Positions 1 through 64,000 of a stretch of 64,000 bases of DNA are shown piece after piece. Each line of letters opens with the position of its first letter. Position 1 is the first letter of the stretch. The position numbers were made by a program, and so were the translations under genes. The DNA is taken from contig NC_080422.1 in the NCBI RefSeq assembly GCF_029873635.1, positions 16,832,049 through 16,896,048 on the forward strand. The letters run 5' to 3'. The notes under the pieces are model-generated. The model was given only the letters and a program-made list of their open reading frames with translations, ran no database searches and had not been told where the DNA came from. This stretch comes from Malania oleifera (Eukaryota > Streptophyta > Magnoliopsida > Santalales > Ximeniaceae).

Positions 1-60
1 AAATGGGTCTCCAATTTGATGATTATCAGTGTAACTTGAGATTGTGCAGTAGGGGTTGGA
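1..60 (+). other. Probable 3' UTR end of a tandem CYSTM-type gene copy
   Basis: The first ~35 bases closely match the 3' UTR of the cysteine-rich peptide gene downstream (from about 19725): both begin aaatgggtctcc and run on through tttgatgat. I infer that a sister copy in the same orientation ends just left of the window. Only the UTR is visible, so the product of that copy is not shown. Confidence 0.4.
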
Positions 61-797
61 TGATTCATCATTTTTTCTTTATACCAGTAAGTGAAGCCAT
101 ACCAATTGGCAAATCTGCATAAGCCTCTGTCGTATGAAGAGGGAAATTAAAGTACTTAGTTGAGCTAAGAACTAGAGAACCTGAAAATAAATATAAAAAA
201 AAAAAACAGCAGACTCGTGACTTTATTTAATTTTGTAAAAGAAAAAATAGAGTCCTTAATGTCTAAGAAACCGAATGATGCGAGAATTTGATTATCGATA
301 TTTGAGGCATTGGGCACCTTGCAAATTTCAATTCGTGTGTCCAAATTTCAATTTCAAGAATCAAGAATCAAGTCAAATCACAATATTTGATAGAAAATTT
401 GAATAAGTGAATGACATTTATACGTGTACAACAAATAAAATTGTAAAATATATCGAGATTTCAACAAATATGAACTAATTGTCTTTAAAACAAGTTTTGT
501 GAGTTTGAGTCCGGCCATTATATTTCGACTCAAACATATATTCGTAAAAAAAGGTAATCTAGCTATATACAAAAGATATTGTTCTTTATTAAGTATTGTG
601 TGAACCTAGTTTTTGTGAGCTATATTTTTATAACACATATTGATGTGTCATTTTCAAAACAAAAAAGATATCTCTAACTAGTCGTGGATCCAAGACGTGA
701 GGTCAATGGGAGTTGGTTCACGCATGATATACTTTAAATTTTTTTAAAAAAATGCAAATTTTTTTTCTTACTATTATTCATTCATAACCATACATTA

Positions 798-802
<5 letters not shown>

Positions 803-842
<40 letters not shown>
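803..842. repeat. (ATT)n microsatellite
   Basis: About 13 uninterrupted ATT units. Confidence 0.9.
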
Positions 843-843
<1 letters not shown>

Positions 844-1677
844 ACAATTTAGACATAACATTAGAGCTCTAGTGAAAAAAAAAAACTCAAACTTTCACTA
901 TGGATTTCTCCTCAATTGGATTTCCAATTTTTGTCAATTGAGTGAATCCATAGTCCACATAGGGCCTATGTAAATCCACCCATGTATTTTTGAGTCATGT
1001 CATATTCATCATCTATCATAGTTTGAGGTTATCATCATCTTTACTATAGTATTCATCTTCAAACATGACGATCTCATCTTACTCCTTTTCTTCTTTATCT
1101 CCTTATTCATCAATCATTTCAACTTTTATCTTTTTCAACATCTTTGCCTTTTTCCCTCCGATCAAACTATAAGCTTCTTCATCGAACATAATCATATATT
1201 TGACATTACAACGTGAATAAAACTTACTTTTGAAACACTATTAACAATTAAATTACTTGGTAAAAACATAGAAAGTCTTAATCACACAATTCATTCTTTT
1301 TTTTTCTTTGCCTACTATGTGCAACTCCATCATCTTAAAAGCAGTTATTGATATCAATCTCTTGAGCAGCTTCTGGTATGCAAGTGCTCTCTTTTTTGTG
1401 ATCCATTCATTATTAGACTCTATCAAATAAATAATAGGACAATATGTTTCAGTACTGCTACACTTACCTACCAAACATCACACTTTTTCTTACTCACTGC
1501 TTTAAACAGTTGTACTATATAGATAATACAATACTCACAAAGTAGTGAGTAAATAAAAAGGTAATATTAAGCAGGTAAGTGTAGCATTTCTATATATTTA
1601 ATCACTTTGCTACCTTCTTTAATTAAATGTTGTACTTACAAAGACTAGAGCATTTGTTCTTTGTTGTTCCAACCATA

Positions 1678-1709
1678 TTCTTCTTCTTCTTCTTCTTCTT
1701 CTTCTTCTT
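1678..1709. repeat. (TTC)n microsatellite
   Basis: About ten TTC units. The Phe-rich open frame across them is a by-product of the repeat. Confidence 0.9.
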
Positions 1710-1718
1710 TTTCATAGT

Positions 1719-2300
1719 GGAGATGATTTACATCCTATTGCTACATATAAGCCTTCGAAGTCCTTGCACTCCTCTCCATATCTCTTCCAACATAAAGCCA
1801 CACACACTCACACAAATGAACAAACACCATATGACTTATATCCATGGTTATGAAATATAAACTAAAAAAATTAAAAATTGAAAAAAAAAATTATTGCAAT
1901 TAAATATCCTAAAACATGAAGTTGCTTGTTGTGTCTTATTAAAGTAGCCATGCTTATGCCAACTATTATCTCAATTTTTTCTTTTAAACTTCTTCGATAT
2001 TAAAAAATTGAAATAGAGCCTTTAAAGTGGAGATGATGAAAGATCTTCATTTCCTTTTACATCCTATTGCTACATGTAAGGATATGGACTTGTATTGCAA
2101 GCCTTTGAAGTTCCCTGCACTTCAGTCCACATCCCTCCCACCATAAAGTTATACAAACATACACCCATACAAGCGAATGAATGAGCGTCATATGGCTCTT
2201 CTACATGCTTATGAAACATGAACAAAAAAAGACTAGAAGTTGAAAATTTATCACTAAGGCAAATGGTAAATCAAAATAATGCCATGTTGTTTCTTATCTT
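1719..2300. repeat. Diverged local direct duplication
   Basis: A stretch beginning gtggagatga and containing catcctattgctacat, a gcctt(c/t)gaag segment and a ccatatg-like segment occurs at about 1719-1880. It recurs at about 2027-2260, with many substitutions and small indels. No coding capacity is seen. Confidence 0.55.
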
Positions 2301-2567
2301 TTGTTAATGTAGTCATGCACATACCAAACTTTCCCTTGGCTTTTCTGAACTTCCCCTTAATTATTGATCAATATTGAAACTTACTTCAACATTTTGATAC
2401 AACTGTCCAATTTTGTGGCATAGTCCACTTTAACTTCCATGCTTGCGTTAAATTATCACCAAATTAGAACTACAAATTATGGATAGTCAATTTTTGGTCA
2501 AACAAACTTTGACCTAAATGAAGATGCAAAAATACAAGAAAATAAAGAGAAAAGCCAAACATTGCAC

Positions 2568-2673
2568 TGGGCGGTTGACTGATCCCTTTAGGCGGTCGAT
2601 CGACACTCTTTAAAAAATAGTCGTTGGCAGAAGCCTTAGGCGGTTGACTGACCCCTCAAGGTGGTCAATCGGC
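2568..2673. repeat. Cluster of GTCGAC-like motifs outside a defined LTR
   Basis: Four motifs of the type ggcggttgactga, ggcggtcgatcgac and gtggtcaatcgg lie within ~105 bases. They resemble the palindrome clusters of the LTR families in this window but have different flanks. This may be the edge of a fourth, unrecognised element. No terminal structure was found. Confidence 0.4.
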
Positions 2674-2767
2674 CTGTGAAAAAATTCAAAATTTTTGACA
2701 TGTTCTCACATGATAGGCCAGAGATTCCTAGCCAATCACAAGTCCCATTAATGCCATATGTAATATC

Positions 2768-3287
2768 TGTTGTGAAAAGTCGAATTGCACAGTGGAATAT
2801 TGGATCATACACATGCAACACTTAATGATGAAAATATAGAAACAATCTACAACAATTATATGAAAGCAATAACAAGACAATATACAGTGAATTACGTGAT
2901 TCGGCAATACCTATATCCATAGGAGCAAACGACAATAATTCACTATCTTCTTTTCCAAAACACATGAACAATACATTAACCATCTTCATATACATCAAAC
3001 ACAACGTATATATAAAGTTCCCGGAGGTTTTCCCTCCAAACTCCAACTAACTTAATGTCCCTTATTCAAAATTTGAAATATGCATTGGGTTTCCCAAGCT
3101 AAACCATCAACGATTTCAGGCAGAGAGTAAAATTTCTCAGATACTGCCCCAAATCGTTGACGATTAGAGGTTACCATCGACGATTTCCCCTGCCGCATGT
3201 TGATTTCCTTCATGTTTTTCCTTTGTGCATGCTTTCCACTCAGTATGTGAGCCACATATCACAACAGTCTCTACCTTGGTGAACATA
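2768..3287 (-). mobile_element. Ty1/copia (Tork type) LTR remnant with polypurine-tract stub
   Basis: 2768-3266 is an LTR of the same family as the Copia at 40682-45786: it begins TGTTGTG and ends CACAACA. About 20 bases of internal sequence including the polypurine-tract region follow, then LTR-B takes over at 3288. On the minus strand this is the 3' LTR of an element whose body is lost. A TATA-like stretch lies at 3007-3016 and GTCGAC-type motifs at about 3102-3190. It is an old fossil. Confidence 0.75.
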
Positions 3288-3537
3288 TGTTATTGACCTG
3301 ATTGGTCATATCTCGTTTTGATAATGACAAATACATTGGTACTAATGTTTGCCCTGAGCTTGCATGTAGATTCACTCTACGCGTCGAATTGAAAAAGAAC
3401 GTTATATCATGATGGCGTATGATGACTCTAAGGGAGAATGTAGAATATTGTGCTTAATTTATATTTGTAATTTGTATATTATGTATTATGGATTGTAATT
3501 CAATATGGTTCGTAATAACTGCATCATGCATGATAGG
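3288..3537 (+). mobile_element. LTR-B copy 1, left part (interrupted by gypsy element)
   Basis: It starts tgttattgacc and aligns over its length with the LTR starting at 61644 (shared ggtcatatc, ttttgataatgacaaat). It resumes after the gypsy insertion at 12734. The superfamily is not identified. Confidence 0.7.
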
Positions 3538-5235
3538 TGTAATGACCCGGCCCTTTACACGGACTCAGGTGTCACTCACATACATCAGATACCTATACCT
3601 GTTCAAGATATGGAAACAACCCGCCCTAAACAGGGACATACAGGTGTAAAACATACATAATCATGATGTAAATGTCGCGAAAAACATAAACATCCATTGG
3701 GATTACTACTAGCCTTATACCAGAGTTCACTAATACATCCATAATTTACATACATTCGGACTTAGAGTAATCGTCATATTACAACCCTCCAAAAAGGACT
3801 TTCATCAAGTTTAGTACAAAAATTTAGATGCTTAAGTAAGCTAACCAAAATAACCTCCCTAGTCCTTTTATCTACTAGGACTGACGTACGGATGGACCTG
3901 AAAACAAAGGTTGTAAGATAGGGTGAGACACCTCTCAATAAGGAAGAAGGAGTTACAACAGTGTGTGACTGCATACATGCATATTTTCATTCAACATCTG
4001 GAATATAAATCAAATATTTTCAATACAGTAATGCATCAGGTATATCATTATTCATATTACAAAATTCCCACATCTGTCTTTCGACCATTTAATGATTTAT
4101 CAGATGACCAACAGCAAAATATCCCTATAACCAGTTTTACCCCGTGGCTCGGGTTGTGCACTGGTACTCGTCCAATGCCCTGTTCGTGCAGACACTACCG
4201 AGTACCTACATACAATCCGACTGCCTCCATTGGCCCAATATCAGTCAATGGTTTCACCCTGCTAGCCGACCATCTTGGTACCCACATCGTTTAGTACGTG
4301 TGGTTGCACGTGTACATCTAGCTACGATATCGTGCCGTATCATATAACAGTGGTTTCATTTCACCCTGCAAAGAAAGTATTTTTCAACCCTCCCGGGACT
4401 CTCAAGCTGTGGTTCTGTGTATCATAATTTCAATTTATACAAATATGATTTTATCTCCCATAATCTATATCAATAGTATAGAAATAATTCCAGCGGGTTC
4501 AAACCGGCGTCTTTCCACCTGGTTTACCCCTCTTTGTTTACTGATGCGACTCGGTGTATCACCAGCCTCTGTTTATCACATTGTCAGTATAACAAATTGG
4601 AATTTCATTCCCATATTCTATACCAGTAGTATAGAAAATACATTCATTTCCATTTCAACATATATCACACAAGTTTAATACAAAAACCCGCTAAATGATA
4701 GAAATTCAATATACATAGTTTAACTAAATAAATAAAGGAATCGAGTCTCTCCTACTATAGTATAAACACAAATAAAGATGTTTGTAAAATTTGGAGATCA
4801 TACGTCGAAATCCTCGTTTTTACCAAAAACCATAAAATAGTCAAACTGGCATTTCTACTCGGTAGAATTTCACAAATAAGTAGTTAAATCATAGATAATA
4901 ACATAAACTAGCTTTTTAGTGGTTTAGTTTTTCAAAAATGCTGTTGTAATCAAATTCCCCTTACCTTATATTCGAAATGAAACTTCGTACGAAAACGGTC
5001 CAAAACGACAACTCGAGATCCTGAAAACCTAAAACCACAGAACATAACCTTACTATGTTTTCTACTGCTATCCAAATATCCAATCAAAATTAGGATCAGA
5101 TTCCTACCTCGATTCTTGAGAAAACCCGAAACTCTCCGAAACGATGATCCGATCTACTAAAAGTGTAGAGTTTCCTCTTCTGATCCACGCAGTACCCTCC
5201 GTTTTTGGAAATGGATGATGAACGGCGAAGGATCT

Positions 5236-5290
<55 letters not shown>

Positions 5291-5331
5291 AGAGGATAAG
5301 AGAATTTATAGAATAAATCCTTGAGAGAGAG

Positions 5332-5383
<52 letters not shown>

Positions 5384-5582
5384 AGAGAATGAGAGAGGAT
5401 AAGAGAATTTATAGAATAAATCCTTACTTAGCCCTTAAGTAATCTAAATAAATATCTCCTCCAAGATATTTATATATAAATATCTAAAAATATCTCTTTT
5501 CAAAATACCTTCTCCAAAATATCTTCTTCTTCTTCTTTTTTTCTTTTTTCTTTTTTTTTTTTTTCGGGGTCGGGTTACTACA
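3538..5582 (-). repeat. 3' LTR of the gypsy element
   Basis: On the minus strand it runs TGTAGTAACCCG...GGGTCATTACA. It contains two (AG)n tracts (about 5237-5286 and 5338-5380), each followed by a near-identical block with TATAAAT on the minus strand (about 5286-5330 and 5384-5425). Confidence 0.95.
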
Positions 5583-8500
5583 ATCTCCCCTCCTTATAAG
5601 AATTTTCATCCCCGAAATTCACCAACTGATACCAAACATACTCTACCTTACGTCGGAGACCTACAGAAGAGTTGGCAGCCACCCTCAAAGCAGCTCCGGC
5701 GCGAAGTTATTATCTACCCTCGCTTATGGCGGAGGAATACCGTGGTTACAATGTGATGCTTCGGAAGATTACACACACAAAACTCTCCCGAAGACCATAC
5801 CACCTATACTACTATACATAATTACGTACCATCCGAAAATAACTGCGGGTACTTCTGGCGTATTTCTGACTCTAACTCCCATGAAGCTTCCTCCACTGTA
5901 TAGTTACGCCATAATACATTCACTAGTGGTATTTCCCTAGTCCGTAACTGCTGAACTTTCCGATCTAATATCAGTACTGGTACCTCCTCATATGATAAAG
6001 TCTCACTGATCTCTAGAGGTTCGTAACTTAGTACATGCGATGGATCTGGTATGTACTTCCTCAGTATAGACACGTGAAATACATCATGAACTCGGGATGA
6101 TGTTGGAGGTAAAGCCACTCGATAAGCAACCGAACCTATCCTTTCAAGGATTTCAAAAGGCCCGACATACCGAGGACTTAGCTTCCCCTTCTTCCCGAAT
6201 CTCATCACCCCTTTCATCGGAGTGATTCTCAAGAATACCATATCTCCTACTTCAAATTCCAACTTTCGCCGACAAGTATCAGCATAACTCTTTTGTCGAC
6301 TCTGAGCTGCTTTAATTCTTTCCCTGATCAATGCAACCTTTGCAGAGGTCTGCTGAATCAGTTCTGGACCTAGTATCTGCCGCTCACCTACCTGATCCCA
6401 GTATAACGGAGATCGACACCGACGACCGTACAAAGCCTCATAAGGTGCCATCTCTATGCTCGCCTAGTAACTGTTGTTATATGCAAATTCAACAAGCGGT
6501 AGATATCGTATCCAAATATTACCAAAATCTAGTATACAAGCCCGCAACATATCTTCTAACGTTTGAATAGTTCTCTCCGACTGTCCATCTGTTTGTGGGT
6601 GAAAAGACGTACTGAACATCAATCGCGATCCCAAGGCATCCTGTAAACTTTTCCAGAAATGAGATGTAAAACGCGGATCTCAATCTGAAACAATAGATAT
6701 AGGAACACCATGGAGTCGTACCACCTCTTGCACATAAAGTTCTGCCAGCTTATTCAGAGAGTAGCTGACTCTGATTGTAATGAAGTGTGCAGTCTTCGTC
6801 AACCGATCTACTATAACCCATATGGCATTCTGCCCATGCATCGCTGCAGGTAAACCCGTCACAAAATCCATTGAGACATGTTCCCACTTCCACTCAGAGA
6901 CGTCGAGTGGTTGAAGTGGTCCTGCCGGCTTCTGATGTTCTGCTTTAATCTGCTAACATGTCAGGCACTGTTCTACAAATCGGGGGATCTCTCTTTTCAT
7001 ATTAGACCACTAGAAAGATTCCCTCAAATCCCGATACATTTTCGTACTACCAGGATGTACAGTGTAGAGCAAACGGTGTGCCTCCTCTAGAATAACCCGT
7101 TTAATCACGGCATCATTCGAAACGCAAACCCTGCTGCGGAATCTCAGTATCCCATCACCAGAAATACTGAAGTTTGGCTTTAAACCATTCCGAACTCCTT
7201 CTATAACCTCAACTAACTTTGGATCCTCTTTTTGCGCTACACGGATCCTCTCTTGTAAGGTCGGTTGCACCACCAAGCTGGCAAGGACAGCCTGATGATT
7301 TTCTTCTACCACTTCCAAGCCCAACCTTTCCAAGTCCATACAAATTTGGTGCTGAACTCTAATCGCTGAAACAGACGCATCAATAGACTTCCGACTCAGA
7401 GCATCAGCTACCACATTAGCCTTTCCTGGGTGATAGCTAATAACACAGTCGTAGTCTTTAATCAACTCTAGCCACCTGCGTTGTCTCATGTTCAGCTCCT
7501 TCTGGGTGAAAAAGTATTTAAGACTTTTATGGTCAGTAAAAATCTCGCACTTTTCACCATACAAGTAATGCCTCCAAATTTTTAATGCAAATACTACCGC
7601 TGCTAATTCCATATCATGTGTTGGGTAGTTCTTCTCGTACTCTTTAAGTTGCCGAGAAGCGTAAGCAATTACTCTGCTCTGCTGCATTAGAACACAACCA
7701 AGACCCTTCTTAGAGGCGTCACTATAAATAACGAATCCACCATCCCCTGAAGGAATGGTCAGGATTGGAGCAGTAACCAGTCGCCGTTTCAGCTCCTGGA
7801 AACTCAACTCACATTCCTCAGTCCAAACGTACCTCACGTTCTTCCTCGTGAGTCGCGTCAAAGGACCTTCTAAACTGGAGAACCCTTCTACAAAACGACG
7901 GTAGTAACCTGCAAGACCTAAAAAGCTTCTTACTTCCTGAACATTCTTCGGTCTCGCCCAGTTCACTACTGCTTCAATCTTACTCGAGTCCACGGATACA
8001 CCTTCCTTGGACACGACGTGACCAAGAAATGCAATCTGCTCTAGCCAGAACTCACACTTCTTCAATTTAGCATACAATTTCTTATTCCTAAGCATTTGCA
8101 AGACAAGCCTCAAATGCCCCTCATGCTCTGCAGCGCTCCTAGAATACACTAGGATGTCGTCGATAAATACCACGACGAACCGGTCTAAATATTCATAAAA
8201 GACCCTGTTCATCAAATCCATAAATGCTACAGGTGCATTAGTCAAACCAAAAGGCATAACCATAAATTCATAATGGCCATACCGAGTTCGAAATGCCGTC
8301 TTAGGAATGTCTTCCACTTTCACCTTCAGCTGGTGATACCCAGATCGTAGATCAATCTTAGAGTAGACCTGCGTGCCTTGAAGCTGGTCAAACAGATCAT
8401 CGATTCGAGGTAGCGGATATTTATTCTTTACTGTCACCTTGTTCAGTTCTCTGTAGTCGATGCACATCCTCATCGACCCATCCTTCTTCTTAACAAACAA

Positions 8501-10660
8501 AACGGGCGCTCCCCAAGGAGAAATAGTAGGACGAATGTACCCCTTGTCTAGGAGCTCCTGAAGTTGTTCCTTCAGTTCTTTCAATTCAGCTGGAGCCATA
8601 CGGTACGGAGCTTTCGATATCGGCGCCGTACCTGGAACTAGCTCTATCGCGAATTCCACTTCCCTGTCCGGAGGTAACCCTGGCAAGTCCTCTGGAAACA
8701 CGTCAGGGAACTCGCACACTACAGCAATTGTTTCTAACTTATTTTCTTCAATCGGCGTATCTTTCACAAACGCCAGATACCCTTGGCAGCCATCTAGGAG
8801 TAGCCTCCTAGCTTGCAAAGCTGAAAGGATTCGTGGTGTAGAACGCACACACGACCCCTGGAATTTGAATTCCTGCTCCCCTTGTGGTTTAAACAACACC
8901 TCTCACCTGCGGCAATCAATACTAGCACAACTGGCCGACAACCAGTCCATCCCAAGGATGATATCAAAACCATGCATGTCATATACCACTAGGTTAACTG
9001 GTAGTATTCTTCCCTAAATTTCCACAGGGAAGTTATGGACTAACTTACTACACCCGACTGCAGACCCAGACGGCGTAGTCACTACCAGTTCATAATCCAA
9101 CAATTGCACCTCCAAACCACATAATTTAACAAAATTACGGGATCCAGAATCAAAAAGTACTATAGCTTCATGAAAAAACACATAAATAGTACCTGTGACC
9201 ACGTCACCAGCGTTCTCAGCGTCACCAGGAGTCAGAGAATATACCCTAGCCTGGGCAGTACCCCCCTGCTGACCGCCACGCTGTGTCGGAGCATTCCCTC
9301 TGTATTGCTTCTGTGTGACTCCATCATTCCTCTGCCTCGGACAGTCTCTCATCTGATGTCCTTGTCTACCACACTGCATACAGGCTCCCGTAGACAACCA
9401 ACACTGCCCCTGGTGTTTCTTACCACATAAAGAGCAATGTGGAATACTTGCGGCATTCTGGGACGTGCCACCACTATTTTTCTTCCATTTACTCTGTCCT
9501 GCCCCAGATGAATAATTAGGAGGCGCTGGCCTCTTCTTCGTAACCTAAACCTCTGCATCCTCTAGTAAACACTCCTCTGCTACCGTGGCTTTATCAACCA
9601 ACGTAGCAAAATCCTGCAACTGTAGAATCGTCGTCTGCTTACGGATCTCGCTCCTCAGACCCCTCTGAAACTTCCAAGCCTTCTTTGCTTCATCAAGAAT
9701 CACGAATGGAGCAAATCGAGACAGCTCCTGGAACTTGGCAGTGTACTGCTGCACTGTCAGTGAACCCTGCGTCAAATTCATAAATTCCTCCATTTTCGCA
9801 TTTCTCATTGTGGCCGGAAAATAACGTTCAAAGAAGAGCTCTTTGAATCGGGCCCATGTCAACACTATCGGTATCGATCGATGCTCCTCCATCTGCTTTA
9901 CCGACCCCCACCATCTCTCAGCCTCCCCTGCCAACTTGAACGTGGCGAAGGTGACTTTCTGCTTTTCAGTGCAGTTTAACACACCTAAGATCTTCTCGAT
10001 CTCCTGGATCCAATTCTCAGCACGAACTGGATCTGTACCGCCCACAAAAGCAGAGGGCTTCAATCTGGTGAACTGCTCAATGGAGCAACCCAACTCAGTC
10101 ATAGGACGATCCTGCCCTCTATTTGTACGCACTACCTCAGCCATAAGCTACTGTGCAAATTCACGTAACACACTAGTAGAGTCGTTACCAGCCTCGGGGC
10201 CGGCACCCTCACTACTACTGCCACCTATATTGGCAGTGATATCCCTGGATTCCATCCTGAAAACATTTACGAGAATTCATTAGAAGGTAATAGCCTAAGC
10301 ATCAACTAACACTATCATACTATAGACTCAGTTCCTTAAATCCACATCCTGAATATCGATGTACTCCATTAATTTAACATCATCATTCTAACTCAAGTTC
10401 TGCTCTTCCACTTGGAAACAACACCATCAAAAGATTGCCATGATTTTCTGAACCCTTCGAATGATCCAGAAAAACACAAAAGTCTGCCAATTGTTTTCAT
10501 CTCCAGGTATACAAAACAAAACTCAAGGTCATATCCATGTCCTATACCCTGGTATATTCTAGACTGTAAGAACTAGCAACTTCTTAGTTTAGCACATATC
10601 CCTAACCAGGCAGCATGAATCAAATCATACTTCCGACTGGCTACGGGCTCTGATACCAAC

Positions 10661-12355
10661 TGTAACGACCCGGCCCTTTACATGAACTCAGGTGTCACTC
10701 ACATACATCAAATACCTATACCTGTTCAAGATATGGAAACAACCCGCCCTAAACAGGGACATACAGGTGTAAAACATACATAATCATGATCTAAATGTCG
10801 CAGAAAAACATAAACATCCATTGGGATTACTACTAGCCTTATACCAGAGTTCACTAATACATCCATAATTTACATACATTCGGACTTAGAGTAATCGTCA
10901 TATTACAACCCTCCAAAAAGGACTTTCATCAAGTTTAGTACAAAAATTTAGATGCTTACGTAAGCTAACCAAAATAACCTCCCTAGTCCTTTTATCTACT
11001 AGGACTGACGTACGGATGGACCTGAAAACAAAGGTTGTAAGATAGGGTGAGACACCTCTCAGTAAGGAAGAAGGAGTTACAACAGTGTGTGACTGCATAC
11101 ATGCATATTTTTATTCAACATCTGGAATATAAATCAAATATTTTCAATACAGTAATGCATCAGGTATATCATTATTCATATTACAAAATTCCCACATCTG
11201 TCTTTCGACCATTTAATGATTTATCAGATGACCAACAGCAAAATATCCCTATAACCAGTTTTACCCCGTGGCTCGAGTTGTGCACTGGTACTCGTCCAAT
11301 GCCCTGTTCGTGCAGACACTGCCAAGTACCTACATACGATCCGACTGCCTCCATTGGCCCAATATCAGCCAATGGTTTCACCCTGCCGACCATCTTGGTA
11401 CCCACATCGTTTAGTACGTGTGGTTGCACGTGTACATCTAGCTACGATATCGTGCCGTATCATATAACAGTGGTTTCATTTCACCCTACAAAGAAAGTAT
11501 TTTTCAACCCTCCCGGGACTCTCAAGCTGTGGTTCTGTGTATCATAAATTCAATTTATACAAATATGATTTTATCTCCCATAATCTATATCAATAGTATA
11601 GAAATAATTCCAGCGGGTTCAAACCGGCGTCTTTCCACCTGGTTTACCCCTCTTTGTTTACTGATGCGACTCGGTGTATCACCAGCCTCTGTTTATCACA
11701 TTGTCAGTATAACAAATTGAAATTTCATTCAAATATTCTATACCAGTAGTATAGAAAATACATTCATTTCCATTTCAACATATATAACACAAGTTTAATA
11801 CAAAAACCCGCTAAATGATAGAAATTCAATATACATAGTTTAACTAAATAAATAAAGGAATCGAGTCTCTCCTACTATAGTATAAACACAAATAAAGATG
11901 TTTGTAAAATTTGGAGATCATACGTCGAAATCCTCGTTTTTACCAAAAACCATAAAATCGTCAAACTGACATTTCTACTCGGTAGAATTTCACAAATAAG
12001 TAGTTAAATCATAGATAATAACATAAACTAGTTTTTTAGCGGTTTAGTTTTCCAAAAATGTTGTTGTAATCAAATTCCCCTTACCTTATATTCGAAATGA
12101 AACTTCGTACGAAAACGGTCCAAAACGACAACTCGAGATCCTGAAAACCTAAAACCACAGAACATAACCTTACTATGTTTTCTACTGCTATCCAAATATC
12201 CAATCAAAATTAGGATCAGATTCCTACCTCGATTCTTGAGAAAACCCGAAACTCTCCGAAACGATGATCCGATCTACTAAAAGTGTAGAGTTTCCTCTTC
12301 TGATCCACGCAGTACCCTCCGTTTTTGGAAATGGATGATGAACGGCGAAGGATCT

Positions 12356-12404
<49 letters not shown>

Positions 12405-12453
12405 AGAATGAGAGAGGATAAGAGAATTTATAGAATAAATCCTTGAGAGAGAG

Positions 12454-12525
<72 letters not shown>

Positions 12526-12728
12526 ATTAGAGAATGAGAGAGGATAAGAGAATTTATAGAATAAATCCTTACTTAGCCCTTAAGTAATCTAAATAAATAT
12601 CTCCTCCAAAATATTTATATATAAATATCTAAAAATATCTCTTTTCAAAATATCTTCTCCAAAATATCTTCTTCTTTTTTTCTTTTTTTCTTTTTTCTTT
12701 TTTTTTTTTTCGGGGTCGGGTTACTACA
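10661..12728 (-). repeat. 5' LTR of the gypsy element
   Basis: Nearly identical to 3538-5582, including the doubled (AG)n plus TATAAAT block (tracts about 12356-12398 and 12461-12525). The initiator tRNA-Met primer-binding site lies just inside, at about 10645-10660. Confidence 0.95.
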
Positions 12729-12733
12729 ATAGG

Positions 12734-13939
12734 ACTGTATGCTCAGGTTGCCCTAGATTGACCTTAGGTTCCTACACACTTAGTGTATAGGACCCCACTA
12801 CACTCACATGTCATCAGAGGTAAATTTAAATTAAAGAATAGAACTCAAGCCTAAAATCATAAGGGCTTTCAAGCGACCGAACCAAGCAAATCAAATTGCC
12901 TTGGTTAACCGAACTATTGACTGGTCAAAAAGTTGACCTGACTTCGGGCGACCGACTCAAATGAACTAAGTGTCCACGGTCGACCGAACTCAAACCCTAA
13001 CTTTTCCAACAACTCGGGCGCCTGAACTTCGCGTTCAAAATACCCCCGAGTGACCAAATGTGCAAGTTCGACAGATCGAACTTGATACCAAGCGACTGAA
13101 CCTTAGACATATTGGAAAATCGCCTTGGTCAGCAGACCGAACCCTTGATCAGGCACCTGAACTTCAAATATGACTTTTTCCCATGTGTTTGTTCGGGCGA
13201 CCGAACATATAGCTTGGTCAACCAAAACTCTCGAGTTGGCCAAAATTTTACTGTTCTTAATTGGGGTTAAACAAGGTTAATTTTCTTAAACTATTTAAAA
13301 ACAAATTTAATTATTCCCTATGTATCCCCAACGATTATAATTTTGGCACTGCCTATATATATGAGTTCATTTGCTCAGATTAGTAATCAATTAACATCTT
13401 GATTAGAAAAAATACTCTCTGTATTTTTTAGAGAGCTTTTTTCCAAATACAAAGTCGATACCCTCACATACTACTATTCCTTTGATAAATCAATCCTTGT
13501 GAGAGTTCTTCGAGTGGTTATACACTATTCTCTTTGCTAGGAAACTGTCATTGTGTTGTATATTTGATTTTAGGATTGAGAGTTGAGCATAAGGTTTTTC
13601 CCCTTATTTTATCTAATAATTTTTTGTGTGGGAAAACCTTTGTAGCTAATGAGTCTTTGCATCATTATTGCAAGACTCATCAAGCTTGTGTGTTTTTTAT
13701 TGTGTAAAATATTTTTCACAAGCTTACTAATTTTTCAAATATCTTTTGAGAGAATATTTTGAGAAAATTATCTTTGAGATATTTTGAATACTCTAGTTGG
13801 AACTCTTTGAAACTTGTGGTGATTAATTAATATTAATATTTTGTTTAAAATATTGTTTTGAAAATACACTCTAGGACTTGATTGCATATTTACACCAGAT
13901 TGAGTGTTAGCACACTTTATTGGCACTAAGCATAATTAC
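12734..13939 (+). mobile_element. LTR-B copy 1, right part
   Basis: This continues the LTR that starts at 3288, after the gypsy insertion. It holds the GTCGAC motif cluster, a TATA box (ctatatatatg, about 13352-13362) and the leader with gggaaaacctttg and tgcaagactca, shared with the copies at 58752 and 61644. It stops short of the LTR 3' end and is cut by the LTR fragment at 13940. Confidence 0.65.
12872..13228 (+). promoter_or_regulatory. GTCGAC motif cluster of LTR-B copy 1
   Basis: About ten imperfect copies of (g)GTCGACCGAAC, such as cacggtcgaccgaact, spread over ~350 bases. The cluster ends ~124 bases upstream of the TATA box. A regulatory role is inferred. Confidence 0.5.
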
Positions 13940-15355
13940 TGTCACATTCTGAACCCGGAATTGGGCCCCAAGGTGTGATTTAGTAACCTAACATATCCCT
14001 ATATCATACAATCGTTTATGATACCATACAATGTAAGGGCCTAACCCCAAGGATTCATGTATACCCTATCCACAATCACATATACCATATACGCAATGGA
14101 ATAAGTCAAACTAATGCCTTCATAAAACCATACCAGAGTCTATACAAAACAAAAGCTAATTCCCCAAAATACATAACATACCCCGGGTGTCTACATAACC
14201 CAAAATGATAACCCAATAAAGGACCAGTACTTACACGAGTACTTCTACACAGCTAACCAACCACCACGCTCCTGAACCACTAGGACGCTAGTGTTTGCTA
14301 CTCAAAGGACCTGAAAAACCTTTGTATGATAGGGGTGAGACACCTCTCAGTAAGGGAGAAACAGGTTATATCAGTGTGTGGATAGAGTGTTATTTCAACA
14401 ACAAACATACATTTCACAATACCAGTATTTTCACAAATACAGTTCCAATATACATACGATACAAAAGTAATACGATCTAGTGTCGTCACACTCTTAAGCC
14501 TAAACCAGACTGTCCGGTGGTATTTCACACCCTTCGACAAAAGTCGGATTGTCTGGTGCTATTTCACACCCTTTGGAAAAAATCGGTGCCCCTAGTAACC
14601 TGGCATAGCATAAGCCCCCACAGTGTTGAACTGGTGCAAGTCTGGTGTTCTCACACCCTTCGGTAAAAATTGGCCGATCTAGTGGTATTGCGCACTCTTC
14701 GGAAAAATCTAGACATCAAAGCCTACGGTCTTATTCCGACTCAGTTCAATATCTCAACCTACGACATTTTAATCCGACTTGCTTTGATATATCCCCATCA
14801 ATATTATCCCGACTTGGCATTTTCACAAAACTTGGAACATTTTGGAACTCACGTCCCTATATCTCAGTTGAATAATTCACAGCCTACGGTAGTTAATCGG
14901 CACGCTTTACTACAAAATACATCATTCAAATTCACTATCTCATTCCACACTTATTTGGGTAAACAAACAATCACATATTAGGTATTCCAGAAATATAATT
15001 TAAAATAATCAAAGGTCATCTCTATATCACAGTTTATACCAATATAAAGTTTTCCAAAAGAAACGGAGATGATACCTGAAACCCTTAATTTTTCCCAAAA
15101 ACTGTAAATTGAAAATCTCGTAATTTCACCTGATAAATTTTTCCAAATAAGTAACCAAAACACCCATAGAATCATAAACTACAATTTTACCGATTTTAGA
15201 TTACAAAAACAATTGATATAAATAGAAACCACTTATCTTTCCTGAAAACCAAAACATGAACTTAATCGGTCCAAAACAACGACATGGGACCCCCAAAACC
15301 TAAAAATTGAAGAAAAATACTTCAATATATTCACACCTACTACAAATTTTCACGC
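13940..15355 (-). mobile_element. Gypsy-like LTR fragment, minus orientation
   Basis: It resembles the Tekay-type LTR layout: the gggtgagacacctctcagtaa segment appears as in the gypsy LTR at 3920-3950 but diverged. An imperfect tandem array of tttcacacccttcgg-type units lies at about 14500-14720. No coding part or target duplication was found. The right boundary is approximate. Confidence 0.5.
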
Positions 15356-17116
15356 AAATACCCTCCTCTCTTTCTCTCTCTCCTTTCGGTTTCCCCTCTT
15401 TCTCTCTAAGATTTCAGGCCGGATTCTTGTCGGTTTGACAATTCGAGGCCGCCATGACACTCCTAGGGAAGTTATCTTCAAATCTGCTGGAGTGGATAGT
15501 TGGTAGGATTAAGTTGGAATCCATCCCAAATTCAGGGTAAGGTTTTATGTTAAGAATTTGGTTTTCCTATAGTTGTAGGAAATGTAGTACTCGAAGAAAT
15601 ATTGAAATTTTGTTATGAGTAATGTAATTTTCAGGGACTTGAGCGAGAAACTCTGCGAGTGTAAGCCTAGTTATTATAGGGGCTTTTCAACAGTCAAGTA
15701 AGGGGATAAACTAAAGCAGTAATTTTTTCATGAAAATTATTATTATTTAATAGCAGGTTTATGTCCAGGAAGCATGCATTATATATAAGTATATTTGTGC
15801 AAATATGCATATTTTGGAAAAATATTGCTGTTATACAGAATATATGATTTCAGAACTGAATGCATGATTTTATTTAGCATTGTGTGGCATGAATATTATT
15901 TTACGTGAATTATATTATGTTAAATCAATTTTACAGGAAAAGCATGTTTATAGTTATTTTCAGGAATAACATGATAAAGCGGGAAATTATGATTTCAGAG
16001 AACATGATAAATAGTACATTTATTCAGTTCAGTATTTATAATATATTTGGCGCAAGGCCTTAATTGATAGCGCGCAAGGTCTTGGATTATGCATGTTTTC
16101 GACGCAAGGCCACAGTAATGATTGTATTCGACACAAGGCCGTAATTATTATGTTATTACAGAATTCAGAAAATGCTATCAGTTTACTTATGATAAAGAGT
16201 ATATGTTCATGTACTATATATTATCAGAACCCGAATAGTAGTTTAGTTCAGTTCCAGGAGTATGGTACCGTAACTATACAGATCAAATCAGTTCAGACTT
16301 GTGCTAACCGCCCCTTCTAGTAGAGGGGGTGGGAGATGGGTAGTCGATGTGGCTTTCAGTGTAGAGTTGTAGACGTTCACCTAACAGTTCGGATCAGAGT
16401 GTGATGGGCCCTTCGTACTTACAAACATTTTTTATTCTACAGTGGTCGGCCAGCCATTATCGGGTTCCGCCTTCAGGCTGCACAACCCGTCATGGGGAGT
16501 AATACATGACATCAGCTAGCTATTCATCCTAGGTAAATTTCAGAATTACTAGTTATATCAAATGATTTTATGAACAGTGAAATACAGTATGATTCAGTGT
16601 GACTACGACATGTATGGCTTTCCAGTTATGATATTATTAGTATTTACAACCATGTGATATGTACTGTATATCTATTATAACATGCAAATATTCATGTTGC
16701 CACACAACTGTATTTAATTTATTTTACTTACTGAGAGGTGTCTCGCCCCAACTTAAACCATTTCAGGAAATCTAGAAAGACAGGTGGATCGAGCCCCGCG
16801 CCATTGAGGCGGCTATACTACCCTGCCAAGAGGGTGAGTCTTTTGAACTAGGGTCTATAGGTTTTTTATGTAAGATCCTAGTGTCATCTTTTGATATTTT
16901 GGAGGATTGTATATACACACATACAGTATATGGTGAAATATAGGTACTCTGGTATATTGTGTTATATGGTTGAATGGTTGAAATTTATGTATACTGTTGC
17001 TTAGGTTTCCGCTGTGTATGACAGGTGTGTCTCTGTTACCCACGGATTATGGTTGACTTTATTATGGTTAAAGTATATGATATTAAATTATGTGGTAATT
17101 TAGGTAGGTCGTTACA
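15356..17116 (+). mobile_element. Gypsy-like LTR fragment, plus orientation
   Basis: It starts in a CT-rich leader, continues through an aatccatcccaaattcaggg segment shared with the LTR-G2 family, and contains imperfect tandem cgacgcaaggcc units (about 16040-16150). The segment ctgagaggtgtctcgcccc follows, and it ends GGTCGTTACA, a terminus typical of the LTRs here. Its 5' part is missing and it abuts an LTR fragment in the opposite orientation. Confidence 0.55.
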
Positions 17117-18482
17117 TGATGAATAGCTAACTACTATGAAATTGAGTTTGTACCTCCATTATCTTTCGACTATTATCATTTATATAATTATTTTATATTA
17201 GTTTTATTTCATATCAAACATGAAATATTTGATTCACCCAATTTGCACCCACGTCTTTGGGTATGTACTATGAACCAACTATTTTTTTTGGAAGCTTACA
17301 TCACGTCTTAGAAGGAAAGAGTGAATAGGAATGATGATTGTAGTTGGGTATATCCATTCATATTTTCTAGGATTTAAAAGACTTGAAATTGGAAATTTTT
17401 TCAACGATGACATCCCATGCAAGTTCTATATGAATAAATAAATAAATAAAATTTCAAGATGCGAGGATTCAATTATCAACTTATGGGGACTTCGTGTAAG
17501 GTGATAGCAAAAGCATGATAAGTGTTTTTTATTTGAATCTTTTAATTTCTATTTGCTCCATGACATCAATCTTCTTCTAGAGTTAGGGGAAGTCATAAAA
17601 TTTATATATTGAGCTGAGGAGAAGTGTAAAGTTGTCCATAAAATAGTTAAAATGGGATCTATGAGTTGTTTAGGGTGTATATATATGGTTCGATGCACCT
17701 TCTATACGAGCATAGCTACTTCTTTTTTTATTGAAATGTTTAGAATGATTATGAAATTAAAATTTACCCTTTTCACGAAAATAATCATAAATTCAAGGGC
17801 TCAATTACAAACACTCAAAATTTAAAGGCAACTTTTGACAAAACCCTCATAACACAATTTCATATTTTCTTTTAGTTTTACAATAATGTTTTTATGGCAT
17901 GTGATATTACATGCCGTGGTGGGTGGCGAGTGGCATTGCTACAAAATTTTGATATTTTTCCGATATATAATTGCTTTTCATATTAATGGCGCCACATGAT
18001 GGGTATATATTGAAATGACGTAACATGATCCTATTGAGCAAATTAAAATAACATGTTATGTGTCCCTCACTTTGTCTATAACCTTTATGTATTTCAATAA
18101 AGAAAGTGTCATGTTAGCAATTTATAGTAGCACGTTACAGCACATGCATGTGACCGAAAATTATGATTTCGAGGAGAACTTTTTCTTTCTTCTTTACATT
18201 AGAGGAGGAAGGGATGAAATTTGAACAATTGAACCCATTTAACCTTACCATTTTGCATGTGATTAGTTAAGCTTGTCCCCTTTGACTTCTTTTAAAGCAA
18301 GACTTCTTCTTCTTCTTCTTCCAACATGAAAAACACATAATATATATTTATCCAAAAATATTCATCATGCATGTAAAAAGAATATTAAATATATAATATT
18401 TTGCAATAAATTAAATAATAAATTAATTAGGGACAAGGATGATGCTAACCCATTGTTTATTTCAACCATGGAAGGTCCCACA
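17117..18482. other. Intergenic DNA and distal upstream region of the CYSTM gene
   Basis: AT-rich sequence with short A/T tracts and a (TTC)n stretch at about 18306. No gene or element was recognised. Confidence 0.55.
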
Positions 18483-18488
18483 CACGTG
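18483..18488 (+). promoter_or_regulatory. G-box (CACGTG) of the CYSTM gene
   Basis: CACGTG within cacacgtggga, ~40 bases upstream of the TATA box. The ACGTGG core is the typical ABA-response / bZIP or bHLH site. This fits a stress-responsive gene, but binding is inferred. Confidence 0.5.
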
Positions 18489-18528
18489 GGAGTGGATACC
18501 CATTACTCAGCACCCTCAGCTTTCTTGC

Positions 18529-18536
18529 CTATAAAT
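18529..18536 (+). promoter_or_regulatory. TATA box of the CYSTM gene
   Basis: CTATAAAT lies 120 bases upstream of the start codon, which leaves room for a 5' UTR of ~90 bases. Confidence 0.6.
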
Positions 18537-18655
18537 CTCAAAGGCAGATATGCCATAAAATGAAGCACGAATACTTCCTCCTCTCTATTTGTATAATTTT
18601 TATTCAGTGTAATTAGTGAGTGATATATAAGTATCAGCACAGCAGGGGGAGAGAA

Positions 18656-19670
18656 ATGGATGGACCACAATATCAAGATATGTCATACTATGATCATGTC
18701 CAAAAGCGCCAAGAGGAGAAAGGCTGCTTGTATGCTTTGTATGTTTTCCTACTTCCTTCATTTCTTCTCTTTTGGTTTTTCCAATCTTTGCTGTATAGGT
18801 TTCATTTTATCCATATATACTGCTTTCTTTGAGTTTCTCTTCACCACGCAATTTTGGGCTTCTACAATGGTGAAAAGAGAAACTAGTCGCTGTTAAAACG
18901 TTGAGCAATGTTAATTAACCGTCAATGCAATTTGTCCCTCTTGATCAGTTATGTTTGAGAGTTGGGAGAGGGAAAAAAAATGATTCAACGGGAGGAAACC
19001 AGACCAAACAAAGGGTGCATGGTCTTTTCTTTAAAGGTTTCCTTCAGTTTCAGAGGAGGGGAAGGGGACGGGAGTATTTTTGGGCCCGTTTAGTTGTGCA
19101 TTGAAAATATTTTTATGTTTTATTTTTAGCTTCACAAAGTATTACAAAATCGTTGACTTGCTTTATTTTTCCAACATTCTCATAAGTATTACAATGTTTA
19201 CCTTATTCCATTTTGTAAACAAAAAAATGATGTGAGTATAAGTTAGAAGCACGAGAAAAAAGAAAGAGAAAAAAGGAGAAGAAATAGGAGTAGGGTAAGT
19301 TTGATTGTACATGTATGTGGCTATGAAAGGCGAAGGTGAGTTCTAAACACGTACACTACACATAACCATTGGATGGATGACCATTCTCTTTCTTAACCAA
19401 ACCATATAGCGGGTTGCGTTTGAAATCATGAATTTCGAACCTTAAATTTGAATTTGGACAAGTTGTAACATGATTTTATATTAAATTTTATCTAAATTTA
19501 ATGTAAATTTAAATTTAAAATCTCTCCGAACGTAGTATCAAACTCTTTGACACACATTTTGTGGGGTGTTTTTTTTTCAATGCACATGCAGGCTGTTTGG
19601 GCTATGTTGTTGCTGCTGCTGCTATGAGACCTGTGAATGCTGCTTGGACTTCGTCTGCTGCTGCTGCTGA
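18656..19670 (+). CDS. Cysteine-rich CYSTM / cadmium-tolerance (CDT1-like) peptide
   Basis: Two exons, 18656-18738 and 19592-19670, joined in phase across an 853-base intron (donor GTATGT, acceptor TGCAG), give 53 residues. The acidic/polar N-terminus contains MSYYDHVQKRQEEKGCLYAL (from residue 9). The C-terminal half is almost entirely cysteine-rich: six Cys in a row, then YETCECCLDF, then four terminal Cys. This is the layout of plant CYSTM proteins and of the CDT1 cadmium-tolerance peptides. Known members sit at the plasma membrane or cell wall through the Cys-rich segment, form dimers, and are linked to metal or abiotic stress; cadmium binding here is inferred. The start is the ATG that begins the conserved segment, 120 bases after a TATA box. 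The intron is easily missed because exon 1 reads on into it. The G-box upstream suggests ABA or stress control, and the window start suggests a tandem copy. Confidence 0.88.
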
Positions 19671-19928
19671 CTAATTCATTCTTGGTTTCAGTAATTTTTA
19701 AAAAATGGTTCTCTTGAATAAAAGAAATGGGTCTCCATTTTGATGATCGTCATTGTATGACTTTTTAAGATTTATAGAAGTTTGGGATTCCATGATAATT
19801 TTTCTTCTCTTATACTTATTACCTTTTTAGAAACTTAGGATGATTTAACACTCAAAATGGGCATCGAGTCATTGTCTATTTATTTTTATTTATTTAGCTC
19901 TACTCTTAAGGAAAAAGGAATAAATAAA

Positions 19929-19967
<39 letters not shown>

Positions 19968-20013
19968 AATATAATAGTGCATACATGTGGGTTCTTGATC
20001 CCATCTAGTTGAC
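19671..20013. other. 3' UTR and downstream DNA of the CYSTM gene
   Basis: The 3' UTR contains a gaataaaagaaatggg segment with an AATAAA-type signal at about 19717. Downstream DNA is AT-rich and includes a (TA)n microsatellite. Confidence 0.5.
19932..19964. repeat. (TA)n microsatellite
   Basis: About 16 TA units. Confidence 0.9.
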
Positions 20014-20128
20014 CTAGTTATTCCTTATTCTTTAATAAATAAAAGCTAAACAAAGAGTTAAAAAAAAATTATTAGAGGAATAAGGAATAAGGACTAGGTG
20101 GAATAAGGAATAAGGACTAGGTGGAATA
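20014..20128. repeat. Small foldback (MITE-like) repeat
   Basis: Left arm cctagttattccttattc pairs with a right arm of gaataaggaataaggactagg type ending near 20098, with a few mismatches and ~35 bases of loop. The right arm is then repeated directly (about 20101-20121). The family is not identified. Confidence 0.45.
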
Positions 20129-21368
20129 AAAACACATGGGCAGTGTATGTGTAGATAGTAATTTTGAGACCCTTGACTCTCAGCATCTCTTCACTTAAAC
20201 ACGAAAATCTTATTTCAATTAAAAATTCGTAACCCTAATTGTCGGAGAGGTGGAGGGTTAATCCATGCATATTTTCAAAACCACCCATAATTTTTATACT
20301 GAAATGTTATGAGATAGAATATAATCAAATTTCTCACCATTTTTGCGTAATTTTCTTTCGATTTTTTTTTTTTTTTTTTTACTTCATTTCATTACACAAA
20401 TCAAATGACCCACAATTATTTATAATTTCCAATAATTTGACAATATCATACCAATACTTTTAATAAATATATTTTCTGTCATGAACCAGTGACGTGATAG
20501 GCCTATATGGCAACAGGTAAGTGAAAGAGAGACAGGTCGATTGTGTATTCACCACTCCTATTGTCACATGAAACATAAAGCATTACTGTTACTCCCAATC
20601 TTCCAAAAACTCTCCACAACGATATCCTGTAATTTCTTCTTAGAGAGAGAGTTCATTTTTAGAAATTGGAGTGCGGGCGCAACACACCCAGCCAACCAAG
20701 GCCTTGCTACTAAATTTTCTTCAGGCTAGGACTTAATTAGTTCGCAGAGAAGAGTGGATTGATCCAAGCATCATTTCCACACAACAATTTTTAAAATGGC
20801 ATCGACAGATCCTTACAATTTATAATTCATGAGCCCATAATGCCAAGTAATAACAGACAACACAATAAACAAGAGATATAGCTACATAAGCAAAACAGAA
20901 GTCATGGCACATACACACATTAAAAAGGGGTCACTAGGGAGAAAATCAGGGAGCAACCATGGCCTCTGGGTGAAAGTAGGAAGGGACCTATGGAGATCTC
21001 TAGGGGAAAAGGCACAAGATACAGGTATTGAATATAGAATAAATGCTTTCAGCGGCCTCCCGTACCAAATCCCAGAAGGAGAGCGGATTTACACGGGTTG
21101 AAGCTTCTATCTGGCACATCAACAGTGCAAAAATCAACTACTTCAGATTAGTTTCACTTTGCACCAGAATGCTATTTCTACTCGGCGCTTGAACCTTACA
21201 CTACCCTCAACATCTTAAGATGACCAGATCAATTTTTCTGTCGTCCTTCACAGCATTATACCAATCCCCCTACTAAAAACAGAAAAACTTCAACAAAACC
21301 TGGTCACAAAAATCAACTTTTACAAAAAACCAAACTAGATTTTATGCTAATCTTCCTTGCATGCTCAC
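20129..21368. other. Intergenic DNA and probable 3' UTR of the glycerate kinase gene
   Basis: No gene was recognised. The part nearest 21368 is presumably the 3' UTR of the minus-strand kinase gene; no polyadenylation site could be chosen with confidence. A T-rich tract lies at about 20361-20380. Confidence 0.4.
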
Positions 21369-24300
21369 CTAGTTCCCTAGGATGGGGTTTCTCTCTTCAT
21401 CAATTTCAATCACAAGGAGATGCTCCGGCTTTGACCCATTTGGTCCTTCAGAGTAGAGAGTGGGAAGATAGGCCTTGTATGCTGGCAGATAACGTGAAAC
21501 AAAGTCTTTTACCTGCAACATTAAGCCCCAGATAATTTCACTGAAAAGCTAGCACTAATTGGCAATACTCATCAAACAAGTAATGAAATATGTACACAGA
21601 TTGCCACACCTCCTCGTCAGACATCCCTGGTTTGCCATCAGCCCTCATGGCAATCTCTGCCTGCGAATTACACACTAGTTACACGAAGATTTTGAGCACA
21701 AGTTTTTAAATATCAAAGCAACAAATTGGCCATGTTAGTACATTGACATGATGCTTGCAGGTACCTGTAATCGCCACTGGTACACACAACTTGGGTCCTT
21801 AATCTTGATAACAATCCATGCCTTGATAAACTTGTCCCATGCATCATAATAGCCTTCAAGATTTTTGTTTACAATCTCCAGCTGAAGAATTAAGCATTTA
21901 CTTGTACTGAAATGGCTCTCAAGTCTCAATTGAAAATATAGTAACATCACAAAATGCAGCAGCGAAAACCATGAACCCTTAGATCTCTTTGAGATCTAAC
22001 CTGTGGATCAACAGCTTTGACAATGTCCACTGGGAGAGGTTTGAAACCAAGCATCCAACCTTCAAAGAGAATAGCCTGAACAACCATGCAAAGAGCACGT
22101 AAACAAGGGGAAACGAAAATTTGAAATTTTATGTAGGAAATTAAAGTAAACCTGGAAGTTTAACCTTCTCTTGCAAGGTCAGCTGGATAGATTCAGCCAA
22201 CATGGCCAATTGGCTCCCATCCCACATAACTATTCTTCACTCATTCTTAATGTATCTTATTTCTAACTTTTCATTTTATATTTGTTAGACAACTACTTAA
22301 CCTAAAAGCTTAAGCTGATCGTTTGTGGGACAACAATGTATATCAAGCTTTAACGATATTATTTTCTGAAACAAGATGGATGTCTCCTAATTTCCATGTC
22401 CATTTGTATTGTTGTATATAACCAGAAAAGCCAGCAGGGAGGGAAACATAATTTGGGGCACGAGCGAACTGGACCAGGAACCACAGTTTTGCTTGCTCTT
22501 AATTGGAGATCCACCTACCATTAGAGGCCCTTCAACCACCGGCCAAGTTGAAGCATCAGCCCTGTCACCTCTCCCATTAAATGCAGACTGTATTTGAAAA
22601 CAGTCAACCATAAGAAACCTTCAATACAATAGGTGATCAGGAATCAACTAAAATTAACACAGTTGCATGCTTACTTTATCATATCGAGGCAGCTTCATCT
22701 TCATACCTAAAAGGTTTTGAACATGTAAGTTCTCCTGTATTCTGGATGAAAATTCATCGGTGTTTGTGTGAAAGCATAACTCTACCTTCTTTGGTCAATT
22801 TAGTTAGAGCCGTCAAAGTTTCAGCAGATAATGAAATATCATGGCTCCCAGCATTTCCACGTAACTGAAAAGAAGAAAAAAAAAATTCATAATTATCTGG
22901 TAATCTATGAAATGCTCTTTTACTTGGTTGAATTTTTAAATATCAAGAGTCAGTAGATAAATACCTCTAAAAGTGCATTTCCAGGATAGTCTTCTCTTAA
23001 TTTAGCCTATGATTAATATAAGTGTGTCAGGAACCGAATAATAAAGGAAGAGTGCAAGAACTGTACAAAAATTCCCCAACATATTACCTGACCTTCTGCT
23101 GTCAAATAGAAATCATCTATGGAAATTGCTGCAGACTTCCTGCAATAATGTAATTCAGATGTCTTTTTTCCCTTTTATTTCTGTCCAGGAAGTTATAAAT
23201 CAACTGCTTGTATTGAACTAATTTTTGGGTAAAATACAATAACCTCCTCTAAATTTTGTCAAAAAGACACTGACACTCCCCAACATTCAAAAAATGACAT
23301 TGGCCACCCGTCATATAAATACAATGACACTCATACCCCTTTGTCAGTTGACATCCCATGAGGATGTGAGATAGTTGTAAAAACGAATTTAAACCACTAA
23401 ATGATAACTAGAGAAGTTCTATGGCCAAAAAAACTCACATGCCATACTTGGATAGGTATCAATGAGAACAAGGAAAGTAAGCCTTGTCAGAAACATCCAT
23501 TGAGGGGATAAAAACATGCAGGAAGAAGTACCAATTATCTGCTATCTATTTAGAGAAAATACATCAATTTTTCTAAAGGCTTTCACAATTTAGATGTCTG
23601 CCACGAAGGACAACTTATTGACTAACTTCAGCTTTTAAATGTCAAGGGAGGTCAACGTCATTTTTTGCTTTACCATCAGGGGAGGTCCATGTTTTTCTAA
23701 CATCAGTGAAGGGAGTATTTCGCCCCCTATTTTCTTGCTCGGCAACCTACCTGCCAGTGACTCGGAAAAGATAATCAAGAGCAACGACAAGAGTGGTCTT
23801 TCCACAACCTTGTGGCGCACTGAAACCAATCTACATCATAAAAGATGAGAGCACCACTGGTTCAAACAACACTATCCATTTTTCAGGAAATATGAAAATA
23901 TAAAGAAAAACTAAAACCGTCACTGAAATCAGAAAAGAATAATAACATGGAGAACATGATATAAAAATTATACATATATACCACCAAAGGAGGTATATCT
24001 TCTTCATCTTTGAACATGGACCTGTGTTGAGAAATCTGATCTTCACACCACAAGAAGACTGGTATGTAGTAGTGATAAAACCTAGCTTTCTGAGGAACTG
24101 TTAGGGTCAATTCATTAAGCTGAAAAAATCTACACAGGTGCAGCCCATACTCCAACCACTTGTCAATGGAATCAGCCATCATTTCCCTGGTCAAACCCAG
24201 TTTATTTACAAGAGGACCTGAGCATATAAATTCAAAAAGATCCTGCACAGAAGAAACTTCTGCAGATGTTGTAGGAAACACTGAATGTAATGGGCATTGC

Positions 24301-27300
24301 TTCCTTGCATTGATGGCGACACTGTTATGCGACATGGAGTTGTCTTGCACCCATGAACATCCACAGCCTGCAGGAAGGGTTCCTAAAATGGATGAAAAAA
24401 TGAAATTTGTCAACTGAAGCCATCAGTATCAGGAAGTGTAATTGCAGTGACTAGCTCATTAGATAATTCTTCATTTTAAAACCAGCGACTGTGTCAAGAC
24501 TCAAGACTCAATTTATACATTACATTTGGGCAGTACAATTCTGCTAAATTACTGTACATCCCTATATTTAACCTGATCACCAGCAGGGAAGGGTTTTACT
24601 CCCGTGCTTCTCGTTTCCTCAATTTTGGGTTTTCTACCAAGAGAATTGATTTGAAACCTGACAAAAGAAAGTAAAATCACAAAACTCAAGCCAACAAGCC
24701 AGACCCCCATAGCCAACAATGGCCACAGCAGGGACACATTGTTAAAACGTAAAAGCACCATCACCCCCATCTTAATAAAAGATTATATTTACAACCAGAA
24801 GTCTAGTGAAATTTTGTCCTTATCAGACACCTGAAAAATGAAAAAAAAAAAAACACAGGAGCATATGGGGGGGAGGAGAAGAGTTCCTCCTAACCTTTAT
24901 ATCATGATCGTCCTCCATTCTAAATAATTTGCTGCATGTTTATGTCCATCTATGCTTGCACGTGTGCACTTGTTTTTGCTTGTGCGTGTAACACATAATT
25001 CATGCAATTTCAACTTTCAGGAGTCTGGTGAGGGTACATATACACAGCCTAAACTCTAGATTTGGGGAGACTATTAGTTGGAAGCTATGACCTTCAAGTT
25101 TGGGTGTAAAGAGCATGCGTGCACATGGACGTATGCACGCTCACACACTTGTATGCAATTGTGTACTTCAATCTCTCCTAACCACGCATTTGAAGTACTA
25201 AATGTTTTGTCTGCAGCTAAAAGGAAGGAGAGTGATTATGAATTTAAGATAAGTAACCCTAAATTGAATAACTTCAGTGAAATTCAGAACATAAATAGAG
25301 GCTCAAACAAAACAGAATGTTGGAATGGGTTACTGAAACCAATCCCAAGTACTTGGGATGGTGCTTAGTTATGATGAGCTGTCAGCAATAGCGAGTGAAA
25401 CATATCACATGTAACTAGAGTTCTTGAAAATCCCCAAACAGATATATATTAAAGATATAACACCTAAGAGTCCATCTGGTAGATAGGAACTGAAAGTTTG
25501 AAAACTAGCAACCAGTTTGGGCATAGTCATAAAACTAAAACAAAAGGCAATGGCTCGATTCGAATCATCGGATACATGTTAATTTTTTTTTTCCTCTTCT
25601 GGACAAATGATATTTTATAATCACACAACCCTTAAATCGTCATAAAGTTCTTCATTCTCAAGTCCTAAGCAATTTAATGGTTCCATTTTTAAACCTTTAT
25701 ACATCCAGCATTTGGGAAGAGATTTAAAGCGCATAAAATACCATGAGAATAATGAAAAATGCAAAAGAATCAAATTCAAGAGATGTTATAATAGAAGAAT
25801 AATTGTAAATTCACTCTTTAGTACTCCACAAATAATTCTACATCAAGTTTTGAAAATTATTGTCTATGTCTTGAATTCCTAATCTGAGGCATGATTTCAA
25901 TTTACAGGTCATACGCGTATAAATTATGTTTGTGGGCTTGTAAGAGCTCTCCCATCATTTGCATGAGACTGGGTTCATATAGAGTTTGAGTGGCCGTGAG
26001 AGTTTAATCCCAACTTGCAGATCCTCTTCATCCATAATGAAATTTGTTTCCTCCCTCTCCTGTGACATAGGCTACCAAGCTGAATCATGTAAACTTTATG
26101 AAGATTTCTATTTTCAGACATTTTTGGGAAAGATTTTTACATGTAAGAAAATATTAAAATATAATTGGTTTGAGTTTGCCGATTGGATAAAGCTTTATGC
26201 CTCTATTCCTCCATAAATGCCTATGCAGCATCACTAAACCTACATGTCATCCCTAAATTAGTTACAGGACTCTTCTTTCTAGTTGATGATTCCATCTCAG
26301 AACCTTGGTAGAGCCTCCCTCCAACCATGACAAAATCCCCCATCCATCTCTACAGAACCTCACTCTCATCATTATAAACCTAAACTTATTTTTAGTAGCC
26401 ATGTGCCTAAGAGAATTATTTAAATTCAATAGAAATGAAGCGGTGTAATTTTCTAAATTCTTATGCATTTGTTATTTATTTATTTACTTTTGATATCATA
26501 TGCATTTGTTATAATAGACACACTCTCCTTCTCTCTCACTCTCTCACTCTCTCACTCTCTCCCTCTCTATCTCTCTCTCTCTCTCTCCATATATTATATT
26601 AGCTTTTTTGGAGTTATATGTATTTATTTTTGAAATTTTCATTTATAAGTTAGTATGCTATATTTCACAAATATATTTTGCCAATTTTGTAATTGAGTTA
26701 CATATTCACATCCTAAATGCTCCCACACACCTGCTCCTGCTCCCACATAAGGTAACTACGCACCCTACAGAGAGCAAATGCAACAAGTTGCAACACGATA
26801 GATTAATGGCACTACACTAGATATATAGGGTTCATAGGTATCTTACTTCCACGTGATATATATTTTTGTATGCCACATAATTTTTTTTCTAACGATATTG
26901 TCATAACATGGTGCCACAAAAACTGAAAACCAAAATCATATCATGTTATTACCACAATAGTTGAAAATCTTCGACAAAAACCCAAAACAAAATAACACAA
27001 ACAAATACATGGCAGGCATGTATTTCTGTCCCATACCAAAACAAAAACTGAAAATTTTTTATAACACCCAGTGCACAAGGCTCCCGCACCAACGAGGGCA
27101 TGTTGTGTATAGTCTTACAGTCACACATAGAGAGACCGAAAATTAAAAAAGTAATTAAATGAAAAAGGATAGCCCTTAAGCATTCTGTATGCGAACTACA
27201 CACAATCTAACTAAATCAATATTACACATGATTCAAACGCCAGTGGAAAACAAAAACCTGGCCATTGGCAACAACAGCTGAATTTCCATACATCTTACAA

Positions 27301-27921
27301 GAATTTGACAATGAAAAAGTATGACCCAGTTTTCGATTAAGAACAAAAAAATTCACATTTAAATTATTCATACTTCCATTTCTGAGGAAATGTGAGAAAT
27401 GAAAAATTAAAAGGAGAAATATTGAATAGCGAATATTTCGCTTTGGCCGAGAAAACCATAAGTTTTACACTTCTACTCAACGGAGCTCAATACAGCCACG
27501 TATATAAAAACAGAAGATTGATAATTTTACTTGCTCCTCATTTCCTCAATTTTCTGAGCCGCCAATGTGTGAACTAGGTAGAGAGAAATGTAACAATACA
27601 ACTTAAAAATCAGTGCTATGAAAACAGGAAATTCCTAAAGTATTTTTTCACTCTGAAATTTTATCATGAGTTGAGAATTCCTTGAAATTAAAAAAAAAAA
27701 AATTAAGAGTGAGAATTCAAGTAAGAATTTAAAATATTCCCATAAACTAATTAGAAAATGAACTAAAACAACTTACGAACTTTGCTTAGCGATTGCGGAA
27801 ACAAAGGGTGTTTACCTGAAATCGAGGATTGGGGAATCATCACAGAAGGCTTAGAAGAGAAGGCCGATTCGGCAGTGGGCAGGGATGAAGAGAGAGAAGA
27901 GAGGAGAGATAGGTGATGCAT
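21369..27921 (-). CDS. GLYK: D-glycerate 3-kinase, chloroplastic
   Basis: Twelve exons on the minus strand: 27921-27816, 24382-23982, 23830-23751, 23139-23088, 23006-22965, 22864-22786, 22706-22675, 22587-22519, 22075-22001, 21881-21765, 21660-21610, 21512-21369. All have GT-AG borders and fitting phases, giving 415 residues. The enzyme phosphorylates D-glycerate to 3-phosphoglycerate with ATP in the chloroplast stroma, the last step of photorespiration. The N-terminus is rich in Ser/Leu (MHHLSLLSSLSSSLP), as expected of a transit peptide. The P-loop GFSAPQGCGKTTL starts at residue 171. Then follow ISIDDFYLTAEGQ, LRGNAGSHD, GRGDRA, LFEGWMLGFKPLP and the C-terminal VIEIDEERNPILGN. These match the plant GLYK family closely and over its usual length. 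Intron 1 is ~3.4 kb. In-frame ATGs up to 28023 could add ~34 residues. The purine-rich (GA)n tract just upstream would lie in the 5' leader or promoter. Confidence 0.95.
23222..23730. mobile_element. Foldback (MULE-type MITE-like) element in GLYK intron 3
   Basis: The left end reads ttttgggtaaaatacaataa then cctcctctaaattttg. The right end, reverse-complemented, reads tagggggcgaaatactccct with further gacctcccct segments, so the ends form a long imperfect inverted repeat. The same family occurs at 50801-51098. It stops ~20 bases from the exon 3 donor. There is no coding part. Confidence 0.5.
26519..26588. repeat. CT-rich microsatellite in GLYK intron 1
   Basis: Imperfect (CT)n with interspersed ctctcact units. 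Confidence 0.85.
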
Positions 27922-28020
27922 TTGAAGGGTCGCGCTGAATTTATAATTATACATGCATGAAGAAGACATCCAAGAGGTCGTCGACCATGGCGTCGTCACC
28001 TGGAACAGGCTATTCATCCC

Positions 28021-28038
28021 CATCTCTCTCTCTCTCTC

Positions 28039-28078
<40 letters not shown>
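28021..28078. repeat. (CT)n microsatellite upstream of GLYK
   Basis: It reads as (GA)n on the coding strand, 100-160 bases upstream of the chosen start. Such tracts are common in plant 5' leaders and core promoters. Confidence 0.85.
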
Positions 28079-28080
<2 letters not shown>

Positions 28081-30942
28081 GTCTTGAACCCACAAAATTC
28101 GGGCCAAACACGGCCACGGGTGATCCAGATTGGATCGACCATGTTTGGATAAGAAAAAGAATGATCAGGTTTGTTTGGCGCGAAAATTAAAAAGAATAGA
28201 CACCGCTAGATTTTCTTTTCCCCTCAAATTTTGCCTGATTACAAAGAAAAAAATCTTCTATTTTTATTAGAATTAAAATGAGAATCTGAACTTTTAACTG
28301 TTAAAATTTAAGGCTTAGAAATATAAATGTAAGAAACCTAGAATGATTATTAAGTTCTATTCAAAAATTCAAAAACCATTTTAGGCTATTTGCCCAGCCT
28401 AATAATAAAAGTGGTGAGGAAGAAAAACAATGTCAGATTACATTTAAATGAGAGCAAATCCATTGCAACCCAGCTAATGCACAAAAGAGAAATTATAAAC
28501 CCCCAAATAAAGACATTTATGAATGGCCATCCCCGAGGAGCCTTTTTTTTATAGTTGAGGAGCCTTTTTTTTATAGTTGACGATGGCTAGGTGGTTCCTA
28601 GTTTTAGAAATTACTTCTAGTAAATCATATATATATTTATAGATTTTTAGTGGTCTATTCCACTAATTTTTCTAATAATATTTCACAAAACTTTTCTAAG
28701 GTAAATTAATATTTTAATAAAAAACACACTTTGTAAAGGACATTCACCCAAATATTTGGGAGTATCATCTTTAGACTTTAGTTATTGAAAATTTGAACAA
28801 CATATAATACAAACTTATACTGATTTTAATTCAAATCCAAAATCTAAAATTTACGTTTCCCAAACACCACCTAACCCCCAAACACAACTTAAAAATTAAA
28901 ATATGTTCTTCCCAGGACAACCACACTAGCTAGAATTAGTTAGAACCAATAAGATTTCAAGCAGGAAAGAATCTCTTCTTGTGCTTGTTTCAAGTAAGAG
29001 AATCAAGACCAATGTTTCAAGATTTTTCTTGATTGATATATGCAATTGATTTATCCTGCAAAAAACACTACATTTTTTGGGCAGATTTTTGCGGTGATGA
29101 TGTGAACAATTTGTTTGCATTTGCTAGTTTGCCTTGGAGGTGGCAACTGGTGTGGAGGTGAAGGCTATACCCATTTTTTGTACTAAAGAATGATGAAAAG
29201 CTAGCTTGCTGGTTGACAAGGTGGTGGGGGCTAATCTAAATTAGATAAAGAAAAGGATTGATGGTTTTGTGCAGTCCATTTGTGTATGTGCAGCCTAGGC
29301 TAGTTTGGATTTTAAAGCAACTGATGAGTTTGTGCAATTTGGAGTTTGTGATGGTGGTAATCCTGCATCTGCCAGTGGCTGTGGATGAGGATGATGAATT
29401 GGTGATTGAGGCTTCTGTGTGAGCTGCTTTGAAATATCTAATTGATCTTCCATAGCCCAATTAATGCAAATTGTTCCTTCTGAATTTGAGAATAGGGCAT
29501 TTCACCTGTAAGGGTCAATGTTTGTTTAACTCAAGATGCGATATTCACCAAGTGATGAAGCCAACTTCCCTACAATTTAGACAGCAACGACAACGCAGCC
29601 CTACCAATCATCCACGAGGTCATCAGGTTGTAAGGTTTTGCCTCGTATGATCAAAGGGAAATGCTTGCTACTCATCATGAGCCAATGATGATCCTCAATT
29701 GACATGGCGAGCAAAGATAGGTAGGTCCCATATGAGCACAGCCTATACTATACATGCTATGAGTTTCTTGGTTGCAAGACAAGTGTGTATGGTCAATCAA
29801 ATGTCTTGAGGCAGATATAGGCAGCTCTGTTTTTCACATCGATAAGTGGATTTGGGTAAAATCAGTGTATATAACTTCTAGCATGAGGTGCAAAGAGTAG
29901 CAATTTTATTCTATTTTTTAAAACCCATTACAATATTGTCATTTCATTAGTATGGCTGAACTACAGAACAAAAGACTAGAAACACCAAATCTAGTTCATT
30001 GAACTTGAGCTGTGTATTAGGAAATAGCCCATTCTTCTCCCCAAATCCCTTGTGAAACCATTCCCAAGAGCATGAAATTCCCATGTCCATATCAAAGCAC
30101 TTGTAATTATAAGGAAAAATATTGTCCTTTTTGGTCACTAATTACTTGATGCAGAGGCATGATAACTTCTATACTAAATGTAACCTTGCAACTCCAGCAA
30201 GTCATGGAAATGACTAATCCATCTTGCAGTTTTGCAGGCAAGGCCTCCAAAATAAGAACTAGAAAAGTCACAATCACCTAATTACATTATCTCTTTGCAG
30301 ACCAGCAAATTTCCTTGATGTGTCAAGTTGGAAGTTTTAACTAAGACAAAATGCAAAGATATTTAACCATGAGTCATTTTGCTTCAAACTAGCTGCACTA
30401 ATTTACATCCCTAGTTCCATGATTCAACATTACAAAAGAAAAGGTTTTGAAGAACCAATACCTGATAAACTCACAAAAAATTTATGAACAAAAATTTGAA
30501 GTGAAAAAGTGAGTATTAATGGGAAAGCGAGTAGATTGAGATTTGACATCCAGAGAGTTAGCAAAAATCCAGAGGAAACTCTGGTCCAATTAGTCATGGC
30601 ACTTGTTAGTTGTCCCTTGTGTTAGGTCTATATCTTTAAAACAGTGTTTGGAGCAGTTTCGGGGAAGACAAAGCCGCTACAGACTTGAACTGTAACCACA
30701 ACAGCAACCTCATTAGCAAACTGGTAGGATAAATTGGCATGAAATATATATAATACAGGCACTAAGTAACATGATTTTGTAATGCTTTAGAATAACATTT
30801 TTTCTCTGGTTTCTTAGTTTGTATACTTCCTTTGTCTAGCCAAAAAAATGAAAGAAGCACAAAAAATATTATCAACAATCAGCAACAATCAATTACTCGG
30901 GTGCTAAGTTGAAAGGAATTGAACACAAAAGGCAAAGAGGAT
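28079..30942. other. Intergenic DNA between GLYK (5') and cyclin A2 (3')
   Basis: The first few hundred bases should hold the GLYK promoter. A 22-base unit (gaggagcctttttttt plus atagttg) is duplicated in tandem at about 28535-28580. Around 29240-29510 the minus strand has short coding-like stretches in two frames, which I could not assign. The segment next to 30942 is presumably the cyclin 3' UTR. Confidence 0.45.
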
Positions 30943-33900
30943 TCAATTTTCCACCTTTTCTTGCCTGTACTTTGCACGTATAGAATTCAGAGGGCAGCCA
31001 TTGGTGTTCATCTGCAAATCTTGTAATGCAAAAGTCATAGTCTTCAGATCTGATGCCTTGTAGGTGGTATAGAATGCTAGAGTTGGATTCTGCCAGAATT
31101 ATGGAGTGAAGTCATGGTCCTAGTACATATAAAAAAAGCAAGTGGAACAATATAAACAGAGGGAAAACACTAACCCATGGATGGCCTGACTGGTCCAATG
31201 TCCATCTGGCTAGGAAGACAGCTGATGCAGCTATGAGAGAGGGAATGTAATTCAAGAAATCATATTCCAACAATGTCAATTCTGCTAGATAATTTGCCAA
31301 GTATTCCAATTCAAAACTGGGGTTCTGTATATGTAAAGTAATAAATGCAAAATCAGTCAATCAGAGTTTGGCATCCCCTGAGCCTTGGAGAGCTAAGACC
31401 AGGACTAGAAGCAACATACCTTGTAAGTAGCTTGTGCTGCACGGACAAATCTCCTGAAAACCAAGAATTTTGCAACAGAAACACATTGAGGGGATTTCAG
31501 AAAGTATATATTATTTGGAAAAAGGTTCCATATATTTTAACTGATATACCTTAGAAATGTTTTCGTAGTAGGTGCAGAAATTTGAAAGCCAAAGTTGTTC
31601 AATACTCGGCTTTCCATTTTCAATACCTGGTAGTATACTTTAGTTAGGAAATATCTCATCTCCAAACAGTGACTATGGCACAAACAGATAATCAAAGGAC
31701 CCTAAGAAAAAAATTTAGTGTGTCAAAAGATCCTGATTCTGAAAATGATCTGCTTCTAAGTGGTGGTAGTGACTGAAATTAAGGTGCTAAGCTGGAGCCA
31801 ACTTATAGTGCACTCTGGACTACCATTACCATGACATTGCAGTTGCTGAAGATGGTCTATGAATTTATCTAGCTAGGACCCAATTCTGATCCAATTTCAT
31901 AGACTAGAAACAAACAAATCATTTACTCATATAGCAAAATATTTTATATTACTTTGTAATTGCATGTATATCTGACCAGTACAGATTGAGGTGCAGTTGC
32001 TGAAGATGGTCTATAAATTTATTTAGGACCCAATTCCAATCCAATTTCATAGATTAGAAACAAACAAATCATTTGGGTGAACACCAACTTGACCCAAAAG
32101 CTTAAGCCTATTTTGGGTCAAGTTGGTGTTCACCCATGTGTATCAAGCCCACCCATGGGCTCCTCCGCTGCTAACAATTTATTTATAGTAAAATATTTTA
32201 TATTCAAACTTTGTAATTGCATGTATATCTGACCCGTACAAATTGTGTGTGCAGGTATATGCATCCTCCCTGCACCCCAAAAAAGGCACACGCATCCCAA
32301 GCACTAGGTAAGGTTGAAGAAAATAAATTTTTTCTTCTTTTTCATGTTCAATGACCAATTCATCCAAAAGTAGGAGCAAATTATATGTGAAGAACACTAA
32401 TAAGATCATACGGTATTACTATATCTGATACCTAATACTCAATTCAGATGTAAATCCCATATATTAATTTCAACAAATCTTATATTCCATGAAATTTTGA
32501 ATTATATCATAATCGTATCACGTCGAATATAATTTAAATAATTTCATCAAAATATGGCCTATTTCTCTCTCACTCCCTCTTACGTGTATGTGTATATATA
32601 ATAATATAAACACACACATACATACATACAAATATTGTTGAGAATTCAACTTATGAGTTTGTGTCACATTGAAAAATTTGAGTGGATGATGGGTGCTTAT
32701 TTACATGGTTGGATCCAAGACCTAATAGGCTTAAACTTTTGAATCAAATTGGTGCTCACCCATGTCAAGCACACCTATAGACTCCTCCGGTGCTAACAAG
32801 TGGTATCAGAGCCGACGGTTCATAACTTTGGGTATGGGACTGTGTGATTGAGGCTAAGAAGGATCATCTAAGGTGCCAAGATGGATCCAAATTGGTTCAA
32901 GACATGGGAGGTAGGATTGGTTTGGATGCGGCATTTGGAATACAATTCGAGACACGTAAGACGGCCCACTTGAGCAAACTGTTAGAGAATTTGTCTCATG
33001 AGGGAGAAGATGGCTTATGTTCAAGGGGAAGCAGTTGGAACTCACAAGTGAGGGGGAGATTGTTGAGAATTCCACTTGTGAGTTTGTGCCACATTGGAAA
33101 ATTTGAATAGATGATGGGTGCTTATATACATGGTTGGACCCAAGACCTAATAGGCTTAAGCTTTTGGGTCAAGTTGATGCTCACCCATGTGTATCAAGCA
33201 CACCTATGGACTCCTTTGGTCCAAACATATATATATACCTATTTATAGACCTCACCAGAACTTCAAAAGTCCATGTGCCTCAAAATTTCAAGGTTATCTA
33301 CTTCAAAGCCATGTAGGGCGCTTAAACTAGAGTTGCTTAGTTGCTTTAGAAGTTCTACAAACTATAAGAGGCATTTCAATACATTTTTTGTTTTAACTAA
33401 ATATTTTTTCAAATCAATATTTGGATTCGTGTGTACCCAGGCATCCTAATTTGACCATAACAATCTAAGCACCTTAATTGACTGCGACAAAAGGGTAAAC
33501 AGAATATACCTCTTCTCTTGTATAAGTACTGTCTGTGATGAAGCAAAAATCTTCCACATGTGGCGCACAAATTTCTTCATACTTCCTTAATGCCATAAAG
33601 AGAAACCAAAATTAAGGATCGCATCAGATTATGCAGAAACATCACAAATATCCAGGGCTTTTCACCCCAGCCATCATGCATGTTCATGAATGTTGCAAAT
33701 GTGTATATATGCTTATGAAAGTTAATTTGTTTAAATATAGGAAAACAATAAATAAAATCATGGGGATGAAATGTATGAATCACAGTGATTTTCATCAAAT
33801 AAAAATGAAAAAAAGAAAAATGTGTAGGTATTTAGTTGACAAAATATAACAGTGGAAGGCAAATAAACCCATTTTATTGGAACATCAAATGCAGATAAAA

Positions 33901-36900
33901 TGTATAAATCACAGTTTTTTTTTAATCATTGAATAGAACCATGTATAATGAAAGAAAATTTATTTGCATGTGTAACCTACAAAATCATCCAAAACCTCAT
34001 CCTAACTAGTGCACCTATGAGCCTATAACAGTATCTTGCGCCAGACCAATCAAATATAATTTAGAGTTGTGGATCACTATATCATCATCACTATTCACCA
34101 CATAAGCCCCTGTTTGCACCGTTGACCATAACTTGTATGCTTTATATACTTAAAACAGTCAAATCACTAAAGTTAAAAAGGAAAAAAGATCATGTAATGA
34201 ATGTCACTATAGACACTGAATCTTACGAGGCAATTAGCATGCAAGTGATGCCAAGAAGTTGAAGTCTCTGTCTTTCAATGTAATTTTGAGAAAGAAACAA
34301 ATCGATGAGATGCACTGTGAGGTAAAGTGTATCTGGCACCAACTTATATTCCTCAGACACCTGAAACTTGGAATGATTAGAAAAAATATTGGATTAGAAT
34401 TCAGTTATCTAGGAAGTCATAATATAACTTTTTACACCCTCAAAAAATTGTTTATCAAATTCCATTAAGTTACTTATAACACATGAATATTTAGTATGTA
34501 AAGGGAAACAATGGCTTCGTACTAAGTTAAACTTCCGTTTATTAAAATTTATCTTAATGGTTCACTGGTCATGCAATCATGTTATTAAATTGCTAAAAAA
34601 ATTATAGTTATATTTTAAACTCTATTATCCATGGTTTTAAAACCCAAACCAGACCAGTTCAGCCAGGTCAGTGCAACCCAGCCCAAACCAAGTGAACTGG
34701 TCAGCTGAGTTGATTCAAAATTGCTAAGAAATAAAGTAGGAATTGAACCCCAGTCCTTCAGTTCCAAGAAGGGTTATCTTACCAGGGGACAACCATCCAT
34801 ATAAGTTAAAATGCAACATACTGGGTATACTTCTTGATATTGCTTTACATGTCTTATTTTTCATGTACTATATCTGAATCCTTCTTGATATAGCTTTAAG
34901 TATCTTATTTTTATTTTTTACAAGATCATTATATTTAAAATTTTTTTATCTAAACGCATGTTTACAATATTTAAAAAAAAAAAATTCATATCTTTTATGA
35001 TGATGTCACTGGTTCGATCACCAGGTCATAACCCATTGAATTCAGTGAGCTCACTGGCTTGGTCAATAGTCCATTAATACATGATTTCCTTCCTTTTCTA
35101 TCTTTCCTTCTTTTCCTTCCTCATTCCATCACAGTATCACTTATCTCCTCTCTATATTAACATGCAGCACATGCAGATTCCTATGGGTAAATTTCATAAA
35201 TGATCACTGAAATTTAGCATTTGTTTCAAACTGGCTGAACTTCAATTTGCAATATATTGTCCACTGAAATAATGTCATCCAATATACAACAGCTTTCTTC
35301 TACACTGATACATTACTCTAGTTCTTGAGTCAGCCCTGCTGTCCTGCCCACACCCATTCACCAGTTCATTTACTCCTACCAAAGGTATTTGGTAGGGATT
35401 AGGGTTTTTTTAATCAATATTAGGGATCAGCGGACAGAAATTCTTTTGATGAATTCCCCCTTTTAGGGATACAAGGGCTGATTGGGATAGCCAACTGGGA
35501 CATTAGGAGATCATTCCATCAGTCACAAGATACAGCTTTCTTCTACACTGATACATTACTCTAGTTCTTGAGTCAGCCCTGGTGTCCTGCCCACACCCAT
35601 CACCAGTTCATCTACTCCTACCAAAAGTATTTGCTAGGGATTAGGTTTTTTTAAGCAACGTTAGGGACTAGCGGATGGCAATTCTTTTGATGAATTCCCC
35701 CTTTTAGGGATAGAAGGGCTGATTGGGATAGCCAACCGGGACATTAGGAGATCATTCCATGAGTCACAAGAGTTGACCATTACACATCAGATGGCATTGA
35801 AGCGAATGTATAAAGTTTAGTGCATATATGTCGTGATTGAAGCTCAGTGACCAAAGTTTAAAAACTAATGTTTAAGTTCAAGACCATTCATCAAATAAAA
35901 TCAGAATCCTGCTAATAATAATAAAAACAAAAGCAGTAGAAATAATGATGATGATAGAAATAACAGCAGCAGCAGCAGCAGCAACAAGAAAACCAACAAC
36001 AAAAGCTCCACTTCTTGCTTGAAAAGGATTTAAAATAGGTGTATTCCAGTTTGAAGCATAGTCAACATCAATGGCTCAGTCAATTAGAATCCTACAACCA
36101 TGGTGTGTACTACAAAAAGTGTAATAAAAAAAGAGAAGGCAAGAACAAAATGAAAATAAAAAGAAGCATGTGCATTGTAACATTCTCATTAATAACTTCC
36201 AAGGACCATACGGCACAAACCTCCACAAGCCAATCAACTAGAATCCCACGCATGCACTGGGTGATATCTCGCTGGACTGTTTCCATAAAATTAGAAGAAG
36301 GCCTTTGTTTGAGCTGAGGAAAAGAGAGATCTGATCATTAATAAGGTATTGAAATTTCCACCTACACAGTCCTAATGGATACTGGAAACATGCAATGGGG
36401 TGGATGCCATGGTCTTTGAATGGTAGTGCTTGAGCCACACAAACATGCACGTATAGATCTTCTAATCATTTAATTGCATAACAAATTGCACAAGTTACTC
36501 ATGGCACTGAAACCGCACACAGAAGATCTTTTAGGTTCTCATACAGAAAGCATGTTAGTGCATAGATATACACACGTCCAGTTCTAAGCAATAGTGCTGG
36601 CTGTCAACTCAGAACAGGATATTGGATCAGAAGTGGGATGCTATATGGTATATATCAGATAAATTAAAGAAATCCTCAGTTGGGTCCTTTCAGGAAGTGA
36701 CTTTCACTCCCAGTTCATGAAGACCTTATGCTTCACAGGTCATACTAGAACTCAATTTGTGGTTTGGAGTCTTTGGATGGACCATATGCCTACTTATGCA
36801 TAATATAAAATTTGAGGTTAAATAGAAGAGAATGGCCCTTGGACAACAGATGTCCAGGCATCCCCATGCAAAAGCTGCCAAAGACAGCAGAGTACTTCTT

Positions 36901-38143
36901 TAGTCATGCTCAACAAATTAAAGTTTCCCCTTTATTCTCTGTAAGTTTGGATGCATATATAACTTCCTCCACCATCATCAGTCTCTCCATTGTACAGTCA
37001 TCAATGTTCTTTCCATTTTGGTCCTACAACCTAGAAAAATGGTTTTTACTTATGTTTCTCCTTGCTATTATGTTGAGAAGTCTGAACATTATGGGACTCT
37101 AGAAAATTTTTATGACAGAAAATGTTAGCCTTATTTAAGGTCCTAGAACGAAAATGAAGAGAAGGAAATCAACACAAAGTCGGAAAATAATATTTACATG
37201 CATTTAAAGTTCAATTGTCCATTTTTGGTTGAGGTAATTGGTCTTCGTATGCTAAATTCTGTTGTATACTTGCATGCACGTCTTCTTTTTGTTCCATATT
37301 TTGTTGGTGTAATAGAAAGGGAAACTTGAGTATCAGGAATAGATTGACAGTTTTGATGGGACAAACCTCTGCAACACATAAATTGCTATAGATTTCAGCA
37401 GCATAAGGGCTACACAACTGAGGATCATGGTGATCAGAATCTATGTCTTTAACATCCGGATTGCTTGATATCTTCAATTTCCCACAAGGGCCAACTTTCT
37501 CAGCTGCGTCCAGTCAAAAAATGTGTCATTCTTTGTTGCATGTGATTTTGAACAACAATGCAACACAATCGAAACATGGAAATAGTTGCTAAACAATTCA
37601 AACATTCCTCCTTATGGTCGTTCACTGTGAAGTTATAAAATTCATTTCAAATTTGAACAGTTGAACAATCACATATCCTCAATTCTAAACTAGCATGTTT
37701 ACCAGAAGGCAAACAGTTTAAACAATTCTTTTATTGGGAACTTGGGCTTGTGGACAAATCTGGACTCATGATTTTATTTAATTGTAAATTTTAATGCACT
37801 CTAACACACCTTTTATGAATTGAAGACCTTGGAACAAACTTCAACCAGTTATAATTCTATAATCATGATAAATCTACTCAAGCACAAGATTTGTATTTTT
37901 TAAAACTTTCTAAGCTTGAACAAGAGCAGTTAAAACAAATTTGAAAATGAAAGAAAATTTTTAAAACAAATTTGAAAATGAAAGAAAATTTTTGAAGGGA
38001 TTGTTCTTACTGTCTTCACATCAAGACAACTCATTATCAAGATACTGCTATTTCTATATCAGTATTAACTAGAAAAGCAAAAAAATAAAAAATAAAAAAT
38101 TGGAAAAAAAAACAAAAAAACAGTAAAAATAACAACAAAAAAA

Positions 38144-38180
<37 letters not shown>

Positions 38181-39076
38181 AATCTATGAGTAGTATGGCA
38201 CATAATATATTGCTACTTAAACAGGAAAACAGCAAAAGCAAAGGAACTCCAACAAAAAGCACTTATATTCTTGAGTTTGCAAGCTAGACTGTAAGCAAGT
38301 AGGTAAGAGTGTAAGACAATTGAAAAAAGAGAAGGCAAACCTTTCCTTAAAGGGCTTTGGAGAAGAGGAGGCATAGCAAGATTCTGTCTTTCAAGCTGAC
38401 AATCAGCTGCAGCAAGCTCCCTCATGTTGCAACTATTATCTAAAGATGGTTCTTCCAAACTCTCTGCACTAGTAACATCTTCTTTTTTAAGTTCTTTTTT
38501 TCTTATTTGATGCATTTTTGTTTCTACATCAGTTTGAAGCTGTGGGATTTCTAAGACAACAGACGGGACCACCTTGGACACCTTTACTTTACGTCTTTTA
38601 CACTGCTTACCCTTCCTACTCTGTCAATCAGCAAAATTGATGCAACATTCAGACTCTTCAACAAATAAAAAAATGAAAATCTTGTATAAATGACAAGGCT
38701 ACCAAGTTCCCATTGAATCAAACGGAAGACTTTTCCAAGTGAAAAACTGACAATCATATTGATACATTGTATACTGAACCTGAATTTTGGCTGCATCGAT
38801 GCAGTTCCTAAGTGAATTTTCACAGCAAACATTTGTGACATTCTTGAGCACTGCCCGCCTTTTTAGCTGAAGACATGCAGTATCAGCAGCATTAGAGTTG
38901 TTTTCATTCAAGGCTGCTCTTTTTCTATTTGGTTGCAACGCAGGCTTCTGATCTTGTTGTGTGGATGCCTTTGAAGTGGGCTTCCCCCCCCATGCATGAA
39001 ATGCAGCAGCTCGAGCTCGAGTTATTCGAGCAGTAGGTTCCTCAACATTGGCAATAACCAGAGTTTCTTTCTTCAT
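30943..39076 (-). CDS. CYCA2: A2-type cyclin
   Basis: Ten exons on the minus strand: 39076-38780, 38620-38341, 37503-37367, 36313-36221, 34360-34227, 33585-33510, 31626-31550, 31453-31420, 31324-31175, 31089-30943. All GT-AG and in phase, giving 474 residues. A-type cyclins bind and activate cyclin-dependent kinases in S/G2/M; plant A2 cyclins also restrain endoreduplication. The N-terminus has ITRARAAAF and a destruction box RAVLKNVTN (residues 74-82, fitting RxxLxxxxN), followed by basic CKRRKVK. The cyclin box starts in exon 4 with [11 protein letters not shown] (259-269), then [36 protein letters not shown], and [12 protein letters not shown]. The second cyclin fold contains [19 protein letters not shown] and [11 protein letters not shown]. 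The protein ends KYRQEKVEN; a further short exon replacing the last three residues cannot be excluded. The member number within A2 cannot be given from sequence alone. A leader exon is proposed near 47.8 kb. Confidence 0.94.
31839..32250. repeat. Direct duplication in cyclin intron 6, second copy interrupted
   Basis: A ~150-base unit starting cagttgctgaagatggtct (31839-31990) is repeated from about 31995. The second copy is split by ~100 bases (about 32075-32175) that contain a TRIM LTR fragment; both halves then align again (aaaatattttatatt, ttgcatgtatatctgac). Confidence 0.7.
32075..32135. repeat. Perfect 25-bp inverted repeat in cyclin intron 6
   Basis: 32075-32099 is the exact reverse complement of 32111-32135, with an 11-base loop. 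The right arm continues into a fragment of the TRIM LTR found at 33061-33227 (cccatgtgtatcaagc). Confidence 0.9.
32636..33227 (+). mobile_element. TRIM-like non-autonomous LTR element in cyclin intron 6
   Basis: LTRs of ~165 bases, 32636-32798 and 33061-33227, both start TGTTGAGAATTC and share the acatggttgga...caagacctaataggctta region. A primer-binding site for initiator tRNA-Met (TGGTATCAGAGC, 32801-32812) lies two bases inside the left LTR. A purine tract (gtgagggggagat) abuts the right LTR. The internal part is ~260 bases without a domain. No clear target duplication. It is antisense to the cyclin gene. Confidence 0.8.
34620..35090. repeat. Degenerate foldback-like repeat in cyclin intron 4
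   Basis: The left part reads ggttttaaaacccaaaccag and accagttcagccaggtcag. The right part has cactggttcgatcaccaggtc and ggcttggtcaatagtcc, partly complementary to it. The pattern is that of common plant MITEs but is too decayed to place. Confidence 0.3.
35291..35770. repeat. Tandem duplication of a ~243-bp unit in cyclin intron 4
   Basis: 35291-35533 and 35534-about 35770 align almost base for base (both start agctttcttctacactgata) with few differences, so the duplication is recent. It is non-coding. Confidence 0.85.
38143..38176. repeat. (TA)n microsatellite in cyclin intron 2
   Basis: About 16 TA units, within intron 2 (38340-37504) of the cyclin gene. Confidence 0.85.
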
Positions 39077-40681
39077 ATTCCCAAGCGTTGGAGAAGAGTT
39101 AAACGAGGATATGTTGGAACAGGATTTTATGTATCAATAGAATTTATGAAAACCTACCAACATTGAGAGAACACAATTCAAGCCCCATTGACTTCAACAG
39201 CAGAAGTGTGCAAACCATTTCTTATAAAGCAATAAATTCAGACATTAAAAATCAACATTGAATCAAAACAACAATGAGTGAGAGCAGGAAACTATTGTTT
39301 TCTGCACTGAAGAATTGCTTACCATAAAAGAAAAACTGATTTTCAATGCTTTACTAAGTTCAGTAAAATACTTGGAAATTCTAGTGAAATTAAAGAGGTT
39401 TTCCTAGCTCACTTTGCAATTTACAAAGTAGATTTCCACCTACAATTATCTTTTAAATAATTATATTTTATAGACAATTTTTTTATTAGCTGCTCGCAAA
39501 CAATATTAAAATTTACTAGAAGATTCCATATGCCTCAGCTAAAAACATTATAGCAGTTCACAAATTCAATGAGAGTAAACAGTAATGATTTTCTCCAATT
39601 GAGTTCAATAGAGGCTGGAGAGCACCCGTTGTCAACATTTTTTGCAAGGATCAAAAACCAAATGGAAGGTCAGATAATAAAATGGAAATTCACTGCATAA
39701 AATGAAAAAAAAATAAAGGATTTTCCATTTTATGAGCACATTTTTTACTTTATTTCCGAACGTTCTGTACCATAAAGCATTGACACTCTTGCAACTTCGC
39801 ATTTACAACACAGCTAAGCCTGGCAATCATTTTTCCTTGTATTTACCCTTCATTATCATCACTCACTCTAAGGGGTACATGATTATAAAATGCATAAATC
39901 CCCGTATCTAGTTTACTTGTCGCCTGAACACATTTTACAACTCTCTATTTTCTTTTATCATACACTGCCATGTCTATTAGGTAGGGTAATTGTCCACGCA
40001 ACTCTACAACTGGAAGTATGAGACTACGAGCTAGTTGATGAAGTATGTTCTGACTAGCTGTACTAATTATGCGTCACTCCCATTATTTAACTAGCACCAT
40101 ATATCATTACTTTGATGCATAGAGCCATTTCACTTCAGAATAATAGAACGGTAGTCCCTTTGTTGATTATCCTTAATTGATATCCAACGTTCCTAACAAG
40201 TTCAAATTTTGAACACCGTATACCATTTGTGCCTTTCTAGTTGTTAATAGTCATAGTAATCATGAATTTTGAAAGCCATTAGACATTTGTTCTCCTAACT
40301 GTAATTTCGTTAGCTTTGCTCTCATCTTTTCAGCATATATAGGTAACATTATATTTCTTCCTTTTTCAGCAGTCACTTGTTAAGGGAGACATAATAATTC
40401 CAACTGTGTCAAAAGGGAAATGAACTAAAATAAATTTCTTCAAAATTTCCACTAGCATGAGCGAAAATATCCAATATGCAGTCATGAATATATCAACAAA
40501 CAATGGCACTGTAATGAAGCTGAGGTATGAGTTCATAGGATGAACAAAATCTTGCTAAAAAAAAAAAATGTATTCAAACAGTTCAGAACACACAAAATAA
40601 TGATAATAAGAATAATGTTCATGGCCGCAATCAAATCCAAACTTTCATGCATCTTGGTCCATGACATATCCCTATAAAAAT
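39077..40681. other. Region upstream of the cyclin start codon (probable leader intron)
   Basis: No gene was recognised. A candidate acceptor (ttggtag on the minus strand, about 39154) lies ~75 bases before the ATG. This would fit a 5' UTR intron reaching the exon proposed at 47738-47870. Confidence 0.35.
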
Positions 40682-41197
40682 TGTTGTGGAAATCGAATGC
40701 ACAGTGGAATAACACGATCTTACAAAGCAGCACTCAACAGTGAATAATACAGAAAAAAAATCATGCAGATTATATGAAAGCAATAACAAAGACACAAAGA
40801 ATTACGTAGTTCGGCAATGCCTACATCCACGAAAGCAATCGGCAATGATTTCATACTATCTTGCGTCAAAGACACGAACAACATTACAAATACAACTTAT
40901 ACAACGTATATATAAAGGTTTCCCGAAGGCTTTCCCTCCAAACCCCAACCAACCTAATGTCCCAATTCAAATTTGAAAATCTGCATTGGGTTCCCAAGCC
41001 AAACCATCGACGGTTTGCAGACATGCTGTCGACGGTTTAATATTGAGAACAAAACCTCTTTGAATTCTGGACCAAACCGTCAACGAATATAGGACAACTA
41101 TCGACAATTTACTCAGCAAACACCAGCATACCGTTTTTCACTATATTTTCACTTTGTGCATGCCTTCCACTCACAATATGAACCACGTATCACAACA
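40682..41197 (-). repeat. 3' LTR of the Copia element
   Basis: 516 bases. Read on the minus strand, a GTCGAC palindrome cluster (41003-41112) is followed ~86 bases later by a TATA stretch (40907-40917). Confidence 0.9.
41003..41112 (-). promoter_or_regulatory. GTCGAC palindrome cluster of the Copia LTR
   Basis: Sites of the form aaaccatcgacggttt, tgtcgacggttt and aaaccgtcaacga. The full palindrome is ACCGTCGACGGT. The position is upstream of the LTR TATA box. Promoter repeats at this position are known for Tnt1 (its BI/BII boxes), but the present motif is not one I can equate with them. Confidence 0.5.
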
Positions 41198-44100
41198 ATC
41201 TCCACCTTGGCGAATATACGCCCCTTAGAAAAAAACTGAAAACATAAAACCCACTGTTCCACCTTAGGACAATAGGTTGGCACCGTTTCCCTTCTAGCAG
41301 CTGGAGACATTCAGCAAGTCCAAACAATGCTTGAACTTATCTGTGGTAACCAGCTTCATCAAGATATCTGCCACGTTCTCAAAAGTGTGAACTTTATCAA
41401 GCACAAGTTCACCTGAAGAAATCAACTCCCGAATCCTGTGGAACCTTACATCTATATGTTTGGCCCTTGCATGATACACTTGATTCTTCGCCAAATAGAT
41501 GGCACTCTGACTATCACAACGCTGCTCAACTACACCTTACCGTATGCCCAGCTCCTTGACTAAACCAGTAAGCCACAATGCTTCCTTAGCAGCTTCGGCA
41601 ACTTCCATATACTCCGACTCAGTTGTTGATAATGCCACCAGAGATTGTACCATGGACCTCCAAAAAATAGGTCCTCCCACAAGGATAAACACATACCCTG
41701 TTGTAAACCTCCTATCATCAAGATCCCCTGCATAATATGCATCAACAAATCCCACAATTGACGGATTACTCTGTTGCCGAATATGAAGTCATAGTGAAAA
41801 GTACCCCGTAAGTATTTGAAAATCTATTTTACGACATCCCAATTGTGTCTACTCGGATTTGAAAGAAACTTACTCACCACAATGACTGCATATGTCAGGT
41901 CCAATCTTATACATACCATAGCATAAATTAAACACCGCATAGGACTAGCATGAGGGACCTTTGACATGTCCCGGATATCATCATCCGTCCTTGGGCATTG
42001 AGTGGCAAACAAGTTAAAGTGATTTTCTAATGGTGTACTTACCAGTTTTGCATCAGCCGTACTAAACCTTTCCAACACCTTCTTCATATAATCGCCCTGA
42101 GATCATCACAATCTCCCTAAAGTTCTGTCCCGACAAATCTCCATCCCAAAGATCTTCTTGGTTACACCAAGATTTTCAAGTCAAACTCTTTATTCAACAA
42201 AGTCTTCAACTGATTTACCTCAATTATGTCCTTCGCAGCAATTAGCATGTCATCAACATAGAGCAACAAGAAAATGAGAGAACCATCATCAAGATTCTTT
42301 ACATACACACAGCAATCATACTCACACCTCCTATAGCCTATCTGAATCATATAGGAATCAAAACGTTTGTACCATTGACTCGAAGATTGTTTCCGTCCGT
42401 AAAGTGACTTCTTCAATTTACAAACCAAATGCTCCTATCCGGGTTGATTGAACCCTTCTGGTTGTGCCATATAGATCTGCTCTTCCAAATCACCATGGAG
42501 AAATGTTGTCTTCACATCCATTTGTTCCAAATGTATATCATAATGTGCAACTAATCCCAACACTATGCTAATGGAAGTGTGTCTGACCACAGGTGAGAAG
42601 ATTTCATCATAATCTACTCCTTTCTTTTATAAGTATCCCTTTGCCACTAACCGTGCATTGAATTTTTCTCCTTCCTTTTCTGAAATTGCTTCTTTCTTCC
42701 AATATATACACTTGCAACCTATAGCCCTCTTCTCATCTAGAAGCTCCACCAAATCCCAAGTCTGGTTCTTATGCTACAACTCCATTTTCTCCATCATAGC
42801 ACCCATCCATCTACTTTTCTCCCGGCCGTGCACTACCTCTTGAAAAGTAGTTGGATCCTTGCAACAGGTAATAAAAACATAAAATACCAAATCATCAAAT
42901 CTATACCTAGACGGTAGTCTGATAGTGCGTCAGGATCTCCGTATAGGAATACCGTCAACCTGCTAGTTCCCAAGCTATAACTCCCTACAATTTGGGGACT
43001 GTTATCATTACCCTGAATTTCTAACTCCACCTACATAACATGCTCATCTCTACTCCAGTTTTCTGACTTCTATCTATCTTCATCATCTTCTTGAGTACGC
43101 TTCACCATAGCTTTCTCATCGAAAACTATATCTCTACTGATCACCACCTTGTTTGTCATTGGATCCCACAGCTTGAACCCTTTCACACCTTTCTGATACC
43201 CCAAAAAAATACAACGTCTAGACTTTGCGTCAAGTTTCGATCTCTCCTCACTAAAAAAGTGCACATAAGCTAGACAATTGAATACTCTCAAACTGGAGTA
43301 GTCTACCGCATTACCTATCCATACCTCCTGTGCAACTTTCCCCTCTAGTGATGCCCTTGGTGATCAATTTACCAAGAAACATGTCATACTAACTACCTCA
43401 ACCCAGAAGTTCTTCACTAGCCCTGCATTCAACCTGAGACACTGAACTCTCTTAGCTAGAGTTCGGTTCATCCTTTCTACCACACCATTTTGTTGTGGTG
43501 TCCGGCGAACTGTGAAATGTCTCTTTATGCCCTACTACTCACAAAACTTCATGAACCTCAAAGCAGCGTACTCGATCCCATTGTCTAACCTATGGCATTT
43601 AATTCTCCTCCCGATCTGGTTTTCCACCTTAACTTTCCACAATTTAAACCTGGAAAACGTCTTTGACTTGTGCCGCATGAAGTACACCCAAACCTTCTGT
43701 GAGTAATTATCGATGAAACTCACAAATTACATATGCCTTCTGTGAGTAATTATCGATGAAACTCACAAATTACGTATGTCCACCCCATGATGCTACTCTC
43801 ACCCACCCCCAAACATCCGAATGAATGTAGTCAAGAATACCTTCCGTCTTATGAGTGGTTGTTTTGAACTGCACCCTGTTCTACTTCCAAATAAAACATA
43901 ACTTGCAGAATTTTAACTTGCATATTTTCATACCCTTTAAGAATTTCCTCTTATGAAGTTCCTTCACCCTATGCTCACCCATATGCCCTAACCACATATG
44001 CCACAAAACAGTATTATCAAACTCTGAATCTACAGCTGCAGCTCCACCTACAACTGTAGTGCCCAGCAGGGCATATATGTTTCTTGCTAACTTCTGCCCT

Positions 44101-45310
44101 TTTTCATCACCGTTAGAACCCCTTTCCAAACCTTCATAATCCCACTTTCTAACTTGCAACTAAATCCGTTACAATCCAAAGTGTCCAATGAAATTAAACT
44201 CTTTCGTAGATCCAATATGTGTCTTACATCACATAAGGTTCTCACAGCACCATCAAACAAATTAATTCTTACATTTCCTATTCCAATTATTATACATGAA
44301 ACATCATTACCCATCAAAACGAAACCAGATTTAACCGACCTATAGGTGCTAAACCATTTTTTATTTGGTGTCATGTGATAAGAACACGCCGAGTCTAGGA
44401 TCCATGAGTCCGTGAGGCGATTCGAACCCGATGAAATTGAAAGGATATCACCATCACTACTTTCTGAATTTTCTTATTCAACTACATTCGCTGATTTTGA
44501 AGAACCCTCTTTATTTTAAGCATTCCCCTTCTTCCATTTTGGATACTCCGGTTTTACGTGCTCCTTTTTACCACACTTAAAACACCGGATATCCTTCTTC
44601 TTTTTGGACTGCGATCGAGATTTATTGTGAGTCGATCCATTCCTGAATTTTCCTCTCCCACATTCATGGTTATCCTTCACCACAAGTCCTTCACCATGTG
44701 AAATTTCATTGCTAACCTTCTTTCTTTGATGAAGGCCTAGCAATGCGCTTGCTACCTCTTCTAAATTTAGGGTTTTTTCCCCCCATGTAGTCATAACCAA
44801 GTTTTCATACGTGTGAGATGCGGGTAGGGAATTCAATAGCATCAGCGCCTTGTCATCTTCCTTGAATTTCACATCAACCCGCATTGAATCACTTATGATT
44901 TAATTGAATGCATTGATGTGTTGGTTCAAATCCGAACCTTCTACCATCTTAAGCCAATATAACTTTTGCTTAAGGAATAGTTTATTCGTAAGAGACTTAG
45001 ACATATACCGGCTTTCAAGTTTCTACCAAACAGCTGCCGAAGAATCCTTGTCCATGACGTGATACAGCACGTCATCTGCCAAACACAATCTAATAGTTGT
45101 CATAGCCTTTGCTTCCAATTCCTTCCAATTTATGTCATTCATGCCTTCCGGTTGAACTTCGTATAAGGCCTTCACCATACCTTGTTGTACTAACAGATCC
45201 TTCACCCTTCTATGCCATAAACCGAAGTTTCTGGTTCCATCAAACTTGACAACATCAAACTTTGCAAAAGAAGTTTCAAAGATCATTACAATAATGCTTT
45301 GATACCAATT

Positions 45311-45786
45311 TGTTGTGGAAATCAAATGCACGGCGGAATAACACGATCTTACAACGCAGCACTCAACGGTGAATAATACAGAAACAACACAATCACGTAG
45401 ATTATATGAAACCATTAACAAAGACACAAAGAATTATGTGGTTCGGCAATGCCTATATCCACGGAAGCAATCGGCAATGATTTCTTACTATCTTGTGTCA
45501 AAGGCACGAACAACATTACAAATACAATATATACAACGTATATATATACAGGTTTCCCAAAGGCTTTCCCTCCAAACCCCAACCAACCTAATTTCCCAAT
45601 TCAAATTTGAAAATCTACGTTGGGTTCCCGAGCCAAAGCAAAACCTCTCTGAATTATGGACCAAACCTTCGATGAATACAGGGCAACCGTCGACGGTTAC
45701 CTCAACAAACACCAACATACTGTTTTTCACTATGTTTTCACTTTGTGCATGCCTTCCACTCACAATATGAGCCACATATCACAACA
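45311..45786 (-). repeat. 5' LTR of the Copia element
   Basis: 476 bases. Palindrome sites lie at about 45660-45700 and a TATA stretch at about 45536-45550, downstream on the minus strand. Confidence 0.9.
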
Positions 45787-47005
45787 AAAATGCATAACAT
45801 GAATGAAAGCATGTTAGTGGATAACTAAAAAAATTGCACTTATAACATGAATGTATGCATGTTAGTACACAATCACAAACTAATGCTCATAAGAATGTTA
45901 GCATTTCAAGCATGTTCTATTAGCTAAATTGTTGAATGATGCATAGCAATGCATCATCCATGATCTGCAACATAGTTATAACTTTTCAGGATATTCTGTT
46001 TCCTCAGTTGGCTTGCAGGTGCTCAGACCTGCAAGAGCTCTGGTTGACTCAATTAGATTCTCCACTGCTCACAACCCTCCTACCCTTGGTTTCAGATTGT
46101 AGATGGTGCTCAGACATTCAAGAAGATCATCTTGTTTGATGAAGGTCTTTGGCTGTTCTTTTGGCATGATGTTCAGCATGATTCATACCTCTTTAAAAAA
46201 AAAAAAAAACAAACTTCCAAGGTTGTGTAGGTTAACTGCAGAAAAATGTGACAGTTGGAGGTTGTTTGGTAATTGAAGGAGATCAAAATGGCGGGGCTAG
46301 AGGTTCAAAAGGAATTTGAGAGAAACTGAACAGGAGTAATTCTCAAATTTGTTTTAAATACAGTGTAGCAGGTGTGACGGAAGAGGATAAAATTGCCTGG
46401 GTCTACCCGAAGGATTGAAGTTTCTTAGTGAAGTCTAGTTTTTCTTGGATTAAAAGAAGGGAACGGGAAATAGGAGTAAACTTCCAAGGGAACCAAGATG
46501 ACTTTACTTAGACTGGAGGCTACTCGGAAAATACTTAAAGATTGATAATCTTATGAAAAGAGGTGTTTAGTAGTAGCTGCTCCTCTTGGAAGGAAGATTG
46601 TGAAGCTGTAAATCACATTCTCTCTTACACTAACCCTATGTTTGAAGAGACCTTGGATTTGGATTTGGTTTTTTATTGAATTTGAATGAGAAGTAATATA
46701 AAATTATATTGAAATTTATCCAAATCTGCGCAAATCCATATCCAAGGTCCAAAGTCCATGCTCCCAAATGCAGCATAAATGAATTTGAATGTTATGGTTC
46801 TTGGTCCATGTCTTTGTGGGAATATACTAGAGTGCCATTCCTCTAGCTCTGTTTTGGATCATGATATATCTCTACTAAAAAAGAAAAAAAAAAATGCAAA
46901 ACATGAATGTACGCATGTCAGTGTAGAACAGAAAAAAAAAAAAAAAAAATGCACTAATAACAAAAGAATTCTAATGAGTGTGTGTGGAAAATAATGCCCA
47001 TAAGA
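45787..47005. repeat. ~120-bp direct repeats flanking LINE debris
   Basis: A segment with aaaaatgca, acatgaatg, gcatgttagtg, tgcac...ataac and tgctcataag lies at about 45787-45905. It recurs, diverged, at about 46885-47005. The LINE debris lies between the copies. Confidence 0.45.
45990..46890 (+). pseudogene. LINE (L1-type) 3'-end debris
   Basis: Around 46370-46640 the plus strand encodes broken stretches resembling the C-terminal zinc-binding domain (zf-RVT) of plant L1 reverse transcriptases: DNLMKRGV, then in another frame SSWKEDCEAVNHILSY. Several stops and frameshifts interrupt it. A poly(A) run at about 46193-46210 follows a segment typical of a LINE tail, and a second A-rich run lies near 46880, so two 5'-truncated insertions may be present. 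Confidence 0.5.
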
Positions 47006-47737
47006 GGGTGCGATAATGCATCTATAACCACAGAAGGTAAAAAACTGCCCATAAAAATCAAACGTCAGAACATAAAGGTAGCAGACTACAGTCACTACAT
47101 ACACAAATCAAATATATTTAAAGAGCAGCTGTTGATTACCCATGGCCGTACATCAAAACGAAAAAAAAAATTAGTAAAAGAATGAACCTGCAAGTGTTAT
47201 AGGTCTCTAATACAGAAAAGAGAGAATACAAATCAAGCCGGCAGAACACACAAATCTTACAAATGTGTTTGGGTGCATGTCTGATCTACAAAAACCTGTC
47301 TCTGGTGATTTTAGCATAGCTACAGACCATTTTAAATATCATAAATTTAACACCTAAAGGTTAGAAAACGCAAGAAAATTTTAAACTGAAGAAAGTAAAC
47401 ATAGAGAAATTCACACGCTGCCAAAGCTTTGAGCTTCAAATTTTTCATCAGTGGTGACCCAAGAAACGAAAAATTGAAACTGGCATATAATTCGAAGCAT
47501 AAGATTCAAATTTTCTTTTCTCTTCTTTCTTTACTTTTCTCGCAGTTTCTCGGTGACCCAACAAAGCACTAAGCTCCTCCTTACAAATCTGCGTTCCTAA
47601 ACTACCAGTTTCTTCAAATTAAATCAAAACCAACGCACCCCAATTCATGTAAACACAAAGCATCAACAATGCATCAAAATTTGATAACCCAACCACGAAA
47701 CACAATTTGATATTCATTAACATAAAATTTACTGTAC
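47006..47737. other. Non-coding DNA, probably part of the cyclin leader intron
   Basis: No gene was recognised. On the minus strand it follows a good donor site at 47737. Confidence 0.35.
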
Positions 47738-47870
47738 CTTCCCAGCTCCCAGACCCCCACTCCCGATGTCTTTCAAGAAGTCAGAGAGAGAGAGAGAGAG
47801 AGTAGGAATGGTAGGAGTGAGCGTCAGAAGCAAGCGGGATACTCATACTACATACTTCAAAACAGAGTGA
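47738..47870 (-). other. Probable non-coding first exon of the cyclin A2 gene
   Basis: On the minus strand, a CT-rich leader-like stretch with (CT)n at about 47785-47803 ends in ggagctgggaag followed by GTACAGT, a good donor. A TATA-like ttttataggctg lies near 47890-47900, ~30 bases before the presumed transcription start. No other minus-strand gene lies between here and the cyclin ATG at 39076. The link to the cyclin is inference; it would place the Copia and LINE debris inside the leader intron. Confidence 0.4.
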
Positions 47871-47899
47871 GTTAAATTACACTCCACAGCCTATAAAAA

Positions 47900-50800
47900 T
47901 TTCAAAAAAATATATATTTTATCATCTCAAATTTTGAATACGGTGGCATATTTCCATATTTTCAAATTTATTTCCTTTTAAGGGATAATGAGAGCCTAAA
48001 AAAAAAAAAAAGTTGTAATTTTATTAAAATTTTAAAATTACAATTTTTTTATGCATTTATGATAAATAGAGAAATTATTGACACTTCACATTTATTTTTT
48101 AAATATTAATGCCAAAATATTTAAAAATAAAAAAAAAAGTGACAAATTATTTCACACAATTTATATTTCTTTCAAACTTACATAAACTTCTCATTTTACA
48201 TAAAATATGATCTCGAATTATTTTATATTTCTTTTAAGATTACATAAACTTTATTTTGAAATTTGAAATTTATGATTGTTAAATATAATTTAATTTTAAA
48301 CTTGATTTGACAGTTACAAAAATTATATTAGGTTGAGCTTGTTCTTACTCCTATCCTCTCTTTTTTTAATCTTTTGTCGATTCAATTTAACAAACTTTTA
48401 ATTGATAATTTATTCAAATTAGCTAATTTTATTGGTAATCGTTGGAACTCAAATTATGTAAGAGTAGAGATCAAATTTTATTATATTAGTTATAATTTTT
48501 TAAAATTTTATTATATTTTTAATATTATATAAGTGATATATAATATATCTCACACATATATTAATATTATTAATATTTTTATAAAATTAATTGACCTGTA
48601 ATAACACAAAAATCACTTAGACAATATATAAGTTCATATACGAGCACGGTGGAATTAATATAGATATTGTTATATATTTTATAATTCGACTTATGTATCT
48701 AGTGACTAACTTTCAAAGTTAATTTCAAATACTAGAAAGAGAATTACTTAAATTAAATCCTATTTTTTGAAGGTTAAAAATATTCTTATAAGTATAAAAT
48801 TTAATAATTGTTGCAATTAAAAATTTTAAAAGTGTAATTTGACTAAATTTTAGAAATTTTTTATATAATTTATTTTAGGTGATAAAAAAATATAAAAATT
48901 CGGTTAAAATATTTAAAAATTTTACAAAACCTCCTAAAATTTTAGTTAAAAATACTAATTTTCATAACCTTTACAATTTTTTAAATTAATTTATCAATTA
49001 AGTTCTAAGAGAATTAAAAATATTTTATAAATTAAATATTAAGAAAAATTCGTAAAATTTTTAAATTTGAAGGACATACAATTATTACTGCCACCAAGAC
49101 CGCGTTGACTATTAGACGCAGGACAGCTCATCAAGTATACATTTTTAATGGTTCAGATTTTGTAATCAATTTTTGATTCCCATGATCAGATTTTGGACGG
49201 TGAGAAATACCGTCTCCCTTGTGTAGGCTCAGAGAGCGACCGCACCTGAGGTATGGGCGCTGTCCTCTTATTACCCCTGAACATTTCATTTATTACTAAC
49301 AGCGGCGCTGAAGTATGACTTTCCCTTCAGATTTACAAGGGTATTTTGGGCATTTAATTTTCGGGACTGGGCGAGCCTGAATCATCTACGACGCGGCCTG
49401 CACTAATCGTTGACTCATTTGGAACGAAATTACCAATAAGCCTACGTCCTGGAAATTCAAATCACTGAGGCGTTCGATGCGCCAGGTGTCGCATATCTGG
49501 GCCGTTGAACACCTGAAATTCGGAGATTTGATTGGGAATTTCTAATTTTTCGTTGTTTCTAGTTCCAGGTGGATGCGGTATTGCCGTATTGGAAAATGGC
49601 CAAATGCGGAGGGGAAGCAGTAAAAGATGGCGTGGAAGTAGCAATTTTGGAAACAGTTCGAAAATTTGAAATTAAAAGTAACGAGAAATTGAAGACTGTG
49701 ACGCACGTGACGGGGCAGCTTTTATGAAAGGAGCACGGACCACGTGAAGGGTAGATTGGTCATTTGGCCAATTTGAAATTTGAAATCCCATTTTAGCCAA
49801 TAAATGAAGATTCATTTTGAATTTTTTATGTTTCTTTTTTTAAATGCACTTTCCTTCTAAGGATTTTCTTTTAGGATAATTTTTTTTACTTTGTTAGGTA
49901 ATTAGGATTCGAATTTTGAAATTTATAATTTTTTAATTGAAATAATTAAGATTTTAGTGTCAATGGGAGAGGGTGGGGGCAATAAAAAATGTTGACTTAA
50001 AATTAATTTAATTGATAAAAATATAATTAAGTTATTGAATTATTTACTTCAATAGACATAATCAATGAAATATATATTCTATTCTCCAATAATTTAATTA
50101 ATTAAATATGGTTGTACAATTCATGTCCTAAACGATGATGCATGTCAAAAGTATGAGAACCTTTTAGGTTTGAGATAATACTTTGATATTTTCGTGTAAA
50201 ATGGTAGAGGGACTGACCTATTGAACTTGATGGATTAGTGAAGTGTCCGAATGAATCTCAGACACCATCATTTTAATAAAATATTTGAGGACTTTTTGAG
50301 TTTCACTTAATCCTAATTTTCCCCTATAAATAGTCTTATTGGCTTTTCAAAGAGGGCTCCATACTAAAAAAGAAACGAGGCACTCATTCAATCTATAGGG
50401 GAAATCTTAGCTCTCGAAAAGATTGTCTATATTCCATTAACATTAACTCGTGATCAAATATCAAAGAATATCAAGTGTCTAATTGCTCTTTTGCCTTCAT
50501 TTAAATATTTGGCTTTCATGATCAAGCTCACTTTTCACAAGTATTGTACAAAAATCTACCTTCCAAGTTACCATCAAATCTGTCATTTGAAATATCTACC
50601 ACTACTTCACTCGAGAATACACTATCTAAACCTGACAAAGTAGATCAATCAAATAATATGTGGCGGAATAAACAGGTTATTGGGTAAGGAAATTTCAATT
50701 TATATCTAACTCAATTAAGTGGTTAATTTATGATAGTTCGGATCAAATAATTTCACGGTAGATGGTAGATAATTTATCATTCTCATCCTGAGCATAATTT
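47900..50800. other. Intergenic AT-rich DNA
   Basis: About 47.9-49.07 kb is very A/T-rich. A more GC-rich island at about 49080-49750 holds CpGs and a 43-codon open frame (49596-49727), but nothing identifiable. 49.75-50.8 kb is again AT-rich with no recognised gene. Confidence 0.5.
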
Positions 50801-51098
50801 TTAGGTAAAAGATACTCCCCTTAGATTCGGGGAAAAAAAAACACTGACCTCCCTTAAAATTTCAAAAATATCACAGACTTCCCATAAGTTAGGTTTGCCA
50901 AAAAGACGCAGACTTTACCCTAAAAAAATGTATCTTTTTATAAAATATAAGAGGTGGTTTGTATCTTTTTGACAAACCTAAGAGAAAATCCTTGTGATTT
51001 TTAAAGTCTTAGGGAAGATCTTTAGAATTTTTGAAACCTCAGTGGAGGTCATTGTCTTTTTGGCAAACATTAGTGGAGATTAGTGTCTTTTGCCCTAA
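50801..51098. mobile_element. Foldback (MULE-type MITE-like) element, 298 bp
   Basis: It starts taggtaaaagatactcccc and ends in the near reverse complement (gtcttttgccctaa). The arms, of ~130 bases each, pair through repeated segments such as ggtttgccaaaaagac and cctccc. There is no coding part. Same family as 23222-23730. A candidate target duplication (aattttt) is A/T-only and therefore weak. Confidence 0.6.
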
Positions 51099-51377
51099 TT
51101 TTTTTTACTATCCAATGAACAATTTATTTTGTAATATAATAACTAAATTTATTTTTAAAAATATAATTGGGTAAAATATTAAATATTTAATAACCAATCA
51201 TAAAATTATATATATTTTTATTTTTTTTAGATTGTGAATTTAAGGCTTTTGTTTTGATCAAAAGAATTGGGTATTTGGGTTTGAGCTTGAGTGGGGATGC
51301 GGGGCAGACCGAAATATGCATACAGTTGTGTGAGAGTTGGGAGTGTAAGGCTAAGTCTTGGCAAAATAGGCTTATAC
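51099..51377. other. Short AT-rich spacer
   Basis: Nothing recognised. Confidence 0.5.
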
Positions 51378-53563
51378 TGTAACGACCTCAAAATTCTCAT
51401 CATTTTTTTAAAAAATATATATACAATAAACATTCCTACGTAGCGGAAACATAAATCATATAACCATTATACATAAATTGTACAATACCAGAATCCAAAA
51501 TATATAAACCATACAAAAATGTCCCTCCAGTGACATCTATCCAAAAACATACACCGCTCTGACAAAAACTCACCCTATAACCTAGGTGATCTGAGCTACA
51601 CTCTATCCGCGAGCCTGATCTGCTCGCCTCACTGGCTCACTTGAAAAATGTTAAGATAATGGGGTGAGTCGACGCTCAGTAAGTGGAAATATGCTATTAC
51701 TAGTGTGTGGCAACCAAGTTAAGAATACATTTTAAAATAATGACTGAACTGTAATGCAATAAATCATCTATAAATCATATCTTTCAAACATATCTTTCTT
51801 TCTCTATTTAAATCATACTGTATCATCTGTTTTCTACTTTTCATACTGATATTATATCATACCATACTCATCATATACTGTAAAACTGTATACATACATA
51901 TAACTGTACTTATTCCCTGGGACTCTGTACGTCATGATTTGACCCCTCATGACAGGGTTGTGCGGCCTGTAGGCGGGACTCTATCTAGTCGGCCCTCTAG
52001 ATAAGTCAATATATTCTACACTACCTCAGCCCGGCCAAACTGCATCCTCTCCTAGGCGCGGGACTGGCTTCTACCTCGTCTAACCGGCCCCCTCTACCCA
52101 GCGTACTGGAGAGCTACATCCTCTCCGAGCACGATTAGACGGTACCCACACACTATCTGAGATGTGTGGTTGCACTCTATCTGAATATAGCAACGGTATC
52201 GTGCTCTGTAATCTGTATCTGTACTATGTCTGACTATAATCTTTCCATAGGGATCTGATACTATATACATATATACATATATATATTCTTTTACTGTTTT
52301 CGCCATGTTCTAAAATTACCATAATGCTATCTTTATGTACTGTATAAATATACTATAACTCTGTATACTATATCCGTAGCATCTTAATGCTACCTCTGTA
52401 TCTCTGTCTGTATGATCTAGCTATATACTCTGTCTATTATGGTAATAGGATACATGACATGCTATAATTCTGCATATACTGTTCTGTATAAAGTTGTAAT
52501 ATAAAATACTGATCTGAGTATCTGTATACATGTATATGTATATATATGTATATATCTATTTCATGGAACTATTCATATAAAAGTTGTATATGCATGTACA
52601 TTTCTCTGTGAATATAAATCTATATTTGTATATTCTGTGTAACCCTTATACTGGAAAAGTTATATAAACTGTATATATTGTTATTAATTGTGTACTTAGT
52701 ATAGTATGATACATCACAAAACTATATAAATTCTCTTATCTCATGAAAATGTACTCAGGCCACATGAACATTTAACTCATATTCTGTATAAATTAGGTAA
52801 TAAATTGATATGAATATATGTCTATAAAATCTCTGAAAACTTTATAAAAATTCCTAGCATAGCATATTTCCCTTACCTCAACTTTGAGAAGCCCCTATAA
52901 AAATCTGGCTGTATACCCGCAGGATTCCTAACCCAACATCCTGAAAACGCAATCTTCCAGAACAAAATATCAGTATTTCTTAGTTTACATCATTTTCTAT
53001 AACTGTCAGGAGGTCAAAAACTCAATAAAAGACCTTACCCTGAATTTGGGATGAAATCCAACTTCGTTTCCTAGACGATTCGCTCCAACAAACTTGAAGA
53101 GAACTCCGCCAAGAGCGTCGTGGTAGCTTCGGATCGTCGATCCGGCAACTGGTGGGGGGGCCGAAATCGAAGAGAGAAGGGAGAGAGAGAGTTGTAGGAG
53201 AGAGAGAGGCGCTAGAAATGAGATAAAATCCTGATTTTCAAATATTTATACTGCCAGATTCGTCGACGAGAAACGTCACCTCGTCGACGAGTCAATTCGT
53301 CAACAAAGCCCTGTATTCGTCGACGAAATTCAGAGCAGTCGGAAACCTCTCTCGGTATTTTCTCATCGACGAAGCCCTGTATTTATCGACAAAATTTCTT
53401 AACCACTCGTCGACGAAGCCCTATATTCTTCGACGAGTCCTTGTAATTTCTTGAATTTATTTTATTCTCCAAAATGCAATGTCGTCGACGGCCTCCTTCT
53501 GTTTCTGTATCTATTTTCTCTCCCTCTTATTATTAAAATGCTATCATTCTTCGGGTCACTACA
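51378..53563 (-). mobile_element. Solo LTR, family LTR-G2 (gypsy-like), copy 1
   Basis: A 2.19-kb LTR, on the minus strand TGTAGTGACCCG...GGTCGTTACA, with a perfect 5-bp target duplication TATAC (51373-51377 and 53564-53568). No internal region, so it is a solo LTR left by LTR-LTR recombination. Its layout (TATA, GA/CT-rich leader, segment with cgtcgatccgg, then the gagcgtcgactcacccca segment) parallels the Tekay-type LTR at 3538. Confidence 0.85.
53258..53491 (-). promoter_or_regulatory. GTCGAC palindrome cluster of LTR-G2 copy 1
   Basis: Nine sites of the TCGTCGACGA type in 234 bases (e.g. cctcgtcgacgagtc). Read on the minus strand, the cluster ends 8 bases before TATAAATATT (53241-53250). 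Confidence 0.55.
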
Positions 53564-53937
53564 TATACTAACTAGATTGATGCTAATAAGAATAGGCATA
53601 TGGAACTATCTATGGATTGGGGCATTGATTATTAATGGATCGTTGGATATCCGTCAAATAAAACCTAAAATCTACTAACCGAATCGTTTAGGAACGGATA
53701 CAAAATTTTAAAATCATATCTCACTCATTTAATGTGTGAATCGATTATGAGTTAATATAAGAGGATTAGACATGATTTAAATAAACAAATTTTTATCCAT
53801 TTTTCTAGGTCTAGGTAGATCTTGTCAAGGAGGTTGAACCAAAAGATATTCTTAGTGTAGAGACTCGAAGAATTACAGTAATTAAATAATAAAACAAATG
53901 AGAGAAAAGGAATTTTAAAAAGGGGTTTCAGCAGGGT

Positions 53938-54111
53938 CTCATCGACGAGTATAAAAGTGCTCATCAACGAGTAAGGCTTTTGGGCTCGTCGACGGGGATG
54001 CGTGTCTCATCAACGAGAAATTATCGAGTGGACTGTTTCCAAAGCCTGAAACTCATCGACGAGCTCCCTTCATTAACTCGTCAACGAGGTGACATGTCTC
54101 GTCAACGAGAC
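53938..54111 (+). promoter_or_regulatory. GTCGAC palindrome cluster of LTR-G2 copy 2
   Basis: At least seven sites of the type ctcatcgacgag / ctcgtcaacgag in 174 bases. The cluster ends 16 bases before the TATA box at 54128. Confidence 0.55.
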
Positions 54112-54604
54112 CATGTGGACAGCACTCTATATATAGCCCCAAAACGGATTTTGAGCGAGGAAATTTCATTTTTATCAATTTTTCTCTCTCTGTACATAGT
54201 TTCTCTCACTTCTTTCTAGGTTTCCAGCTTCGTCTCTCCCCAATTCAATGATCAGGAGCTACCACAGTGATTCTGGGGAGATTCTCTACAACATAGCCGG
54301 AGGAAAATGTTGATTTGAAAAGTTTGGGAACCATCCCAAAATCAGGGTAAATAGATTATTTGGATATTTCCAGTAATACCAAGCTTATTTGAGCCTAGAT
54401 TTTGTATTATATAAGAATATACTGGTATTTTTTGGAATAAAATCAGGGTGTTATATTCTTAGGGTTAGAGTGTTTTGGGACCCTGCAAGAATGGGTTGAG
54501 GACCTTAATGGATATCTTCTCAAAAGCCCAAATAAATAATAAGTAGTTTATAATTCAGAAGATAGAAGAATGAAGAATATTATGGGTATTTAGTTGATTG
54601 ACAG

Positions 54605-54946
54605 TATTAATGTCTGTCCAATCCCACGTCGTCTCTGTGAGCAATTCCAAAACCAATATAAGATCCTCTTAGCTCTCTCTCCTTAACACCTAGGTTTTGA
54701 GGATGAGTTCTCTAACATGGTATCAGAGCTGGGCCTTGGGCTTCTTAGCTCCTCCATGGGTTGGACTTCTCCTGACCTCATTTCTCCCCATGAGCTCTCA
54801 TCGCCTCATTTCAACCATGGGCTCGAGGGGGGGTATTAATGTCCGTCCAATCCCATATCGTCTCTGTGAGCAGTTCCAAAGCCAGTATAAAATCCTCTTA
54901 GCTCTTTCGCCTTAACACCTAGGTTTTAAGGATGAGTTCTTTAACA
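54605..54946 (+). mobile_element. Complete TRIM (terminal-repeat retrotransposon in miniature)
   Basis: Two LTRs of 113 bases (54605-54717 and 54834-54946) are ~90% identical or better. A primer-binding site for initiator tRNA-Met (TGGTATCAGAGC, 54718-54729) directly follows the first, and a polypurine tract (gaggggggg) precedes the second. The internal domain is ~116 bases and non-coding. The flanking 5-bp repeats gacag / aacag look like a slightly diverged target duplication. It looks structurally whole and depends on another element's enzymes by nature. Confidence 0.85.
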
Positions 54947-56441
54947 AACAGGATATATATATAATATTTTCAAGATTATGAAATTATAAATGCCAGAGGT
55001 GTAATTTAGAACATTAGTGGGAGAGCTTAATTAGTAGGTAAGGGAAATATGCTATGCTAGCAAAATCAGGAATTTTTATCAATATTAGTTATAATATGTG
55101 AATATGAATACAGGGTGTGATTTTGAATATGTCAGAAAATAGATTTATACAGATTTTATTAAATGTGTTTTAATCAACATGTGGCATGTTTTTGTGATTA
55201 TTCATTACATAATTTATACAGTTTTCGAAATATCATAAAACATACATGTTTTGCAGAATTATGAATTTCCAGTTTACATACAAATAGACATTTTTCAGAA
55301 TATTCAGAAACATGATTTATAATATTTTTAGAATACCATGATTTCAGAATCATAACACTCAGATATTCAAATAATCAGTTAGATATTCAGATATACAGAT
55401 ATTTAGATATTCAGTCAGTTATTCAGATATTCAGATTATTCGGACCAGTTTTACTGTGTTATGGGTATTTCAAAATCATGGCAAATCAGTAAGATAATTA
55501 TAAATATTAGTATTATATAATATCAGACCCTCATGAACTACTTAGTCAGTATCAGCCAGTAGAGCATGGTACTGTAGCTATTTTCAGTTCAGAGTGCAAC
55601 CACATAGCTCAGATAGTATGTGAATTTTCAGCAGTCGATCGTGCCTATGTTATGGACAGGCTCCCTGTCAGTTAGGGTTTAGGAGGTCGTTGACTTTCGG
55701 AGTTCAGTTGACTTATCCTAGTCAGCGAGCCAGTGATAGGTCCCGCCTGCAGGCCGCACAACCCTATCATGAGGGGTTAAATCATGACATTCTTCTAGGG
55801 TATTGTGACAGTTATCTATATGTTATTACAATTTTACAGAATAGTAGTAAAGATACTATATTTCTAGAAGTATGAATAAGTAAAACATAAATATTACAAT
55901 TGCATCTTAAATTATGTTAGGTGTATGTTGTGCAGTATATTATTCTATCAATTTTACAAAATTTAGTAATATATCAGTTATTATTGTGTAACTCAGTTGC
56001 CACACACTAGCAATAGCATATTTTGTCTTACTGAGCGTTGTCTCATCCTAGTGATTTAACATTTTTCAGGTGATCCAACTAAGCGAGTAGATCAGGCTCG
56101 TAGATAGAAGAGACTACAGCACTGCCCTGTCTGTAGGGTGAGTATTTTTGGGAAGTCACTTTTTGTGTAGTCACTAGGTCTAGGTGAGGGCATTTTGGGA
56201 ATGGCCATGTATGCATATTTTGAAAAATTCTGACACTTTGGTATTGCATATATTGATGTGATTATATGTATTCTGCTTTTCGCTGCATAGATAGTTTATT
56301 GAGTTCCACGTTCCATGGTCCCTATCTGGTCCGTGATGATGGTTTGGTTTATATTAGAAGGTATCAGAGCAGTGAAATTTTACAGTTTATATATATAAAG
56401 AAAGAAAAAAATAATACGGCATGAAAAATCAGGTCGTTACA

Positions 56442-56817
56442 CTTATTATAAAGAATACATCGAGATTAGACCATATTCTTTTATTATAATACAAATATTG
56501 AAAGTTCTTCCCATATTTTTTGTCTTAATTTTTAATGCATAAAAATTGTGGTTATAGATTTCTATCACGCCTGTTGGTACATCTTTATCTCTCAACTCTT
56601 TCCCTTTTATTTCAAGTTCTTTACTCTAAACCATTAGGTCAATGGCTCTTGTGAAGAATTAGGCAGCAAAGAATGCCACCACTACCTTCATTGCATCTAG
56701 ATCTACAAAAGGTGATGTTAACTCTACCAAGAACCCAATAAATGAAGGTTTGATCACTTGTAGCAAATAAGAGTCCCTAGATCGCAAGCTGTTCAAGAAA
56801 TCAAAGTAATCAAGACT
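56442..56817. other. Spacer between LTR elements
   Basis: No gene or element was recognised. Confidence 0.4.
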
Positions 56818-57017
56818 TGTTGTGATATGTGGCTCATATACTGAGTGGAACGTATGTACAAAGAGAATATGGTGGAAATCAGAATGTTAGTATGCAGGAG
56901 GAAACCATCGATATTTTCCCTCTAACTGTTGACGGTTTGGCCCAGTAAAGTGAAACAATCAACGGTTCTGGTGTTATTGCTTTGATTGCTTGCTTGTGGT
57001 ATTAAACCATCGACGGT
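56818..57017 (+). mobile_element. Copia (Tork type) LTR fragment, plus orientation
   Basis: It begins tgttgtgatatgtggctcat, the reverse complement of the end of the Copia LTRs here, and carries GTCGAC-type sites (ctgttgacggttt, aaccatcgacggtg). It is cut off at about 57017 by the next repeat. Confidence 0.65.
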
Positions 57018-57789
57018 GTCGCGACATTCCCAGATGCGAACTTGGGATAAGAAAATGGTGTGATTTAAAAAAAAAAATGATATTTTCGTGGAAAACCAAT
57101 GTGTATAGAGTCGCCACTAACCTTTTAGTGTTGTTAGAATACTTGATTACTATCCAATTAAGGGTAGAATCGGTCTGCGTTACCAAATTCGGGCTCAGGA
57201 GTTCGGTTACCCGAGCTAGGGGAAGGTATTAGCACCCCCTACGTGCCCGTTCTTACGAACAGTACCTAATTAATCAAAAACTATCTCAAAATAAATTTAA
57301 TAAGATTTAGAAAACTACTACCTATCAAATCAAATAAAATGTACAAAATAGATATAGTATAAGTATTCTCTCATGACCAGGGCATATCGTACTCCGAAGA
57401 GCTTATGCCCCCCTTTTAAATCGCCGGGATTGGAAAATCAAGAAAATAATTTGAAAAAAATACACTCCTGAGATTTGAAAATTTTGTAAGGTTTTTCTAA
57501 GTATGAAAAATAATATTTTGGGATGTTTTGGAATTTATTTGGGATAGAAAAGAGTGTCAAGAATGATTTCCAAGTCAAAATATTTTTCTTGATTTTTTCT
57601 CTATTTTTCTGAAATTTTTTTTCACATTTTTTCATATTTTTCCTGAACTTTGAAATAACAAAAAGAAAATTAAAATAAAATAATGGAAATCAAGTCCCAA
57701 AAACATTTTTAGATTTTTCTCCTAATTTTTCTAATTTTTAGAATTTTTGTGAATTTTTATGATTTTTCCTAGGTACAAAAAGTAATTTC
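57018..57789. repeat. Probable LTR-derived repeat, family unassigned
   Basis: The segment with gagtcgccacta, gttcggttacccgag and ggaaggtattagcaccccc is a kind of sequence I associate with abundant plant LTRs. The rest, to 57789, is A/T-rich and uninformative. Confidence 0.35.
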
Positions 57790-58751
57790 CTAACCTAGAG
57801 AAATCTTTTGGATTTTTGGTAGCTTCTCATTTCTGCTCCACTTTATCCTGTGATATTGTAAGTCTCTTGAGTTAGAACTCCCTACACTCTTACCCCGAGT
57901 CTCCAACTCCACCTGCACAACATGCTTATTGCTGCTACTGCAGCTTTCTAGAACTCGTTTCTCTTCATATACCTGAGTACGTTGTCTCATGGCTTTAATA
58001 CCTAAAATCATGTCTCCCCCAATCGCCACCCTATTTTTCATTGGATCACCCAACTTGAACCCACTTTTCTTATATACCATAAAGATGCACTTTCTAGATA
58101 TCACACCAAGCCTAGATCCCACATCACTAGAAATATGCATGACTGGACTTCTAAAGTCTATCGCATAACCCGTCCAAGCCTCTCCTACAACTCTTCCGTC
58201 TAGTGATTCCTTTGGCGATCGATTAACTGAGAAACACCTCATACTCGCTGACTTCACCAAGAATTCCCTTGCAATTCCTACATACACCATGCCCTGCTCA
58301 CAAAGCTCCTTGAATGCCAGCGTACTCAGTAACAAAATCTGACCTGAGGAACTCTCTCCTAGTTTGGTAGTCCACCTCAGCCACAAGTTACACCTGGAAA
58401 ATAACTCCAACTTGTGTTGCATGAGATTCTCCTAGACCTTCTGTGATAGGCAATGCACTTGTCACCTCTTCCAAATTCAGGCTTTCTTTGCCCCATGTCA
58501 GAGTTGTAACCAAGTTCTCATATGTATGAGACGCTAGGAAGGAATTCAGTAGCATAAATGCCTTGTATTCCTCCTCAAACTTTACATCAACACGCATCAA
58601 ATCACTCACAATCTGGTTGAATACATTGATATGTTGGTTCAAATCATAACCCTCCATCATCTTAAGTCAATACATCATTTGCTTAAGAAATAGTTTATTC
58701 GATAAAGACTTAGACATATAACAACTTTCTAGTTTACGCCAAACTACTGTG

Positions 58752-60762
58752 TTGGAATTGGTTTATTCCCAAGAGGGGGGTGAATTGGAAATTTAAGACT
58801 TTCTTAGGTCAAATTCAAATCACAATCAGTATTTCCCAACCTAGAGTCTTTCTAAGTATTAACCAATTCAGCAGAAATCAAACTGAGCATAAATATAAAG
58901 CAATTAAAGCAATCTTGGTATTTCTGAAACATTCACAGTAATTAAAATAACAATATGCAAGTGCGTAAATTTAAGTGCAAAAATTTAAAGTTGACACAAG
59001 ATATGTTATCGGGGTTCAGCCAATACTGCCTAAGTCCCTGCCCCAGCTTGCAAGCTTGAGGATTACCACTATTGCTCACTTAACGGGTGGAGCAGCACCG
59101 ATTATAATCAGGTCAAATTACCAGGGTTGGCCTCAACCTTTACATACAATCTTTCTGGACTAGATTATCACTCTTTCAGGCCACGCTTGAAATACAACAG
59201 ATAATCAACACAATTTCATGTACAATTTTAATGCTTCTAACACAAGCAGATTTGTACCAGTATAACCAATGTACTTCAATATGATAGGATTTAAAAGCTT
59301 GGTGAAGATATATAAAACTACTCTCAATATAATGTCAATATGCAATCAAAGTGTGAGAGTGAGTTTAGCAAAGTTTCTTTGAAACAATATATATAAATAT
59401 ATCAACCACAAATAAGGTTTCAAATATATTCAAGAGTATAATCAAATATCTTAAAAAACATTTCCAAAAGTTTAAGCACAAGAGATATTTAGCAAACAAG
59501 CTTGTCAAATATATTTTTTACAAAACACAAGACAAGTTCAAGAGTCTTGCAATAAACATGCAAAGACTCACAAGCTAATAAAAGTTCCCCACAAAAAGGA
59601 TTTATGAATTAAATCTATAGGGAAAAACTTTTCTGCTTAACTCTCAATAAAATCAGCAAGCAATCAACACAATGAGAGTATAAGCTTATATGTATAATCT
59701 CTAGAAACACTCACAAAGGATATCTTACGATAGGAATGAGTGAGAGTAGGTTTTTGAAGCTTCTATGAGAGAAATAAGTTTTTCAAATTCTAGAGAATAT
59801 TTTCCTAATGATGTTTGCTAATAGGTTGCTAATCAAACCAAATGAGGGAGTATATATAAACACTCTAAAAAATATAACCGTTCGGGACTCATTCGGTATT
59901 TTTGAGAAATTTTAAGTACGATTAATAAAAAATAACCCTCGTTTTAGCCTCGGTAAAAATCAAGCAACCCGAGAGTTTCGGTCAACCGTATTGAGGGTCC
60001 GATCAACCACTTTATGAGTTTCGGTCAACCGTGGAGTTTTTCAACATAAAAATATGGTCGACCGTATTCAAGCGATTTTGAATCATCCGAGGTTCGGTCA
60101 ACTAAGGCAGGTTCGGTTGACCATTTTCTAAGGTTCGGTCGACTGAGTAAATTTTGTACTAGTGGTTCGGTCGATCAGGTCGTTGGGAGTCAGCCACGTG
60201 TCAGTTTGGTCGACTGTGGAGTGTAAGTTCATTTCAAAATGGTCGACCGAATAGTCAACAAGTTGACTCTGGTAAGTTTGGCCGACCGAAGCTTCTATAT
60301 AGCTTCGGGTTTGGTCGATTGAAACCACTTAAAGTGTGCATTTAAGTCCTGATTTTCATTTGAAGTCTCCCCTTGTTCACATAAGTATAACTTCTGAGTT
60401 ATAGGGGATTTGTCATGTGGCGTGTAGGGACCTATGGTCAGTTAATGGTTTAGGCTTTTCAAGTACGTATAAAAACCTGGCATCGGTCGACCTGTCTCAT
60501 CTAAGGTCATTTGAGCTTTATAGTTCCTACCATGCATGTCATGCATTAATTATTATAGACCTTGGATTAATATTACAGACCTGAATGAATTGATAAAAAA
60601 TACAACAATAAAAAATTTGGTCTTCAAATTCTTCGAGTCTCCATATACCACTATATGATATTGCCAAGTCATGCAAGACTGATCATACACACAAACTCAC
60701 CAAACATTAAATACCAAGCCATTTATCATAATCAAAATGGGATATGACCTATAAGGTCAACA
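58752..60762 (-). mobile_element. Solo LTR-B, copy 2
   Basis: A 2.01-kb LTR on the minus strand. It begins TGTTGACCTTATAGGTC and ends ...CACCCCCCTCTTGGGAA...CCAATTCCAACA. Flanks tactg / tgctg are a near-perfect 5-bp target duplication, and Copia gag sequence continues on both sides. This copy shows the full length of the family. Confidence 0.8.
59979..60322 (-). promoter_or_regulatory. GTCGAC motif cluster of LTR-B copy 2
   Basis: About ten sites, such as ttcggtcgactgag, ggtcgaccgaat and ttcggtcaaccg. Read on the minus strand, the cluster ends ~119 bases before a TATA stretch (59851-59860). Confidence 0.5.
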
Positions 60763-61643
60763 TGCTGCCAGAGAATCCTCATCCATGACGTGATACAACA
60801 CATCATCAGCTAAACACAATCAGATGGTTGATACCGCCTTTGCCTCAAATTCATTCCAACTTGCTTCATTCATGCTTTTCGATTGAATTCCGTGTAAGGC
60901 CTTCACCATGCCTTGCTGCACTAAGAGATCCTTCACCCTTCTCTGCCACAAACTGAAAATCTTGGTTCCATCAAACTTGACAATGTCAAATTTCGCAAAT
61001 GAAGATCCACAGGCCATTACAACAATGCTCTGATACCAATTTGTTGTGAAAAATGAATTGCACATGGGACTATATTTGTATGTAGGATCAAACACACAAT
61101 GCAGTAATCAATGATGAATATACAGAACAATCTACAACCACAACAAGTATATGAAAGCAATAACAACATCAAGAATTACGTGGTTTGGCAATGCCTACAT
61201 TCACGGGAGCAAGCTACAAAGATTCACTATCTTCTTGTCCTAATTACATGAACAATACATGAACCTCTCAATTCTCTTCAATCATTGTCTACAAATACAT
61301 CTAATATGACATATAAATAGAGTTCCCAAAGGTTTTTCCTCCAAACCCCAACCATATTAATGTCCCCACTTTCAAAATTTTAAATTTCCGTTGGGTATCT
61401 CGAGCCAAACTATCGATAGCTTAGGCCAAACCGTCGATAGTTTTAGATAGAATGCAAATTGTCTTAATTCAAATGCCAAATCATCGACAGTTATGACCAA
61501 TCTGTCAACGGCTTCCCTGCTGCTCCTCAACACTTTGATTTTTCATCAAGTTTTCTCCCTTATGCATGCATTCCACTCAGTATATGAGTCATATATCATA
61601 ATAAATCTCTTCACTTTCCTATTTCAAAAATGCATGTTATATG

Positions 61644-63481
61644 TGTTGACCTTATAGGTCATATCCCATTTTGATAATGACAAATATCTTGGTATCTTAC
61701 CTGTGCCTTGATTTTGTAAATAGGACCATACTTTGCACGCAAGGGTAAGGACACAGTAGAGGCCATGAAGAACGCAATGTTCACATTATATGGTGGCGTT
61801 TGAAGAAGCAAAGGAAATGAAGACCAAATAATTTTAAATCGTATTTGCTATTTAATTCATTTGGGTCTATTATAATTTTGGTCAGCAATAATTAATGCAT
61901 CACATACATAATAGGTTGAATAAGCTCAAGAGACCATAGTTTGACCCATAGGAACCAATACTCCTAAGATAAAATGTCACAGCTTATTCACACAGGGTTG
62001 AAAAAGTTTAAGGGCCAAAATGGATTTTTCAAAGACTTCGGTCGACTGACGCCAGTTTTTTTGGGCTTAATTTAAAAGCCTAAGACTTAGACTAACATTA
62101 GGTCCCCATAAACACTTCATGAAAAATCTCCTATAACTTAAAAGTTATACCATTAGTTACAGGGGTGAATTCTAATAAAAATCAGGACCTAAAATAATCT
62201 TTGAAAGGGCCCTGGTCGATTGAACCCATCGAGTTATACTCAGCTGGGTCGATTGAACCTTTGTCGGCTGAAAAAAAACTTAGCCACGGTTGACCGAACC
62301 TGTGACAGTATAAATGCCACGATCGACCGAACTGTTCGGAAGTCAACATTTTGACTTCGTGCGGTTGACCGTTCTAAAATGAATGTATTGCCTTAGGTCA
62401 ACCGAACTAAAACGTGTTTGACCCCCAACCGTTCATCTGACCAAATGTATAGTTCATTTTAGCCACGGTCGACCGAACCTAGTTGAGTAACCGACCACCT
62501 TTGTCTTGGTTGACCGAACCCACGAAGGGGGTTCAAAATCGCTTTGAGACCATTGGCCATATTTGCAGTTCAAAAGTGCCACGGTCGACCAAACTTAGGA
62601 AAGTGGTCAACCAAACCTTGAATACGGTCAACCAAACCTCTCGGGTTGCCAAATTTTTTACTGTAGTAAAACGTGGTTAAACTGGGTTATTTTTAGTTAA
62701 ACCTTTTTTAAACATTTCCAAAAATACCCATTGAATCTCAAACGGTTATAATTTTTTAAATATCTATATATACCCTTTCATTTGTCCTGATTAGGAGAGA
62801 TTAGCAAGCATAATTAGCAAAAATCTTTTGAATTTCCAAATACTCAATTTTCCTTATACAAGCTAAAAATCTCATTCTTATTCATCCTTCTTGTTAATAT
62901 CTTTTGGTAAGAGTGTTTTAAAGATTACCCATATAAGTTTACATTCTCATAGTCTTTGTTTGATATTGATTTTATTGAGAGTAAGCTTGAGTTTTCCCTT
63001 GTGATTTAATTCATAAGTCTTCTTTGGGAAAACTCTTTAGGGCTTGTGAGTCTTGCATTCTTGTTGCAAGTTCAGGGGTTTGTGTAGTGCTATAGTGAAA
63101 AATGTTTTTAACAAGCTAAATCCAAATATCTCTCATACTTATTTGAAAAATTATTTTTGAGAGCTTGTACTCTTGAGATCTTTGAGTTTACAACTTATGA
63201 TTGGTACATATATACATATCTTGACTCAAAGATTCATTCGTAACACACTCTCACATATTACTAGATATATTGACATTATCTTGAAAGTAGGTATATTAAA
63301 CTTCATTGAGCTTATAATTCCTATTATATTGAAGTGCATTGATTGTATTGGTACATATTTGCTTATTGGAGAAGCATTGATATTGTACACAAAAATATAT
63401 ACTATTTATCTATTATATTCTAGGTGTGGCTTGAGGGGGTGTTGATCTAACCTGTAAGGATTGGTAGAAAAGGTTAGGGTC
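61644..63481 (+). mobile_element. LTR-B copy 3 (3' part not seen)
   Basis: It starts tgttgaccttataggtc, the inverted counterpart of copy 2. It contains the GTCGAC cluster, a TATA box (ctatatatac, 62764-62773) and the leader with gggaaaactcttt and gtgagtcttgcat. The terminal part is not reached before LTR-G2 copy 3 begins at 63482. Confidence 0.7.
62037..62640 (+). promoter_or_regulatory. GTCGAC motif cluster of LTR-B copy 3
   Basis: More than ten sites, including cacggtcgaccgaacct and gatcgaccgaactg. The cluster ends ~124 bases upstream of the TATA box at 62764. Confidence 0.5.
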
Positions 63482-63561
63482 TGTAGTGACCCGAAGAATA
63501 ATAGAATTTTAATCATAAGGGGGAGAGAAAATGGATACAGAAACAGAAGGAGGCCGTAGAC

Positions 63562-63812
63562 TTCATCAACGACATTACATTTTGAAGATAATATTAAATA
63601 ATAAAAATTTCAGAAATTGCTAGACTTCGTCGACGAACACAAGGTTTTGTTGACGAAGGTCTTCAGAATTTCATCGATGAACACAGGGCTTCGTTAACGA
63701 GAAAATACCAAGAGAGGGTCTAGGGCGGTCTAAATTTCGTCGACGAATACATGACTTCGTTGACAAATTTTGTGAAGGACTCGTCGACGAGGTGATGTGT
63801 CTCATCGACGAA
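63562..63812 (+). promoter_or_regulatory. GTCGAC palindrome cluster of LTR-G2 copy 3
   Basis: Nine sites in 251 bases (e.g. cttcgtcgacgaac, ctcgtcgacgagg, ctcatcgacgaat). The cluster ends 8 bases before the TATA box. Confidence 0.55.
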
Positions 63813-63870
63813 TCCGGAAGTATAAAAATGGGGAAAATTGGGATTTCGTCATTTCTCTCGCCGCTCTCTC

Positions 63871-63960
63871 TCTCTCTCCTCTCTCTCTCTCTCCTACGAC
63901 TCTCTCTCCTCTCTCTCTCTCTCCTACGACTCTCTCTCCTCTCTCTCTCTCTCCTACGAC
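63871..63960. repeat. 30-bp minisatellite, three exact units
   Basis: Three identical CT-rich 30-base units, each ending ctcctacgac, sit in the leader of LTR-G2 copy 3. The long Arg/Glu-rich open frame on the other strand is a by-product. Confidence 0.95.
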
Positions 63961-64000
63961 TCTCTCTCCCTTCTCTCTTCGTTTTCGGCCCCACCAGTCG

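What the first reader, a model, noticed from the sequence alone, without database searches (positions are those of the whole stretch)
53258..63812. Three different LTR families carry GTCGAC-centred palindrome clusters just upstream of their TATA boxes
Seen directly: LTR-G2 (TCGTCGACGA, up to 9 sites), LTR-B (GGTCGACCGAAC, ~10 sites) and Tork Copia (ACCGTCGACGGT) have different termini and bodies. Each still holds a dense cluster centred on the same GTCGAC core. The distance from cluster to TATA is nearly constant within a family: 8, 16 and 8 bases in LTR-G2; ~124, ~119 and ~124 in LTR-B; ~85-115 in Copia. Known: plant LTR promoters can carry repeated activator boxes, as in Tnt1. Inference: unrelated elements have converged on, or exchanged, a promoter-proximal site for one host factor, or one that forms cruciforms. 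Each family keeps its own flanks, which argues against simple copying.
Basis: partly seen in the sequence, partly recalled or inferred. Interest (0 to 1): 0.78.

Follow-up and report, generated by a model that had tools for sequence, protein, structure and literature searches.

The report
Shared palindrome arrays in retrotransposon promoters
In this plant genome several unrelated kinds of retrotransposon carry arrays of short palindromes built on the same GTCGAC core just upstream of their promoter TATA boxes; one kind was already known for such arrays, the others were not found described, and the arrays look like binding sites for host proteins.

Summary
In the window GTCGAC occurs 23 times against 3.15 expected. 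Box arrays end 9-19 bp (LTR-G2), 120-130 bp (LTR-B) and 89 bp (best Copia LTR) upstream of TATA. In the 1.49 Gb genome TCGTCGACGA occurs 132,361 times; a palindrome of the same composition and CpG count, ACGTCGACGT, 129 times. The U3s of the three families show no similarity to each other. Boxes are better conserved than the rest of U3, and their CpG losses are mostly C-to-T/G-to-A. Spacers beside boxes are near random in G2 and slightly above random in LTR-B.

LTR-B is a Sirevirus-type Copia LTR whose box, CGGTCGACCG, equals the repeated motif published for a grape Sirevirus: that part is known. Not found described: the same core in chromovirus-like Gypsy and classical Copia LTRs; an identical 14-bp box in both superfamilies; and sister Gypsy elements with whole arrays of different flank type (five sequences). 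Best reading: arrays of binding sites for host transcription factors, kept in active elements and decaying by CpG deamination after insertion. Binding and expression are untested; a dsRNA/siRNA role is a live rival.

The parts
51378..53563 (-). LTR-G2 copy 1, solo LTR (TGTAGTGACCC...GGTCGTTACA), TSD GTATA
53260..53491 (-). G2 copy 1 box array (TC type, 8 boxes), 9 bp from TATA
53245..53250 (-). TATA box of G2 copy 1
53856..56441 (+). LTR-G2 copy 2, related solo LTR (flanks CTTAG/CTTAT)
53939..54108 (+). G2 copy 2 box array (7 boxes), 19 bp from TATA
54128..54135 (+). TATA box of G2 copy 2
63482..64000 (+). LTR-G2 copy 3, start of an LTR that runs past the window end; inserted in LTR-B copy 2
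63563..63811 (+). G2 copy 3 box array (9 boxes), 9 bp from TATA
63821..63828 (+). TATA box of G2 copy 3
58750..60762 (-). LTR-B copy 1, Sirevirus-type LTR (TGTTGACC...CCAACA) inserted in Copia gag
58773..58782 (-). C-rich signal near the LTR 3' end, as in Sireviruses
59979..60288 (-). LTR-B copy 1 box array (GG type, 9 boxes), 120 bp from TATA
59851..59858 (-). TATA box of LTR-B copy 1
61644..63481 (+). LTR-B copy 2, interrupted by G2 copy 3
62287..62634 (+). LTR-B copy 2 box array (8 boxes), 130 bp from TATA
62765..62772 (+). TATA box of LTR-B copy 2
12868..13907 (+). LTR-B fragment with degenerate GG-type boxes (3 within 2 mismatches)
40678..41198 (-). Copia LTR with 3 CC-type boxes (41004-41086), 89 bp from TATA at 40907
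45307..45787 (-). Copia LTR with a perfect AACCGTCGACGGTT (45685)
2765..3341 (-). Copia LTR with degenerate CC-type boxes (3102, 3152, 3172)
61039..61643 (-). Copia LTR with CC-type boxes (61429, 61479)
56817..57060 (+). Copia LTR fragment with CC-type boxes (56924, 56954, 57005)

Best explanation
The clusters are cis-regulatory arrays in the LTR promoters (U3) of several unrelated retrotransposon lineages: tandem boxes, each a 10-16 bp palindrome with a GTCGAC core, placed upstream of the TATA box. I think each box is a binding site for a dimeric host DNA-binding protein, with the flank type (TC, GG or CC) setting which member of a protein family binds. Active elements keep the boxes; after insertion the methylated CpGs deaminate, giving GTTGAC/GTCAAC forms. 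Shown by sequence: the arrays, their place, their genome-wide excess, higher conservation than the rest of U3, mostly CpG-transition decay, unrelated U3s, flank switching in one Gypsy clade. Inferred: protein binding, the host origin of the protein, dimer recognition, an activating role.
For: TCGTCGACGA 132,361 places against 129 for the composition- and CpG-matched ACGTCGACGT. TCGTCGACGA followed within 1-30 bp by TATAWA: 24,809 places against 80 for the pattern read backwards; of the 100 listed rows 34 have a gap of exactly 9 bp, 21 of 30 bp, 22 of 18-22 bp, 10 of 11-12 bp. Gap near constant by family: 9 bp in 7 of 15 TC clusters, 118-130 bp in 7 GG arrays. Box sites better conserved than the rest of U3 in 15 of 15 reference rows at <=1 mismatch; at CpG 75.6 v 62.9% (GG) and 83.2 v 69.5% (TC); box CpG mismatches are C-to-T/G-to-A in 266 of 286 (GG) and 160 of 187 (TC), against 344 of 608 and 117 of 154 outside boxes. 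Spacers beside boxes near random in 5 TC arrays, against copying of whole units. A random 200 kb sample (20 of 100 drawn stretches) ranks GTCGAC as the most enriched palindrome after AT repeats: 43 v 9.06, TCGTCGACGA 11 v 0.01. U3 CpG observed/expected 1.3-1.8 in G2 v 0.56 in the window.
Against: No binding, expression, methylation or small-RNA data. No known protein for the site was identified. Boxes have three CpGs and fold well as RNA, so structural roles fit too. Helical phasing is only suggestive for GG and CC and absent for TC. Right-hand spacers in 7 GG arrays are above random (0.33-0.41 v 0.27, SD 0.03-0.04). The aligner can lay boxes on non-homologous boxes, which inflates; with perfect boxes only, GG box CpGs beat outside CpGs in 3 of the 4 rows that have any, TC in 6 of 7. 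The transversion control TCGTGGACGA never ran. Search counts are lower bounds by the tool's own note.
Confidence: 0.6

Rival explanations
1. Structural or silencing role: the arrays act as RNA (U3 lies at the 3' end of the genomic RNA) or cruciform DNA; inter-box pairing makes dsRNA that feeds siRNA and RNA-directed DNA methylation. Boxes are kept for another reason or are a by-product of host recognition.
For: Three arrays fold better than dinucleotide shuffles: z -4.57, -5.77, -2.21 (0 of 200, 0 of 100, 4 of 200 shuffles as good). In maize Sireviruses palindrome clusters are small-RNA hotspots (passages in PMC5311732 and PMC10760457). High CpG and deamination pattern show methylation here (inferred).
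Against: Folding does not need one fixed core in unrelated families, nor a gap of exactly 9 bp to TATA, nor better conservation than spacers. Selection should lose such structure unless it pays, as PMC10760457 argues.
Confidence: 0.2
2. Self-encoded or lineage-specific anti-silencing target sites, like VANC targets of VANDAL transposons: arrays mark the element for a demethylating or anti-silencing protein, and flank changes are specificity changes.
For: Arrays of one flank type (114 of 118 box hits in 16 clusters fit the cluster's own type), whole-array flank difference between sister Gypsy elements, short motif in tandem in noncoding DNA as described for VANC targets (passages in PMC10398659).
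Against: No extra gene was sought in full-length elements here; LTR elements with the same core belong to two superfamilies, which argues for a host factor.
Confidence: 0.08
3. Mutational by-product: boxes spread by slippage or tandem duplication and persist without function.
For: TC arrays show a 45-46 bp double unit (20-21 and 24-25 bp alternating); GG right spacers somewhat alike.
Against: Spacers mostly unlike while boxes agree, conservation at CpG sites that should decay fastest, constant gap to TATA, same core in unrelated families.
Confidence: 0.07
4. Exchange of U3 pieces between families by recombination rather than convergence.
For: CC boxes in both Gypsy and Copia LTRs; L029 and L030 share U3 similarity although L030's internal 3' end is closer to L015, as U3 exchange within the Gypsy clade would give.
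Against: No U3 similarity between G2, LTR-B and Copia beyond boxes; only five Gypsy sequences in the tree.
Confidence: 0.05

Closest known systems
Sirevirus repeated motifs (RM boxes; Bousios et al. 2010, PMC2829016, passages and section 9 seen)
   Same: Palindromic, CpG-rich boxes in many copies in the LTR upstream of TATA; the published grape (Vitis) Sirevirus motif CGGTCGACCG, 10 copies in its 3' LTR, equals the LTR-B box.
   Different: The paper calls the motif Sirevirus-specific and absent from classical Copia elements and did not treat Gypsy. Here the core sits in Gypsy and classical Copia LTRs as well. Its boxes share a CGG-CCG signature; TC boxes (TCGTCGACGA) do not. [quoted passage not shown] here the gap is 9, about 20 or 118-130 bp.
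Palindrome clusters of maize Sirevirus LTRs (Bousios et al. 2016, paper not held; seen as cited in PMC5311732 and PMC10760457)
   Same: Clusters in the LTR cis-region, small-RNA hotspots, strong predicted structure.
   Different: Other core (CACCGGACNNNGTCCGGTG). PMC10760457 reports that palindrome also as the top motif of Helitron structured regions, so sharing across superfamilies has been noted before.
VANC target motifs of VANDAL transposons (PMC10398659, passages)
   Same: Short motif in tandem in noncoding DNA; sister families differ in motif across the whole array.
   Different: DNA transposons that encode the binding protein; no such protein sought or known here.
Tnt1 B-boxes (recalled; named in the finding and in PMC2829016)
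   Same: Repeated, partly symmetric activator boxes in a plant LTR promoter.
   Different: Few boxes, other sequence, one family.

Membership tests
Sirevirus (for LTR-B) | C-rich integrase signal about 21 bp before the LTR 3' end | tested here: met
   CACCCCCCTCTTGG at 58782 (-), close to the LTR end at 58750
Sirevirus (for LTR-B) | LTR/internal junction CA-ATTGG-TATCAGAGC | tested here: met
   Not in the window copies, which look solo; met exactly in L009 at 7544, whose LTR aligns to LTR-B at 76% over 266 nt and is followed by a Copia gag/protease hit. L026 has ATTCG instead of ATTGG; it was not shown to be LTR-B.
Sirevirus (for LTR-B) | Several AGGGGGAG tracts before the 3' LTR, then AT/TG | tested here: inconclusive
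   No LTR-B copy held here was shown to be a 3' LTR; the LTR-B start in L020 has no such tract
Sirevirus (for LTR-B) | At least 8 palindromic CGG-CCG boxes upstream of TATA | tested here: met
   9 and 8 boxes in the two main copies, 3 in the fragment
Chromovirus-type Ty3/Gypsy, Tekay-like (for LTR-G2) | Gypsy RT-RNaseH-integrase with chromodomain between such LTRs | tested here: inconclusive
   G2 copies in the window are solo. TC boxes lie in an LTR directly after a Gypsy integrase C-terminus in L015 (63-68% protein identity to the window Gypsy). Pfam Chromo scores 21.3 against a cut-off of 25.1 in the window Gypsy and is not reported for the L015 piece. The lineage name Tekay is recalled.
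   LTRs of about 0.5 kb; the exact pattern search for the C-rich signal gave no hit in them; Pfam Retrotran_gag_2 at 23.7 bits, below its cut-off of 27. Tork was not tested.
VANC-like anti-silencing system | Element encodes the protein that binds the array | not tested

The most novel reading that the evidence does not exclude
One host protein family that reads GTCGAC-centred palindromes has been recruited independently by Gypsy chromoviruses, Sireviruses and classical Copia elements of one plant, with the flanking bases acting as a code for paralogues; whole arrays change flank together when an element switches regulator, and more than 130,000 sites of one type now spread this regulator's binding sites through the genome.
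Probability: 0.35. Interest if true: 0.82.

Novelty: new variant of a known kind. Interest (0 to 1): 0.62.

Why it matters
If the boxes bind a host factor, they explain how unrelated retrotransposons came to share one promoter design and give a direct handle (a 10-16 bp bait) for finding that factor. They also imply that the bulk of this plant's sites for it lie in transposons: one exact 10-mer per 11 kb. Flank switching between sister elements would be a countable case of regulator change in retrotransposons. It also shows that the repeated motif described as Sirevirus-specific is not confined to Sireviruses in this genome.

Tried and rejected
Shared U3 by recombination between G2, LTR-B and Copia: rejected, no similarity. 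Chance: rejected. Tandem duplication of whole units as the only cause: disfavoured. Helical phasing as a firm claim: not kept. Periodograms peak at 10.3-10.5 bp for GG (68 spacings, 11 clusters) and CC (22 spacings, 9 clusters), but TC alternates 20-21 and 24-25 bp and does not peak there; with distinct spacing values only, p = 0.026 (GG) and 0.003 (CC), and copies are not independent. One merged cluster in L002 put GG spacings into the TC set. L020 as proof that LTR-B belongs to a Copia element: dropped, because its LTR-B start has no polypurine tract and may be a nested solo LTR. W-box idea: deaminated cores (GTTGAC/GTCAAC, 63,985 places for one changed centre with intact TC arms) hold the WRKY core TTGAC, but the intact core is commoner; kept only as a lead (motif recalled). 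Paper searches for LTR palindromes outside Sireviruses and for W-boxes and a plant factor for GTCGAC gave none that I recognised in the listings. Rfam and tRNA scans: nothing.

Rows dropped before counts: L004, L005, L007 (overlap L003, L006); L026 (TC set) and L002 (GG set) though both were. A hand-typed gap list had slips and was replaced. The random stretches come only from the first 55 Mb of contigs C1-C12.
Full report
What was checked. The window is G000:C6:16832049-16896048 of an unnamed 1.494 Gb genome of 510 contigs, a plant by its retroelements. GTCGAC occurs 23 times (shuffle mean 3.15). Self-alignment, LTR termini and reading of 52800-64000 place the sites in LTR-G2 (51378-53563 minus, 53856-56441 plus, from 63482 plus), LTR-B (58750-60762 minus, 61644-63481 plus, a fragment near 13 kb) and Copia LTRs. 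Shuffle tests of 11 boxed stretches: 9 reached by 0 of 500 shuffles, two single-box Copia stretches by 24 and 12 of 500; the 2,070-bp Gypsy LTR control has no box.

Genome-wide scale. TCGTCGACGA: 132,361 places; ACGTCGACGT, same bases and CpGs: 129. GGTCGACCGAAC: 18,398 + 18,723 against 49 + 33 read backwards (the backwards control lacks CpG, so it is a weak control). Two GGTCGACC 10-40 bp apart: 38,494 against 4 (same weakness). ACCGTCGACGGT: 2,868 against 43; the 16-mer AAACCGTCGACGGTTT: 2,219 against 1. TCGTCGACGA 1-30 bp before TATAWA: 12,233 + 12,576 against 47 + 33. The tool says counts of repeats are lower bounds. Clusters of at least 4 boxes: 5 in the window and 11 in 8 of the 20 random stretches.

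Anatomy. Three flank types share the core: TC (TCGTCGACGA), GG (CGGTCGACCG), CC (CCGTCGACGG, in full AAACCGTCGACGGTTT). Arrays are nearly pure: 114 of 118 box hits in 16 clusters fit the cluster's main type. Gaps to TATA: 9 bp in 7 of 15 TC clusters and 19-21 bp in 3; 118-130 bp in 7 GG arrays. In the 100 listed rows the gap is 9 bp in 34, 30 bp in 21, 18-22 bp in 22, 11-12 bp in 10. CpG observed/expected is 1.28-1.84 in G2 U3s, 0.87-1.04 in LTR-B, 0.76-0.99 in Copia, 0.56 in the window.

Conservation and decay. Each U3 in turn served as reference for 8 GG and 7 TC copies. With boxes at <=1 mismatch, other copies match the reference at box CpGs in 75.6% (GG) and 83.2% (TC), against 62.9% and 69.5% at other CpGs; box sites win in 15 of 15 references, CpG and non-CpG. 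With perfect boxes only, GG CpGs win in 3 of the 4 rows that have such boxes and TC in 6 of 7. Mismatches at box CpGs are C-to-T or G-to-A in 266 of 286 (GG) and 160 of 187 (TC); outside boxes 344 of 608 and 117 of 154. So boxes are held and mostly lost by CpG deamination. The aligner may lay a box on a non-homologous box, which would inflate this. In 12 arrays boxes agree with each other at 0.74-0.88 (they were selected for that), while spacers beside them agree at 0.26-0.37 in TC (random 0.27-0.31) and 0.26-0.41 in GG (random 0.27), GG right-hand spacers being above random.

What the families are. LTR-B has the Sirevirus C-rich signal near its 3' end, and its relative L009 has the exact Sirevirus junction CA-ATTGG-TATCAGAGC followed by a Copia gag/protease match. 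Its box equals the motif published for a grape Sirevirus (PMC2829016, section 9). LTR-G2 is solo in the window; TC boxes lie in an LTR right after a Gypsy integrase C-terminus in L015, so I call G2 chromovirus-like, with the chromodomain below Pfam's cut-off. The Copia LTRs are short and lack the Sirevirus signal; their lineage was not tested.

Cross-cutting box types. The exact 14-mer AACCGTCGACGGTT stands in the window's Copia LTR (45685) and in Gypsy 3' LTRs L029 and L030. In a tree of integrase 3' ends of five Gypsy sequences, L015 (TC boxes) and L030 (CC boxes) are sisters (80.8% identity, support 93), L029 (CC) lies outside (69%); 1000 of 1000 column bootstraps put L015 closer to L030 than L029 is. 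L029 and L030 share U3 similarity, L015 and L030 show none. So a whole array changed flank, or a U3 was exchanged, within one Gypsy clade. Five sequences are few.

Mechanism. I favour sites for host DNA-binding proteins: palindromes fit a dimer, the place and constant gap fit a promoter-proximal activator, and conservation fits use by active elements. Spacing is suggestive of helical phasing in GG and CC but not in TC. The main rival, structure and small RNAs, has support from folding and from maize (PMC5311732, PMC10760457, passages seen). The resemblance to VANC target arrays, which evolve as whole arrays (PMC10398659, passages), is in behaviour, not membership.

Novelty. Palindrome boxes in Sirevirus LTRs are known, and PMC10760457 reports one maize palindrome in both Copia and Helitron regions, so sharing between superfamilies is not without precedent. 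In the held library I found no report of GTCGAC boxes in Gypsy or classical Copia LTRs; subscription papers are mostly not held. Hence: new variant of a known kind.

Noticed in passing
L001, L002, L003, L006, L019, L020 and window 62180-62790, 59840-60380: GG arrays also hold a well-kept inverted pair GTCAAC-N-GTTGAC-like motif (such as GGTCAACAAGTTGACC), which resembles two W-boxes (recalled); seen in the alignment and in strings.
   Followed up: no
L013 near 1127, L015 near 8694, window 54108-54128: TC arrays with a gap of about 20 bp often have CACGTGG or a near variant between the last box and TATA.
   Followed up: no
L032:1138-1876: CC boxes lie between a primer binding site and gag, that is inside the element's leader and not in U3.
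   Followed up: no
window 58502-63812: Nested insertions: LTR-B in Copia gag, LTR-B beside a Copia LTR, G2 inside LTR-B.
   Followed up: partly
window 2765-3341 and 61039-61694: Two Copia LTR copies are followed by the same LTR-B-like start within one alignment, as if the junction had been copied or hit twice.
   Followed up: no
window 3538-12730: A Gypsy element on the minus strand with 2.05 kb LTRs 97% identical and no GTCGAC boxes.
   Followed up: partly
window 35289-35771: Tandem duplication of 242 bp at 93% identity.
   Followed up: no
window 23883-24422 and 38213-39133, minus: Open frames that look like pieces of host genes (a glycerate-kinase-like and a cyclin-like protein, by recall only).
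   Followed up: no
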